From the NCBI GenBank assembly GCA_018831195.1, contig JAHJDP010000053.1, forward strand, positions 1 to 51,838: DNA of 51,838 nucleotides. Reading direction: 5' to 3'. The translations under genes were made by a program, and so were the position numbers. The DNA is from Candidatus Eisenbacteria bacterium (GTDB taxonomy: Bacteria > Eisenbacteria > RBG-16-71-46 > CAIMUX01 > JAHJDP01). This document shows, in pieces, positions 1-51,838 of this stretch; the first letter of the stretch is position 1, and every line of letters starts with the position of its first letter. Below the pieces are notes generated by a model. The model made no database searches, was not told the origin of the DNA, and worked only from the letters and a program-made list of their open reading frames with translations.

Positions 1-77
1 CGGGCTCCCTCCGCTTGCACCGTCAATCCTCTCCCAGCACCTTCCTGCTTGTTTGAACCCTCTCTTTTCCTGGACAT
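1..77 (-). CDS. Start of an unidentified gene, cut by the window edge
   Basis: An ATG at 77-75 (minus strand) is preceded by a near-perfect Shine-Dalgarno, AAGGAGG, five bases upstream (rc of 83-88). It opens a frame of 25 codons that runs off the window without a stop. The peptide begins MSRKREGSNKQEGAG and is rich in Lys, Arg, Gly and Gln, with no hydrophobic signal sequence. It lies 25 bp after the stop of the usher-like gene and in the same reading frame, so it is probably the next gene of the fibre operon. A readthrough or nonsense-mutated tail of the usher-like gene is possible, but the strong ribosome binding site favours a separate gene. Function cannot be judged from 25 residues. Confidence 0.5.
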   Translation of the reverse strand, partial: MSRKREGSNKQEGAGRGLTVQAEGA

Positions 78-101
78 CTTCCCCTCCTTGTTTCCTTGGT
101 T

Positions 102-1985
102 TTACCCCAATTCGGTGTCCAAGAAAACTGGGGACGCCTCAAGGGAGAGTCCCGGGCCAATGGCGGATCGCAGATTGATGTTAAATCCGGCGCTTTTAGT
201 ATGTGTATCCGCGTTTGTTTCTACATCATGTTGGATTCCTGTTTGCCCATCCAATGTAAAACCGGACATACCGGAGTATCTTCCTGTAGAGACTCGCGCT
301 AGATATTCCTTTATCTCATACAAGCTCCCCGGCAAGAGATCATCCCTTATTCCATGTCCGACAGAGAGGCGCGTGAACCAATGATTCTCAAGATTCAAAT
401 CAATCCCAGTTATCAACTTGAGATCCTGGATTGCCAGGCCAAACTCCGGACGTTTTCCAAGATTTCTCGTCGCCTGCTGCGCCGCAACATGCATGCGCAC
501 ATTGGTTCGGCCCCGAAGAAGCATTCCAGAAAGGAATCCTCTGGTTTCTTCAATATCATGGTAGTGTCCATAAAACTTGGGATCCGAGCGAATCTTGATG
601 AGTGAATACCGAAACCTCTCAAAGACTGAGCCCTCTAGTTGCCCCAGAAAGCCAGCCGCACTAAGGATATTGGCCGCTGCTTCATAGCCATCATCTCCAC
701 CAATTCCATACTCCAAATAAAAGTGAACATTTTCTTGCAGTCGTAGATCACTCGATAGGCTCAGGCCGTCAAATTTTATTTCGTCTGCATCAAAATGAAT
801 GGTCTTGCGGATGGCGCTTAGCTGGAGGTCGAATTTGGATGTGAGTGGCGCCTTCATCCAAGCGCTTCCAATTTCGGTGCCTCGTTCTTCCCACCGGGAG
901 CGCAGAATATACGCCCCGGTTTCCAGCTTCCAGGGCCGGACAACAACGCCGGCGCCTCGTCCATATCGCTGCTCATTCATGAGTTTTGATAGCCGCCACG
1001 TTCGATCCCCCGCCAACAATTCCAGGCGATCGGACCGTATTGACATTCGATACTCTTCCGGTTCAGCAAAGGGAACGGCTTCCCATGCGTCGGGTCCACG
1101 AGCCAAGTAATCAATCCTATAGCGATCGCTCATCCGACCCAGACCGGAAAGCTCAGCTTGTCCAATCACTACTTCATATCCGGACAGACCATTCAGAGAT
1201 AACTGACTAGGAACCGTCCGAAACTGCTTTTCATCTCCTGCATTTGATACGATTTCACACGCACACCAGGCTTTTTCCTGAATTTGCCGCCCCCCCGGGG
1301 CTCGTCCATAGGCCATTAGCCAAACTGTGGAGATCCCCCCATCCCACCCCTCATTGCATGTCTCGACTTTATAACGTACAAGTTGTGTTTCGCTCGGATC
1401 GAGGTTGATGGAGCCAGGCTGAGCTTTTATATATGCGCCGCGATCCACATCCGCCCTGAATGAGAGGTCGAGGGAGGCGTTTCCTGTGTTTGTAACCGCC
1501 GCCGTGACTTGAAAGATATCTCCTGCGACGATACATCCGGACTGCTGCTCAATATTCAAAATAAAACCAGGAGCCTCCGGAACATCTATTTCAGCATAGG
1601 TCTTTTCCATCAGCCCCGTATCATTGAGATTTTCAAGAGAGTATTCAATCTTGTAATGTCCCGCCGCCGCCTTTCTTGAAACGCCGATAGCCACTATGCG
1701 TGAGTGTTGTTCCCCGGCGGATAAGGTAAGTACGCCAGCGGGCAGAATGTTGGACCATCCATCCGGAATGATTATATTTTCATTGAGGGAAAGCGCCTTT
1801 TCTTGATTGTTTGTTAAGGTAAAACAAAGAGTAGCAACCTGGCCCGGACTCACCTTGATAGTTTTTTTATCTCTGAGCGCAACAGAAAGATCCGCCCCCA
1901 TCCCGACCGATGAGAGAAAGAATAAAATCAGAAGAGATAGAAATATGCTATTCGATTTGCAGCTCAAGTTTCGAGCCAAACACAT
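102..1985 (-). CDS. Usher-like outer-membrane protein with N-terminal beta-sandwich domains
   Basis: Last complete gene of a four-gene surface-fibre module. I infer that it assembles or anchors the fibre in the outer membrane. An N-terminal Sec signal (core IFLSLLILFFLSS) is followed by about two beta-sandwich modules of the NEW3/CARDB type up to about residue 255. A long region of alternating polar and hydrophobic short strands follows, typical of an outer-membrane barrel, including the phrase RLSKLMNEQRYGRGAGV. The C-terminus (DTELG) does not end in the aromatic residue usual for barrels. The start is uncertain: ATGs at 1997 and 1985 and a TTG at 2009 all overlap the chaperone gene, and 1985 gives the most normal signal peptide. 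Classical FimD ushers are over 800 residues; this one is about 627, so the family assignment is only by analogy. Confidence 0.55.
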   Translation of the reverse strand: MCLARNLSCKSNSIFLSLLILFFLSSVGMGADLSVALRDKKTIKVSPGQVATLCFTLTNNQEKALSLNENIIIPDGWSNILPAGVLTLSAGEQHSRIVAIGVSRKAAAGHYKIEYSLENLNDTGLMEKTYAEIDVPEAPGFILNIEQQSGCIVAGDIFQVTAAVTNTGNASLDLSFRADVDRGAYIKAQPGSINLDPSETQLVRYKVETCNEGWDGGISTVWLMAYGRAPGGRQIQEKAWCACEIVSNAGDEKQFRTVPSQLSLNGLSGYEVVIGQAELSGLGRMSDRYRIDYLARGPDAWEAVPFAEPEEYRMSIRSDRLELLAGDRTWRLSKLMNEQRYGRGAGVVVRPWKLETGAYILRSRWEERGTEIGSAWMKAPLTSKFDLQLSAIRKTIHFDADEIKFDGLSLSSDLRLQENVHFYLEYGIGGDDGYEAAANILSAAGFLGQLEGSVFERFRYSLIKIRSDPKFYGHYHDIEETRGFLSGMLLRGRTNVRMHVAAQQATRNLGKRPEFGLAIQDLKLITGIDLNLENHWFTRLSVGHGIRDDLLPGSLYEIKEYLARVSTGRYSGMSGFTLDGQTGIQHDVETNADTHTKSAGFNINLRSAIGPGLSLEASPVFLDTELG

Positions 1986-2730
1986 GATCGTCGCCATTGT
2001 CTGCAACAATCAGTGCAGTGTAGCGGCCATCGGGAAGTTTTGGTATCCCGACGCTAAACCGGGCTGAACACTCCGGATAGATTCGCTTCTGGCCTCCTTG
2101 GAAGCGGCCTTGAGAGACCCCATCCCAATTGAAGATTTCCACCCATACAGAAGGCACCAGCTTGACTTCTCCGGTGTTCTCAACATCAAGTTGGATCCTC
2201 GCATCACTGTCACCCCAAACAGCATCCAACGAATTGAATAATAGATCATATCTTCCATCCACCCCCACGGTTGTGGTGAGTTGTATTCCATAACGTACGA
2301 CGGAGGTGAGTAAAAGTTCTCCATTTTGGGGATTCTGTCTTGAATAGTGCGCGATCGGCTCGACCATCAACAGGCTCCAATAGGACCCTCTCAAATCTTT
2401 TCCTTCAGGGACTGTCATTGTCCAGGCAATGGGCTGAGATCCTTCCGGTTGGATCGTAAATTGAGGCGGGGCAAAAGTGATCCAGTCGCCGTTTGATCTT
2501 TCTTCTGACCCTGGTTCCCCATATAGATTGCTCCCATCAGCATAGAACAAATAATCACGCTGGTAGGCAATGATCTCCTGATATTCTTCACTGTTGTTTT
2601 GTATAATGATGACCCCATGATGCGTCTGCCCCGGACGCGATTGAACATCGTACGCCAAGGGACCATCGACACTGATTGAACCGGCAAAGACCGGAAGGGG
2701 CATAAGAATTCCTAACAACATAGCTTTCAT
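1948..2730 (-). CDS. Periplasmic PapD-like fibre chaperone
   Basis: A 260-residue secreted protein with a short signal peptide (MKAMLLGILMPLPVFAG) and a beta-sandwich resembling the first domain of pilus chaperones. That domain has the usual order: a strand ending in an asparagine-rich turn (IIIQNNSEE), a WITFAPPQFTIQPEG stretch matching the 'P-x-x-x-x-L/I-x-P-G' boundary strand of the family, then a strand with GSYWSLLMVEP. A second domain of similar size begins near residue 140. It starts with a four-base ATGA overlap with the stop of the upstream subunit gene, so translation is coupled. Chaperone identity rests on fold-like motifs and context; a DUF916-type surface-complex protein is the main alternative. 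Confidence 0.6.
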   Translation of the reverse strand: MKAMLLGILMPLPVFAGSISVDGPLAYDVQSRPGQTHHGVIIIQNNSEEYQEIIAYQRDYLFYADGSNLYGEPGSEERSNGDWITFAPPQFTIQPEGSQPIAWTMTVPEGKDLRGSYWSLLMVEPIAHYSRQNPQNGELLLTSVVRYGIQLTTTVGVDGRYDLLFNSLDAVWGDSDARIQLDVENTGEVKLVPSVWVEIFNWDGVSQGRFQGGQKRIYPECSARFSVGIPKLPDGRYTALIVADNGDDHVFGSKLELQIE

Positions 2731-3209
2731 GGCAAGTCCACCACAGTGTAAATAACTGAAGTAAGATAATTGTTGGGTGTTAGAGAAGCTGAGATACCGG
2801 TTATTCGGAGCCGGATGGTAATACCGCTTCGGTCGCCGGCGCCTGAGAAGAGGGCCATATCATTGATTGTGACTTCCTGATAGAATGTTCCCTCTGTAAT
2901 GGACCCCGTACCGACCCCGGGACCCGTTCGCTTGATCCACAGAACCAAGGAATCAGACCAGTTGGTGTCACTGCGGCGCACATCAACGCGCCACCTGTCG
3001 GCGTGTCCCCCGGTATTGGTGATATTGAGAATGATCTCGTCTACCGAGCTTTCATAGGTCGACTTGAATTGTTCGTTGAATCTTGAGAATTGGCCCTTGG
3101 CCCCTATACGTTCAACCCAGTTCCCGAGAAGAGAAATATCAACGGCGGGAGCCGGCGATGAAATCGCGGCGCATAGGAGCACCGCCGCAAGAAGCCGCTT
3201 TGTCCTCAT
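2727..3209 (-). CDS. Small secreted fibre subunit (minor or adaptor)
   Basis: About 160 residues with a clear Sec signal (MRTKRLLAAVLLCAAISSPAPA) and a mature domain predicted to be all beta (IILNITNTGGHADRWRVDV, ITIRLRITG). It sits between the major subunit gene and the chaperone gene, overlapping the chaperone start by four bases. I infer a minor subunit, tip or anchor of the same fibre. The ATG at 3209 is chosen over one at 3221 because it directly begins a standard signal peptide and has GGGG six bases upstream. No family was recognised with certainty. Confidence 0.55.
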   Translation of the reverse strand: MRTKRLLAAVLLCAAISSPAPAVDISLLGNWVERIGAKGQFSRFNEQFKSTYESSVDEIILNITNTGGHADRWRVDVRRSDTNWSDSLVLWIKRTGPGVGTGSITEGTFYQEVTINDMALFSGAGDRSGITIRLRITGISASLTPNNYLTSVIYTVVDLP

Positions 3210-3271
3210 ATCGAACCCCATCCATGGGGAAAATCGCAGGGTGATATCCCACTTTAGTACAAGTTACAAAT

Positions 3272-3751
3272 CTACGACTCCGCCGTGATCGTATAGGTCA
3301 CCGTATGCACATCGCTGCCTGTTCCCTGTGCCGCCGTCGCACTGGCCGTATAAGATAGATCACAGGTTCCAACTGTCGTTGAGATTCCCGTGACAAAATC
3401 CGCGGCTATTGTAGATAAAGTTACCTGTGCGGCAGCGGTTCCTCCTGCGACGTTGGCGGCCACAACTTTCAATGTAAAATCTGGATCAGCAAGATCGGTG
3501 GCAACGGTAATTTTTTTACTGGCTTCATTCGTCGTCCAATTCAGATCGGACGTCGTGGCGTCGGTGGCGTCGTCCGGTTGGCTACCCGCGGTAGCTGAAT
3601 CAATGGTCAAAGTCACGTTTCCACCCACGATGGCGACCTCGTTTATGGCGGCCACGGTAACCGTAACCGTGTGATTGGCTGTTGTTCCGGCCGAAACACC
3701 GGTTGCAACAAATGCCGTACAGAGAATTGCAACGATCAGTCTGGCAACCAT
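3272..3751 (-). CDS. Major fibre subunit-like secreted beta protein
   Basis: First gene of the fibre module. The ATG at 3751 is preferred because AAGGAG and AGGTG sequences precede it and a signal peptide starts there (MVARLIVAILCTAFVATGVSA). The mature part, about 138 residues, is very rich in Thr, Ala and Val, with alternating strands (NHTVTVTVAAI at the N-terminus, HTVTYTITAES at the C-terminus). This is the look of spore-coat-U or DUF4402-like pilins that complete a fold by strand exchange. Low complexity, small size and first position behind a promoter are typical of an abundant structural subunit. Pilin function is inferred from composition and neighbours. Confidence 0.55.
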   Translation of the reverse strand: MVARLIVAILCTAFVATGVSAGTTANHTVTVTVAAINEVAIVGGNVTLTIDSATAGSQPDDATDATTSDLNWTTNEASKKITVATDLADPDFTLKVVAANVAGGTAAAQVTLSTIAADFVTGISTTVGTCDLSYTASATAAQGTGSDVHTVTYTITAES

Positions 3752-3865
3752 GATTTCACCTTTCTCCTTAAACGGACTCATCCCCATTAAGCCCAATATG
3801 GCGTGCGCATATTACGGCTATCTGAAGACTCTCCCCATCCTTCGGCTTCGAGGCCAAAGAACCTT

Positions 3866-3893
3866 AGAATCGGTTATCCCCATGCTGTGTCAA
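3866..3893 (-). promoter_or_regulatory. Possible sigma-70 promoter of the fibre operon
   Basis: On the minus strand a perfect TTGACA (rc of 3888-3893) is followed after 16 bases by GATTCT (rc of 3866-3871). The -10 box keeps the key A2 and T6. It lies about 115 bases upstream of the major subunit ATG. The -10 match is only 3 of 6, so this is tentative. Confidence 0.3.
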
Positions 3894-3927
3894 ACGCCAC
3901 ATAAATGTTACAGTGTATACATATGAT

Positions 3928-3952
3928 ATATCCCTAAAGTATTGTGGGATAT
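3928..3952. repeat. Inverted repeat upstream of the fibre promoter
   Basis: ATATCCC at 3928-3934 is matched by GGGATAT at 3946-3952, separated by an 11-base spacer, in the AT-rich stretch between the fibre operon and the DHOD-like gene. It could be an operator or a weak hairpin. No T-tract follows it. Confidence 0.3.
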
Positions 3953-4025
3953 GCAGTGCCTGCGGTTGAACCCATCGCTTGAAGTGGACCGTGAGGCCGG
4001 ATAGCAGGGAACCAATTCTTCAGAA

Positions 4026-5015
4026 TTACTCTTGAGACAGTATTAAATCGACGTATTGCGCCCTCTCGTAATTATAACGGTTATATTGAACATCAGATTG
4101 ACTGATCTTACCCCTAAAAGCATCAATATTTGAATATCCCTTGCTCTCCATCCATTCCTCCAGTCCCGCAAGGAGGGTCTCGATGTAGGAGACGCCATGC
4201 TTGTAAAGAGCGGTGGCGGTCTGCACGGCCGTGGCTCCGGCCAGTAAAAACTTCACAACATCGGCGGGCTTGTCCACCCCGCTGTTGGCGATGAGATCCA
4301 ACTTAACCCATCCATACAACAGGGCGATCCAGCGCAGTGGAAGCAGCGCGTCAACTGAACGACTCCATGTAATCCGTCGTTCAAGGACCTCGGTCTCAAT
4401 ATTGATATCGGGTTGGAAGAAACGGTTAAATAGAACAACACCGTCGGCGCCGCGCCTCTCCAACTCAGCGACGACATTCCCCACCGCCGAGTAGAAGGGA
4501 CTCAGCTTCACTGCCATCGGCAGGTTGACAGTCTTATGAATCGCCTCGAACGTGTCAAAGAGCTTCTGCTCGACAAGTTGGGCCGGCCTCTTCAGATCAA
4601 CTTCGACGGCATAGAAATTCAATTCGATGGCATCAACTCCGGTTTCCGCCAGCTGCTTTGTATAATCGACCCAGCTTCCCGAAGACACAGCATTGACGCT
4701 GCCGATCAAGGGCATCTTTACCGCTTTTCTGATCTCCTCGACCTGCAGAAGATGCGCCTTGGCGCCGGCATGCTCGAGCGACGGCAGGTAGGTGGAGGCT
4801 TCATGAGAGAGAGCCTCTCCAGGTATGAGATTTTCCTCCATCACATTGATTTCATGGAGAATCTGTTCCTCAAAAATGGAGCGGATGACAAGAGCTCCCG
4901 CACCCTTTTCTTCGATCTCCTTCACACGATCGAGATTGCTGGAAAAGGTCGACGCCGCCACAACGATAGGATTCTTGATGGAAACTCCCATATAAGAGGT
5001 TTTTAGATCGCTCAT
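4026..5015 (-). CDS. Dihydroorotate dehydrogenase-like FMN protein
   Basis: A 329-residue TIM-barrel flavoprotein of the DHOD/PreA class. The N-terminus (YMGVSIKNPIVVAAS) is the typical first strand with the FMN-contacting small residues, and the C-terminal part has LIANSGVDKPADVVKFLLAGATAVQTATALY, matching the FMN phosphate-binding Gly-rich loop and the following helix. Where true DHODs have the substrate-binding N-x-S/C-C-P-N motif, this protein reads ELNFYAVEVDL, so the catalytic Cys/Ser is absent. It is therefore more likely an uncharacterised paralogue than PyrD. It stands alone, with no pyrimidine genes nearby. The ATG at 5015 gives a normal length. Confidence 0.75.
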   Translation of the reverse strand: MSDLKTSYMGVSIKNPIVVAASTFSSNLDRVKEIEEKGAGALVIRSIFEEQILHEINVMEENLIPGEALSHEASTYLPSLEHAGAKAHLLQVEEIRKAVKMPLIGSVNAVSSGSWVDYTKQLAETGVDAIELNFYAVEVDLKRPAQLVEQKLFDTFEAIHKTVNLPMAVKLSPFYSAVGNVVAELERRGADGVVLFNRFFQPDINIETEVLERRITWSRSVDALLPLRWIALLYGWVKLDLIANSGVDKPADVVKFLLAGATAVQTATALYKHGVSYIETLLAGLEEWMESKGYSNIDAFRGKISQSDVQYNRYNYERAQYVDLILSQE

Positions 5016-5190
5016 TATATCACTCCGTCATCCTGTTTAGTGACATGCCATTGCCGGATTTCTCCAAGGGAATGGTTTATGAGAATTCCGGGGTTTTTCT
5101 TCACGGCGAACTTCAATAAATTATCAGATCGGCCGGATCGAGTCTATCTTCCAGTTGTCCTTCTCCTTTCCAAATCACCATACTACTTGG

Positions 5191-5219
5191 TTGACCTATC
5201 CCTGTTCCTTCTGTAGTCT
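5191..5219 (+). promoter_or_regulatory. Sigma-70 promoter of the four-gene membrane operon
   Basis: TTGACC at 5191-5196 and TAGTCT at 5214-5219 are separated by exactly 17 bases. Transcription would start near 5226, about 15 bases before the first ATG, with GGAG at 5229-5232 as ribosome binding site. Confidence 0.55.
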
Positions 5220-5240
5220 GATGGCTCTGGAGATGTTGAG

Positions 5241-6485
5241 ATGTTGAAGAGGGTTTTTACGAAAGAGGTCGCGGGAATGCGTCAGAATCAACATCGATGG
5301 TATCGTTCGGTTCCCCCACTCGCCTTGATCCCTGCCTTATATCTTGTCTTTCTCGTGTCGGCGTTTTTTCCCCTTCCATCCGCCGCGATTGAGCCCCCCA
5401 CCGCTCTCGCAGCTTATGACACGCCCAACGATCCCGGAGGCTCGATCACGCTGACCTGGGAGCTGAGTCCGAATGATCGGATCCCGGAGATCGGTGAAGA
5501 ACCCGGTGTTCTGCTGCTCACCTATGGAATCCTTCGGTCCCCGCACCCCCAGACCGGCTTCAATGAAATTGACATCGTTCTTCCCGGGATCTCGGAATAT
5601 ACCGATGACACCGCGGATGACGGGGTCTCCTTCTATTACATAGTTGAGGCCCGCGGCGATGACAGGAGCACCGCCCTGACGCCCGTGGTTGGGCCGGTGA
5701 AGGCCAGCGGCCAGGTATTCGACACGCGAAAGACCGTGCTCCTCATCTTCATGATCCTCTTCGGCGGCTCGGTTCTCTTTCTCATTCAGCGGGCGCGAGC
5801 CGGAAAAGAACTCTATATCCGGCCGATTCCTGGTCTCGCCGCCGTCGATGAGGCCATCGGTCGCGCCACCGAAATGGGCCGGCCGATTCTCTTTGTCCCC
5901 GGTCTCGGGGTAGCGGGAGACGTTGCGACGCTGGCGGCCTTCACCATGCTGGGCCGGATCGCACATAAAACGGCCGAGTATCAAACAAATGTCCGGGTTC
6001 CCTGTTACGACCCAATGGTCATGACTATTGCTCAAGACGTCGTCAAGTCGGCCTACCTCGATGCCGGTTATCCCGATATGTATAAAGAGGATGACGTCTT
6101 TTTCGTTACACAGGATCAATTTTCCTATGTCGCCGCCGTCAACGGTCTCATGATCCGCGAAAAACCGGCGACCAATTTCTATATAGGCAAGTTTTACGCG
6201 GAGAGTCTCATTTTAGCGGAAACAGGCAATATTGCCGGATCGATCCAAATCGCCGGCACCGATGAGATCATCCAAATCCCCTTCTTTGTCGCCGCATGTG
6301 ATTACACTCTTATTGGAGAGGAACTTTATGCGGCGAGCGCCTATCTATCCCGCGAACCGCCGTTGTTGGGAACGCTGAAGGGACAGGATTGGGGCAAGGC
6401 GGCGATGATGATCCTGATCGTTCTCGGCGTTCTCGCCGCCACTTTTGGTTGGAATGCTTTTGTTGATTTTTTTGCAACGCAGTAA
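5241..6485 (+). CDS. Membrane protein with periplasmic FN3-like domain and DUF6754-like region
   Basis: First gene of an uncharacterised membrane operon. The 414-residue product has an N-terminal hydrophobic signal/anchor (VPPLALIPALYLVFLVSAFF). A fibronectin-III-like beta domain follows (about residues 55-155, with LTWELSPND and the closing SFYYIVEARG). Next come a membrane segment (TVLLIFMILFGGSVLFLI), a cytoplasmic region starting IRPIPGLAAVDEAIGRATEMGRP, and a C-terminal membrane segment (AAMMILIVLGVLAATFGW). The cytoplasmic part matches what I recall as DUF6754, a family of unknown function. An ATG at 5277 is an alternative start. No catalytic motif is visible; a scaffold or sensor role in a membrane complex is a guess. 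Confidence 0.7.
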   Translation: MLKRVFTKEVAGMRQNQHRWYRSVPPLALIPALYLVFLVSAFFPLPSAAIEPPTALAAYDTPNDPGGSITLTWELSPNDRIPEIGEEPGVLLLTYGILRSPHPQTGFNEIDIVLPGISEYTDDTADDGVSFYYIVEARGDDRSTALTPVVGPVKASGQVFDTRKTVLLIFMILFGGSVLFLIQRARAGKELYIRPIPGLAAVDEAIGRATEMGRPILFVPGLGVAGDVATLAAFTMLGRIAHKTAEYQTNVRVPCYDPMVMTIAQDVVKSAYLDAGYPDMYKEDDVFFVTQDQFSYVAAVNGLMIREKPATNFYIGKFYAESLILAETGNIAGSIQIAGTDEIIQIPFFVAACDYTLIGEELYAASAYLSREPPLLGTLKGQDWGKAAMMILIVLGVLAATFGWNAFVDFFATQ

Positions 6486-6536
6486 ATTCAAGAACGCTTG
6501 AGGAAGCCGCGAGGTTCAGGTCATGAGGCATAGATC

Positions 6537-7181
6537 ATGAAGCGGGAAGTCCCTCTTATCATCACCATGGTGACGGGCCTATTTCTTGCCCTCCAATATT
6601 ATTCTCCCCACCGGCTTTCCGCACATATTTATGAAACGCTGATGGATTGGTTGATCATTGTCGGTGTGTTTGCCATCATGCTCGGCATTCTCGGTCTTTT
6701 ACGCCAGCATACGGATAAGCTCAAGACCAGAGAACGCAATTGGCCCTACAGCATCGCCCTGCTTGTGGGGCTCTTCGGCATGGTCATCCTCGGTTTTTGG
6801 GGACAGGGAATGGGCTCTCCCTTTGTTCAGGCCTATTTTACGGTCCTCAATCCCGTCCAAGCGACAATGTTCGCCCTTTTGGCGTTTTACATTGCGTCGG
6901 CGGCCTACCGCTCTTTCCGTGGCCGGTCGGTTCTGGCGTCGATACTTCTCATTTCAGCCATCATCGTCATGCTCGGCCGGGTACCCCTGGGAGAAATCAT
7001 CTGGCCGACCGTCAAGATCGGATCAATCACCATTCCCGGAGTCACCGCGATCTCTGACTGGCTTTTGAATGTTCCGAATCTCGCCGCAAAGCGGGCCATC
7101 TATGTCGGATTGGGTCTCGGCGGCGCCGCCACGGCGCTAAAGGTCGTCCTCGGTATCGAGGCGCCGCATCTTAGGGGATAG
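6537..7181 (+). CDS. Six-TM membrane protein of unknown function
   Basis: A 214-residue, mostly hydrophobic protein with about six predicted membrane segments (for example LIIVGVFAIMLGILGLL, SIALLVGLFGMVILGFWG and ILLISAIIVMLG). GAGG eight bases before the ATG serves as ribosome binding site. It follows the DUF6754-like gene by 51 bases and ends four bases before the TTG of the next gene, so the operon is tightly packed. I recognise no family and see no charged catalytic motif inside the membrane. It is probably an integral subunit of the same complex as its neighbours. Confidence 0.65.
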   Translation: MKREVPLIITMVTGLFLALQYYSPHRLSAHIYETLMDWLIIVGVFAIMLGILGLLRQHTDKLKTRERNWPYSIALLVGLFGMVILGFWGQGMGSPFVQAYFTVLNPVQATMFALLAFYIASAAYRSFRGRSVLASILLISAIIVMLGRVPLGEIIWPTVKIGSITIPGVTAISDWLLNVPNLAAKRAIYVGLGLGGAATALKVVLGIEAPHLRG

Positions 7182-7185
7182 AATC

Positions 7186-8043
7186 TTGGCCGAAGTTCAT
7201 AAAAAACATTGGTATGAGCATATGCTGGCGATCGACCGGCGCATACTCTATCTGTTTGTCTTTATCGCTGTTCTAGTCCCGGCGCTTTTCCCCTTCGGCC
7301 TCCCTATCAAAATCACGCCCGAGGTTCAAGCGGTCTATGATCGAATTGAGGCGATGCAACCGGGTGAGATCGTGATGTTCCCATTGGAGTATGATCCCTC
7401 CACCGCTGCGGAACTCGAGCCGATGGCCTTTGCGATGCTGCGGCATGCATTCTCAAGGAATCTGCGGGTGCTTGCCTGCTGTCTCTCCTCCACCGGTGTC
7501 TCTTTGGTAGAGGATGAGATTGCGCGTGTCGCCCGGGAATATGACAAGGAGTATGGTTCGGATTACGTTTATCTCGGATACCAACCCTATCCCGCCATCG
7601 TTATCATGACGATGGGTGAAAATTTTAGAACACCCTTCCCCCTCGACTACTACGGCACCTCGCTCGACAGCCTTCCGATGATGAAAAAAACCAAAAACTA
7701 TGACGATGTCTCCATGGTCTTCACAATTAACGCCACCAGCGGCATCGATTACTGGATCATATATGGTCAGGGGAGGTATAAATTCCCCCTTGGCCTGGGC
7801 TCAGCGGCAGTCATGGCGACGAATTATTACCAGTATGTTCAGTCGGGGCAGCTTTTCGGCATCATCAGCGGGCTGCGGGGCGCCGCGGAGTATGAAATCC
7901 TCATAGGTCAAGGAAATGTGGCCCGGAAGGGAATGGATGTGCAATCCGTGGCGCATGCCTTGATTATAATATTTATTCTATTGGGCAATATCGCCTTTCT
8001 GGTGGAGCGCCGGCGGGCCCGGCACCTCACGGAAGAAGCATAG
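7186..8043 (+). CDS. Two-TM protein with large extracytoplasmic domain, unknown function
   Basis: A 285-residue protein starting at a TTG with AGGGGA eight bases upstream. One membrane segment lies near residues 20-40 (ILYLFVFIAVLVPALFPFG) and a second near the C-terminus (ALIIIFILLGNIAFLV), followed by an Arg-rich tail (ERRRARHL). The roughly 200 residues between them form an alpha/beta-looking domain (GEIVMFPLEYDPST, RVLACCLSSTG, PAIVIMTMGENFRTPFP, SAAVMATNYYQYVQSGQLFG). It sits between two multi-TM genes of the same operon. A binding-protein-like or regulatory role is possible, but no known family was recognised. Confidence 0.65.
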   Translation: MAEVHKKHWYEHMLAIDRRILYLFVFIAVLVPALFPFGLPIKITPEVQAVYDRIEAMQPGEIVMFPLEYDPSTAAELEPMAFAMLRHAFSRNLRVLACCLSSTGVSLVEDEIARVAREYDKEYGSDYVYLGYQPYPAIVIMTMGENFRTPFPLDYYGTSLDSLPMMKKTKNYDDVSMVFTINATSGIDYWIIYGQGRYKFPLGLGSAAVMATNYYQYVQSGQLFGIISGLRGAAEYEILIGQGNVARKGMDVQSVAHALIIIFILLGNIAFLVERRRARHLTEEA

Positions 8044-8073
8044 GCGGGCCCACGGGCCATGGGAAGATAGCGA

Positions 8074-8703
8074 ATGTCTCAAGTCATTTTGACATCGATT
8101 GCCGCCTTTTTGACTCTGTGCATCTTCTCTTTCTTATACAAAGAGAATCCCTTCTATCGTTTTGCGGAACACCTGGCTGTTGGTGTTTCGGCCGGTTACT
8201 GGATCGTCATTTTATACAATCAAAGCTTTACAGCCAAAGTGATCATCCCATTTCGGGAAGGGAATTTCCTGCCACTATTCCCTTGCCTGCTCGGAATACT
8301 GCTCTTTACCCGTCTCTTTGGCAAAATTGGATGGATTTCCCGGATTCCGATGGCCTATATTCTCGGTGTCGGCAGTGGAGCCGCGATCCCCTTGATGCTG
8401 CAGACCTATGTCCTTCAGCAGATCCACGCGACCATGCGCCCGGTAGGATTTGCGGGAATACTCCTCACCAATCTCCTCATCGCCATTACCGTGCTCTGCG
8501 GGATCGCCTACTTCTTCTTCAGCACACCTCACAAGGGGGTCTTTGGTGGAGCCACGCGCGTCGGTATTTGGACCCTCATGATCGGTTTTGGTGCAACCTT
8601 CGGTTTTACGGTGATGGGTCGTATTTCACTGCTGTTGGGGCGGGTCAACTTCCTGATTGATTGGGTCAGACTCCTCACAGGGACCGGAGGAACCGGAATC
8701 TAG
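8074..8703 (+). CDS. Multi-TM membrane protein of unknown function
   Basis: Last gene of the four-gene membrane operon: 209 residues, six or seven hydrophobic segments, and a GGGAAG ribosome binding site before the ATG. Conserved-looking polar features include YRFAEHLAVGVSAGYW near residue 30 and a Gly-rich loop GVGSGAAIPLM. Its stop codon overlaps the stop of the convergent radical SAM gene in the shared tetranucleotide CTAG at 8700-8703. No family was recognised. With its three neighbours it probably forms a membrane complex. Confidence 0.65.
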   Translation: MSQVILTSIAAFLTLCIFSFLYKENPFYRFAEHLAVGVSAGYWIVILYNQSFTAKVIIPFREGNFLPLFPCLLGILLFTRLFGKIGWISRIPMAYILGVGSGAAIPLMLQTYVLQQIHATMRPVGFAGILLTNLLIAITVLCGIAYFFFSTPHKGVFGGATRVGIWTLMIGFGATFGFTVMGRISLLLGRVNFLIDWVRLLTGTGGTGI

Positions 8704-10244
8704 TTTTGACCTGTCGGTGAATGCGTCTGGTCTCTCCGGCTTTCGTTAGACACAAGATCCGGCTGCTTGGCATTGATCGTCTTCCCTCCGTTGGATCCCT
8801 GCCGGTAGGATTTTAAAAAATGCACAAGCGTCCGCATAAATTCACCAGGGCCGAATCCGTAGGCTATGCATCGCTTTAAATAGAAACCGTCGGCCAGATC
8901 GCCGAACCACCGGAATATGATATTGGGCTTCGAATCCAAAAGCGGCCGCACGAAGCCATACAGCCCGGGATGCCTGGCCAGCACGCTAAAGAAACATCGC
9001 AAATTGAGAATCCGTCGCTTATCTATTTCACTGTTAAAACTCAGAATTGAATCATGATAGTAGTTGTGATTAAGGCGGTCAAAATCCCCATCAAAGTACC
9101 CATTCTCAATGGCATACTGCGTCATCTTCAGCTTCGGATAGGGCGTAAATATCGATGCGTTGGCCACATTCGGCCGCACCTTCTGATTAACCTTGAGGGT
9201 GTTCATCGCCGTGTCAAAGGTCTCGCCCGGAACGCCAAGAATATTCTCGGTTAAAAGTTTGATCTTATTCTTTTTATATAACTCGGCGGCCTTGTAAATA
9301 GACTCCAAATCCATTTTTCTCTTCATCACCTGATTGCGAATAGTCTCATCACCGGATTCTATCCCGGCATACACGAGCCGCAATCCAGCTTCCGCCAAAG
9401 CTTCCACCATCTCCCCATCCACATTGTCGAATCGGGCATTAATGCTGAAGGGAATCCGGCATCTCTGTGTGTAGATACGGCAAAATTCCAACGTCCACCG
9501 GCGATTCAGTGTAAAGACGTCATCAACGAATGCGACCATCTTCAGCGGGGTTTGCTCCCGAACGTCAAGAATTTCGTCACAAATCGAATCAGCGGATCTT
9601 GAACTGAATATACTCCGGTCATCCACTTGATCCTTGTACATTTGATTGTAGCTGTCGTTGAAGCAGTAGGTGCACTTGTAAGGGCATCCCCGATGGGCCA
9701 TAAAGTGCTTGATCCCGTGCTTATGGAGAATCGGGAATTGATCAAGGTAAAGATCCCTCGCGGGAAATGGAAGCTCGTCCAGTTTTTTATTCCGGGGCAG
9801 AATGGGATTTTTAAAAATCTCCTTTTCCCTCTTGACCCAAAAACCGCGCACATCGGTCGGGATGGTCCTGCCCTCACGGTCGAATCGATCGGCCAAGAGG
9901 GCCATGGCCTCCTCCCCTTCACCGAGACAAACAGCGTCCACACATGGATGCTCTATCATTTCCGGGAAGAAGGTTGGATGGGGTCCTCCCCATACTGTCG
10001 GGACAGAAAATTGCTCCTTTAGGCTTGTGGCGAATCGCAGAACGGCTTGATGACTTCCGGACATGATACTGAAGGCGACGATATCAGGTTGAATCGCCGC
10101 AAGCCGGCTGATCGCTTCCTCTGGATGACTGCCGATCACAGTGAGGCTGACCTCATGTCCGGCCCCGCGCAACACGGCGGCGATCCCCGTGATTCCCAAG
10201 GGGATTGAAAAGCGAACGGTGTCATCGACGAAGGCAACGCGCAT
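8700..10244 (-). CDS. B12-binding radical SAM protein
   Basis: A 514-residue cobalamin-dependent-type radical SAM enzyme. Residues 1-135 form the B12-binding Rossmann-like fold (IVAFSIMSGSHQAVL, WGGPHPTFFPE, VCLGEGEEA). The iron-sulfur motif CPYKCTYC (C-x3-C-x2-C) lies near residues 187-194, and the barrel continues with ARFDNVDGEMVEALAEAG and YAGIESGDETIR, typical of the BchE/P-methylase class. These enzymes often methylate unactivated carbons or modify lipids and natural products; the substrate here is unknown. GGAGGA lies just before the ATG at 10244, so this start is preferred over the in-frame ATG at 10262. Confidence 0.85.
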   Translation of the reverse strand: MRVAFVDDTVRFSIPLGITGIAAVLRGAGHEVSLTVIGSHPEEAISRLAAIQPDIVAFSIMSGSHQAVLRFATSLKEQFSVPTVWGGPHPTFFPEMIEHPCVDAVCLGEGEEAMALLADRFDREGRTIPTDVRGFWVKREKEIFKNPILPRNKKLDELPFPARDLYLDQFPILHKHGIKHFMAHRGCPYKCTYCFNDSYNQMYKDQVDDRSIFSSRSADSICDEILDVREQTPLKMVAFVDDVFTLNRRWTLEFCRIYTQRCRIPFSINARFDNVDGEMVEALAEAGLRLVYAGIESGDETIRNQVMKRKMDLESIYKAAELYKKNKIKLLTENILGVPGETFDTAMNTLKVNQKVRPNVANASIFTPYPKLKMTQYAIENGYFDGDFDRLNHNYYHDSILSFNSEIDKRRILNLRCFFSVLARHPGLYGFVRPLLDSKPNIIFRWFGDLADGFYLKRCIAYGFGPGEFMRTLVHFLKSYRQGSNGGKTINAKQPDLVSNESRRDQTHSPTGQN

Positions 10245-10278
10245 AGAATCCTCCGGAGCCATTGCAACGCAATTTTTT

Positions 10279-10308
10279 ATTATACCTTACTTTCAGGTTC
10301 TCTGGCAA
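10279..10308 (-). promoter_or_regulatory. Sigma-70 promoter of the radical SAM gene
   Basis: A perfect TATAAT (rc of 10279-10284) follows TTGCCA (rc of 10303-10308) by 18 bases on the minus strand. The expected start point near 10272 gives a leader of about 28 bases to the ATG at 10244. Confidence 0.6.
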
Positions 10309-10584
10309 ATTGGTCTATTTGCATCCCCCCTCGTTTCGTGGAATGCCCGGCACGGTTCTTGAGATATGGATCTCTGTCAGAAGAGCATTGTCTGAGCGGC
10401 AAGCCGTATTGAGTTGTCGTTTCGTGGGTTAGTGGCGACGAGCCGAATGATGAATTCCGCCCGCGATGCAAGTTGACCATGGAGGGACACACAGCTGTAC
10501 GACTCTGTTCATACAGCGATCCAATACGGGCACGCCCAGAGGATTTTGGGGCCGGCACATATGCGATATTAAAGAAAGGGGAAA
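10309..10584. other. Intergenic stretch, no gene seen
   Basis: Between the radical SAM promoter and the lipoprotein gene I see no convincing small gene, repeat or RNA. A TTGACC at 10469-10474 has no acceptable -10 partner. The lipoprotein has AAAGGGG as ribosome binding site, but its promoter could not be placed. Confidence 0.4.
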
Positions 10585-11433
10585 ATGATGCGAAAAGGCT
10601 TGGGATGGAAAGAGGTTAATTCGACGCGTTGGTTCCTTCATTTGGTTGGACTGTTTTTATTCCTATTCTCGATGAGTGGCTGTGGAACGGATAATCCGGT
10701 TGCGACGGAAGAGACCAGGACCCAAACGACCCAACTGGATGAAGCTTTATTCGATGCCAATCCGCAGCTGGATATCCAGGGTCAGACAGACCACCCGGTT
10801 AATCGGTGGAGCCATCTCGCGGACACGTTGGGACTCTCTGAAGAGCAGGTCTTGGAATTGCAGGCCGCATTGAAGGAATTGGCCACGGCGTTGCGAGAGT
10901 TGCGAGGACTGGTGCATGCGGGTGAAATGACGATGGAAGAGGCTATCGAGGCGGCTCAGCTTCTACGCCAGGACTTCGAATTGAGGTTGCAGGAAATCCT
11001 CACTCCGGAACAATATGAGCTTCTTTTAACACTTCGCCCAAACCTCCCGGGTCCGCACTATCCTGGCCGGCGAGGTCCCAATGGGGGACGTTCCAGCGCA
11101 TCGCAATTCCAAGGAACCCTCCCATTGACGGAAGATGATGAAGTGTTGGTCCAGGTCGCCCCTCAGACGTTTATACTCAACACCACTCAGAGCGGCGAGA
11201 TAACGGTTCATGCCGAGGTTCCATACTCTGCCGTCGACACCTCTTCGATCACATTGAACGGTATTCCCGTGACCTGGACAAAAGCGGATAATCGTGGGGA
11301 GTTGGTTGCCAAGTTTGATGAATCCTTAGTGGAGGCGATACTGGAGGTTCCCAGCACTCTGCTCACTTTGACTGGTAACCGGCTGGATGGAACGACATTC
11401 TCCGGTTCCGATGAAGTACAAGTAAGACCCTGA
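10585..11433 (+). CDS. Lipoprotein with LTxxQ (Spy/CpxP-like) motifs
   Basis: A 282-residue lipoprotein. The signal peptide ends in a lipobox (FSMSGC, Cys33), so the mature protein is lipid-anchored. Residues 80-150 are alpha-helical with two LTxxQ-like motifs, LSEEQ at 84-88 and LTPEQ at 139-143. These are the hallmark of Spy/CpxP periplasmic stress and metal-responsive proteins. After a Gly/Pro/Arg linker (about 152-170) comes a beta-rich C-terminal domain of about 105 residues (FILNTTQSGEITVHAEV). The fusion of a CpxP-like helical region to a beta domain is unusual. It stands alone, ending at a bidirectional terminator. Chaperone-like function is suggested only by the motifs. Confidence 0.7.
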   Translation: MMRKGLGWKEVNSTRWFLHLVGLFLFLFSMSGCGTDNPVATEETRTQTTQLDEALFDANPQLDIQGQTDHPVNRWSHLADTLGLSEEQVLELQAALKELATALRELRGLVHAGEMTMEEAIEAAQLLRQDFELRLQEILTPEQYELLLTLRPNLPGPHYPGRRGPNGGRSSASQFQGTLPLTEDDEVLVQVAPQTFILNTTQSGEITVHAEVPYSAVDTSSITLNGIPVTWTKADNRGELVAKFDESLVEAILEVPSTLLTLTGNRLDGTTFSGSDEVQVRP

Positions 11434-11440
11434 TCTTCCT

Positions 11441-11488
11441 AGAAAAGACCCGGCAGAAGGCCTCATTTCAGATTCTGCCGGGTTTTCT
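11441..11488. terminator. Bidirectional rho-independent terminator
   Basis: CCCGGCAGAA at 11449-11458 pairs perfectly with TTCTGCCGGG at 11473-11482. AAAA at 11443-11446 and TTTT at 11483-11486 flank the stem, giving a U-tract in both directions. It lies exactly between the convergent lipoprotein gene and the kinase pseudogene. Confidence 0.85.
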
Positions 11489-11489
11489 C

Positions 11490-13916
11490 TTATGCGGCTC
11501 TCGCCTCAAAGATCTGCCGGATGGTATTGGAAAGCACTTCTCTCGACACCGGTTTGAAGAGATACCCCTTGATGCCCATGGAGTCAGCCATATCCTCTGA
11601 GATCGCCTTGCTATAACCTGAGCAAAGAATAACCGGCAACCCCGGGCGGATCTCCAGAACCGCCTTGGCCAGATCAGAACCGACTAATCCGGGCATTGTC
11701 TGATCGGTCACAAGAATATCATACTCATCTGGATCCTTCCGAAAGGCCTCCAAGGCTAAGCGGCTGTCCTCAAAAACTGTGACATCATAACCCGATTTTT
11801 CCAAGGATATCTTTGCCAGATCAAGGATAGACCTTTCAGCATCCACAAAGAGGATTCGTTTTCTCCCCGCATCATAGATCGGTCTTGAACTTTCTTCGCT
11901 ATCAGATTCGACATGCCCGCCATGGATCGGTATAAAGACATCAAACTGGGTTCCCCTTCCAACCTTGCTATCGACAAGTTCAATGTCCAACTCCCCCGGC
12001 CATCCTCCATGGCCTGAAAGGAGCTTGTCACAAGATTCATTATGATTTGATGGATGCTGTCCGAATCAGCCAAGACAGAACCGACAGTCGGATCAATTCT
12101 TGACTTTAGATTTATTGTAGAAGGGAGCGAACCCTTAGAAATTGAATAACCTCATCAAGAATGGGAGCGATCATGATGGGCTTCCGCTCCCTCTCCTTTT
12201 GCCGGCTGAAAGCCAGAATTTGGCTCACAAAGCCCTTGGCCCTCATCGTCGCTTTGAAGATCTGAACGAGCGCACCTGAGCAGGAAGCCTTCTTTTCATT
12301 CATCTCCTTTGCCAGCTCCGTGAAACCAAGAATAATGTGAAGCAGATTATTGAAATCATGAGCAATGCCTCCGGCCAGCTTTCCAAGGGCTTCCATTTTT
12401 TGAGATTGCAATTGTTGAGTTTGAAGTATTTTATGTTGCGTAATATTTTTCAGAACTAAAACAGCACCTATGACGTTTCCATCCTTGTCATACATCGGGC
12501 GCCCCGAGCTGAGAACGGTGAATCCCTCAGGCACCCGCGGATTTCGGATGAATTGCTCAACATTATCGGTGGACAGACCTGCCAAAGCTCTGGAGAGATT
12601 CAGATCCTCATTCGGAATTTTTGTCATTTTGTCGCGTTTGAATACACCATATTCATTGGACCAGTGACTTGAATGCATATATTCCGATCCGAGAATCTTT
12701 TCCGCCTCCCTGTTGGCATAGACGAGGGAACCATGGCTATTGGCCACCATGACAGCGTCACTCATGCTCTCCATAATTCCCCATAGGCGTTCCGCGCTCT
12801 CCAAAAGCACGGCCGCCACCCGCCGCTCCTCCGTCACATCCCGCCAAATGCTGATGATATAAAGGTGATCCCGAAGCGAAATGGTTTTGGCGCTAATCAT
12901 AGTATCGCAGATGCCGCCATCTTTCTTTTTCATTTTTGCCATAAATGACTCATGTCCGGCCTGCACTGATTCTTCAACAGGCCTTACCGTCTCTTCTGGA
13001 AATTCCATCGCATCGACATCCTGGAGCCCGAAACGAGAGAATTCTTCCCGGTTGTATCCAAGAATTTCAGGGGCACGGTCATTAAACTCATAAAAGTTTG
13101 TTGTTTCGCAATCGATGAGAACAACAGCATCGCCCGCTTGTTCAAAGACCCCGCGATATTTGGATTCCGACTCAAGCAGAGCCTTCTTGACTCGCTGTCG
13201 CTCCCCGATCTCAGTATTCAATTTGTCGATCGATATTGTTGTGTATTGTAGGTGTTGGGTCATCTTGTTAATGGACAGCGCTAATTCAGTTATCTCATCC
13301 TTCCCGGAGATGATGGCCTTTTGACTGAAATCGCCTCTCTACCGGTTCGTTTTACTTCCAAAAAGAGTTGATCCGCCTTAAATGCGGCGAACTCTCCAAT
13401 CTTCTCCATCCTCCCATCCAATGCAGCGAGGTGTTCGGCTTCCCGATCCATGGTAATTTTCCCTGCCGCACGGCTATCACCCTCTTCCATCAGGATGAAA
13501 ACCTCAGACCGGATTCCCTTCCAATCCCGAAAGGCGTCATTTGCCTCAATAATCTCACGTTTATCCCCCAAATATATTTTTGAAATCAGGTCAAACGACC
13601 GCTGATATTGTTTCTCTTTTAGATCGATTTGGGAGGCTAACGGCTTGATCTCGTCGGCGTCATCCGATAGGACAACATCCTTCATGGATCGATGCATCGT
13701 CGTTATATCTAATTTTATGTCCCTCACCGCATTCTCGACGACAAGAGGATGTTCATACATATCTCTGTTCAATCCAGTCAGTTTGTTCAACTTGACCAGA
13801 GTCGTGAGTCCAAAAATGAAGGTCAAAAAGATCACAATCCCAAAGCCAAGCGCCAGCCGAGTCTTTATAGAGACATTGGAGAGGATCATAAGACTTCCCT
13901 TTTCAACAATGATCAC
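11490..13916 (-). pseudogene. Decayed hybrid histidine kinase (4HB sensor, PAS, HisKA, receiver)
   Basis: The pieces, in order on the minus strand, once formed one hybrid sensor kinase. First is an N-terminal TM1 plus four-helix-bundle sensor (13916 to about 13345). Next come the second half of a HAMP (RGDFSQKAIISGKDEITELA), two PAS domains and a HisKA with GGIAHDFNNLL (to about 12117). Then follow only the N-box of the ATPase (SIHQIIMNLVTSSFQAMEDG), its last strand (ELDIELVDSKVGRGTQFDVF), and a C-terminal receiver (DILVTDQTMPG). Three breaks shift the frame: near 13335-13350, where TM2 and the first half of HAMP are missing; near 12117-12130; and near 11985-12005, where the G1 and G2 ATP-binding boxes are missing. 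The kinase cannot be functional. The receiver frame (11490-11990) remains open. Confidence 0.85.
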
Positions 13917-13958
13917 GGGATCTTTTTGGTACTGAATATCACAACTCTCTTCAATTTA

Positions 13959-13987
13959 TTGACAGAGTCACCGAATATAGTTAGAAG
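13959..13987 (+). promoter_or_regulatory. Probable sigma-70 promoter of the RNase/kinase operon
   Basis: A perfect TTGACA at 13959-13964 is followed after 17 bases by TAGAAG at 13982-13987 (4 of 6 matches). The expected start point near 13994 leaves a leader of about 150 bases before the RNB gene. Confidence 0.4.
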
Positions 13988-14003
13988 ATAAAATCACCTA
14001 TCG

Positions 14004-14025
14004 CGTATCATTGCAATACGATACG
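14004..14025. repeat. Inverted repeat in the RNB leader (possible operator)
   Basis: CGTATC at 14004-14009 and GATACG at 14020-14025 form a perfect dyad with a 10-base spacer, and ATTGCAAT at 14010-14017 is itself palindromic. It lies 10-30 bases after the predicted start point, a good place for a repressor site. Confidence 0.3.
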
Positions 14026-14144
14026 TCTTATTTCAGGTCTCATCTGATCACAAACTCTGAATTGCGCCGGGTAATGGATCTGGATTATTCTTTAAAAATC
14101 TGTCATGTAAGCAACAGTAGACGCATTCAGCCTGGAGCCCACTC

Positions 14145-15620
14145 ATGAATGAAATGAATAGTCACCATCGAGATCTACTGCTCCATGTCGCCCGCAGGGT
14201 CATGAAGGAGCGGTCTCTCTTGCCGGAATTCTCCCGCGAAATCCTATCGGAGTTGGAAGGTCTGAACGCAGCCCCGCTGAATGATGGATCTCAGCGGAAG
14301 GATCTGCGCCATCTCCTCTGGTCATCGATCGATAATGATGATTCCCGCGATCTGGATCAGCTTACGGTGGCCGAACCGCTCTCTGACGGATCGGTGAAAA
14401 TGCTCGTGGCCGTGGCCGATGTTGATTCCCTGGTCAAAAAAGGGGATGCGGTTGATGATCACGCCCGGCATAATACAACATCCGTCTATACCGCCGGGCA
14501 GGTTTTCTCCATGCTGCCGGAAAAGCTTTCTTACGATCTAACCTCGCTCAATGAAAATGAAGATCGTCCGGCGATGATCATCGAGATGGTCTTTGATGCT
14601 GGCGGGCGGCTGCAGGCTTCCGATATTTACCAGGCCCTCGTTCGCAATCAGGCACAACTTGCTTATAACAGCATCGCAGCGTGGTTGGAGGAGGGAGCCC
14701 CGGAACCGGAGCCGGTATCCGCCATTGAGGGCTTGAAAGAAAATCTCCGTCTTCAAGATAGGATGGCGCAAAAGCTGAAGACAATCCGGCATGAGCTCGG
14801 TGCTCTCGAACTCCAAACAATACAAACACATGCCGTTTTTGACGGCGATGCGATGGTCGCGCTTGAGATCGATCAGAAGAACCGCGCCCGCGAACTCATC
14901 GAAAATCTCATGATCGCTGCCAACGGGGTCACGGCCGGCTTCCTGAATCGAAAGAAACTCCCCTCTCTCCGGCGTGTCGTCCGCACCCCAAGGCGGTGGG
15001 ATCGGATTGTCACCTTGGCAATGGATCTCGGTTTCCAACTTCCCCAAAACCCCAGCTCCAAAGCCCTTTCCGCCTTTTTAAAAAACCAGGAAGAGAAAGA
15101 CCCTTTGCGTTTCCCCGATGTTTCTCTCACTGTTGTTAAACTTATCGGTTCAGGTGAATACCGCGTGGCGATGCCTGGAGAATCAGTGGAAGGCCATTTT
15201 GGATTGGCTGTCAAGAATTATACCCATTCGACGGCTCCGAACCGGCGGTTTCCCGATCTTATAACCCAACGTCTTTTAAAGGCGGCTCTCAGTGATGCCC
15301 CGTCGCCTTACAATGAGGAGGAGCTAAATCAACTGGCGGCTCATTGTACACAGAAAGAGGATGATGCCGATAAAGTCGAACGACAGGTGGCGAAATCGGC
15401 GGCGGCGATCCTGTTGGAGGATCGAATCGGCGAACGGTTCAGTGCCATCGTCACAGGCGCCTCCGAGAAAGGAACCTGGGTCCGGATTTTTGATCCGCCC
15501 ATAGAAGGGATGCTCGTTGAGGGTTTCGATGGCCTTGATGTCGGCGACTCCATCCAAGTGAAGTTGGTCGACACTAATGTCGATAACGGCTATATCGATT
15601 TTTCGAAAATGAGCTTTTAG
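14145..15620 (+). CDS. RNB-domain (RNase II/R family) exoribonuclease
   Basis: A 491-residue 3'-5' exoribonuclease of the RNase II family. The catalytic loop IDNDDSRDLDQ (residues 62-72) aligns with the family's I-D-x5-D-x-D-D. Asp63, Asp69 and Asp71 are kept, but the last Asp is Gln72. Further RNB features are LPEKLSYDLTSLNENEDRPA and the Arg-containing substrate clamp TAPNRRFPDLITQRLL. The cold-shock domains usual at the N-terminus are absent, so the protein is shorter than RNase R or RNase II (over 640). A beta-rich C-terminal segment (ERFSAIVTGASEKGTWVRIF) resembles an S1 domain. It lies three to nine bases before the kinase gene. Some RNB subfamilies carry Gln at this site, so activity is not excluded. 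Confidence 0.85.
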   Translation: MNEMNSHHRDLLLHVARRVMKERSLLPEFSREILSELEGLNAAPLNDGSQRKDLRHLLWSSIDNDDSRDLDQLTVAEPLSDGSVKMLVAVADVDSLVKKGDAVDDHARHNTTSVYTAGQVFSMLPEKLSYDLTSLNENEDRPAMIIEMVFDAGGRLQASDIYQALVRNQAQLAYNSIAAWLEEGAPEPEPVSAIEGLKENLRLQDRMAQKLKTIRHELGALELQTIQTHAVFDGDAMVALEIDQKNRARELIENLMIAANGVTAGFLNRKKLPSLRRVVRTPRRWDRIVTLAMDLGFQLPQNPSSKALSAFLKNQEEKDPLRFPDVSLTVVKLIGSGEYRVAMPGESVEGHFGLAVKNYTHSTAPNRRFPDLITQRLLKAALSDAPSPYNEEELNQLAAHCTQKEDDADKVERQVAKSAAAILLEDRIGERFSAIVTGASEKGTWVRIFDPPIEGMLVEGFDGLDVGDSIQVKLVDTNVDNGYIDFSKMSF

Positions 15621-15629
15621 GGGGTGGCT

Positions 15630-18600
15630 ATGCAGGGCGGTGAGGATGATGAAGATCCCAGGGGCGATAATCGGGGCCATCCGGATTTTGATGAGAAGAC
15701 AATCAATAGTGGTTCGGCCGGCAACGGGCCGCTCGACAGCGGTTCCATCGGCGCAGACCCCATCAGCGCTGAACATGGCCGCTTTATTCCGGGCACCGTT
15801 TTCGCCAAGCGGTATCGTATTGTAAGCCTTATCGGCCGCGGCGGCATGGGAGAGGTTTACCGCGCCGATGATCTCGAACTTGGCTCCCCCGTCGCCCTCA
15901 AGCTCCTTCCCTACAATCTTGCCGGACAAAAGGCCGCTCTTGATCTTCTTCGGAGCGAAGTTCGAATCGCCCGACAGGTGACCCATCCCAATGTGTGCCG
16001 GATCTATGATATCGGTGAATCGGACGGACAATACTTCATCAGCATGGAGTATATCGATGGAGAGGATCTGGCGTCCGTTATCCGCCGGATGGGTCGGCCG
16101 ACTGAGGAAAAGGCCCTGAACATAGCCCGTCAGATTTGTTCGGGTCTATCGGCGGCTCATGATATAGGGGTGCTTCATCGCGATCTAAAACCGGCGAATA
16201 TCATGCTCGACGGCCGCGGGCGGATTCGAATCATGGATTTCGGTCTCGCCGGATTGGCCAAGGATCTCACCTCCCCTGGGAAGATCGCTGGAACACCACA
16301 ATACATGGCTCCAGAGCAGCTCTCGGGTCAAGGGGTCACCCTGAGAAGCGATGTCTACTCCCTCGGTCTCGTCCTCTTCGAGCTTTTTACCGGACGCCGA
16401 GCCTATGAGGTCGAAACGGTCAAAGGGCTCCAAAAACTCCATGAGACGGGCCCTCCCAGCAGCGTTTCGGATCTTGTGCGAGGGATCGACCCCCTCATTG
16501 AACAATTGATCGCGCGATGTCTGTCAAGACTCCCCGCCGAACGGCCCTCCTCCGCTCAAGCGGTGGCGATCTCCCTGCCCGGCGGCGATCCATTGGCGGC
16601 TGCTATTGCAGCCGGTGAGACGCCATCACCCGAAATGGTCGCCGCGGCGGGTGGCAAAGGCGCCCTCTCACCCTTGGTTCGTCTGGGGCTTCTCCTGGGC
16701 ACCCTGATCTCAATCCTGATCCTTGCCTTTTTGGATATGCGCCCACCTCTACTTCAGGTATCACCCCATGAAAAAAGCCCGGAAATTCTAAAAAATAGGG
16801 CCCGTGAAATTATCAATCGATTCGGATATGAAGAAAAGCCTCAGCATTCGGGATTAGGCTTTAAGTATCGTTGGGCCTATATCGACCGGCTTGCAGAGAG
16901 GCTCGATTTCAAAGATCCCCTCCAAGCCATTGAACAGGCCCGGCCGACATCGCTCTGGTTCTGGTATCGACAGAGTCAACATGCGATGACGGCGCAAGAG
17001 GTCTTTCGCGCAAGCCTCATGTCCAATGTGCCCGGAGTTCATGAGCGGGGAATGATCTCTGCGACGATTGACTTGGACGGCCGCGTGATGGAATTCCGTG
17101 CCATACCCGAGGATCCTTATCACCCGGTCGAATGGATAAGGGATCCACAGAATCCCGACACCATTCTCACCGATCAAGGCAATACAAACAGTCTTCTGAT
17201 CATTGACACCGAAGGACGGGTCATAGGCACTGACGGATCCCCGCGCAGCCTTGCACCAGGTAATACCATCACGTATCGGGGGCCTCCGCTGGCCGTTGCG
17301 GGGGAAATTCTCTTTTGCTTCAATGCGCCGGAAGCCGAGCAGGTTTATTTGTCCGGGGATTTCAACAATTGGTCTCAGAAATTGGATGCCATGACCCGCG
17401 GAGTTGATGGGGTTTGGCGGATCGCACTTCCTCTGCCCCCAGGAAATCACTCGTACAAGTATGTTCTCAGAACAGCCGTCGAGCCGGTTCATTGGCCGGA
17501 AATACTGGAAGCCGCCGGCTATGAGCCGGATCGGTTCACAAAATCCGCGCCCCTCTATATACCCCAAACATCATATGATGAAATCGTTTCGTGGAAAGGG
17601 AGCATTTCTGATAATCCTAATGTTCCCCTTTGCATTGAGGCCGCTTCACTCGACGGCAAGATCGTCCTCTTTCAAACAACATTTTGGGGTGGGATTTTAC
17701 CAGCGACGATGGAGGCGGCGGCCCATCTCTCTGTCCGGGGATCTTGGTGGAATATCTTCTCGTTGATCTTTTTGGGATTTATCATTCTTACCGCCATTTA
17801 CTATGCGCGTCAGAATGTCAAGCTCGGCAAGAGCGACCGCCGGAGCGCGACCAAGCTGGCCATTCTTGTCTTCTTCGTCTTCTTCGTGAGAGAGCTCTGC
17901 TCGGCTCCTCACTATCCGAACTTCTCCGTTGAAATCGAGGTTTTGATAAACTCCCTCATAGGCATATCAGGGGTCGCGCTCCTTCTGGCCGGTTTTGTCT
18001 GGTTGATCTATGTCGTCGTGGAACCCTATATGCGCCGGCACAGCCCTGAGAGAATCACGAGTTGGAACCGCCTGCTCGCCGGCCGATGGAAGGATCCACT
18101 CGTGGGCCGGGATCTACTGATCGGTTCGACCATGGCCGCCGCCATGGCGCTCATTGAGCCGATCTATCTGTCGCTGCTCCCATTCCTCAGCACAAGAAAG
18201 ATCGTAGGCCAATTTAATTGGCAGACCCTCCTGGGGGGGCGTTATGCTTTGGCGGGAGTGCCTGATGTCATTATCAAGACCCTGCCCATCGGGTTATTGT
18301 TTTTGGTTCTTTTCCCTGTACTGAAGGTTGTGGCTCGAAAAGACTGGATTGTCGCCCTCATCATCTTTCTTTTCATTGGAATTGGTCAGGTCCAGAGCGC
18401 CATCGATGATTATGGAACTGGGGCGCCAACAATTTATTACATTATCGGTTTCGCGCTCGTTGCCAGCACCTTTATCTCTTTTCTCATTATCCGTCTCAGG
18501 CTTCTGGCTTTTGTCGCGGCGCTCTGGATCTTAAACATTCTTAATACATTTCCGATTTCGCTCGATCTCACGACTTGGTATGCAGGCACCTCTATTTTCG

Positions 18601-18692
18601 GCTTCTTGCTCCTCGCCGCCTTGCCTCTTTTCGGATATTGGACATCAAAGGGTTCCGGGGCATCACTGGACATGGCGGCCCGTAATCGGTAA
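15630..18692 (+). CDS. Membrane Ser/Thr kinase with CBM48-like domain and multi-TM C-terminus
   Basis: A 1020-residue Hanks-type kinase. Kinase domain, about residues 60-320: Gly-loop IGRGGMGEVYRA, Lys91 in VALKLL, catalytic HRDLKPAN (Asp185), DFG (Asp203) and APEQ. A first membrane segment (GLLLGTLISILILAFL) is followed by an extracytoplasmic region. That region contains an early-set beta domain of the CBM48/AMPK glycogen-binding type (FNAPEAEQVYLSGDFNNW ... GNHSYKYVLR). At least seven more membrane segments make up the last 300 residues. The start is the ATG at 15630, with AGGGGG upstream; a GTG at 15624 is an alternative. A kinase joined to a sugar-binding-like domain and a large membrane domain suggests it senses an extracytoplasmic ligand. 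Confidence 0.85.
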   Translation: MQGGEDDEDPRGDNRGHPDFDEKTINSGSAGNGPLDSGSIGADPISAEHGRFIPGTVFAKRYRIVSLIGRGGMGEVYRADDLELGSPVALKLLPYNLAGQKAALDLLRSEVRIARQVTHPNVCRIYDIGESDGQYFISMEYIDGEDLASVIRRMGRPTEEKALNIARQICSGLSAAHDIGVLHRDLKPANIMLDGRGRIRIMDFGLAGLAKDLTSPGKIAGTPQYMAPEQLSGQGVTLRSDVYSLGLVLFELFTGRRAYEVETVKGLQKLHETGPPSSVSDLVRGIDPLIEQLIARCLSRLPAERPSSAQAVAISLPGGDPLAAAIAAGETPSPEMVAAAGGKGALSPLVRLGLLLGTLISILILAFLDMRPPLLQVSPHEKSPEILKNRAREIINRFGYEEKPQHSGLGFKYRWAYIDRLAERLDFKDPLQAIEQARPTSLWFWYRQSQHAMTAQEVFRASLMSNVPGVHERGMISATIDLDGRVMEFRAIPEDPYHPVEWIRDPQNPDTILTDQGNTNSLLIIDTEGRVIGTDGSPRSLAPGNTITYRGPPLAVAGEILFCFNAPEAEQVYLSGDFNNWSQKLDAMTRGVDGVWRIALPLPPGNHSYKYVLRTAVEPVHWPEILEAAGYEPDRFTKSAPLYIPQTSYDEIVSWKGSISDNPNVPLCIEAASLDGKIVLFQTTFWGGILPATMEAAAHLSVRGSWWNIFSLIFLGFIILTAIYYARQNVKLGKSDRRSATKLAILVFFVFFVRELCSAPHYPNFSVEIEVLINSLIGISGVALLLAGFVWLIYVVVEPYMRRHSPERITSWNRLLAGRWKDPLVGRDLLIGSTMAAAMALIEPIYLSLLPFLSTRKIVGQFNWQTLLGGRYALAGVPDVIIKTLPIGLLFLVLFPVLKVVARKDWIVALIIFLFIGIGQVQSAIDDYGTGAPTIYYIIGFALVASTFISFLIIRLRLLAFVAALWILNILNTFPISLDLTTWYAGTSIFGFLLLAALPLFGYWTSKGSGASLDMAARNR

Positions 18693-18740
18693 TAGATTAC
18701 CTGTATTCTCCATCTCCGGCAGACGGAGGCTATGAGGAGA

Positions 18741-20177
18741 TTAACGCAACCGGATGAATTCTTTCGTCACCACCGGACCCTCGGCTGGTTGTATCCGGGC
18801 ATAGTAGATCCCCGATCCAAGAGACGCGCCCCGGGTATCGATTCCATCCCATGAGATCACCCTCTGCCCCCGCCCGAAGGCCAATGATCGCACCCTCTGT
18901 CCCAGGATATTGACAACCTCCAATTGTATCGGAGCCTGTTGAACATTATCGATGGCGAAGTTAACGATTCCATGACTGGGATTCGGCCAGATTCTAAAAT
19001 CTCTCTTCAACGTTATCGGCGAATCTTCCAGACCGGATATGGCCGCGCTTAACATAATCTCCCGGTTTCCCCCCACCATCTGGCTCCAAGTGACAGCGGG
19101 AACCCCCACGAAATATTCAACATCCGGTGATCTGACATCATCTTCGATGGCAAGATCGGAGTATTCCCAGTACCAACCGAGCTCAGAACGCCGCGCGATG
19201 ACAAGGTCTCTCCTGGTGGTTTCAAACAACTCATCCAGCTCTTGGTAGACATAACTCACGATCGGCTGGTCGTCATTATCGACGGCGATGCTGGCGTCCT
19301 GACAGGTCCACCATTCCGAAAATGTTTTAGAGAGAACCTCGGCCGGCCCCCATCCGGTGGGCGCTTCCCAAGGTGTATAAAGCAGATGCCAGCATGGACA
19401 AGGCGGTAAGGCGCCCGGCAGAGCGGCGAGATGGACGAGGGATGAGCCACCCCTCGAGACTCCGGCGAGGGGAGCGCTCGCTTCGGATGGCTCTCCCCCT
19501 GGATCGATCCAACTCGATCCGTTCCAGATCGTCGCAACATAATGGCACAACCAATCAGCGTCCAGACGGCTCGAAAATAGTGTTAGACCAAGAGGACTTT
19601 CACAAAGAAGATTTCCTCCGATTCCAAAGCATGATTCATGGGTGAAGGGCACCCAATTCTCGATTTCATTCGCCACATAAACGGATGAATCACTATCGGT
19701 CCAGGAGACCCAACGGGATCCGTCGGCTCTGAAGTAGGCGAAGGGATTGAGCTGATTACCTTCGATTTCCGGCGCAATGGGATAACGGTCCCAGATGACG
19801 CCGTCGGTTACGACGGTGACCACCCTGGATATATTGGCATGATTCTCTTGCCACGCGATCCAAATATGCTCTGTATCGAGAACTGAAATGGAGGGTACGG
19901 TGGCATTGTGAAGCCCGTCGGAAACCTGGAAGGGACTGCTCCATTCCCCATCCTTCCATTGCCTATAGATAATCTTTCCAATCCCCCCGGTGACTTCCGA
20001 CCAAACAATATGGAGGGAGAGGTCCGATCCCACCGCCAGATCCGGCTCCTCCGAATATTCCTCTGAGTTGCTGATGTTGATATACTGGGCCTGAGGCGTG
20101 GTGACCCTTGCCAGGAAGAGAGTGAGAGAAACGAAAAGAAAACTCGACAACCAGCAGTTGAACCGCAGGGTTCTCAT
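18741..20177 (-). CDS. Secreted protein with C-terminal FlgD-like/T9SS-type sorting domain
   Basis: A 478-residue secreted protein with an N-terminal signal (CWLSSFLFVSLTLFLARV). The main body looks like a beta-propeller of BNR/sialidase type, with repeated S-x-D/W-x-x-x-I-x-Y and IWIAWQEN-like strands (SLHIVWSEV, HIWIAWQEN, RWVSWTDSD). The last 85 residues (FRIWPNPSHGIVNFAI ... GIYYARIQ ... TKEFIRLR) are the FlgD-Ig-like or type-IX-secretion-type C-terminal domain common in FCB bacteria. It is probably exported to the cell surface. AAGGAGG precedes the ATG. Confidence 0.75.
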   Translation of the reverse strand: MRTLRFNCWLSSFLFVSLTLFLARVTTPQAQYINISNSEEYSEEPDLAVGSDLSLHIVWSEVTGGIGKIIYRQWKDGEWSSPFQVSDGLHNATVPSISVLDTEHIWIAWQENHANISRVVTVVTDGVIWDRYPIAPEIEGNQLNPFAYFRADGSRWVSWTDSDSSVYVANEIENWVPFTHESCFGIGGNLLCESPLGLTLFSSRLDADWLCHYVATIWNGSSWIDPGGEPSEASAPLAGVSRGGSSLVHLAALPGALPPCPCWHLLYTPWEAPTGWGPAEVLSKTFSEWWTCQDASIAVDNDDQPIVSYVYQELDELFETTRRDLVIARRSELGWYWEYSDLAIEDDVRSPDVEYFVGVPAVTWSQMVGGNREIMLSAAISGLEDSPITLKRDFRIWPNPSHGIVNFAIDNVQQAPIQLEVVNILGQRVRSLAFGRGQRVISWDGIDTRGASLGSGIYYARIQPAEGPVVTKEFIRLR

Positions 20178-20236
20178 GGCGACCTCCTTGACGTGACACT
20201 CTTTTTTAGCGCGACGCTACACAGTTGGATGCAGTC

Positions 20237-20265
20237 AGGATAGCACCGCATCTATCAGGGGTCAA
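20237..20265 (-). promoter_or_regulatory. Sigma-70 promoter of the secreted protein gene
   Basis: TTGACC (rc of 20260-20265) and TATCCT (rc of 20237-20242) are separated by 17 bases on the minus strand, about 60 bases upstream of the ATG at 20177. Confidence 0.55.
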
Positions 20266-20369
20266 CTTCTATCCGAGATGTCACAGATGCTTGACATAAG
20301 GCGAATATCATTGATGGCCTGTCACCATCCGATCTTATCAAGAGGTAACACTGGAGTTCCTCAAAGGTG

Positions 20370-21692
20370 TCAACAGGGCGCCGGCGAGGCTTCATATCCG
20401 GCACTTTTAATGGCCGCCATCAAAACCTCATCTGAGAGAGCGTGGCCTTTGACAATGGCGCGGCCATCTTCAAGGGAGATGGAAACATCCGCCACACCCT
20501 CAATCGATCGTATCGCCCGCTCGACGCTGCTTGTGCAATGACCGCAGGACATCCCCTTAACATTGAAGCAAGCTGTTTCCATATCGGCTGTCTCCTTTTG
20601 CGCCAGGCCCCTTGAACCCCGGGCCTCTCTTCGATGTCTCAACTTGATCCCGAGGGCCCTCAAGACAAGAGCCCCGAGGAGCAGGGCCGTGCCCCACTCC
20701 CACCACTGAGCCTGCGAGAGAGCACCGGCCATCTCGAGATGCCCGCCATGGGAGGGATCCTGCTGAAGTGATACCGGCAGCCTCGCATGAGGGAAAAACT
20801 GCTGGAAAAGAAGACCGGAAAGGTAGCTCGTAACCACGATGGTTGTTAAGTAGACCGCGACGACCCGGCGGCCCAGCACTTTTATAAAAACACTCAATGT
20901 CGCGGCGTTGGTTGCCGGTCCGGCGATGAGAAAAACGATGGCTCCTCCAAGGGGAAGCCCCTTGAGTACCAGCGCGGCGGCGACGGGCAGAGAGCCGGTG
21001 GCGCAAACATAGAGGGGCACCGCGACGAGCAGCACCGCCAGCATCTGCAGGTACGGATTAGGGAAGGTGCGCGTTAGAAACTCATCCGGCATGAAGACCG
21101 AGATCGCCCCGCCGATAAGGGTTCCAAGAACCAGCCAACCGGCGATATCCTCCACCAGCATCCCCAAACCATAGGAAAGGGCCGACCGCCCCTTGGCCGA
21201 GAAAGAAGCCCTTGCAGGAGAGGCCTCCTCGATCACTGGAGCATCCCCGCTGATGGGGACATTTACCGCTCTGAGCGGTTCAAGCAGAGAGAGAACCGTG
21301 CCCCCGATGACACCCGACACAAAGGCCGTCAGGACCTTCCAGAGAGCGATGGGCAGCCCCAGGATGGCGTAGGAGGCCAGGAAGGAATCGATGCCGGTTT
21401 GAGGGGTCGAGATCAGAAAGGAGGTTATGGCCGGCCTTGAGGCCCCCCGCCTTTTCAAGAGATCGGCGAAGGGAATCACGCCGCAGGAACATAGGGGCAG
21501 CGGTGTTCCAATCAATGCGGCCTTAAGCGCCGCCCTGAATCCATGACCACCCAAATGCCGGACAATCCAATGTTGCGGGACCGCCACATGCAAGACGCCC
21601 GCCAGGAAAAAGCCCAACAAGAGATAGGGCGCCATGAGCAAAAACAGCTGCAGGGAACCAACGAGCCAACTCTGCAAATATGATAGTGCCAT
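20370..21692 (-). CDS. SO_0444-family metal permease fused to an HMA domain
   Basis: About 440 residues. The first 340 or so are a permease of the DUF318/SO_0444 Cu/Zn efflux family, with many membrane segments. They carry the conserved GTPLPLCSCGVIPFADLL loop (Cys-x-Cys, likely metal ligands) and SFLISTPQTGIDS. The last 70 residues are a heavy-metal-associated domain (FNVKGMSCGHCTSSVERAI, with its CxxC) that would hand metal to the permease. ATG 21692 starts directly at the first membrane helix; an upstream ATG at 21725 is less likely because the predicted transcript begins near it. It follows the CusA-like gene on the same strand and likely exports copper or zinc to complement the RND pump. 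Confidence 0.85.
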   Translation of the reverse strand: MALSYLQSWLVGSLQLFLLMAPYLLLGFFLAGVLHVAVPQHWIVRHLGGHGFRAALKAALIGTPLPLCSCGVIPFADLLKRRGASRPAITSFLISTPQTGIDSFLASYAILGLPIALWKVLTAFVSGVIGGTVLSLLEPLRAVNVPISGDAPVIEEASPARASFSAKGRSALSYGLGMLVEDIAGWLVLGTLIGGAISVFMPDEFLTRTFPNPYLQMLAVLLVAVPLYVCATGSLPVAAALVLKGLPLGGAIVFLIAGPATNAATLSVFIKVLGRRVVAVYLTTIVVTSYLSGLLFQQFFPHARLPVSLQQDPSHGGHLEMAGALSQAQWWEWGTALLLGALVLRALGIKLRHRREARGSRGLAQKETADMETACFNVKGMSCGHCTSSVERAIRSIEGVADVSISLEDGRAIVKGHALSDEVLMAAIKSAGYEASPAPC

Positions 21693-21737
21693 CTCACACA
21701 ATCCTCTAGGTTCATGATGCATCAACTAACGTAGCAC

Positions 21738-21766
21738 ATTATACGATTTTTTAGACATGTTCAAAA
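21738..21766 (-). promoter_or_regulatory. Possible separate promoter of the permease-HMA gene
   Basis: A perfect TATAAT (rc of 21738-21743) has TTTTGA 17 bases upstream (rc of 21761-21766, overlapping the CusA stop). The -35 match is weak, so this may only supplement readthrough from the efflux operon. Confidence 0.35.
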
Positions 21767-24700
21767 TGATGACGCCTTCATCCCCCGCTTGAACTGAATT
21801 TCCTTAACCATTGTATACAGGACCGGGACTACGAACATTGTTAGAATCTCGAATGACATTCCGCCAAAAGAAGGTATGGCCATCGGAACCATAACATCGG
21901 CGCCCCGGCCTGTCGCGCTCAACACCGGGATTAACGCTATGATAGTGGTGGCCGTGGTCATCAGACACGGCCGGACCCGGCGGCATCCGGCCAAGATCGC
22001 CATTTCCCGGATTTCTGAAATCGAGCTTGGCTTTTTCTCGGCAAAACTCTGATTCAAATAGGTGGCGATAACCACCCCGTCATCACTCGCAATTCCAAAG
22101 AGAGCCAGAAATCCGACCCAAACCGCGACGCTTAGGTTGACCGGGTGAACTTGAAATAGCTCGCGCATATTTACACCAAAAAAAGATATATCGATAAACC
22201 ATGGACGAGCGTACAACCAGAGCAGAATAAATCCCCCGGCCCAGGCTACTGCGATACCGGAGAATACCAGTGTGGTCGTAGAAATCGAGCGGAATTGGAG
22301 GTAGAGTATCATCACAATAAGAAAAAGCGACAGTGGAAGGACAATCATGAGCTTTTTCTCGGCCCGAACCTGGTTTTCATAACTTCCGGCAAAAGAATAA
22401 CTCACCCCGCTGGGTAGCTCCAATTCCCCCGTTGCAATCTTCTGATCGAGATAATCGCGGGCTTGTTCGACAACATTGACTTCGCCAAATCCGATTTTTC
22501 CATCAAATAGGACATATCCGATAAGAAAGGTATCCTCGCTTTTAATCATTTGCGGCCCACGAACATATTTAATATCGGCGAGCTGAGCCAACGGTATCGC
22601 CGCTCCATCCGGTGCGTCGATAAGAATCCTCTCCAGGCCTTCAATACTATCCCGCAGCTCGCGCATATAGCGAACACGCACACCGTAGCGCTCCCGCCCT
22701 TCTACAGTCGTCGTAATGGGCTTCCCGCCTATAGCGTATTCTATGACTTCTTGTACATTCTGAATCGTGACGCCGTATCTAGACGCCGCGGTTCTATCGA
22801 TCTCAATCTCAAGATAGGGTTTACCGACGATTCTGTCGGCAAAGACCTTCTCGGCCGCCACAGATGGAACCTCTTTTAGGAGGCGCTCAATATCGAGACC
22901 GGCCTGTTCAATCGATTCAAGATCGGGTCCCTTTACTTTCACGCCCATCGGCGCGCGCATGCCTGATTGCAACATGACGATTCTTGTCGAGATCGGTTGC
23001 AATTTCGGCGCAGAGGTTGATCCCGGCACCTGGGCGACATCAATAATGGCATCCCAAATGTCATCGGGTTTTTCAATTCCCTCCCATTCCCGTCGCCCCG
23101 GATTTAGCTCCGGATCGAGCGCAGGCCGCCACAGACGGAAGGGTCGTCCCCCCCGCTGCGGTATGAGATCGCCACTTTCATCGCGCTGGTAACGACCCTG
23201 GACCATATAGGGTTCACCATCCGGGGCGAGTAATAGATTTCCCGCAATATCCCTGACGAAATCTGTTTCCGCCGCGTTAAATCGGAAGGTTATCCGCCTT
23301 CCACTTTCATTGAGAATGTACTTCGGTCTGTAATTAATAACCGTCTCAATCATTGAGACCGGGGCCGGATCCAGAGAACTCTCAACGCGCCCGATCTTGC
23401 CGACAACCTCATCCACCTCCGGGACAGCCGCGATCGCCCTATCCTGTATCTGCAACATATCCAGAGCTTCAGTGATCCCGGCATGAGGCATGGTTGTCGG
23501 CATGTACAAATACGAGCCCTCATCCAAGGGCGGCATAAACTCTTTGCCCAATCCAGGAAAGAGATGCGCCACCTCAGAGACCGGTTTCCATGCCAGTATT
23601 GAGCGAGGTAACCATCCAAAGAGTGAGGGAACTCCAAGCCAAATCATGAGACCCAGACAGATCAAAAGGGCTGGACCGGTCAGAAAGAGCGCTTTGTGTC
23701 CGAGGCACCAGCGCAGAAGAGATGGATAGAAGTGAAGAAATACCCGAAAGAAACCCAGAATCCCGCCGATGAGCAGGCCGACAAAGACCAGGTTTTTAAT
23801 AAGTCCCTTTTCAGGGCCGAGCGGGACCCAATGTCTTGTCAACATGATGGTAATAACGAGGGCGGCCATTCCGATGATCATCCAGGATGATCTCCGTACG
23901 ATGGCCGCTGGAAACTTTGCTTGGAGTTTCGCCGATCCGGCATTCTTCTTCTTTCTGAAGAGAATATGGGCGATCGGTGGTATAAGCGTCAACGCGACAA
24001 TGACGGAAGCCAGAAGCGCAAATGTTTTTGTAAAAGCTAATGGCCGGAAGAGCTTTCCTTCGGCGGCAACCATTGTAAAGACCGGGAGAAAGCTTACAAC
24101 CGTCGTGGCAATAGCGGTAACTACTGCGCTTCCCACTTCGCTCGAGGCTCTGTAGATGATCTCGAGCCGATTTTCATTCGAATCGAATTCGCTGAGTCTT
24201 CTCAAAATATTCTCTGTAACGATGATTCCCATATCCACCATCGTCCCAATGGCGATGGCGATACCCGATAGTGCGACAACGTTTGCATCGACATGAAATG
24301 CCTTCATGGCAATGAAACAAATCAGAACAGCCAGTGGAAGCAAGCTGGAAATCAAAATGGAGCTGCGCAGGTGCATGACCATGAGCAATACGACAATCAG
24401 GGTCACCAATATTTCATGGATCAATGCTGAGTTGAGTGTTCCCAAGGTCTCGTAGATGAGACCTGAGCGATCATAAAATGGGATAATTTGCACCTGGGAC
24501 TGAGTGCCATCCGGTAGTGTCTTTTTGGGCAGCCCCGGCGCGATTTCACGGATTTTATTTTTTACATTTGTGATTGTCGCAAGAGGATTTTCACCATATC
24601 TTGCCACGACAACACCACCAACGGCCTCCGCCCCTTCTTTGTCGAGCGCTCCCCGGCGCAAAGCGGGGCCTAAAGTGACATGGGCCACGTTACGAATAGT

Positions 24701-25591
24701 GATGGGAACATTATCGTTTACTTTGATGACAGCGTTTTCGAGGTCCTCGATGTTTTTTACAAATCCGATGCCGCGGACGACATACTCAACGCGATTCACC
24801 TCTATTGTTCGTGCGCCGACATCCCTGTTGGACATCTTAACGGCTGCGACAACGTCCCCCAGTTTGACCCCGGCGGCGCGCATCGCGTCTGGATCCACAT
24901 CTATTTGATATTCTTTAACATGACCACCGATGGAAGCCACTTCGCTCACGCCGTCAACAGCAGTGAGGGCATAACGGACCAGCCAATCCTGGATGGACCG
25001 CAATTCGGCAAGATCCCATCCCCCTGTTGGATTCCCGGATTCATCTCGGCCCTCGAGGGTATACCAAAAGACCTGGCCGAGCGCGGTGGCATCGGGTCCC
25101 AGGCTCGGCTTCACTCCTTCCGGGAGCGTCCCCGCCGGGAGGCTGGCCAGCTTTTCAAGCACGCGGGACCGGGACCAGTAGAATTCCACATCATCATTGA
25201 AAATGATGTAGATGCTCGCAAAACCGAGCATGGAGTAACTTCGTATTGTTTTGACACCGGGGATCCCTAGAAGCGACACCGTCAAGGGATAGGTCACCTG
25301 ATCCTCGACATCTTGCGGTGAACTCCCCAACCACTCCGTAAAAACGATTTGTTGATTCTCTCCGATATCCGGAATCGCATCGACCGGCACCGGCTCCCGT
25401 GGCAGCCCTCCAAGATCCCAATCAAACGGAGCAACGATGAGCCCCCACCCGAAAACGAGAATCACAATCAGCAGAAGGATGAGCTTGTTTTCCAAGCAGA
25501 ATCTTATAAGACGATCAATGGGATTGGGCCTGCGAGGACTGCCTGTGGGATGATGAGTCAGAGCACTATTGGGCTTCATGATCATTTCCAT
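21761..25591 (-). CDS. cusA: CusA/CzcA-family heavy-metal RND pump, Cu/Ag type
   Basis: Inner-membrane proton-driven pump of a tripartite efflux complex. The TM4 signature AIGTMVDMGIIVTEN (Asp453, Glu460) resembles the HME4 (Cu+/Ag+) group and lacks the DFGLIVDG form of Zn/Co pumps. Porter-domain marks include EWLGSSPQDVEDQVTYPL, GKEFMPPLDEGSYLYMP and a Met-containing MLQSGMRAPMGVKVKG. The protein is 1276 residues, over 200 longer than E. coli CusA. Extra length lies in two added hydrophobic segments near residues 570-620 and an insert of about 50 residues before the MLQSGM motif. It overlaps the adaptor gene by 26 bases. Metal specificity is inferred from motifs. Confidence 0.9.
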   Translation of the reverse strand: MEMIMKPNSALTHHPTGSPRRPNPIDRLIRFCLENKLILLLIVILVFGWGLIVAPFDWDLGGLPREPVPVDAIPDIGENQQIVFTEWLGSSPQDVEDQVTYPLTVSLLGIPGVKTIRSYSMLGFASIYIIFNDDVEFYWSRSRVLEKLASLPAGTLPEGVKPSLGPDATALGQVFWYTLEGRDESGNPTGGWDLAELRSIQDWLVRYALTAVDGVSEVASIGGHVKEYQIDVDPDAMRAAGVKLGDVVAAVKMSNRDVGARTIEVNRVEYVVRGIGFVKNIEDLENAVIKVNDNVPITIRNVAHVTLGPALRRGALDKEGAEAVGGVVVARYGENPLATITNVKNKIREIAPGLPKKTLPDGTQSQVQIIPFYDRSGLIYETLGTLNSALIHEILVTLIVVLLMVMHLRSSILISSLLPLAVLICFIAMKAFHVDANVVALSGIAIAIGTMVDMGIIVTENILRRLSEFDSNENRLEIIYRASSEVGSAVVTAIATTVVSFLPVFTMVAAEGKLFRPLAFTKTFALLASVIVALTLIPPIAHILFRKKKNAGSAKLQAKFPAAIVRRSSWMIIGMAALVITIMLTRHWVPLGPEKGLIKNLVFVGLLIGGILGFFRVFLHFYPSLLRWCLGHKALFLTGPALLICLGLMIWLGVPSLFGWLPRSILAWKPVSEVAHLFPGLGKEFMPPLDEGSYLYMPTTMPHAGITEALDMLQIQDRAIAAVPEVDEVVGKIGRVESSLDPAPVSMIETVINYRPKYILNESGRRITFRFNAAETDFVRDIAGNLLLAPDGEPYMVQGRYQRDESGDLIPQRGGRPFRLWRPALDPELNPGRREWEGIEKPDDIWDAIIDVAQVPGSTSAPKLQPISTRIVMLQSGMRAPMGVKVKGPDLESIEQAGLDIERLLKEVPSVAAEKVFADRIVGKPYLEIEIDRTAASRYGVTIQNVQEVIEYAIGGKPITTTVEGRERYGVRVRYMRELRDSIEGLERILIDAPDGAAIPLAQLADIKYVRGPQMIKSEDTFLIGYVLFDGKIGFGEVNVVEQARDYLDQKIATGELELPSGVSYSFAGSYENQVRAEKKLMIVLPLSLFLIVMILYLQFRSISTTTLVFSGIAVAWAGGFILLWLYARPWFIDISFFGVNMRELFQVHPVNLSVAVWVGFLALFGIASDDGVVIATYLNQSFAEKKPSSISEIREMAILAGCRRVRPCLMTTATTIIALIPVLSATGRGADVMVPMAIPSFGGMSFEILTMFVVPVLYTMVKEIQFKRGMKASSF

Positions 25592-27527
25592 CCCGTTGCG
25601 AATGGCCCGCCCAAATCACTTCCTCTTCTGTCCCGCATTGGAACATGGCGCTTCCAAAATACGGATTCTCCGTTCCTTCCTTATTTTGAAGCCAATCGGC
25701 TCCACGCCCATCGAAAGCCATCGGACAATGGTAACGCAGAATCGGTTGGACCGTAGCGCTGCCAAAGCTATTGACAATCCAAGTGACCCATAAGGATAGA
25801 TACTCGAACTCCTGCCTGGCACTTTCAATACCACCCGTCTTGTGAATCCGCCCTATGACCTCGCCGATGGGCCCCATGGCATCATCCCATGCCGAACGCG
25901 CCCCCGGAGGAAGATTCTGAGTCCCGAATCTTTGCGCATTGCTCTTTGATGAAGCGCTCCTTTTTACACCGGCACGCGGAAGGACTTTTTGCATCTTTCC
26001 GGCGGCTTCACTCGCCATGGTGAGGTCGTCATGACTTAGGGCATTCTGAATCTCAAAGTAGATGTCATACAGCGCAGACAAATCCGTCTTAAAGGACTCC
26101 GGGATATTTGCAGGCTCAAGAGGCGCACCGGGACCCTGAAGGGTCTCTGCAGGCATCGGCTCCATCATGCTGGGCTGAGCCATAATTTGAGCCGCGCTGT
26201 CGATCTTGAAATTGCCGTTGACAACGACCATCTCACCTTCCTTAAGTCCATCTATCACAACATAGTCCTCCCCGGCTTTGGGTCCCAGGACCACCTGCCG
26301 GCCCGTATAGATCCCCTCTTCCCCAGGTTTTGCTACATAGACAATCGCTCTCTTGCCGGTTCGCAGAGGCGCTGCCGCCGGTATCAGGAGCGGATCTCCA
26401 TGATCCCACTCTCCATCCCGGCCTGGAATCTCCACCTGGACATTCGCGCCGATCCTCGCCTTTACAATCGCTTTGAGAAACATTTCCGGTTTGAGTCTGG
26501 CGGCGGGATTCTCAACATCGACCCGGACCTTGGCTGTTCTTGTTCGCGGATCTATCACCGGATCGATAAAAGCAATGATTCCCCCAAACACCTCCCCCGG
26601 ATAGGCCTCTGAATAAAACTCGATTTCTTGTCCCTCTCTCAACCAGGTCAGATCACTTTCATAGGCATCCAATCCCGCCCAAAGATGGGATAAGTCGGCG
26701 ATGGTATAGATGGGGGTTCCTATATTCACATAGTTCCCCTCAATCGCGGTTTTGTGAAGAACCACGCCGCTGATCGGCGATTTGATAGTAATCAGATCCG
26801 TGGATACTCCCGCCGTTTCAATCGCCTGAACCTGCTGATCCGTCAAGCCCCACAGCCGGAGTTTTTTTCTGACCGCCTCCACATTCGCCTGAAGGGTTCT
26901 ACCAAATGAGTCATCGCCGCTGGAAAGACCTCCATATCGGGCGGCATCCGCTCGTTTCATCTTCAGGGCCTGGAGTAATTCTTCCTGCGCTGTTAATAAT
27001 TCCGGGCTATACAAACTGACCAGAGGATCACCCGCTCGAACGGAGACACCGGTGTAATTGATGAAGAGGCGGTCAAGTCTCCCCGGAATCCAGGCACTGA
27101 TCGTCGTGATTCGAGTCTCGTCCAGCTCAAGCTTGCCCGACATCCTAATGTCCACCACTGCGGGGCGCGTTTCAGCCAAGGCTGTTGTAATGCCGGCAAG
27201 TTTCCGCGCATTCGCTGAAAGTGTTATTTGTGAGGTGGCGCCCTCGGCGGCCTCTCCAATGGCGACAAGGATGAGATCCATACCACAGAGCGGGCACGAT
27301 CCCGGTTCCGGCAATCGAATCTGTGGATGCATTGAACAGGTCCACATCTCGACTGCTGAACTCTGAGTTGCTTCACTGCCTGAATGATCCTGGTGATCCA
27401 TGGCCCTTGTGGGGGGCTGAGGATTCCCAATCCGCCCGATAAGATATCCAATACCCAGCGGCAGAAGGATCAGAAGGAGAATTACAAATCGACGTGTAAG
27501 AGGTCTCTGAAATATGTTCCTGATCAT
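25566..27527 (-). CDS. cusB: CusB-type periplasmic adaptor with HMBD and DUF3347-like domain
   Basis: Membrane-fusion protein linking the RND pump to the TolC-like channel. An N-terminal membrane anchor (RFVILLLILLPLGIGYLIG) is followed by a heavy-metal-binding domain near residues 55-80 (WTCSMHPQIRLPEPGSCPLCGMD). The usual lipoyl/hairpin/barrel region comes next (GRLDRLFINYTGVSVRAGDPLVSLYSPEL, FYSEAYPGEVFGG). The last 150 residues resemble DUF3347, a copper-associated domain (LYDIYFEIQNALSHDDL ... RYHCPMAFDGRGADW). Presence of both metal-binding modules in one chain points to Cu/Ag. ATG 27527 with GGAG eight bases upstream is preferred to 27548; it lies four bases after the TolC-like stop. 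Confidence 0.9.
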   Translation of the reverse strand: MIRNIFQRPLTRRFVILLLILLPLGIGYLIGRIGNPQPPTRAMDHQDHSGSEATQSSAVEMWTCSMHPQIRLPEPGSCPLCGMDLILVAIGEAAEGATSQITLSANARKLAGITTALAETRPAVVDIRMSGKLELDETRITTISAWIPGRLDRLFINYTGVSVRAGDPLVSLYSPELLTAQEELLQALKMKRADAARYGGLSSGDDSFGRTLQANVEAVRKKLRLWGLTDQQVQAIETAGVSTDLITIKSPISGVVLHKTAIEGNYVNIGTPIYTIADLSHLWAGLDAYESDLTWLREGQEIEFYSEAYPGEVFGGIIAFIDPVIDPRTRTAKVRVDVENPAARLKPEMFLKAIVKARIGANVQVEIPGRDGEWDHGDPLLIPAAAPLRTGKRAIVYVAKPGEEGIYTGRQVVLGPKAGEDYVVIDGLKEGEMVVVNGNFKIDSAAQIMAQPSMMEPMPAETLQGPGAPLEPANIPESFKTDLSALYDIYFEIQNALSHDDLTMASEAAGKMQKVLPRAGVKRSASSKSNAQRFGTQNLPPGARSAWDDAMGPIGEVIGRIHKTGGIESARQEFEYLSLWVTWIVNSFGSATVQPILRYHCPMAFDGRGADWLQNKEGTENPYFGSAMFQCGTEEEVIWAGHSQRDGNDHEAQ

Positions 27528-27531
27528 TGTT

Positions 27532-28851
27532 TCAGCTCCGTCTCTCATTTCCCATCAGCCATTCGACCCGCGCCAGACTCAGCCCCTTGTCGGTTTGAGC
27601 CCTCTCGAGCGCGAGGTTCATATCCAAAATTGTTCTCTGGGCTTCAATCACCTCCAGAAAGGCCGCTTCACCTGCAGAAAATGCATTTAACGTCACATCC
27701 TGTGATTGCTTTGCCATCGGGATCAGCCGGTACTGATAAAGATCAATTCGTCTCTCTGCATCTTTGACATCGCCGAGGGCCTCCTCCAACTCAGCCGACA
27801 AACGATTCTCGAGATCGGCGAATTCATATAAGGCTTCCTGCCGCCGCAACTTCGCACTTTCCTTTGCGGAATTATATTGGCCGAACCAGATGGGAAGATT
27901 GAGTGAGACGGTTAGAATGACAGGATCTTTCCCGCTATCGGTCAGGGAGCGATCCAATGCATCTTCCGTCATAATGACATTGATACCGATCGTGACATCA
28001 GGATAATGGCTCTTCCCCAAAAGCCGGCTTGACGCTTCTTCCCTCTGAGCCTTCAATTGAAGCGCCTGCAATGATGGATTTTCTTTCTGTATTCGCGCTA
28101 GGAGTTGATCGATGGACATTTGTAGAATTGTTGAAGAGGGCGTTTCATATCCCGGTAATTCGGCGTCAACGGGTCGGCCCAGGAGGGTGTTGAGGTGAGA
28201 TGCCGCATAGCGCCGGTCGTCCTTCAGACTCACCACGCGATCCTTGAGTTTTTCCAATTCTAACTGAATCGCCAAGGTGGATACCTGAGATTCTTGGCCG
28301 GTGGCGTATCGAGTCCGGGCGATACTTTCAAATTGCCGGATCCAATTTAGATTTTCCTCAGTAATGGCTATCGATTCGTCCAGATAATGGAGTTCATAAT
28401 AAGCCTCTGTTACAGAGTAAATGAGCTTCTGACAATCCATGTCATATTTTTTTTCCTCAACATGGGCGGTCAAACCAGCAACTTCCCCTCGAATCATAAG
28501 CTTCTGGAACCAGGGAATCGTCAAGGAAAGGCCGAAGTTCCGCTCTTGTGGGCCGACCCGTGTTTCGACCGGCTCCAAGTAATGACCGTAAGTCATCCGT
28601 GGATCGGGCAAAGCACGGGCCGCGCTGATCGCTTCCTTCGAGGATTTCCAACGGCTTTCCGAAGCCTGAAGACCAGGATTGTTGGCCATGGCGTACTCGA
28701 TGAGATCCTGGAGATTGGATGACTCCTTCAAATCATCGGGATTACCTAATTCATCCGCCCGAACATTGTCAGGAAGGACTACGGCCAATTGAGCCGCCAG
28801 GCAGAAAAGAGTCAAGGTGTGCACGATGCCGGTCTTTTTAATTCGATTCAT
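27532..28851 (-). CDS. cusC: TolC/CusC-family outer-membrane efflux channel
   Basis: A 439-residue outer-membrane factor with a signal peptide (VHTLTLFCLAAQLAVVLP). It has the two-repeat coiled-coil pattern of the OEP family, each repeat with a NP-x-hydrophobic-x-A start (AMANNPGLQASESRWKSSKEAI; IQKENPSLQALQLKAQREE) and a closing barrel strand. No lipobox is seen, unlike E. coli CusC. Its ATG overlaps the receiver gene by 14 bases, with AAGGA as ribosome binding site. With the adaptor and pump it completes the tripartite exporter. Confidence 0.85.
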   Translation of the reverse strand: MNRIKKTGIVHTLTLFCLAAQLAVVLPDNVRADELGNPDDLKESSNLQDLIEYAMANNPGLQASESRWKSSKEAISAARALPDPRMTYGHYLEPVETRVGPQERNFGLSLTIPWFQKLMIRGEVAGLTAHVEEKKYDMDCQKLIYSVTEAYYELHYLDESIAITEENLNWIRQFESIARTRYATGQESQVSTLAIQLELEKLKDRVVSLKDDRRYAASHLNTLLGRPVDAELPGYETPSSTILQMSIDQLLARIQKENPSLQALQLKAQREEASSRLLGKSHYPDVTIGINVIMTEDALDRSLTDSGKDPVILTVSLNLPIWFGQYNSAKESAKLRRQEALYEFADLENRLSAELEEALGDVKDAERRIDLYQYRLIPMAKQSQDVTLNAFSAGEAAFLEVIEAQRTILDMNLALERAQTDKGLSLARVEWLMGNERRS

Positions 28852-29224
28852 GGTTCCTTCGCCTTGCCCTTTCTTCTTGCGCCACTATATTGTATAATTC
28901 ATTCAGATCAATCGGTTTTGGGATAAAACCTGAAAGGTTCAATTCTTTGATCCGACGCTGGTCCAGCATTTCTGTATGACCGCTGATCATGATAATTGAA
29001 CATTTCTTTGTGAGATACGGCCTTACGCGTAACAATAATTCAATACCGTCGCAACCCGGCATAAGATAATCGATGATGAGGAGATCGGGTTGGAGGGTCA
29101 CACCAATAACTTGAGCCGCCGATTGAGGGCCGTCAAAACAGGTAATATGGCGCCCCTTTCCGCCCAAGACGATCGCCAAGCTTCTGAGGAGGGCCTTGTC
29201 ATTGTCTACAACCGCGATCTGCAT
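28838..29224 (-). CDS. Receiver-only response regulator
   Basis: A 128-residue stand-alone receiver domain: acidic pair in VVDNDKA (Asp7/Asp9), phospho-acceptor Asp52 in IIDYLMPGCDG, Thr/Ser switch in MISGHTE, and Lys in IPKPIDL. There is no DNA-binding or output domain. It is the first gene behind the sigma-54 promoter and overlaps the TolC-like gene, so it is made whenever the pump is made. It may act as a phosphate sink or feedback partner for the adjacent sensor kinase. AAGGGAG precedes the ATG by about eight bases. Confidence 0.85.
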   Translation of the reverse strand: MQIAVVDNDKALLRSLAIVLGGKGRHITCFDGPQSAAQVIGVTLQPDLLIIDYLMPGCDGIELLLRVRPYLTKKCSIIMISGHTEMLDQRRIKELNLSGFIPKPIDLNELYNIVAQEERARRRNHESN

Positions 29225-29267
29225 TCCCAGCTTCTCCCTTTAATACGGATTCATTGATTTGTATTAA

Positions 29268-29283
29268 AGCAGGAGAGATGCCA
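29268..29283 (-). promoter_or_regulatory. Sigma-54 (-24/-12) promoter of the efflux operon
   Basis: The minus strand reads TGGCATCTCTCCTGCT (rc of 29268-29283). GG and GC are separated by exactly 10 bases as sigma-54 requires, and TGGCA and TGC match the consensus TGGCAYRN4TTGCW. Transcription would begin near 29257, 33 bases before the receiver ATG. An NtrC-family activator gene lies immediately upstream. Confidence 0.75.
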
Positions 29284-29369
29284 CCCGCGTAGAGAAGTCG
29301 TAACCCATGATAAAGTATGCGATTACAGGCATTGTCGAAGAATATGAAGGGTGCTTTTCAGGGTTTAGA

Positions 29370-29407
29370 TACCAGTTTCTGACACGTCCGCCCGCCAGTT
29401 TCTGGCG
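29370..29407. promoter_or_regulatory. Paired dyad sites, likely enhancer for the NtrC-type activator
   Basis: CCAGTTTCTG occurs at 29372-29381 and again at 29396-29405. The second copy lies in a perfect palindrome, CGCCAGTTTCTGGCG (29393-29407); the first keeps CAGTTTCTG. Centres are 23 bases apart, about two helical turns, placing both on one face. They are about 90-140 bases upstream of the sigma-54 promoter, the usual position for an enhancer. Confidence 0.65.
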
Positions 29408-29440
29408 TTCCACTCTCGCAAGATTCGGTCTTTCTGCAGC

Positions 29441-30814
29441 CTAGCGGGGCGGACGCCTTAATTCATTATCGGTAATTTTCTTTCTCAATGTGGTGGGTGA
29501 TATTTCCAGGAGCTTGGCGGTCCGGTTTATATTCCATTTGTTGACCTCTAAAGCCGAATGAATATATTCCTTCTCCATCTGTGAAAGTGGAATTATCTTG
29601 GCGGGAAAACTCATGGTCGCGTTTCTCGATCCCATGGTGGGGAATAAGAAGCTAAGGTGCTCCGCGGTAATAACTGGACCTGCTGTCAGCGCGATCGCGC
29701 GGGTAAGCACATTTTCTAATTCACGGATATTTCCCGGCCACTCGTATTGGCTCAATAGATTCAGAGCCTTCTCATCAATCGATTGAGCGGGTTTGTGGAT
29801 ACGCCGGGAGATTCTTGGGATGAAGTGATCCAATAGCAGAGGGATATCCCCCCGCCGTTCCCGAAGAGGCGGAACTCTGATTTTTGAGACAGCCAAACGG
29901 TAATAGAGATCTTCTCGGAACTCCTTTTCTTTGACCATCCTTTCAAGATCGCGGTTTGTCGCTGCAATAACACGCGCCTTAAAGGGAAGAGCTTCGAGCC
30001 CTCCAACCCGTTCGAACTCCCTTTCCTGAAGCACTCTGAGCAGCTTCGCTTGAAGTTCGAATGCCATGTCACCTATTTCATCGAGAAAAACCGTACCCTC
30101 TTGAGCATATTCAAATTTTCCGAGCTTGCGCTTCTCTGCACCGGTAAACGCTCCGCGTTCATGTCCGAATAACTCACTCTCGGGTAATGTGCTGACAATC
30201 GATGAACAATTGATGGCGACAAATGGCTTTCCCGGACTGGTCGCTTCATGGAGGGCTCTCGCGACTAATTCCTTTCCCGTCCCGCTCTCACCTTCAATAA
30301 GAATAGTGATCCGGCCCCGGGACGACAATCCGATCTCCTTCAGGAGATCAATGATTTTGGGGTCTTTTCCAACGATCTCACGTGACACCTCTTCCGGTTG
30401 AAGATCCATCTCGCCGAAAGGCATTCCGCCGGGTGCTTGCATCAATCCCGCATTTTTTAGACGGTTATATTTCTCAATCATCAGGAGAAATTCCTCCCGC
30501 CCTATTGGTTTGCGAATATAATCAAAGGCGCCAAGGCGCATCGCCTCAATCGTTGTAGACATCTCATGCGATCCTGTGATCATTACAATTGGTAACAGGG
30601 AATCCCTTTCCATCAGCTCTCGAAGAAGATCCAATCCATTACCATCAGGCAGGGAGAGATCCAAAAAGATGAGCTCGGGCGCCGACTTCTCGATCATTTT
30701 CAATCCATCGGAAAGATTATATGAAACCTCGGCAATATGACCTTCCGCCTCGATTTGAATCTGCAGCGACCGGCATAGGGCACGGTCATCATCGATAATC
30801 AGAATCCGGCTCAT
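29441..30814 (-). CDS. NtrC-family sigma-54-dependent response regulator
   Basis: A 457-residue activator with three domains. The receiver has Asp52 in FLDLSLPDG. The AAA+ domain has Walker A GESGTGKE, the sigma-54-contacting GAFTGA loop (HERGAFTGAEKRK), Walker B VFLDEIGDM and the arginine-finger region. The C-terminal Fis-type helix-turn-helix is NINRTAKLLEISPTTLRKKI. It overlaps the sensor kinase gene by four bases, forming a ZraSR/NtrBC-like pair. The sigma-54 promoter and paired dyads just downstream are its likely target, giving metal-induced expression of the efflux genes. Confidence 0.92.
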   Translation of the reverse strand: MSRILIIDDDRALCRSLQIQIEAEGHIAEVSYNLSDGLKMIEKSAPELIFLDLSLPDGNGLDLLRELMERDSLLPIVMITGSHEMSTTIEAMRLGAFDYIRKPIGREEFLLMIEKYNRLKNAGLMQAPGGMPFGEMDLQPEEVSREIVGKDPKIIDLLKEIGLSSRGRITILIEGESGTGKELVARALHEATSPGKPFVAINCSSIVSTLPESELFGHERGAFTGAEKRKLGKFEYAQEGTVFLDEIGDMAFELQAKLLRVLQEREFERVGGLEALPFKARVIAATNRDLERMVKEKEFREDLYYRLAVSKIRVPPLRERRGDIPLLLDHFIPRISRRIHKPAQSIDEKALNLLSQYEWPGNIRELENVLTRAIALTAGPVITAEHLSFLFPTMGSRNATMSFPAKIIPLSQMEKEYIHSALEVNKWNINRTAKLLEISPTTLRKKITDNELRRPPR

Positions 30815-32664
30815 TCCTCCGCCCCTCGCGGAAGTGAAAGAGAAAAGAGCGCCCCTCCCTTCCGCCGGTTTTCAGCAAATACGAACCCGCTGTGACCCTC
30901 CACTATCTTCTTTACATTCGCCAGCCCAAGACCCGTCCCTTCATCGCGTGTTGTATAGAACGGTTGGAATAGGCGATGGATGTCGGCGGTTCTAAATCCA
31001 GGTCCGTTATCAGCCACAGACAAACGGATGGTGCCTGGACTATGCACCGGATATTCGGCCGATAGAATAACTGATTCACCGGGAGGCGATGCCTGGATTG
31101 CATTGGCCGTTAGATTTGTAAGAGCCCGTCGCAGCTGTTCCGGATCGGCGCAAAAGGCCGTTCCCCCCGTCAAATCCTTGATAATGACCCGTATCTCCTT
31201 CTCTTCTGATTCCGATCGAAGAATATCTTTCACATTATTGGCTATTTCGATAAAGCGAAGGCGCGTTTTGTTCAACTCCAATGGTTTTCCATAATTCAAC
31301 AACTCTGACAGCATTCGCTCCAGCCTAAGGGCCTGTTCGGAGGCAATATCAGCAAGCTCTCTGTGAAACGGATCCTCCTCGACGTTGTGACGCAGAGCCT
31401 GAAGATTCATTTTTATTGAAGAGAGCGGATTCCTCATCTCATGCACAATGCTGGAGCTCAACTCACCAACGGCGGCCAATGATGCGGCCTGCAATAACCG
31501 CCGGTGACTCGCACTCAGCTCATCGATCATATGATTGAACGCCTCGGCGACTTCCTGCGCTTCGGCCCCGGCAAGGCGGCCGATACGCTCCTCTGATTGC
31601 CCGGCGGCAATACGGTGCGCCACGGCCGCGAACTCTCTCAAAGGTTGCGCTAAAACTCGCGCCCCATAATTCGCAATCACGAGAATCAAAACAAGGGTGA
31701 TCAAGCCGGTCATCAGAGCCCGGTTTCTAAAGACGCGGAGCCAGGCAAAAGCCTCCTGTTCATCTATCTCGATAACCAGTGTCCCATTAAGGCGAGGAAT
31801 CAAAGCGGAAACACCAAGGACTTTCTTGCCAGACGCGCTTCTGTAGCGCACAACCTCTCCACCACCGTCCGTAATTTGCTTTGGATAGGAATGGAACCGA
31901 TACTTATTATTTTCGGCATCGAATCCATCAATCATGGGGAAAACGCCACCTGGTAAAAACAGGAAGGCCTCGCCTGTCCTCCCCAAACCGGTTCCATGTT
32001 TCAGGATTGTATTCATCCTATTATCGATATCTATCTCAGCGGCAATGTATGCCAATCCACCGTGCCGCGGATTCAAAACCCGACTTCCCGCCTGCACCAT
32101 CACCGTTCCGTCTTCACGTTGAATCGGGGGTGTGGTCAGCAATCCATCCTGCGCGGCAAGCCTTTCCTTCAACAGTTTTGAAGGGAAGGCGCCTCCGGCA
32201 GGATCCGGCCTTTTAACAACACCGGAATCATCAGGGCGAATACTCCCTACTCGATTCCCGGTTCCCGCGGAACTGACCAATTGATTCCAGTTGACATCAA
32301 ATGTACTGATCGAGTGATAGAATGGAGTTCCTACATGAAGATCTGAAAGGAGATTGCACGTTTCGGCGCAGCAGGATGAATCCGCGGAAGCCGGAGTTGA
32401 ACCACATAAACCCTGAAGACATGGAGAGATCTGCAGAAAACCGAAATCGGATTCGATTTGTGCAAACCAGGATTCGATTTCAATCCGCCGAGCCTCCAGA
32501 ACCGATTGCATATGGACCTTCTGCGAGGCGATGATGGCTTGACGCGCGCAATGATAACCCTGCGCCGCCATAATGAAGAGAGGCCCCAGCGCCACCGGCA
32601 ACATCCAGAGCAGGATCCGCCATCTCATCGTCATGAGACGGATCATTTTTCTATTTTTTATCAT
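30811..32664 (-). CDS. Sensor histidine kinase with Cys-rich periplasmic Cache domain
   Basis: A 617-residue membrane kinase. TM1 spans about residues 16-36 and TM2 follows residue 310 (ALMTGLITLVLILVIANYG). The periplasmic part has a double-Cache fold (RVLNPRHGGLAYIAAEIDID). Near its start lies a cysteine cluster, Cys82, Cys87, Cys98, Cys99 and Cys103, unusual for a Cache domain and a candidate metal site. After a HAMP come HisKA (SIVHEMRNPLSSIK, phospho-His) and an ATPase with N-box NLTANAIQASP, G1 ADNGPGF and G2 GTGLGLANVKKI. It is paired with the sigma-54 activator and probably senses copper or silver. Confidence 0.9.
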   Translation of the reverse strand: MIKNRKMIRLMTMRWRILLWMLPVALGPLFIMAAQGYHCARQAIIASQKVHMQSVLEARRIEIESWFAQIESDFGFLQISPCLQGLCGSTPASADSSCCAETCNLLSDLHVGTPFYHSISTFDVNWNQLVSSAGTGNRVGSIRPDDSGVVKRPDPAGGAFPSKLLKERLAAQDGLLTTPPIQREDGTVMVQAGSRVLNPRHGGLAYIAAEIDIDNRMNTILKHGTGLGRTGEAFLFLPGGVFPMIDGFDAENNKYRFHSYPKQITDGGGEVVRYRSASGKKVLGVSALIPRLNGTLVIEIDEQEAFAWLRVFRNRALMTGLITLVLILVIANYGARVLAQPLREFAAVAHRIAAGQSEERIGRLAGAEAQEVAEAFNHMIDELSASHRRLLQAASLAAVGELSSSIVHEMRNPLSSIKMNLQALRHNVEEDPFHRELADIASEQALRLERMLSELLNYGKPLELNKTRLRFIEIANNVKDILRSESEEKEIRVIIKDLTGGTAFCADPEQLRRALTNLTANAIQASPPGESVILSAEYPVHSPGTIRLSVADNGPGFRTADIHRLFQPFYTTRDEGTGLGLANVKKIVEGHSGFVFAENRRKGGALFSLSLPRGAEE

Positions 32665-32756
32665 CGAGTCACCAAGACGGGGTTATCCAGGCGGACCACA
32701 GACGATTTCCCATTCTCTGGCCTCCGGATTCCTCATTCACTCCAACCCTACCCCAT

Positions 32757-32785
32757 ATTCTTGTTACAATAATATGACATTTCAA
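32757..32785 (-). promoter_or_regulatory. Sigma-70 promoter of the sensor kinase/activator pair
   Basis: TTGAAA (rc of 32780-32785) and AAGAAT (rc of 32757-32762) are 17 bases apart on the minus strand, giving a leader of about 85-90 bases to the kinase ATG. This would supply a basal level of the two-component system. Confidence 0.45.
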
Positions 32786-32884
32786 CATATAGATGGAAAT
32801 CTTCCAAGATTAACCGGCGCATGATGGTTAAATTCCTGGAATCGTTGGAGATCAAATACGCTTACTTGGGGAGAATAAATACCT

Positions 32885-33841
32885 CTATTCCAACTTCTTC
32901 AGAGGGACGATTGAGAAAAGAACCCACCCGATCTGCGGCAATGATTGAAAGTGGGCGTAACACTCCCTCCCATCGCTCATTTTCACAATCATCCGGCCCT
33001 GTTTTTTTCTAAGCACAGAGGTCATAAAATCAGGTCTATCGAAATCGGAGCTCAGGCTGTCAATCGTCTTGTAAAGAATACTTCCCTTTTCTTTGTTTAT
33101 TTCAGCCACTATGGAATTGTGGCTAATGATATTTCCGCTGTCATCAACCAGCAAGATGTCTGAACCGGGAAACTGAACTTCGACCAGTGGCCTATCCTGT
33201 AGGAATTCAAGTGGAACGTCGATGCTCCACAGACCGAGAAAATTGTCTTTCTCGTAAACCGGTATTGATACGGAAAGAATGATTCCCTCTCCGGCATAGT
33301 CGACCGTTGGTGCGGTCCATCGGATGGCCCGGCCGGGGTTGTGTTTTGGGCTAACAGAAAGATAGGTGTGATATTGGGACCAATCAAAGTCCGGAGATAT
33401 GGCGGCGGCCAAATCAATATAGGGGTGTTGTATCGACGCATTGGTCACATCCTGATAATAAACCCAGGCAATACCCGGCAAAGTCTTACGCACCGCTGTG
33501 AGGATCGTCCCGAAATCCCTCAGCGCATACATCCGAAAACGGGTTTGGGGATCATTCTGGCCCTGTGGATTCCAGAAATAACTTATGCCGTCAGGATCGG
33601 CCTGTCCGTTCCGGTATTTTTCCAAGGCCGCGAGACTCTGAAAAAATCCGTCTGGGTCCTCGGCAAATGCTTCCTCTCGAAGCCACTGACTGATAGAGCG
33701 CCTGTCGTTTTTTGTGTCGCGGAAGCATCTCAGCGTTTTGTCTCGCAATTCCTCAAGAACATCGTAGATTTTAAGTATTCTAGAGGTGAGAGAGGCTGCA
33801 CTGCGTTCCAACTGGTATTCGAGTATTTCCAGTGCGTTCAA
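32885..33841 (-). CDS. Stand-alone Cache-type sensory domain protein
   Basis: A 318-residue protein consisting only of a double-Cache-like ligand-binding fold (FGTILTAVRKTLPGIAWVYYQDVT; ILSVSIPVYEKDNFLGLWSIDVPLEFL; SDILLVDDSGNIISHNS). It ends at IGWVLFSIVPLKKLE, where such sensors normally enter their second membrane helix. No TM segment, signal peptide or output domain is present. It begins at a TTG with AGGGGG upstream and has its own promoter. It may be a remnant of a larger receptor or a soluble ligand-binding partner of the kinase encoded next. Confidence 0.65.
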   Translation of the reverse strand: MNALEILEYQLERSAASLTSRILKIYDVLEELRDKTLRCFRDTKNDRRSISQWLREEAFAEDPDGFFQSLAALEKYRNGQADPDGISYFWNPQGQNDPQTRFRMYALRDFGTILTAVRKTLPGIAWVYYQDVTNASIQHPYIDLAAAISPDFDWSQYHTYLSVSPKHNPGRAIRWTAPTVDYAGEGIILSVSIPVYEKDNFLGLWSIDVPLEFLQDRPLVEVQFPGSDILLVDDSGNIISHNSIVAEINKEKGSILYKTIDSLSSDFDRPDFMTSVLRKKQGRMIVKMSDGRECYAHFQSLPQIGWVLFSIVPLKKLE

Positions 33842-33909
33842 AACGACCCCCTCTAAGATCTCGATCTTGACGGATGGTTACTACTTTTAACGCACCAGGT
33901 TACGAATAG

Positions 33910-33938
33910 ATTCAATCTTATTTCAGGGCTTTTGTCAA
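33910..33938 (-). promoter_or_regulatory. Sigma-70 promoter of the stand-alone Cache gene
   Basis: A perfect TTGACA (rc of 33933-33938) is followed after 17 bases by TTGAAT (rc of 33910-33915, 4 of 6) on the minus strand, about 70 bases before the TTG start. Confidence 0.5.
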
Positions 33939-34005
33939 GTTATCATTTGCTGAAGTTCAGAACAATGATCAAGGAATGGCATCGATTGTCCCCGTGGTGG
34001 GAGCC

Positions 34006-34545
34006 TTAGACCCCTTCATAACAGAGCACGGAAGTCACGGTCTGCGCTTCCAGAAGACGGCGCCCGTTCAATCCCGCCAGTTCGACAAGAAATGTACAGC
34101 CGACAACTTCTCCACCGGCTTTTGACACGAGCCTCACAGCCGCCGCGGCCGTCCCACCCGTCGCTAAGAGATCGTCGACAATTAGGATTCGTTGGCCTCT
34201 TGAAACGGCGTCCCTATGAATCTCAACAGCATCCTGCCCGTACTCCAGCTCATAGGACTCTTGGTAGACTTCAGCGGGTAACTTCCCCTTCTTCCGAATG
34301 AGAATAAAAGGCAGCCCCTGCTCAAGAGCCATCCCGGCGCCGAAGATAAAGCCACGGGATTCAATCCCGGCAATGGCATCGACACCCTTATCGAGAAAAG
34401 GATCCCAAAGGGCCGTAACAGCATCTTCAAAAGATTGGGGTTGTAAGAGTATCGGGGTGATGTCCCGAAAGAGAATTCCCTTCTTTGGAAAATCAGGGAT
34501 TGATCGAATCGTCTGACGCAGGTTTTCCACCACGGGGTTTTGCAT
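34006..34545 (-). CDS. apt: Adenine phosphoribosyltransferase
   Basis: A 179-residue purine-salvage enzyme making AMP from adenine and PRPP. The PRPP-binding motif ILIVDDLLATGGTAAAA is intact, preceded by the substrate loop GIESRGFIFGAGMALEQG and the flexible-loop region RKKGKLPAEVYQESYELEYG. The N-terminus (IRSIPDFPKKGILFRDITPIL) is typical of Apt, and the length matches the family. It lies about 100 bases downstream of the sigma-factor gene on the same strand. Confidence 0.95.
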   Translation of the reverse strand: MQNPVVENLRQTIRSIPDFPKKGILFRDITPILLQPQSFEDAVTALWDPFLDKGVDAIAGIESRGFIFGAGMALEQGLPFILIRKKGKLPAEVYQESYELEYGQDAVEIHRDAVSRGQRILIVDDLLATGGTAAAAVRLVSKAGGEVVGCTFLVELAGLNGRRLLEAQTVTSVLCYEGV

Positions 34546-34623
34546 GGGCAGACCTTCCTCTCATGCGAGGCATTTCTCCGGATGAACGGGGATCTTTAAA
34601 GCCTCCGTTCCATCCTCGGCTGT

Positions 34624-34655
34624 CCGGCCGGCCCGAAACCGGCTTAGCCGGCCGG
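34624..34655. repeat. GC-rich hairpin over the sigma-factor stop codon
   Basis: CCGGCCGGC at 34624-34632 and GCCGGCCGG at 34647-34655 form a perfect 9-bp stem with a 14-base loop containing the stop codon (34644-34646). No T-tract follows on either strand, so it is not a classical terminator. It may stabilise or attenuate the transcript before apt. Confidence 0.5.
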
Positions 34656-35771
34656 TGGAGCGAATCTCTTCCGTGAAGCAACGTTCGGGACTGCTCTATC
34701 CAGCCTATGTTTGCCCATACAACCGGGTTGTGCAAGGACCCATCCGCGCAATTGCCTCAGCGCCCGCTTCTCCATCTGGCGGATGCCCTCGCGGCTCCGT
34801 CCCATGCGTCGCCCAATCTCTGCGAGTGATTGGGGATGTCCATCCAGAAATCCATAGCGCGCCCGCAGAATGATTTCCTCTGTGGGTGGCAGCGCCCGAA
34901 GCCAGCCATCCAGCTCCGCCTTCTGAAGATGCCCCTCCAAAACGACCTCGAGATTCTCAGGAGAGGGAAACCGGTTGATCACACTCTCCCCCTTCTCATC
35001 TCCGGAGATCGCCGTATCCAGGGAGATCGACCCTTCCCGTAATGCCTGCAGGCGGCGGACCTTGGCCGGGGTGATTCGAAGACCCCGCGCAAGTTCTTCT
35101 TCGCTGGGAAACCGCCCCAGTTCCTGCGTCAAGCGCCTTTCCGCCTCCAAAAGCCTGTAGAGACGGCGGAGGAAATCCATGGGAAACCGCACCGTGCGCC
35201 CCAGGTTGGCCACGGCTTGGGCAAAGGCCTGCCGGATCCACCAGGAACCGTAGGTACTGAACCGGAAGCCGCGTTCAGGATCAAAACGTTCGACAGCCTG
35301 GATCAGCCCAAGATTCCCCTCTTCGACAAGATCTTCGAAGGAGACGCCGCGTCCCATATAACGGCGCGCCAGGAAAACAACCAGGCGGAGATTCGACTTG
35401 ATCATCTCTTGTCTGGATGTGGTGCATCCTCTTCGGCTGGATCGCATGAGTTCCCTCTCTTGACTCGCCGAGAGGGGCGGATGCTTGGATAAGGCTCGAA
35501 GGTAAAGTTGAAACCCCGAGGGAAACGAATCCCTATTTTCGCCGACCAGGCAGGAATCGGATTCCTTTCGGGAACGGCGTCGCTCCCTTTGGGGTTCTAC
35601 AATAGGAATCTTCAGATCGCTAACCAACTGCAGAAACAGATCCAGCTCATCGGGATCGATCGAACGCTTTTCCAGGGTTTCCTCCAGGTCCGCAGCTTGG
35701 ATGCTGCCCTGGTCGAAACCCCTGCGCAGAAGTCCTCCCATCGCATTGGGTACTGAAAAACCCCCAGGCAT
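34644..35771 (-). CDS. Sigma-70 family (group 2-like) RNA polymerase sigma factor
   Basis: A 375-residue sigma factor. Region 1.2 is FQLYLRALSKHPPLSASQERELMR; region 2 has SNLRLVVFLARRYMGRGVSFEDLVEEGNLGLIQAVERFDPERGFRFSTYGSWWIRQA; regions 3 and 4 follow, ending in the helix-turn-helix SLAEIGRRMGRSREGIRQMEKRALRQLR. Region 2.4 reads NLGRTVRFP instead of the RpoD-type QARTIRIP, and there is no long region 1.1, so it is an alternative (RpoS-like group) factor. AGGAGGTGA seven bases before the ATG at 35771 is an ideal ribosome binding site, but it lies inside a hairpin. An internal ATG at codon 11 is an alternative start. Confidence 0.88.
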   Translation of the reverse strand: MPGGFSVPNAMGGLLRRGFDQGSIQAADLEETLEKRSIDPDELDLFLQLVSDLKIPIVEPQRERRRSRKESDSCLVGENRDSFPSGFQLYLRALSKHPPLSASQERELMRSSRRGCTTSRQEMIKSNLRLVVFLARRYMGRGVSFEDLVEEGNLGLIQAVERFDPERGFRFSTYGSWWIRQAFAQAVANLGRTVRFPMDFLRRLYRLLEAERRLTQELGRFPSEEELARGLRITPAKVRRLQALREGSISLDTAISGDEKGESVINRFPSPENLEVVLEGHLQKAELDGWLRALPPTEEIILRARYGFLDGHPQSLAEIGRRMGRSREGIRQMEKRALRQLRGWVLAQPGCMGKHRLDRAVPNVASRKRFAPPAG

Positions 35772-35788
35772 ATTTCACCTCCTGGGGG
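35755..35788 (-). terminator. Terminator-like hairpin enclosing the sigma-factor RBS and start codon
   Basis: On the minus strand CCCCCAGG (rc of 35781-35788) pairs with CCTGGGGG (rc of 35761-35768), followed by TTTTT. The 12-base loop is AGGTGAAATATG, containing most of the Shine-Dalgarno and the ATG. It lies 35 bases after tRNA-Pro, which it would terminate, and it could also control the sigma gene by attenuation or by hiding its start site. Confidence 0.7.
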
Positions 35789-35823
35789 GGGACCTTTGGT
35801 TAATCACTGTTGAGGCAGGCGTA

Positions 35824-35900
<77 letters not shown>

Positions 35901-35927
35901 ACCTTCTTTACTACTTACCTTATCGAC

Positions 35928-35956
35928 ATTCTATCAATCTTTCGCCACCAATGCAA
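35928..35956 (-). promoter_or_regulatory. Promoter of tRNA-Pro(CGG)
   Basis: TAGAAT (rc of 35928-35933, 5 of 6) follows TTGCAT (rc of 35951-35956) by 17 bases. The predicted start lies about 20 bases before the tRNA. The sigma-factor gene may share this transcript. Confidence 0.4.
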
Positions 35957-36056
35957 AGAACAACGGCTGGCCGTCATTCTTTCTTCATACCACAATTCCT
36001 AAATCCGCCCTATCTATATATATTACTACATGTTAGAAGAACACAACAAGGGTCTT

Positions 36057-37865
36057 TCAATCCTCCCGCGCCCCTGTGTCTTCCCCCAAAATCCGCTTTC
36101 GATCGAGGGCTTTTTTGAAAACACGGAGCATATTCAATTCAACAAGGCTTTTCCCATGGGTCATATTTCCCCCATGTCGCCTGACCAGGAGTGTCACCGC
36201 CTCTATTCTCATCATGGGGATCTTCTGTTCATTGGCTCGGTTGTACCAATCCGTATCCTCACCAAACTTGAGGGTCTTATCAAAGAGCCCCACTTTATCA
36301 AAAACCCGTTTTCGATAAAGTCCCGCACCGATGTAGTAAGGAAACGATTCTCGGGGATTCCCCCTGTACTCATATGTCTTACTCCGGGGAGAATACTCCA
36401 CCAACTGCGCATAACCGTGGATCAGATCCAGTTCCGGTCGACGCGACATTTCATCTACAAGCATCCTCAAATTATTTTCCGGCCAGAGATCGTCAACATC
36501 AAGGAAGGTGATCAAATCTCCAGCCGTATCTCTTATACCCCGGTTTCTTGCCGAAGCCGCCCCATTGTTATCCTGCCGGAAATAGCGGATATCGCAGGGC
36601 AGCCCCCTAATGATTTCAGCCGTGCCATCCGTTGATCCATCATCCACGATGATGATCTCAAGAGAGGGATACGCCTGCGCCAGCACATTTTCAACAGCCT
36701 CTTTTATGAAGGCCGCGCCGTTATATACGGGAATAACGACACTGATCAGGGGATTTTGTCGCCCGGCCGAGGAGACCTTCTCGACAAGGGGGCCCTGTGA
36801 GACCATCCCGGGGTCCCGGTCCAGAAAGTCAGCAATCGCCCTTGGAATCAGAGCTCGATCACGTCCCAATTCGATCCGGTAGCATGGCAACCGCGAACAG
36901 AGCCGGTCAAAGAATTCATAGGTCCGCCGGCCGACATTGGGGAGCTGAGACATTGTTGTGAAAGAAGCCGCCTGCCTTGCAATCGATGGTTCTGTATTTT
37001 TAAAAGAGGTCCTTTCTGCATCGACTATACCCGGCACCAGCAGGGCTCTAAGGGGCATTTCCAGCTGCATTTGATCTTCAAAATAGGGATGTAAAAAGAG
37101 AACGGCTTTCTCATCTCGTAGTTTGTCTGGATTTTTGATGTGGGGACGAAGCATTGGATATTGATCAATATTGTCCGCATCCAGCTTTGCTGTACCGTAC
37201 AAATTATAGACCACCGGCTCAGGATCCAATCCGACAATAAGATAGTCATCCGCCACATAAGAATAACCCGCCTGCAAACAGGCAAGGGCGGTACTCGACT
37301 TTCCTACCCCCCCCTTGCCGGTTATCAAAACCGCGCCTTTCTCTGTCCCCACTGCGGCGGCGTGAAGGAGTTGCCGACCTCTTCGTTCCATCCCCCAATG
37401 AATAAGAGTTCGCAGCGGAGAGGCCTTGACCCAATAGGGCAGCGTCTCCGCCGTCGCAACCCAATAGATTCCATTATTACATTGATGATCAAGAAGATTC
37501 ACCGAATAATCATGCCAGTGAAATGCCGTTCGTATCCGCTCGCTGTTGAAACCCCAAATATCACCCCGATCAGTGAAATGATCTCTATGACAAGGAGGAT
37601 CCGGCATCCGGATGCCGGTCGATTGTGAATCCCACAAGCAGAAGGTCAGATCAGGCAGCCCATCGGGGATTATTTTTAAATGTTCAAGCGCAGGTGTAAG
37701 GTGCGTCAACAGCCTCTCTCCCGCGAAAGATAGGCGGATGGTCACACCTGCGATTCGATAATCACATATAACTTCTCCCACCGCGGCCCGGGCCTTCAGG
37801 AACCGGTCGTATGTCTCATCGTAGAAAGCGATTTGCTCGGCTTCTGTTTTCGGGTTGGTTTTCAT
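36057..37865 (-). CDS. HPr-kinase-like domain fused to a GT2 glycosyltransferase
   Basis: A 602-residue two-domain protein. Residues about 30-350 resemble HPr kinase/phosphorylase: His168 (LLHAAAVG), P-loop ITGKGGVGKSS at 181-191 and the metal-binding VADDYLIV at 205-212. Residues 371-600 are a GT2 glycosyltransferase (LISVVIPVYNGAAFIKEA, VDDGSTDGT, FLDVDDLWPE, then GEDTDWYNRANE and VRRHGGN). HprK-related kinases of this sort occur next to PqqD-like proteins and, in lasso-peptide clusters, phosphorylate the peptide. The fusion suggests that phosphorylation and sugar transfer act on one substrate. It overlaps the ABC gene by four bases and is the last gene of the operon. Confidence 0.8.
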   Translation of the reverse strand: MKTNPKTEAEQIAFYDETYDRFLKARAAVGEVICDYRIAGVTIRLSFAGERLLTHLTPALEHLKIIPDGLPDLTFCLWDSQSTGIRMPDPPCHRDHFTDRGDIWGFNSERIRTAFHWHDYSVNLLDHQCNNGIYWVATAETLPYWVKASPLRTLIHWGMERRGRQLLHAAAVGTEKGAVLITGKGGVGKSSTALACLQAGYSYVADDYLIVGLDPEPVVYNLYGTAKLDADNIDQYPMLRPHIKNPDKLRDEKAVLFLHPYFEDQMQLEMPLRALLVPGIVDAERTSFKNTEPSIARQAASFTTMSQLPNVGRRTYEFFDRLCSRLPCYRIELGRDRALIPRAIADFLDRDPGMVSQGPLVEKVSSAGRQNPLISVVIPVYNGAAFIKEAVENVLAQAYPSLEIIIVDDGSTDGTAEIIRGLPCDIRYFRQDNNGAASARNRGIRDTAGDLITFLDVDDLWPENNLRMLVDEMSRRPELDLIHGYAQLVEYSPRSKTYEYRGNPRESFPYYIGAGLYRKRVFDKVGLFDKTLKFGEDTDWYNRANEQKIPMMRIEAVTLLVRRHGGNMTHGKSLVELNMLRVFKKALDRKRILGEDTGARED

Positions 37866-39598
37866 CCGCCGGTGGGGCCTCCCGCTCCTCCCGGCCCGGC
37901 CGGAACCGGCCCGCCTCGTCGTAGAATGCCGTTCTCAAGATGATAGAGTTCAGTCGCATGAGCAAAGACATCTGGATCATGGCTGATCGTCACCAGGGCC
38001 GGCCGTTCATCGAGTTCCAATAGATTTTTCATGAGCCGGTTGATCGCCGAGAGTTCCAAGTGATTTGTCGGTTCATCCAGGATGAGAAGCTTCAGACGGC
38101 GGAGAAGCGCCCGCGCAATGGCGATTCTTTGGACCTCCCCGCCGGAAAGCAGAACACCCTCTTCACCGACAGGCGTATCATATCCATCGGGTAGTTTCTC
38201 AATGAATTCATCCGCAAGCGCGATATGCGCCGCCCGCCGGATTTTTTCAAGCGTCGCGTCGGAGCATCCATAGGATATATTCTCGCCAATGGTGCCAGAG
38301 AAGAAAGTGGGATGCTGCATGACAACGCCGATATGGCGCCGGAGTTCAACCATATCCAGATTGTCGTAGGGAATTCCATCGGCCAGCAACTGTCCCGCGT
38401 GCGGACGGTAAAACCCAAGGAGAAGCAGGAGGATGGTACTCTTTCCCGCGCCGTTGGCCCCCAGAATGGCGATATTTGATTTCTCCCTGATTTTCAGATC
38501 CACTCCACTCAGGATAGGCGTCTTATCATATCCAAACCGGATCCCCTCCAAATCAATCCGTCCTGTAAAGGGTATTCGTTTTGTTCCATAGTACGGTCTT
38601 GTTTCACCGGTATCTCCCAGCCGGTGCAATGTGATGATCGATTCATTTCCTGAAATCAGAAGAGGAATTGAATTTGTTATCGTATTTACACGCCCGTTGA
38701 GTAGGCCCGCCGCCACCCAGAAAGACAAGAACTCCCCCAGTGTCATCGAACCCCGGGCGACCGCTGCGCCGCCGACCACGAGAATGATGAGACCGCACAG
38801 CCCAACGACCGTGCTTTGGATTTGCCCGTGCACGGCATAAATAAAGGCCATCTTCTCGCTTGTCCGCCTGAGATGATGGAGTTCAGCCTTCCGGCGGATG
38901 ATCTCTTCTTCTTCGTACGACTGAACGCGCGTCAGATCCATATGCTGAAGAACAAAGAGCATCCCTTTGCTAAAAGCCTCGAACGCCCTTTGGAAAACAA
39001 AGACACGTCGTTTCACATATTTTCCGGTCAAACGGATTGTCAGGAATAGAATCGGAGCCAAAGAGATCATCAATACCAGCAGAAACCAGTTCAGGAACAC
39101 CAGGACGACAATGAGAGCGAGCGTCGCGAAGATAGCCGGAATGAGCTTTGAAACAACTTCATTGCTCATATTGTCGAGACGCTCGGTATCTTGGACAATC
39201 TGAGCATGCGTTGTTGTACGATCAAGCCGCGTATAATGAGCTCGCGAGAAAGCATAAAGTTTTGAAAGAATATCCTCGCGAAGATGCTGCACCGCCTCTT
39301 TGATCAATTTGATGTGTCGGTCGCGCAACCAAAGAGCGACACCGCTGTTGAGCAGGCGTATGGTAAAAATCCCGATGCCGACATAAACCAGCTTCCAGAC
39401 ATCACCTTCAGGTATCGCTTTGTCAAAAGCATAACGGATAAGATACAGCACGGGGAGGACCAGCAATGATTGAGCCGCAGCGACCAATCCATAGAAGAGG
39501 AGTATCCGCAGGCGGCCCCTATAAAAATCGACCAGATAGCGCCAAGCCTTTGGATCGAGGAGTCTTTTATCCGGCTGTCTTACCGCCTCAGCGCTCAT
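37862..39598 (-). CDS. ABC exporter, fused membrane and ATPase domains
   Basis: A 578-residue half-transporter of the MsbA/peptide-exporter type. The membrane domain has six predicted helices in residues 25-310 (FYGLVAAAQSLLVLPVLYLIRYAF; IFATLALIVVLVFLNWFLLVLMISL). The ATPase has Walker A GANGAGKST, signature LLSGGEVQRIAIARAL, Walker B LLILDEPTNHLE and a H-loop SHD. No C39 peptidase domain precedes it, so any peptide cargo is not leader-cleaved here. Four-base overlaps join it to both neighbours. It probably exports the product of the cluster. Confidence 0.9.
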   Translation of the reverse strand: MSAEAVRQPDKRLLDPKAWRYLVDFYRGRLRILLFYGLVAAAQSLLVLPVLYLIRYAFDKAIPEGDVWKLVYVGIGIFTIRLLNSGVALWLRDRHIKLIKEAVQHLREDILSKLYAFSRAHYTRLDRTTTHAQIVQDTERLDNMSNEVVSKLIPAIFATLALIVVLVFLNWFLLVLMISLAPILFLTIRLTGKYVKRRVFVFQRAFEAFSKGMLFVLQHMDLTRVQSYEEEEIIRRKAELHHLRRTSEKMAFIYAVHGQIQSTVVGLCGLIILVVGGAAVARGSMTLGEFLSFWVAAGLLNGRVNTITNSIPLLISGNESIITLHRLGDTGETRPYYGTKRIPFTGRIDLEGIRFGYDKTPILSGVDLKIREKSNIAILGANGAGKSTILLLLLGFYRPHAGQLLADGIPYDNLDMVELRRHIGVVMQHPTFFSGTIGENISYGCSDATLEKIRRAAHIALADEFIEKLPDGYDTPVGEEGVLLSGGEVQRIAIARALLRRLKLLILDEPTNHLELSAINRLMKNLLELDERPALVTISHDPDVFAHATELYHLENGILRRGGPVPAGPGGAGGPTGG

Positions 39599-40767
39599 CG
39601 GCGCCCCTTCCCTTCTGGCTTTCTCACCATCTTTTTGATCTTATTCCAGATGTGGCCGAGAACAACAGGAAGCACCTGCGATCGCCTTTTCAATTGGAAA
39701 TGATAACGCATGAATTCAGGAATTTGCGCGAGTTTGCTAAAGAGACTCTTGCCCGCCGAGTAGCGCAGAAAATAAACGAAGAGAATCGGATAATACCCCA
39801 GGAAGAGGCTCCGCCTTTTATCCGAATCGATGCCGATATAGCGGTACTCGATACGCTCGGTGAAGGTCGGCGGAACGCTCTCCAAGCCATCCAAAATCCG
39901 GTGGGGAATGGGAGCCTCAAAGATTTCTTGAAGGTACCTCAAGCCGCGGGCCGCCCGCAGCCGAATGCGCCGCCGGCCGGCCTGGTCCAGGACTCGATCC
40001 CAGTCAATGTTGTTACCGGCTTTCTGCAAGATGATCATCGCGTCCGGTATCCAGCGGATCGAAGGCTCAGGATTCCACCGGATCCCATGGACGACCGTGT
40101 GCAGCAGGGTATCCGTCGGCTCCATCGCTCTTGTCGGTACACCGGCGAAGCTCAGCTCCATCGACCGTTGCCAAAGTTCCTCATCGGCCTCGTTCTGTAG
40201 ACATTCCCGATAGACATGCCAATGAAGGTCGAACTCATGATCATCCTTCCCGATCAACTGCACGGCATGGCGGAATCGAAGATCATCGGTAATGGAACGG
40301 GTATTGGCTCTCCAATCTTCCTTCTCAAGACGGGCGATAGCCTCTTGAACCTGTTCCTGGGGTACGAGAACATCGACATCGGCCATCGGTCGCACACCAA
40401 CATCGTTATAGTAATACAGGGCCATGGGGGCCCCTTTGAGAACCATCGTCTGAAGCCCCGCTTCATGCAGGCTCTTCAAAATTGCCGCTGTCTCATGAAA
40501 TAAACGTTGATTCGCACACCAGGAATAGCGGTAAAGCCCTTTGAGACGCGTCATCAGGGGATCATTCAGACCACAGGCCACAAGGTTTTTGTAAACAAGA
40601 GGAAAAAGGCGGAAGGACCCGCGATCATGGTTCTCTTCGATAAAATCGTTTCTTGACGTCCATTCTAGCCAGGCGTCCAGCGCTTTATCGCCCGTTAACA
40701 AAGCGGCGCGGAGGAGAATTTCCTGGTCTTTGGTCGGCCAGAAGGCTTCTTTTCGAAGTGACGCCAC
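39595..40767 (-). CDS. Nucleotidyltransferase-fold protein (PF14907-like)
   Basis: A 390-residue member of the 'uncharacterised nucleotidyltransferase' family (NTP_transf_5). The signature is complete: MVLKGAPMALYYYNDVGVRPMADVDVLVP, with the Lys-Gly, the Arg and the two acidic residues of the metal site (ADVDV). Downstream DHEFDLHWHVYRE supplies the third acidic/His region. Families of this type occur repeatedly in clusters with PqqD-like and HprK-like genes; the reaction is not known to me. It starts at a GTG four bases after the GT2 stop, with GAGGAAG upstream, and ends in a four-base overlap with the ABC gene. Confidence 0.85.
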   Translation of the reverse strand: MASLRKEAFWPTKDQEILLRAALLTGDKALDAWLEWTSRNDFIEENHDRGSFRLFPLVYKNLVACGLNDPLMTRLKGLYRYSWCANQRLFHETAAILKSLHEAGLQTMVLKGAPMALYYYNDVGVRPMADVDVLVPQEQVQEAIARLEKEDWRANTRSITDDLRFRHAVQLIGKDDHEFDLHWHVYRECLQNEADEELWQRSMELSFAGVPTRAMEPTDTLLHTVVHGIRWNPEPSIRWIPDAMIILQKAGNNIDWDRVLDQAGRRRIRLRAARGLRYLQEIFEAPIPHRILDGLESVPPTFTERIEYRYIGIDSDKRRSLFLGYYPILFVYFLRYSAGKSLFSKLAQIPEFMRYHFQLKRRSQVLPVVLGHIWNKIKKMVRKPEGKGRR

Positions 40768-40771
40768 CTTT

Positions 40772-41518
40772 CTATTCTTCCTCCCTTATCATATCGTCAG
40801 CCATCTTTCGCCGGCGATCGAGCGCGGCTTTGGCGACCTTCAAATAGTCACTCCGCGCATCGGGATCAATGATTCCGATATTTGTTGTATGGATGCGTCT
40901 TTTAAGGACAACGTCATTGATCATTTTTGTCTTTATCCCGGCCTCATTGATCCGCATAATCCAATCTATCGTTTCCCCTGCCGTGAAAGCCGTTGAGAAG
41001 ACGCCGACCCTTTTAATAACCTTGCGCCGAACAAGAATGGCGCCGGCGACCTGAGCCGGCATCGGTTTTGGATCATACTTGATCTGCTTCTGCAAAATAT
41101 CAGGCAATTCGGGACTCACAAATTGAACGGCATACCCGGAAACAAGACCCAAACTTGGATCCTCCTCGAGCACCCGCCGCTGTCTGTCCAGCTTTCCATC
41201 GGTCCAGAGATCGTCGGCATCGAGAAAGGCGATAGTGGAACCCCGCGCCTGTTCCAGGCCGGTGTTCCTGGCTGCACTGATTCCCGCATTCTGCTGGTAA
41301 GTGTAATGGACCGGTTCGCCAAAGTTGCTTATCACTTCACTGCTGTTGTCGGTCGATCCATCATCTATAACAATGATTTCGAGTGGGCTGTGGTTTTGAG
41401 CCAAAACGCTTCTGATCGCTTCAGCAATATACTTTCCCGCATTATAGCAAGGGATAATGACACTGATGAGAGACCCGTCCTGTGTTTCGTCTTCCGATCC
41501 CATTTGGGATTCATTCAT
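40772..41518 (-). CDS. GT2 family glycosyltransferase
   Basis: About 248 residues, single GT-A domain: LISVIIPCYNAGKYIAEAI, VIDDGSTDNSSEVI, ISAARNTGLEQARG and the metal-binding FLDADDLWTDGK. The C-terminal part has AGETIDWIMRINEAGIKTKMI and VVLKRRIHTTNIG, the same arrangement as the other two GT2 domains of this cluster. The ATG at 41518 shares ATGA with the PqqD-like stop, implying translational coupling. An ATG at 41524 is also possible. Sugar donor and acceptor are unknown. Confidence 0.9.
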   Translation of the reverse strand: MNESQMGSEDETQDGSLISVIIPCYNAGKYIAEAIRSVLAQNHSPLEIIVIDDGSTDNSSEVISNFGEPVHYTYQQNAGISAARNTGLEQARGSTIAFLDADDLWTDGKLDRQRRVLEEDPSLGLVSGYAVQFVSPELPDILQKQIKYDPKPMPAQVAGAILVRRKVIKRVGVFSTAFTAGETIDWIMRINEAGIKTKMINDVVLKRRIHTTNIGIIDPDARSDYLKVAKAALDRRRKMADDMIREEE

Positions 41519-42042
41519 TGCCATGTTCCGTTATTATTATTTTCGGTCTCTGGATCGGGCTTCTTGGCCATGGGCCAGCCTGTCTCCTCGACATCGTGGA
41601 TTGGATCAAGAAGAAGCATATCCTGCATATCTTTATATTTGCTGAGAACAGGAACTTCGAAGGGTTCCTTCCGACCTGCTGATTCCGGCGCCCCATCGCT
41701 TATGCCTACCATTTTCGGTTTCGCATGATTCGAGTCGTCAGCGGGAACGATCAGCTTCTCCGCCTGCAATTTCGACAGGAAAGAGAGGACCTCTCTTTCA
41801 ATATCTTTTTTTTCTGCATCAAATCTCGAGGAGAACTCGCGGCAGATCTCGCCGATGCTGCTCCCTTCATTGATGAGTTCCCAAAGGGCCGCCCCCACAG
41901 CTCCGGTGCTGTAGTAGGTGCCCGTATCCAGATTGATCATAACCAGCTCGCCTTCGAGAATTTCCCCGATGGCCGTCGGGCTGTTCACCCGATAGATGTC
42001 ACGTGGCTCCACCGTAAATCCCCTCGCTTTTAGATAAATCAC
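41515..42042 (-). CDS. PqqD-like (RiPP recognition element) protein with conserved tail
   Basis: A 175-residue protein. Residues about 10-95 are the PqqD fold: VNSPTAIGEILEGELVMINLDTGTYYSTGAVGAALWELINEGSS then a helical REFSSRFDAEKKDIEREVLSFLSKLQAEKLI. PqqD-type domains bind leader peptides of ribosomally made modified peptides. The last 75 residues form a polar linker and a tail with DMQDMLLLDPIHDVEETGWP, then NNNNGTWQ. I recall a similar LLLLDPIHEVDE-x-GWP tail in other PqqD-family proteins near HprK-like genes, but cannot check it. The GTG at 42042 overlaps a leader ORF as GTGA; a GTG at 42012 has a better ribosome binding site (GAGGGG). Confidence 0.8.
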   Translation of the reverse strand: MIYLKARGFTVEPRDIYRVNSPTAIGEILEGELVMINLDTGTYYSTGAVGAALWELINEGSSIGEICREFSSRFDAEKKDIEREVLSFLSKLQAEKLIVPADDSNHAKPKMVGISDGAPESAGRKEPFEVPVLSKYKDMQDMLLLDPIHDVEETGWPMAKKPDPETENNNNGTWQ

Positions 42043-42125
42043 CCTTGCCGCCAGACGAAATTCATAGAATGATTATCGGCAGGATTCATCCCTTTGTTGT
42101 GTTTCGGTTTGCGGCTTTTTGTCAT
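42039..42125 (-). CDS. 28-codon leader ORF before the PqqD-like gene
   Basis: An ATG at 42125, about 16 bases after the predicted start point, opens 28 codons and stops in a TGA that shares GTGA with the GTG at 42042. The peptide begins MTKSRKPKHNKG and ends NFVWRQG: basic N-terminus, polar and aromatic C-terminus. No Shine-Dalgarno is visible before the ATG. It could be a leader peptide, a precursor peptide of the cluster, or chance. Confidence 0.3.
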   Translation of the reverse strand: MTKSRKPKHNKGMNPADNHSMNFVWRQG

Positions 42126-42147
42126 TATTTGAAATAGCTAAATAGGA

Positions 42148-42176
42148 ATTATAGCTGATTTTAGATTCCTTTTCAA
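42148..42176 (-). promoter_or_regulatory. Strong sigma-70 promoter of the PqqD/GT/HprK operon
   Basis: TTGAAA (rc of 42171-42176) and a perfect TATAAT (rc of 42148-42153) are separated by 17 bases on the minus strand. The start point is expected near 42141. The stretch is AT-rich and lies between the divergent operon and GT2 gene. Confidence 0.7.
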
Positions 42177-42187
42177 ACGGGGGACTC

Positions 42188-42901
42188 ATGGAGACCGGCA
42201 CAGGAAATCCACTTGTCAGCACCATTGTACCTGTCTACAACGGTGAGCCGTTCATCCGGGAAGCTCTGGACAGCATCCTTGCGCAAGATTATGAATCCCA
42301 AGAGATTATCGTTGTTAATGACGGATCGACCGACGGCACGTGCAAGATCATCGAATCGTACCCACATCTCACGGTCATCCATCAGTCGAATAAGGGTGTC
42401 TCATCAGCGCGTAATGCCGGTTTGGAGAAATCCCACGGCGAGTTGATCGCCTTCCTGGACAGCGATGATAGATGGACGCCTGAAAAGCTCCGGTTACAGG
42501 TCGCTTTTCTTCAGCAAAATCAGGAGATCGATTATGTCTGCGCAATGGCCCGCCATCTTCTGGCGCCGGGAACTCCCTGGCCGGCATGGCTGAAAAAAGA
42601 ACTGCTGGAAAGTCCTCAGATCGCCTACTCCCCCTGTACCCTCCTCGCCTGGAAGAAAACCTTTGAAAGGGTCGGCCCTTTTAATCCCGAACTCCGAACA
42701 GGAGAAGATACCGATTGGTTCGCCCGGGCGAATGATCTGGGGATAAGGGGGGGTGTGGTTCATGAGGTCCTTATGGTTCGGCGCATTCATGATCGAAATA
42801 TCTCCGCGCCGTCGGAACAGAGTAACCGTCATCTTCTCAAAATCTTACAAGCCTCGATTAAAAGGAAACGGGAACTAGCTGAAAAGGAGAAGAATTCCTG
42901 A
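42188..42901 (+). CDS. GT2 family glycosyltransferase, divergent
   Basis: A 237-residue GT2 enzyme: LVSTIVPVYNGEPFIREAL, VNDGSTDGTCKII, VSSARNAGLEKSHG and the metal-binding FLDSDDRWTPEK. The C-terminal part carries TGEDTDWFARANDLGIRG and VLMVRRIHDRNIS. This matches the two GT2 domains encoded divergently, so all three likely come from one subfamily and one pathway. The ATG follows GGGGGA. It converges with the small export-protein gene, with three bases between their stops. Confidence 0.9.
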   Translation: METGTGNPLVSTIVPVYNGEPFIREALDSILAQDYESQEIIVVNDGSTDGTCKIIESYPHLTVIHQSNKGVSSARNAGLEKSHGELIAFLDSDDRWTPEKLRLQVAFLQQNQEIDYVCAMARHLLAPGTPWPAWLKKELLESPQIAYSPCTLLAWKKTFERVGPFNPELRTGEDTDWFARANDLGIRGGVVHEVLMVRRIHDRNISAPSEQSNRHLLKILQASIKRKRELAEKEKNS

Positions 42902-42904
42902 TCC

Positions 42905-43405
42905 CTACCAGAGGGCCAGGACTCCCAGAGTTGCCAATGTTACGATCGTGGCGGAGATGCAGACACCGGCGAGTGTCGCCAGAAGGGCCTGGCGGAAAGG
43001 AATCCCAAACAAAAAAGCCGCGGCGGCGCCGGTCCAAGCCCCGGTGATCGGCAGCGGTATGGCGACAAAGAGTGCCAAACCGACCGCTTGATACTTCTCG
43101 ACAAGCCGGCCCTTTCGTCTCGTCCGCTGGAAAAGCCAGGTGAAGAAACGATCCAGCAGGGGCATCTTTCGGAGCCAATCGCTGATCGGTCCGATCCAGA
43201 GCAACAGGGGAATCACGGGAATCATATTGCCCAAGATCGCCAAAGGGACCGCCTCAACGAGTGACAGGTCCCCGCCGATCGGCGCCAAAGCCCATGGAAT
43301 CGCTCCACGCAGTTCAAGGATCGGCAGCATCGCCAGAATGACGACGGTCACTTGCGGCGGCACCCCTTGAAGCGCGGCGACAATGGCTTCCCTTATGGCT
43401 TCCAT
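42905..43405 (-). CDS. Small multidrug-export family membrane protein
   Basis: About 166 residues with four or five membrane segments, of the COG2426/PF06695 'small multi-drug export' family. The signature LPILELRGAIPWAL and the loop IPLPITGAWTGAAAAFLFG are typical. The ATG at 43405 is chosen because the preceding in-frame codons lie inside pcm and read as arbitrary Gly/Arg. It overlaps pcm by 13 bases. Despite the family name, no transport activity is established to my knowledge. Confidence 0.8.
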   Translation of the reverse strand: MEAIREAIVAALQGVPPQVTVVILAMLPILELRGAIPWALAPIGGDLSLVEAVPLAILGNMIPVIPLLLWIGPISDWLRKMPLLDRFFTWLFQRTRRKGRLVEKYQAVGLALFVAIPLPITGAWTGAAAAFLFGIPFRQALLATLAGVCISATIVTLATLGVLALW

Positions 43406-44073
43406 CCTTCCTCCCCCACCAGCGGCACAAAGGCGCAAGCGCCGTGATTCTCCTCGTGATAATCATCTCCCCTGCGCGTAACGACAACCAAATCCTGAAC
43501 ACCAAGGGACCCGGTGGGAATGACCAGCCTGCCACCTTCCGCCAGTTGGCCCTTTAGGGATGACGGAAGATCGGGCGCCCCGGCCGTCACGAGGATGCCG
43601 TCATAAGGGGAGCCCTCGGCAAGCCCCTTGGACCCATCTCCGATCCTGAACCGGACATTGATCAACCCCAAGCCGGTCAGGAGATTTTGCGCCCGCAAGG
43701 ACAGGGCGGCGATCCTCTCAACCGTCCAGAGATCGACGCCCATCATCGCCAAAATCGCCGCCTGATAACCCGATCCGGTTCCTACCTCTAGTACTTTCAT
43801 CCCCGGAACGGGATCGAGAGCCACGGTCATCAGGGCGACCATATAGGGCTGGGAGATGGTCTGGCCTGAACCAATGGGAAGGGCCCGGTCATCGTAGGCC
43901 GATTCACATTGTTCCTGTGGAACAAATAGATGCCTCGGCGTCTTTAACATAGCTTCGATGAGCTGGGGATGATTTATCCGCCGACCTTGAATCTGCTCCT
44001 CCACCATCCGGCGGCGGCGTGCAGGGTAAGGAAGAAAAGAGGTTTCAGCCGATGTCCGCTTGAAGAAAACCAT
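43393..44073 (-). CDS. pcm: Protein-L-isoaspartate O-methyltransferase
   Basis: A 226-residue SAM-dependent enzyme repairing isoaspartyl residues in aged proteins. The family signature is present: early RMVEEQIQGRRI, substrate-binding DRALPIGSGQTISQPYMVALM, SAM motif I LEVGTGSGYQAAILA and the closing ILVTAGAPDLPSSLKGQLAEGGRLVIP. The ATG overlaps the surE stop as TGATG. The surE-pcm pair is a well-known conserved arrangement. Confidence 0.95.
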   Translation of the reverse strand: MVFFKRTSAETSFLPYPARRRRMVEEQIQGRRINHPQLIEAMLKTPRHLFVPQEQCESAYDDRALPIGSGQTISQPYMVALMTVALDPVPGMKVLEVGTGSGYQAAILAMMGVDLWTVERIAALSLRAQNLLTGLGLINVRFRIGDGSKGLAEGSPYDGILVTAGAPDLPSSLKGQLAEGGRLVIPTGSLGVQDLVVVTRRGDDYHEENHGACAFVPLVGEEGWKP

Positions 44074-44849
44074 CACCCATTATTGCCGTTGAACACGGCG
44101 TCAAAATTCCATCCGCCCATTTCCTGGACCGAACGGAAATCGGTTCGATCCAGCGAAATCGGGGTGACGGAAACATATCCGGCCTGCACGGCGAAGAAGT
44201 CACTACTCTCGTCATACTTCCAATCGGGATCATCCCCACCGATCCAATAGTATGGTCGGCCCCGGGGATCAACTTTATCAATAATCACATCCCGGTACAC
44301 CCGGTCACCCAGCTTTGTCACCCGGACGCCTTTGATTTCATCATAGGGAATATCTGGAACATTAACATTAAGGAAAGTTCTATCGGGGAGCCCTGTTTCA
44401 AGCAAGATGCGGGAGAGTCCTTGGGCCACACGGGCGGCGCTGTCAAAATGTTTCGGTTTCCATGAAGCGACCGATATGGCGATCGAGGGACAGCCGAGGA
44501 GACGCCCCTCCAGCGCGGCCGAAACCGTTCCCGAATAGGTGACATCGTCTCCCATATTGGGTCCGTGGTTGATGCCTGAAACAACGAGATCCGGCTTCGG
44601 TTGCAGCCTGTTCCGGATGCCTTTGACCGCCAAAAGGACACAATCTGTAGGAGTGCCGTCAACACTGAAAACCTGATCTTCATGCTGATGAACTCTCAGC
44701 GGCCGGCTGAGGGTCAAAGCATGGCTCGTCGCCGACTGTTCCCGATCCGGCGCCACAACCCAGAGATCCCCCAGGGATTCCATCCCCATTCTCAGGGCTT
44801 TTAATCCTTCCGCCCGAATTCCATCGTCGTTTGTGAGGAGAATCCGCAT
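44073..44849 (-). CDS. surE: 5'/3'-nucleotidase SurE
   Basis: A 258-residue metal-dependent nucleoside-monophosphate phosphatase. The N-terminus MRILLTNDDGIRAEGLKAL carries the metal-binding Asp-Asp. SATSHALTLSRPL gives the catalytic Ser, and SGINHGPNMGDDVTYSGTVSAALEG the Asn and substrate loop. The C-terminal region (DFFAVQAGYVSVTPISLDRTD) is typical. It lies downstream of tRNA-Pro(GGG) and is coupled to pcm. Confidence 0.96.
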   Translation of the reverse strand: MRILLTNDDGIRAEGLKALRMGMESLGDLWVVAPDREQSATSHALTLSRPLRVHQHEDQVFSVDGTPTDCVLLAVKGIRNRLQPKPDLVVSGINHGPNMGDDVTYSGTVSAALEGRLLGCPSIAISVASWKPKHFDSAARVAQGLSRILLETGLPDRTFLNVNVPDIPYDEIKGVRVTKLGDRVYRDVIIDKVDPRGRPYYWIGGDDPDWKYDESSDFFAVQAGYVSVTPISLDRTDFRSVQEMGGWNFDAVFNGNNG

Positions 44850-44947
44850 CTAGTGACTCCGCTCATGGCGCTCATCTTCAAGGCCGATGTTCATCTGCAG
44901 AAAGAATCCGGGTCCGAACCAATGCCGGATCCCGGATTCAAATGAGA

Positions 44948-45025
<78 letters not shown>

Positions 45026-45101
45026 AACAAAATGGTTTTTTCCTACGGATCGAACACTACCAAAGGGTGGGGACTCCGTCCAGCCGGAAATCGGATCAGG
45101 G

Positions 45102-45476
45102 TCAATCCTCTCGATCCAGCAAGCCTCGGATCTCCTCCAATCCTTTTCGGATCTCGATCAGGATCTCCTGAGGCTCTTTGATTCCCCCCTCCTTCACCGG
45201 AGGAAGACCTTCGGGCATCTCCATCGAACGGCCTCGCATACGGGCATTGAGAAGCTTTTTCGCCCCGGCGATCGTAAACCCCTTTGCATGGAGAAGATCA
45301 TGAATTGTCTCGACCAAACCGACATCCCGGGGGCGGTACTTGCGGTTCCCTCCCGCCCCCTTTTGGGGACGGAGCATGGAGAACTGAGTTTCCCAGTACC
45401 GGAGAACGTGAGGCTTTACACCGGTCCGTTCACTCACTTCACGAATGGAGTAATAGAGTTTTCCCGATTTCGTCAC
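45102..45476 (-). CDS. MerR-type transcriptional regulator
   Basis: About 124 residues with an N-terminal MerR winged helix: YYSIREVSERTGVKPHVLRYWETQF, then the GGNRKYRPRDVGLVETIHDLLHAKGFTIAGAKKLL wing-helix. A short helical C-terminus (EILIEIRKGLEEIRGLL) would dimerise. No metal-binding cysteines are present, so it is not a metal sensor; small MerR proteins of this kind follow housekeeping genes in many genomes. The GTG at 45476 has GGGAG six bases upstream and starts 13 bases after gpsA; a longer ATG start at 45536 would overlap gpsA. Confidence 0.85.
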   Translation of the reverse strand: MTKSGKLYYSIREVSERTGVKPHVLRYWETQFSMLRPQKGAGGNRKYRPRDVGLVETIHDLLHAKGFTIAGAKKLLNARMRGRSMEMPEGLPPVKEGGIKEPQEILIEIRKGLEEIRGLLDRED

Positions 45477-45489
45477 GGCTCTCTCCCAG

Positions 45490-46548
45490 CTAGCCCACCG
45501 GGAAATCTTCCTGTTCCCCGGTGAGGGAGATTTCATCCACCTCTGCCTTGGGTGGACGCAACATAAGATCTTTCAAGGCGCGTTGTGGGTCTTTGTTTTG
45601 GAACAAAATATCGTAAATTTCGCGGGCGATGGGCATTTCCACACCGGCTTCCCGGGCCAGCTTCAACGCCGCCCGGGTTGTAGGAACCCCTTCGGAAACA
45701 GAACCAAGAGTATCCAGTATCTCCTGAAGGGACTGCCCTTTGGCCAAACGGCGGCCGACCTGATGATTCCTGCTTAAGGGACTCCCGCAGGTTGTTACCA
45801 GATCCCCAAGACCGGCGAGACCCAGAAAAGTGTCCCGCCTTGCCCCCATGGCAAGACCCAGACGGCTCATCTCTGCTAGACCCCGTGTGAGAAGAGCCCC
45901 GTAACCATTATGTCCCAAGCGGAGTTCCTGGGCAAGACCTGCCGCGATGGCGATGACGTTTTTCAAGCTGACACCCAATTCAACGCCGATCAGATCCCGG
46001 CTGGTATAAACCCGGAACCCGGGACCATGAAAAAGTCTCTGGGCTCTTCTGGCCGCATCATCATCCTCTGAAGCCGCCACAATGGCTGTTGGAAGTCCGC
46101 GAAGGACTTCATCGGCTAAGCTCGGACCGGCCAGAATGGTCAGGTTTGAAACCCGGTCACCCAGTTCCGCCCGAATCAATTCGCTGGCCCGGGATCCGTC
46201 ATCCTGCAAGCCCTTCGTGGCGCATACCCAGAGGGTTTTGGGATTCCAGGAAAGCGAGGAAATTCGGCGGAGAACCGGGCGCAGGAATTGGGAGGCCACA
46301 GCAATGACAATCGCATCAGCCCCTTGAAACGCCTCCTCCAAATGCCCGGTGATGGTTATCCCTTCGGGGAGAGGCCAATCCGGAAGATAGGTCGCATTAA
46401 TTCTGGATTTCTGAATTTCGGCCGCCACCTTGGGATCATGATGCCAGAGCCGGCTCTGATGGCCGCATCGGGCCAAATGAATCGCAAGGGTTGTGCCCCA
46501 GTTCCCCCCCCCGATGACAGCCGTCATTTTCGGAATCTGTGCTGTCAC
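45490..46548 (-). CDS. gpsA: Glycerol-3-phosphate dehydrogenase [NAD(P)+]
   Basis: About 352 residues; makes sn-glycerol-3-phosphate for phospholipids. NAD-binding VIGGGNWGTTLAIHLA at the N-terminus, VIAVASQFLRPVLRRI, CATKGL, ILAGPSLADEVLRGLPTA, the catalytic VELGVSLKNVIAIAAGLAQEL (Lys) and LAGLGDLVTTC are all present. The GTG at 46548 shares GTGA with the plsY stop; an ATG at 46527 is the alternative. An in-frame upstream extension covers plsY in another frame and is not coding. The last 25 residues are a polar tail beyond the family's usual end. Confidence 0.95.
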   Translation of the reverse strand: MTAQIPKMTAVIGGGNWGTTLAIHLARCGHQSRLWHHDPKVAAEIQKSRINATYLPDWPLPEGITITGHLEEAFQGADAIVIAVASQFLRPVLRRISSLSWNPKTLWVCATKGLQDDGSRASELIRAELGDRVSNLTILAGPSLADEVLRGLPTAIVAASEDDDAARRAQRLFHGPGFRVYTSRDLIGVELGVSLKNVIAIAAGLAQELRLGHNGYGALLTRGLAEMSRLGLAMGARRDTFLGLAGLGDLVTTCGSPLSRNHQVGRRLAKGQSLQEILDTLGSVSEGVPTTRAALKLAREAGVEMPIAREIYDILFQNKDPQRALKDLMLRPPKAEVDEISLTGEQEDFPVG

Positions 46549-47168
46549 TCTGAGCCCCCTTTCCTCCGGCCGAACCTCGATTCCTCCCCTTTCAGCAGAC
46601 GACGGATATTGGAGTTGTGCCTCAAGATCCCCATCGCCGCCACAATGAGAGCCCATCCAATGAGCCAGGGGCGTTCCGCACCACCGCTCTTCAGTAAAAT
46701 CAGACTCACCGGCAAAACCGCTGCCGCCGTGAGCGAGGCGAGCGAAACGATGCGGGTAATGGCGAAGAGACCGGCGAAGGCGCTCAGGGCGATGAGACAG
46801 GGCCATGGCATGAGGAGCGCGGCCGTGCCCGCCCCGGTGGCGACACCCTTGCCCCCTCGGAATCCCGCCCAGGGGGTGGTCACATGTCCGAGAATCGCCA
46901 ACACACCACAAAGCGCCGGAAGATAGGCTCCATCCCCCGATCCGCCGGAAAGCGCCATCCGTCCCAGGGCCACCGCCAAGGCTCCTTTTGCCGCATCCAA
47001 TAAAAAGACCATCAGACCAAGGTGGTATCCCAGGATCCGCGCCACATTGGTGGCCCCCAGATTGCCACTGCCCTGGCGCCGGATATCAACACCCTTCATC
47101 TGGCCTATCCACAGCCCCCAGGGCAGGGATCCTAAAAGATAACTAGATAGAAGAGCCAATATCCACAT
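46545..47168 (-). CDS. plsY: Glycerol-3-phosphate acyltransferase PlsY
   Basis: A 207-residue membrane enzyme acylating glycerol-3-phosphate from acyl-phosphate. Motifs: YLLGSLPWGLWIGQ, DIRRQGSGNLGATNVARILG, AILGHVTTPWAGFRGGKGVATGAG and RHNSNIRRLLKGEE. About five membrane segments. It lies between der and gpsA, whose product is its substrate, and shares a four-base overlap with gpsA. Confidence 0.96.
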   Translation of the reverse strand: MWILALLSSYLLGSLPWGLWIGQMKGVDIRRQGSGNLGATNVARILGYHLGLMVFLLDAAKGALAVALGRMALSGGSGDGAYLPALCGVLAILGHVTTPWAGFRGGKGVATGAGTAALLMPWPCLIALSAFAGLFAITRIVSLASLTAAAVLPVSLILLKSGGAERPWLIGWALIVAAMGILRHNSNIRRLLKGEESRFGRRKGGSE

Positions 47169-47192
47169 GTCGGTCCGATCGTATAAGCTTGG

Positions 47193-48509
47193 TTACTGGT
47201 TCTCTTTTTTGGAAGAACGCAGCCAGATACGCACAGGGACTTCTTTCAATCCCAGTCCATCGCGGATCCGATCCTCGAGATAGCGGAGTGTCGAGGTGCG
47301 TATCTCCGATTTGTCTTTTACATAAAGTGCGAAACTCGGAGGGCCCGTCGTGGCTTGGCGCGCGAATTTGATCTTCACCCGGGGTTCTCCCGAGCTCACG
47401 GTCAGCTCCTCCAGAAGCTCCATCAGACGCCTGGGCGGGAATACCTTTCTCCACGTATCAAGGAGTTCGAAAATCTTCGGCGCCAGCCGGCCGACCCGCT
47501 GCCCCGTCAGGGCCGAGATAAAATAAACCGGAACAAAGTCGAGAAAGGGCAGAGCATCCCGAAGATTCTTTTCAAATTCGATAGCAGTGTGCGTATCCTT
47601 CTCCACCATGTCCCACTTGTTCACTAAAATGATCGCCGCCCGGCCCGAATCCCGGATCAAGCCGGCGATCCGCTGATCCTGGCGGGCGATAGGTTGCGTG
47701 GCATCAATGAGAAAAAGGACAACCTCGGATCGTTCCAAAGCCTTGAGAGCCCGCATGGTTCCATAGAATTCAAGCGCGGGCAGCGAATGGGTGCGCCGTT
47801 TGATACCCGCTGTATCAACCAGAAGGATATTCCGTCCATGCCATTTCCAGACCAGATCGACGGCATCCCGCGTGGTTCCCGGAACACCGCTGACAATCAT
47901 CCTTTCCTCACCGAGGATTTTATTGATCAGGCTTGATTTTCCGACGTTTGGTTGCCCCAGCACGGCGACCCGGACATCGGCATCCGGCGTCAACGCGGAC
48001 CCACCCTCCGGCAACATCTTGACGACGGCATCCAGCATGTCGCCTATCCCCCGCCCCTCCTGTGCGGAGATCGGCAGAATCCGATCCCATCCAAGAGCTG
48101 TGAACTCGACCGCGACATTTTCAAGGGATTCCGAATCAGCCTTATTGACGACGACGAGCACCGGGGCGGAAAGGTTCTGCCGCCGGATCTCACCTGCGAA
48201 CATTACATCAATGGGATGAAGCCCCTCGCGTGCGTCGGTCATGAATAAAACCAGGTCGCAATCGTGCAGCGCCTCAAAGAGCTGATGGGTGACCGCGCTC
48301 TGGATCTCTTCCTCATTCTCCGGGAGCCAACCGCCTGTATCGATCCAGGCGATGGTCAGGCCTTCCCAGATCGACTCTCCAATATGGCGGTCACGGGTCA
48401 CACCGGGGACCGGGGATACGATGGCGAGCCGGCGTTTGAGAATTCTGTTGAACAATGTGGATTTGCCGACATTCGGACGGCCCACGATGGCGACAACGGG
48501 TCGGGACAC
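47193..48509 (-). CDS. der: Ribosome-assembly GTPase Der (EngA)
   Basis: A 438-residue protein with two G domains in tandem: P-loops GRPNVGKST and GQPNVGKSS, switch motifs DTGGW and DTAGI, NKAD and NKWD, then the KH-like C-terminal domain. It is needed for 50S assembly. GTG 48509 has AAGGAG six bases upstream and begins at the first strand; a longer start at 48539 is less likely. It ends 24 bases before plsY. Confidence 0.96.
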   Translation of the reverse strand: MSRPVVAIVGRPNVGKSTLFNRILKRRLAIVSPVPGVTRDRHIGESIWEGLTIAWIDTGGWLPENEEEIQSAVTHQLFEALHDCDLVLFMTDAREGLHPIDVMFAGEIRRQNLSAPVLVVVNKADSESLENVAVEFTALGWDRILPISAQEGRGIGDMLDAVVKMLPEGGSALTPDADVRVAVLGQPNVGKSSLINKILGEERMIVSGVPGTTRDAVDLVWKWHGRNILLVDTAGIKRRTHSLPALEFYGTMRALKALERSEVVLFLIDATQPIARQDQRIAGLIRDSGRAAIILVNKWDMVEKDTHTAIEFEKNLRDALPFLDFVPVYFISALTGQRVGRLAPKIFELLDTWRKVFPPRRLMELLEELTVSSGEPRVKIKFARQATTGPPSFALYVKDKSEIRTSTLRYLEDRIRDGLGLKEVPVRIWLRSSKKENQ

Positions 48510-48563
48510 GTGACTCTCCTTATATGAATTTTTACGCAAACGCCTTATGTATAACTGCTTAAA

Positions 48564-49919
48564 TCAACCGCCGCCGCAGGATGGCCCCAGCTCGTGAGGA
48601 TAACCCCCACCGCGAAATTCCAGTGAGTGAGTCGAGGCGAAGGGCTCGGCACTGACCGGTACGCCCAGAGCTTTTTCAATATCCAGGGGGCGCATGTCGT
48701 CCAGGAATAGTCCGTTGTCATTGACCGTCGCTGGTGGGAGGAAGATCCGATCCCCCAATGGGCGGCCCCCTTTGGCCCAAGCCTCAAGAGACTTGAGAAT
48801 ATCACATCCCGCCAAAAGACCGGCCACGGTAACGCCCCGTCCAAAGAAATGGTTCGGCACAGGCTGGATGCGAAATCTGAGCCGCCGATCCTCTCCGGTC
48901 CGCCGGAGTGCGCGTCTCAGCGTGCGGCCGAGAATCGGCGCAAAGAGTTCCCCGGTGACAAGGGTGAACTCCTTCTCGCCCCGCTGAAGCGCCCGTCCAA
49001 AGAGATCCGGCGCTTCATCACATTGCATGAAAAAATTCCTGGTGAGGCCGATTCCATTTTCCAACTGCGGGAAATCATCGTAGTGAACGGCGGGCGGAAC
49101 GGGCCGCCCTACCAGCCGGTAAAACTCATCCGACAAATAAAGCCAGGTGATACCGTTCCGGCGCCGGAATCGGCGCTGCGTCGGGCGCGCTTGCATCATG
49201 ATCTCACGGGCCAGCTCCGGTGTCACCGGATCAAGGGAAGAGGTTTTTTCCCGGTGATCGGTCATCCCCAAGGGGACAATGGCCAGGGATTCGACAGCGG
49301 GATAAAATTCCGCCAGGGTGTCGATCGTACGAAGCAGATCGTTTCCATCGTTATAACCCGGGCAAAGGACGATCTGCGTATGCATTCGGATATTGCCCTC
49401 TGCGAGACGTCCCAGCAATTTGAGGATATCCCTGTCTTGCCTTGGCCGGAGGAGTCTTTTTCGAACATCGGGATCGGTCGAATGCACTGAAATGTATAAG
49501 GGCGACAGTCTCTGCCGGATGATTCGTTCGATTTCCCAATCCTTTAAATTGGTCAGTGTGATAAAATTACCGTGAAGGAATGAGAGACGGTAATCCTCAT
49601 CTTTAACATAAAGGGTTTTACGCAGGCCTTCGGGATTTTGATCGACAAAGCAAAAGAGACAATCATTCCCACAGGTACGGATCTTTTCCTGTTCAAATTC
49701 GATACCCATATCCTCCCCCGCCGGGAGGTAGCACGACAGGGACCGTCGGGAGGTTTCATGCAGATACTCGATTTCAAGATCCTCATCTGCGACGCAAAAA
49801 TGAAAATCGAGGGTATCGCGTACCTGTTCCCCGTTAATGGAGAGCAGACGGTCTCCGGGTTTGAGACCGAGGGATTCGGCGGGAGACCCGGGAATGACGC
49901 TGGAAATCTTCAAGGGCAT
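48564..49919 (-). CDS. DUF512 protein with PDZ-like and radical-SAM-like domains
   Basis: A 451-residue protein of the DUF512 (PF04459) family. An N-terminal PDZ-like domain (SSVIPGSPAESLGLKPGDRLLSING) is followed by the Fe-S motif CGNDCLFC (Cys83, Cys87, Cys90). The rest reads like a MoaA/NifB-type barrel and DUF512 C-terminus (YISVHSTDPDVRKRLLRP; TQIVLCPGYNDG). The family is widespread next to der but its reaction is not established to my knowledge. ATG 49919 follows a GGTGG-type site; longer reading frames run through tRNA-Gly and are artefacts. Confidence 0.88.
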   Translation of the reverse strand: MPLKISSVIPGSPAESLGLKPGDRLLSINGEQVRDTLDFHFCVADEDLEIEYLHETSRRSLSCYLPAGEDMGIEFEQEKIRTCGNDCLFCFVDQNPEGLRKTLYVKDEDYRLSFLHGNFITLTNLKDWEIERIIRQRLSPLYISVHSTDPDVRKRLLRPRQDRDILKLLGRLAEGNIRMHTQIVLCPGYNDGNDLLRTIDTLAEFYPAVESLAIVPLGMTDHREKTSSLDPVTPELAREIMMQARPTQRRFRRRNGITWLYLSDEFYRLVGRPVPPAVHYDDFPQLENGIGLTRNFFMQCDEAPDLFGRALQRGEKEFTLVTGELFAPILGRTLRRALRRTGEDRRLRFRIQPVPNHFFGRGVTVAGLLAGCDILKSLEAWAKGGRPLGDRIFLPPATVNDNGLFLDDMRPLDIEKALGVPVSAEPFASTHSLEFRGGGYPHELGPSCGGG

Positions 49920-49943
49920 CGGCGATCCACCTATCCGGCGGCC

Positions 49944-49970
49944 GAAAAGAAGGCCCCGGAGGCCGGGGCC
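49944..49970 (-). terminator. Rho-independent terminator of tRNA-Gly
   Basis: On the minus strand GGCCCCGG (rc of 49963-49970), a 3-base loop and CCGGGGCC (rc of 49952-49959) are followed by TTCTTTTC. It lies 11 bases after the tRNA 3' end and before the DUF512 start. Confidence 0.8.
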
Positions 49971-49981
49971 AAGTTTATCAG

Positions 49982-50053
49982 AGCGGGCGACGAGATTTGA
50001 ACTCGCGACCCTCAGCTTGGGAAGCTGATACTCTACCACTGAGTTACGCCCGC
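49982..50053 (-). tRNA. tRNA-Gly(CCC), CCA not encoded
   Basis: Acceptor stem GCGGGCG (rc of 50047-50053) pairs with CGCCCGC (rc of 49983-49989), discriminator T. Anticodon loop TTCCCAA within stem TCAGC/GCTGA gives anticodon CCC. T-arm GAGTTCAAATCTC. 72 bases. Confidence 0.95.
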
Positions 50054-50068
50054 TGATGTCTGAAATAT

Positions 50069-50098
50069 ATCGTAACGGGATCCATCTCCCCCTGTCAA
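50069..50098 (-). promoter_or_regulatory. Promoter of tRNA-Gly(CCC)
   Basis: TTGACA (rc of 50093-50098) and TACGAT (rc of 50069-50074) are 18 bases apart on the minus strand, ending about 16 bases before the tRNA. Confidence 0.6.
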
Positions 50099-50250
50099 GC
50101 ATACCTATCCTATTGATTTTCAGTCGATTCCGGTGGATTACTGAGGTATCGGGCTTGGAGATTGAATATCTTCATGGTGATTCCGTAGATCTCTCAGAAG
50201 AGCATGATCGCTGTTTCCATATCAACGGTGCGGAGAAAAAGGGGAACAAG

Positions 50251-51465
50251 ATGAGAAGAATATTGTGGGTCGCGCTGATGGCGGTGTTTCTAACAGCCAC
50301 TGGGGTTGTTGCGGGCGAGGTCGTCACAATCGATGGTGTCACACATATCAAAAATTCGGCGCAACCGGATCAGGGCATTGAAAAACTGGAACTGAAAGAG
50401 CTATGGCGTGCCGGCGGCGACACTGATGAGGCGATCTTCGGACTGATCATTAAGTGCCTCGTCGACAAAGAGGGGAACATCTACCTTTTGGACACCCAAT
50501 TGAGTGAGGTTTCGGTCTATTCCCCCGAGGGTGTGAATATCAAAACCCTCAGCCGCGAAGGAGACGGACCGGGAGAGATCCGGGGACCGGCCGATATGCT
50601 CTTTCTACCCGATGGCACTCTGGGGATCCTGCAGGCAATGCCGGGTAAGATTGTCAAAGTTGATCTCGAGGGGAATCCCGCGGGGAATATCACGGCCACC
50701 AGCGGCGAGGCCGCCGAAGGACTTGTTGTCTTTACCAATGCCGCGGGAAATGAGACTGGCCTTATCATCAGCGGCGTCAAGATCACACCCGGCGAGACGG
50801 GCCAGACAAGAACCCACTTTATAGCCTCCTTTGATTTGGAGGGGAATGAAAAAGTCAGGTACTACGAACAGAATCAAATTTGGGATTTCACCAATTTCGA
50901 GCTCAGCGAGAAGAACCAATATTTCCCGCACGGGCGTTATACGGCCCTCTCCGAAGACGGGCGTGTCTATACCACCCCCTATCGCAATGACTACATCATC
51001 AATGTTTACAAACCGGACGGAACGATAGACCGGATCATTGAGCGCGAATATGAGCCGGTCAAACGGAATGAAACGGAGATGAACCTGATCAACTCGGCGA
51101 TGGAGGCGGCCCGCGCTCAGTTTCCCTTCGAAATCAAAACATCCATTGAAGAGACGGAACCCGATATCAGCCGCCTCTTCGTTGATTCCGCCGGTCTGCT
51201 ATGGGTCCTGACCAGCCACGGCCAACGGAATGAAAACGAGAACGTCATCGCCACGTATGATGTCTTTGATAAAGAGGGTCATTTCATCAAGCAAGTCGAT
51301 GTCGCCGGTGAGGGCGACGGAAGAAAGGACTTTCTGATGTTTGCAGGCGACCACCGGGTCGTTCTCGTCACTGGACTCCTTGATGCGGCTGTCAGCATGC
51401 AAGGTCTGGCTGGCGAGGGCGACGAAGATGCGGCGCCAATGGAAATAATCTGCTTTGAGTATTAG
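50251..51465 (+). CDS. Secreted six-bladed beta-propeller-type protein
   Basis: A 404-residue protein with a signal peptide (MRRILWVALMAVFLTATGVVAG) and a body built of repeated blade-like units: VDKEGNIYLLDTQLSEVSVYSPEGV, LFLPDGTLGILQAMPGKIVKVDLEGN, DGRVYTTPYRNDYIINVYKPDG and VDSAGLLWVLTSHG. This matches the '6-bladed beta-propeller' (NHL-like) secreted proteins common in FCB bacteria. The ATG at 50251 is preferred because AAAGGGG precedes it and the signal starts there. Function is unknown; NHL-like propellers often bind ligands or partners at the surface. Confidence 0.8.
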   Translation: MRRILWVALMAVFLTATGVVAGEVVTIDGVTHIKNSAQPDQGIEKLELKELWRAGGDTDEAIFGLIIKCLVDKEGNIYLLDTQLSEVSVYSPEGVNIKTLSREGDGPGEIRGPADMLFLPDGTLGILQAMPGKIVKVDLEGNPAGNITATSGEAAEGLVVFTNAAGNETGLIISGVKITPGETGQTRTHFIASFDLEGNEKVRYYEQNQIWDFTNFELSEKNQYFPHGRYTALSEDGRVYTTPYRNDYIINVYKPDGTIDRIIEREYEPVKRNETEMNLINSAMEAARAQFPFEIKTSIEETEPDISRLFVDSAGLLWVLTSHGQRNENENVIATYDVFDKEGHFIKQVDVAGEGDGRKDFLMFAGDHRVVLVTGLLDAAVSMQGLAGEGDEDAAPMEIICFEY

Positions 51466-51498
51466 GTTGTGCTTCGGAAATTGCATCTGAGGGGGTCA

Positions 51499-51535
51499 AG
51501 CGCCCGGCGGTCCATGCGGCCGCCGGGCGCTTTTC
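51499..51535 (+). terminator. Rho-independent terminator after the propeller gene
   Basis: GCGCCCGGCGG at 51500-51510 and CCGCCGGGCGC at 51520-51530 form a perfect 11-bp stem with a 9-base loop, followed by TTTTC. Confidence 0.9.
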
Positions 51536-51550
51536 ATGCTCGCCGTGGGT

Positions 51551-51838
51551 CTAATAGGCGTATTTCAGCTCATGACGGCGGTTTTTCGGGATGCAGCGCG
51601 TCTCAATCGTGCGGTTGTAATATTGTTTGAGCCTTCGCGGTAAGCGCGTCCGTGTGGCAAAGAGCCTCTTGGCCAGGATCTCATCAACCCGCAGCTTTCG
51701 ATCGAATAAACCCAGCCTTTGCGCCGGTGACTCGCTATTATAACGCTCCGAAAAGGGCTTGATGAAATTCCTCCAGACCTGAAGGATCGCCAGCCGCTCG
51801 GCGGCGCTCTGCCGGCGCTTGCTGAAAGCGATCGTCTC
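51551..51838 (-). CDS. C-terminal end of a probable transposase, cut by window edge
   Basis: An open frame of 95 codons enters from the right edge and ends at TAG (51551-51553). It is strongly basic and reads VWRNFIKPFSERYNSESPAQ, LGLFDRKLRVDEILAKRLF, LPRRLKQYYNRTIETR and IPKNRRHELKYAY. This resembles the end of transposases seen in Planctomycetes-like genomes, as far as I recall. The start and catalytic part lie outside the window and no terminal inverted repeat can be checked. Confidence 0.45.
   Translation of the reverse strand, partial: ETIAFSKRRQSAAERLAILQVWRNFIKPFSERYNSESPAQRLGLFDRKLRVDEILAKRLFATRTRLPRRLKQYYNRTIETRCIPKNRRHELKYAY

Follow-up and report, generated by a model that had tools for sequence, protein, structure and literature searches.

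A predicted sigma-54-dependent copper/silver efflux circuit with paired upstream dyads in a Candidatus Eisenbacteria genome

In E. coli the two-component system CusRS lies beside the RND copper/silver pump operon cusCFBA, and CusR is an OmpR-type regulator working with sigma-70. The E. coli system ZraSR, concerned with zinc and envelope stress, combines an NtrC-type regulator with a sigma-54 promoter and a metal-linked periplasmic protein as target; zra is autoregulated and is not known to include an RND pump. That copper genes can be controlled by an NtrC-type regulator linked to sigma-54 has already been shown for CorSR of Myxococcus xanthus, with lacZ fusions and the deletion of corSR as evidence of the copper response (PMC3707914). 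The products of the M. xanthus curA operon include a multicopper oxidase and a P-type ATPase but no RND pump, the regulator genes are located inside the operon, and in the available part of the account the activator-binding site is left unnamed (PMC3707914). Neither NtrC nor sigma-54 is mentioned in a survey on copper signalling among marine bacteria (PMC10141476), and no sigma-54-controlled Cus operon was found in the open-licence literature searched.

The locus described here is similar to CorSR/curA in the architecture described for that system, with a membrane kinase, an NtrC-type sigma-54-dependent regulator and predicted sigma-54 promoters (PMC3707914), but its predicted targets are cusCBA and the gene of a secreted HMBD protein, and it has a defined paired dyad. 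With CusRS-cusCFBA it shares a two-component system beside an RND Cu/Ag pump in which the methionine triad is kept, but the regulator has NtrC-type and not OmpR-type domains, and the promoter is of the -24/-12 type with dyads upstream. ZraSR is similar in regulator type, promoter and kind of target, and ZraR is among the solved matches, but the proteins here fall far below the ZraS and ZraR cut-offs (149/479 and 327/760 bits). Furthermore, a dyad was looked for ahead of the kinase gene itself and none was found, so that, unlike in zra, there is no sign of autoregulation. The general kind, copper control by NtrC and sigma-54, is already known and what is new is the combination of parts. Judged from the sequence, we find it quite likely that the locus forms a copper/silver circuit (periplasmic metal stress) dependent on sigma-54, in which one regulator serves both the cus operon and an unlinked HMBD gene.

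The window, the whole stretch of 51,838 nucleotides that was analysed, is contig C53 of a 5.24-Mb genome that is 99% complete. The genes for the kinase and the NtrC-type regulator, the spacer and the genes of the cus operon are all found on the minus strand:

30811..32664, minus strand: sensor histidine kinase (HAMP, HisKA and HATPase_c)
29441..30814, minus strand: NtrC-type response regulator (Pfam Response_reg, Sigma54_activat, HTH_8)
29393..29407, minus strand: upstream dyad CGCCAGAAACTGGCG, a perfect 6+3+6 centred near -143
29370..29384, minus strand: downstream dyad TGTCAGAAACTGGTA, centre about -120
29268..29283, minus strand: sigma-54 promoter TGGCATCTCTCCTGCT, GG-N10-GC, predicted start near 29257
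29238..29269, no strand assigned: inverted repeat without mismatch across the predicted start, CTTTAATAC-N14-GTATTAAAG
28838..29224, minus strand: receiver-only response regulator, operon gene 1 (Pfam Response_reg 2.5e-17)
27532..28851, minus strand: CusC-like outer-membrane channel (Pfam OEP 1.2e-48)
25566..27548, minus strand: CusB-like adaptor with an N-terminal HMBD metal-binding motif and a C-terminal DUF3347 (HlyD_D23, HMBD, DUF3347)
21761..25591, minus strand: CusA-like RND permease, 1276 aa (TIGR00914 over cut-off; best solved match CusA)
20370..21725, minus strand: SO_0444-family Cu/Zn efflux permease with a C-terminal HMA (NF033936 over cut-off; HMA)

The kinase and NtrC-type regulator genes overlap by 4 nt, a 216-bp spacer separates the ntrC gene from the receiver-only gene, and the receiver-only gene, cusC, cusB and cusA overlap by 14, 17 and 26 nt, in that order. 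The gene order receiver/CusC/CusB/CusA given in the first-pass annotation is correct, and the SO_0444-family exporter gene, which starts 35 nt past cusA, is probably the last member of the operon. Just upstream of the kinase gene, 32885-33841 encodes a protein with partial dCache similarity and no NCBIfam match, and at 34644-35771 there is a gene for an RpoS/RpoD-like sigma-70 family factor, which scores under the equivalog cut-offs.

The operon holds a complete set of RND permease, adaptor and outer-membrane channel. Met697, Met747 and Met873 of the permease align with Met573, Met623 and Met672 of E. coli CusA, which we take to be the Cu(I)/Ag(I) triad, and the three-methionine site is conserved. 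The pump is predicted to be of the CusCBA type, for Cu(I)/Ag(I) efflux. Of the CusA relatives on plasmids, the nearest that were checked, in Pontibacter and Bernardetia, are set among copper genes. The receiver-only protein encoded by the first gene may serve as a phosphate sink or in feedback.

A GG-N10-GC promoter had been proposed upstream of the cus genes, and TGGCATCTCTCCTGCT (29283-29268, minus) turned out to be an exact match to the -24/-12 pattern TGGCAY-N5-YTGCW, the only exact one within the window. It stops 43 nt short of the first operon gene. With C-12 at 29269 the predicted start leaves a leader of 33 nt, in which a Shine-Dalgarno-like GGGAG is found ahead of the ATG at 29224. 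When the 216-bp spacer was shuffled 2000 times with its dinucleotides kept, the promoter pattern never appeared. The genome-wide work on sites was done by pattern searches, and TGGCAY-N5-YTGCW occurs 29 times in the genome as compared to 8 times for the reversed control; roughly half of these 29 sites fall outside ORFs and have a gene start a short way downstream, which implies that the genome uses such sigma-54 promoters. The genome does carry rpoN, a gene whose lack had been named as a ground for rejecting sigma-54 control. The sigma-54 weight matrix was an approximation of the published consensus, and its scores serve for ranking only. A strong score upstream of the cusC match in genome G003 (L044) was located in the part coding for a signal peptide and was discarded.

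Activator sites in a sigma-54/NtrC-type circuit are expected 80-160 bp upstream, and the two dyads, at about -143 and -120, are candidate sites that recur ahead of another gene and in another genome. Their cores, CCAGAAACTGG (29395-29405) and TCAGAAACTGG (29372-29382), have 10 identical nt and are 23 bp apart, the distance that the first-pass annotation had noted, and its interval 29268-29407 correctly spans promoter and dyads. A dyad pair of such kind was seen in only one of 2000 shuffles of the spacer. It is very probable, from their position and recurrence, that the dyads are the operator of the adjacent NtrC-type regulator.

The whole genome was searched for the dyad CGCCAG-N3-CTGGCG with one mismatch allowed, a pattern that was not tuned to the site discussed here. 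About 40 places were found, and the portion inspected yielded tandem dyads at C84:98693, CGCCAGTTTCTGGGG at about -152 and GGCCAGAATCTGGCA at about -131, which are 21 bp apart. They are followed by a sigma-54 promoter, TGGCACCTCTTTTGCC, a 43-nt leader and a gene whose product is secreted and carries an HMBD heavy-metal-binding motif. A search for the dyad before other metal genes had been suggested as a check, and it was thus positive, both at this gene and in a genome of the same order. When dyad and promoter were combined into one pattern, dyad-N91..121-promoter, only two sites were found in the genome, none for the control and none in 15 Mb of simulated sequence; the gap range was fixed after the C84 site was already known, so the count of two is only descriptive. 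In the class outside this genome the composite pattern is near background. The other exact GCCAGAAACTGG, at C99:94300, is within an ORF and was taken as chance. The HMBD protein had no match in plasmids or viral contigs.

In the same-order genome, G004, the best relative of the kinase has 36-37% identity and an NtrC-type gene next to it, which ends at the contig end, leaving the DNA-binding helix outside the comparison. The region upstream of this pair has tandem dyads at a distance of 22 bp from each other, CGCTAGAAACTGGCG and CTCCAGGATGTGGCG, and CGCTAGAAACTGGCG is identical to the window dyad at 14 of 15 positions, a likeness reached in one of 3000 shuffles. A sigma-54-like promoter, TGGCAGGATCCTTGCC, stands ahead of a divergent HMBD gene, the product of which is orthologous to the HMBD protein of the window genome (49% identity). 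The cus operon of G004 is on a different contig, with a sigma-54 promoter, TGGCATGGCCCATGCA, just ahead of cusC and a predicted start a few nucleotides ahead of the ATG; its dyad, CGCCAGATCCTGGTG, is single and weaker, at about -106, and 54 of 3000 shuffles were equally good. The two genomes thus differ in which dyad-bearing target stands beside the kinase-NtrC pair, and this links the dyad to the regulator of the pair. That the dyad follows the pair from genome to genome is the strongest evidence at hand, short of experiments, for the site of the regulator. The promoter, the dyads and the gene content can be read directly from the DNA, as can the return of the site ahead of another metal gene and in the relative.

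Cus operons from the same taxonomic class were also seen in L051 (about 10980-11520, minus) and L040 (about 2880-3010), after TGGCACGAAAGTTGTT or TGGCACAAAGCTTGTT. The dyads upstream of them differ, being of the TTGTACAA type or GAATATT-N4-AATATTC, and in L051 a kinase-NtrC pair is also nearby. These are possibly the same design with another operator.

The domains of the two proteins encoded immediately upstream confirm an NtrC-family activator and its kinase. The regulator has the full NtrC domain set, a receiver, a sigma-54 AAA+ domain and a Fis-type HTH, and the GAFTGA and Walker motifs are present in its translation. The nearest NCBIfam family of the kinase is AtoS/ZraS, far under cut-off. 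Its periplasmic region shows a weak dCache similarity (dCache_1 E=0.018; 7.7e-11 in a relative) and a cluster of five cysteines within 22 residues, C82, C87, C98, C99 and C103, which suggests a putative thiolate metal-binding site. The complete cluster is absent in all three nearest kinase relatives. An AlphaFold model of the sensor, made with four sequences, had a mean pLDDT of 45.6 and was set aside. A search for the kinase in plasmids gave no match, and a scan of 84,980 genomes gave two good relatives in Hydrogenedentota, beside which no recognisable metal-efflux genes were found; metal sensing is thus not general to the kinase family. The nearest relative of the NtrC-type regulator, with 52% identity, is also from Hydrogenedentota (L057 13326-13450), and is followed by TGGCACGTAAGTTGCC, with a dyad CCGCGAA-CGC-TTCGCGG ~100 bp upstream of it and genes for small secreted proteins downstream.

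It is conceivable, though unlikely, that the promoter and dyads are a real sigma-54 regulon site and that the kinase responds not to copper or silver but to some other signal, from the envelope or of a redox kind, with efflux as one of the outputs. The sensor is dCache-like, and dCache domains often bind small molecules; the Hydrogenedentota relatives adjoin non-metal genes, and in one relative system the sigma-54 promoter stands before small secreted protein genes. However, the two dyad targets here and the two of G004 are all metal-handling genes, and the full cysteine cluster is found only in the kinase of the window.

The genome has 31 strong matches to the NtrC-type ATPase (Sigma54_activat), as compared to 4 OmpR-type DNA-binding domains over cut-off, and another kinase gene is located beside the C84 dyad site. 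One of these about 31 NtrC-type regulators could thus bind the dyads, the adjacent one having another target, but the same dyad adjoins a related kinase-NtrC pair in two genomes while the adjacent target differs, and we regard this as quite improbable.

The perfect inverted repeat CTTTAATAC-N14-GTATTAAAG is 32 bp long and covers about -12 to +20. A comparable repeat was seen in 16 of 2000 shuffles, and the genome has no second exact copy. It would form no RNA hairpin in this transcript, since its first arm is upstream of +1, and it may be a second operator. Its position would also fit an operon driven mainly by a sigma-70 promoter, with the repeat as the operator of another regulator. This seems very improbable, as the listed sigma-70-like matches include none within the spacer for the minus strand, and the sigma-54 match is exact and recurs together with the dyads.

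A nine-base inverted repeat, CGTCCGCCC/GGGCGGACG (29385-29393 and 29447-29455), links the end of ntrC to the gap between the dyads and encloses the upstream dyad, with a fold z of -3.5. It is highly improbable that the dyads for this reason belong to a hairpin, of RNA or DNA, at the ntrC 3' end and are not protein sites, since the hairpin is not followed by a T tract and the same tandem dyads recur ahead of the HMBD gene, similarly spaced and similarly far from a sigma-54 promoter.

In the circuit that we prefer, sigma-54-dependent and serving copper/silver efflux, the membrane kinase would sense excess periplasmic metal, perhaps via the cysteine cluster, and phosphorylate the NtrC-type regulator. 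The active regulator would bind the paired CCAG-N3-CTGG dyads, 21-23 bp apart and about 120-150 bp upstream of the start, loop to the sigma-54 polymerase at the -24/-12 promoter and open it by ATP hydrolysis, and the outcome would be induction of REC-cusCBA-SO_0444. The same regulator would also control at least one unlinked gene, that of the secreted HMBD-type metal-binding protein. The overall reading of the first-pass annotation, sigma-54 control of a Cu/Ag efflux operon, is supported, with the metal specificity and the transcript start as predictions.

The arrangement had also been called unusual, and this holds in part. A full-length CusR-type regulator was found in none of 19 sampled CusA stretches, an absence that is weak because several of the stretches stop at contig ends, and an NtrC-type pair is near CusA in 4 of them (L038, L039, L048 and L051). 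On the other hand, NtrC-type regulators are common in this genome and there is a precedent in Myxococcus.

Since the site also stands ahead of the gene of a secreted metal-binding protein, here and in the relative, a small copper/silver regulon is credible. With about even confidence, we propose an undescribed sigma-54 Cu/Ag regulon that combines a dCache-like kinase with an added Cys cluster, a paired CCAG-N3-CTGG operator, a receiver-only first gene with a possible role in feedback or as phosphate sink, and a secreted HMBD protein as second target. This would give a metal regulon of an uncultured lineage a defined operator, promoter and regulator and two targets. A Cus-type pump would here be wired to sigma-54, and not to a CusR-type regulator, in an NtrC-rich genome, which suggests that the toolkit of the lineage has more influence than the pump on which regulator is used.
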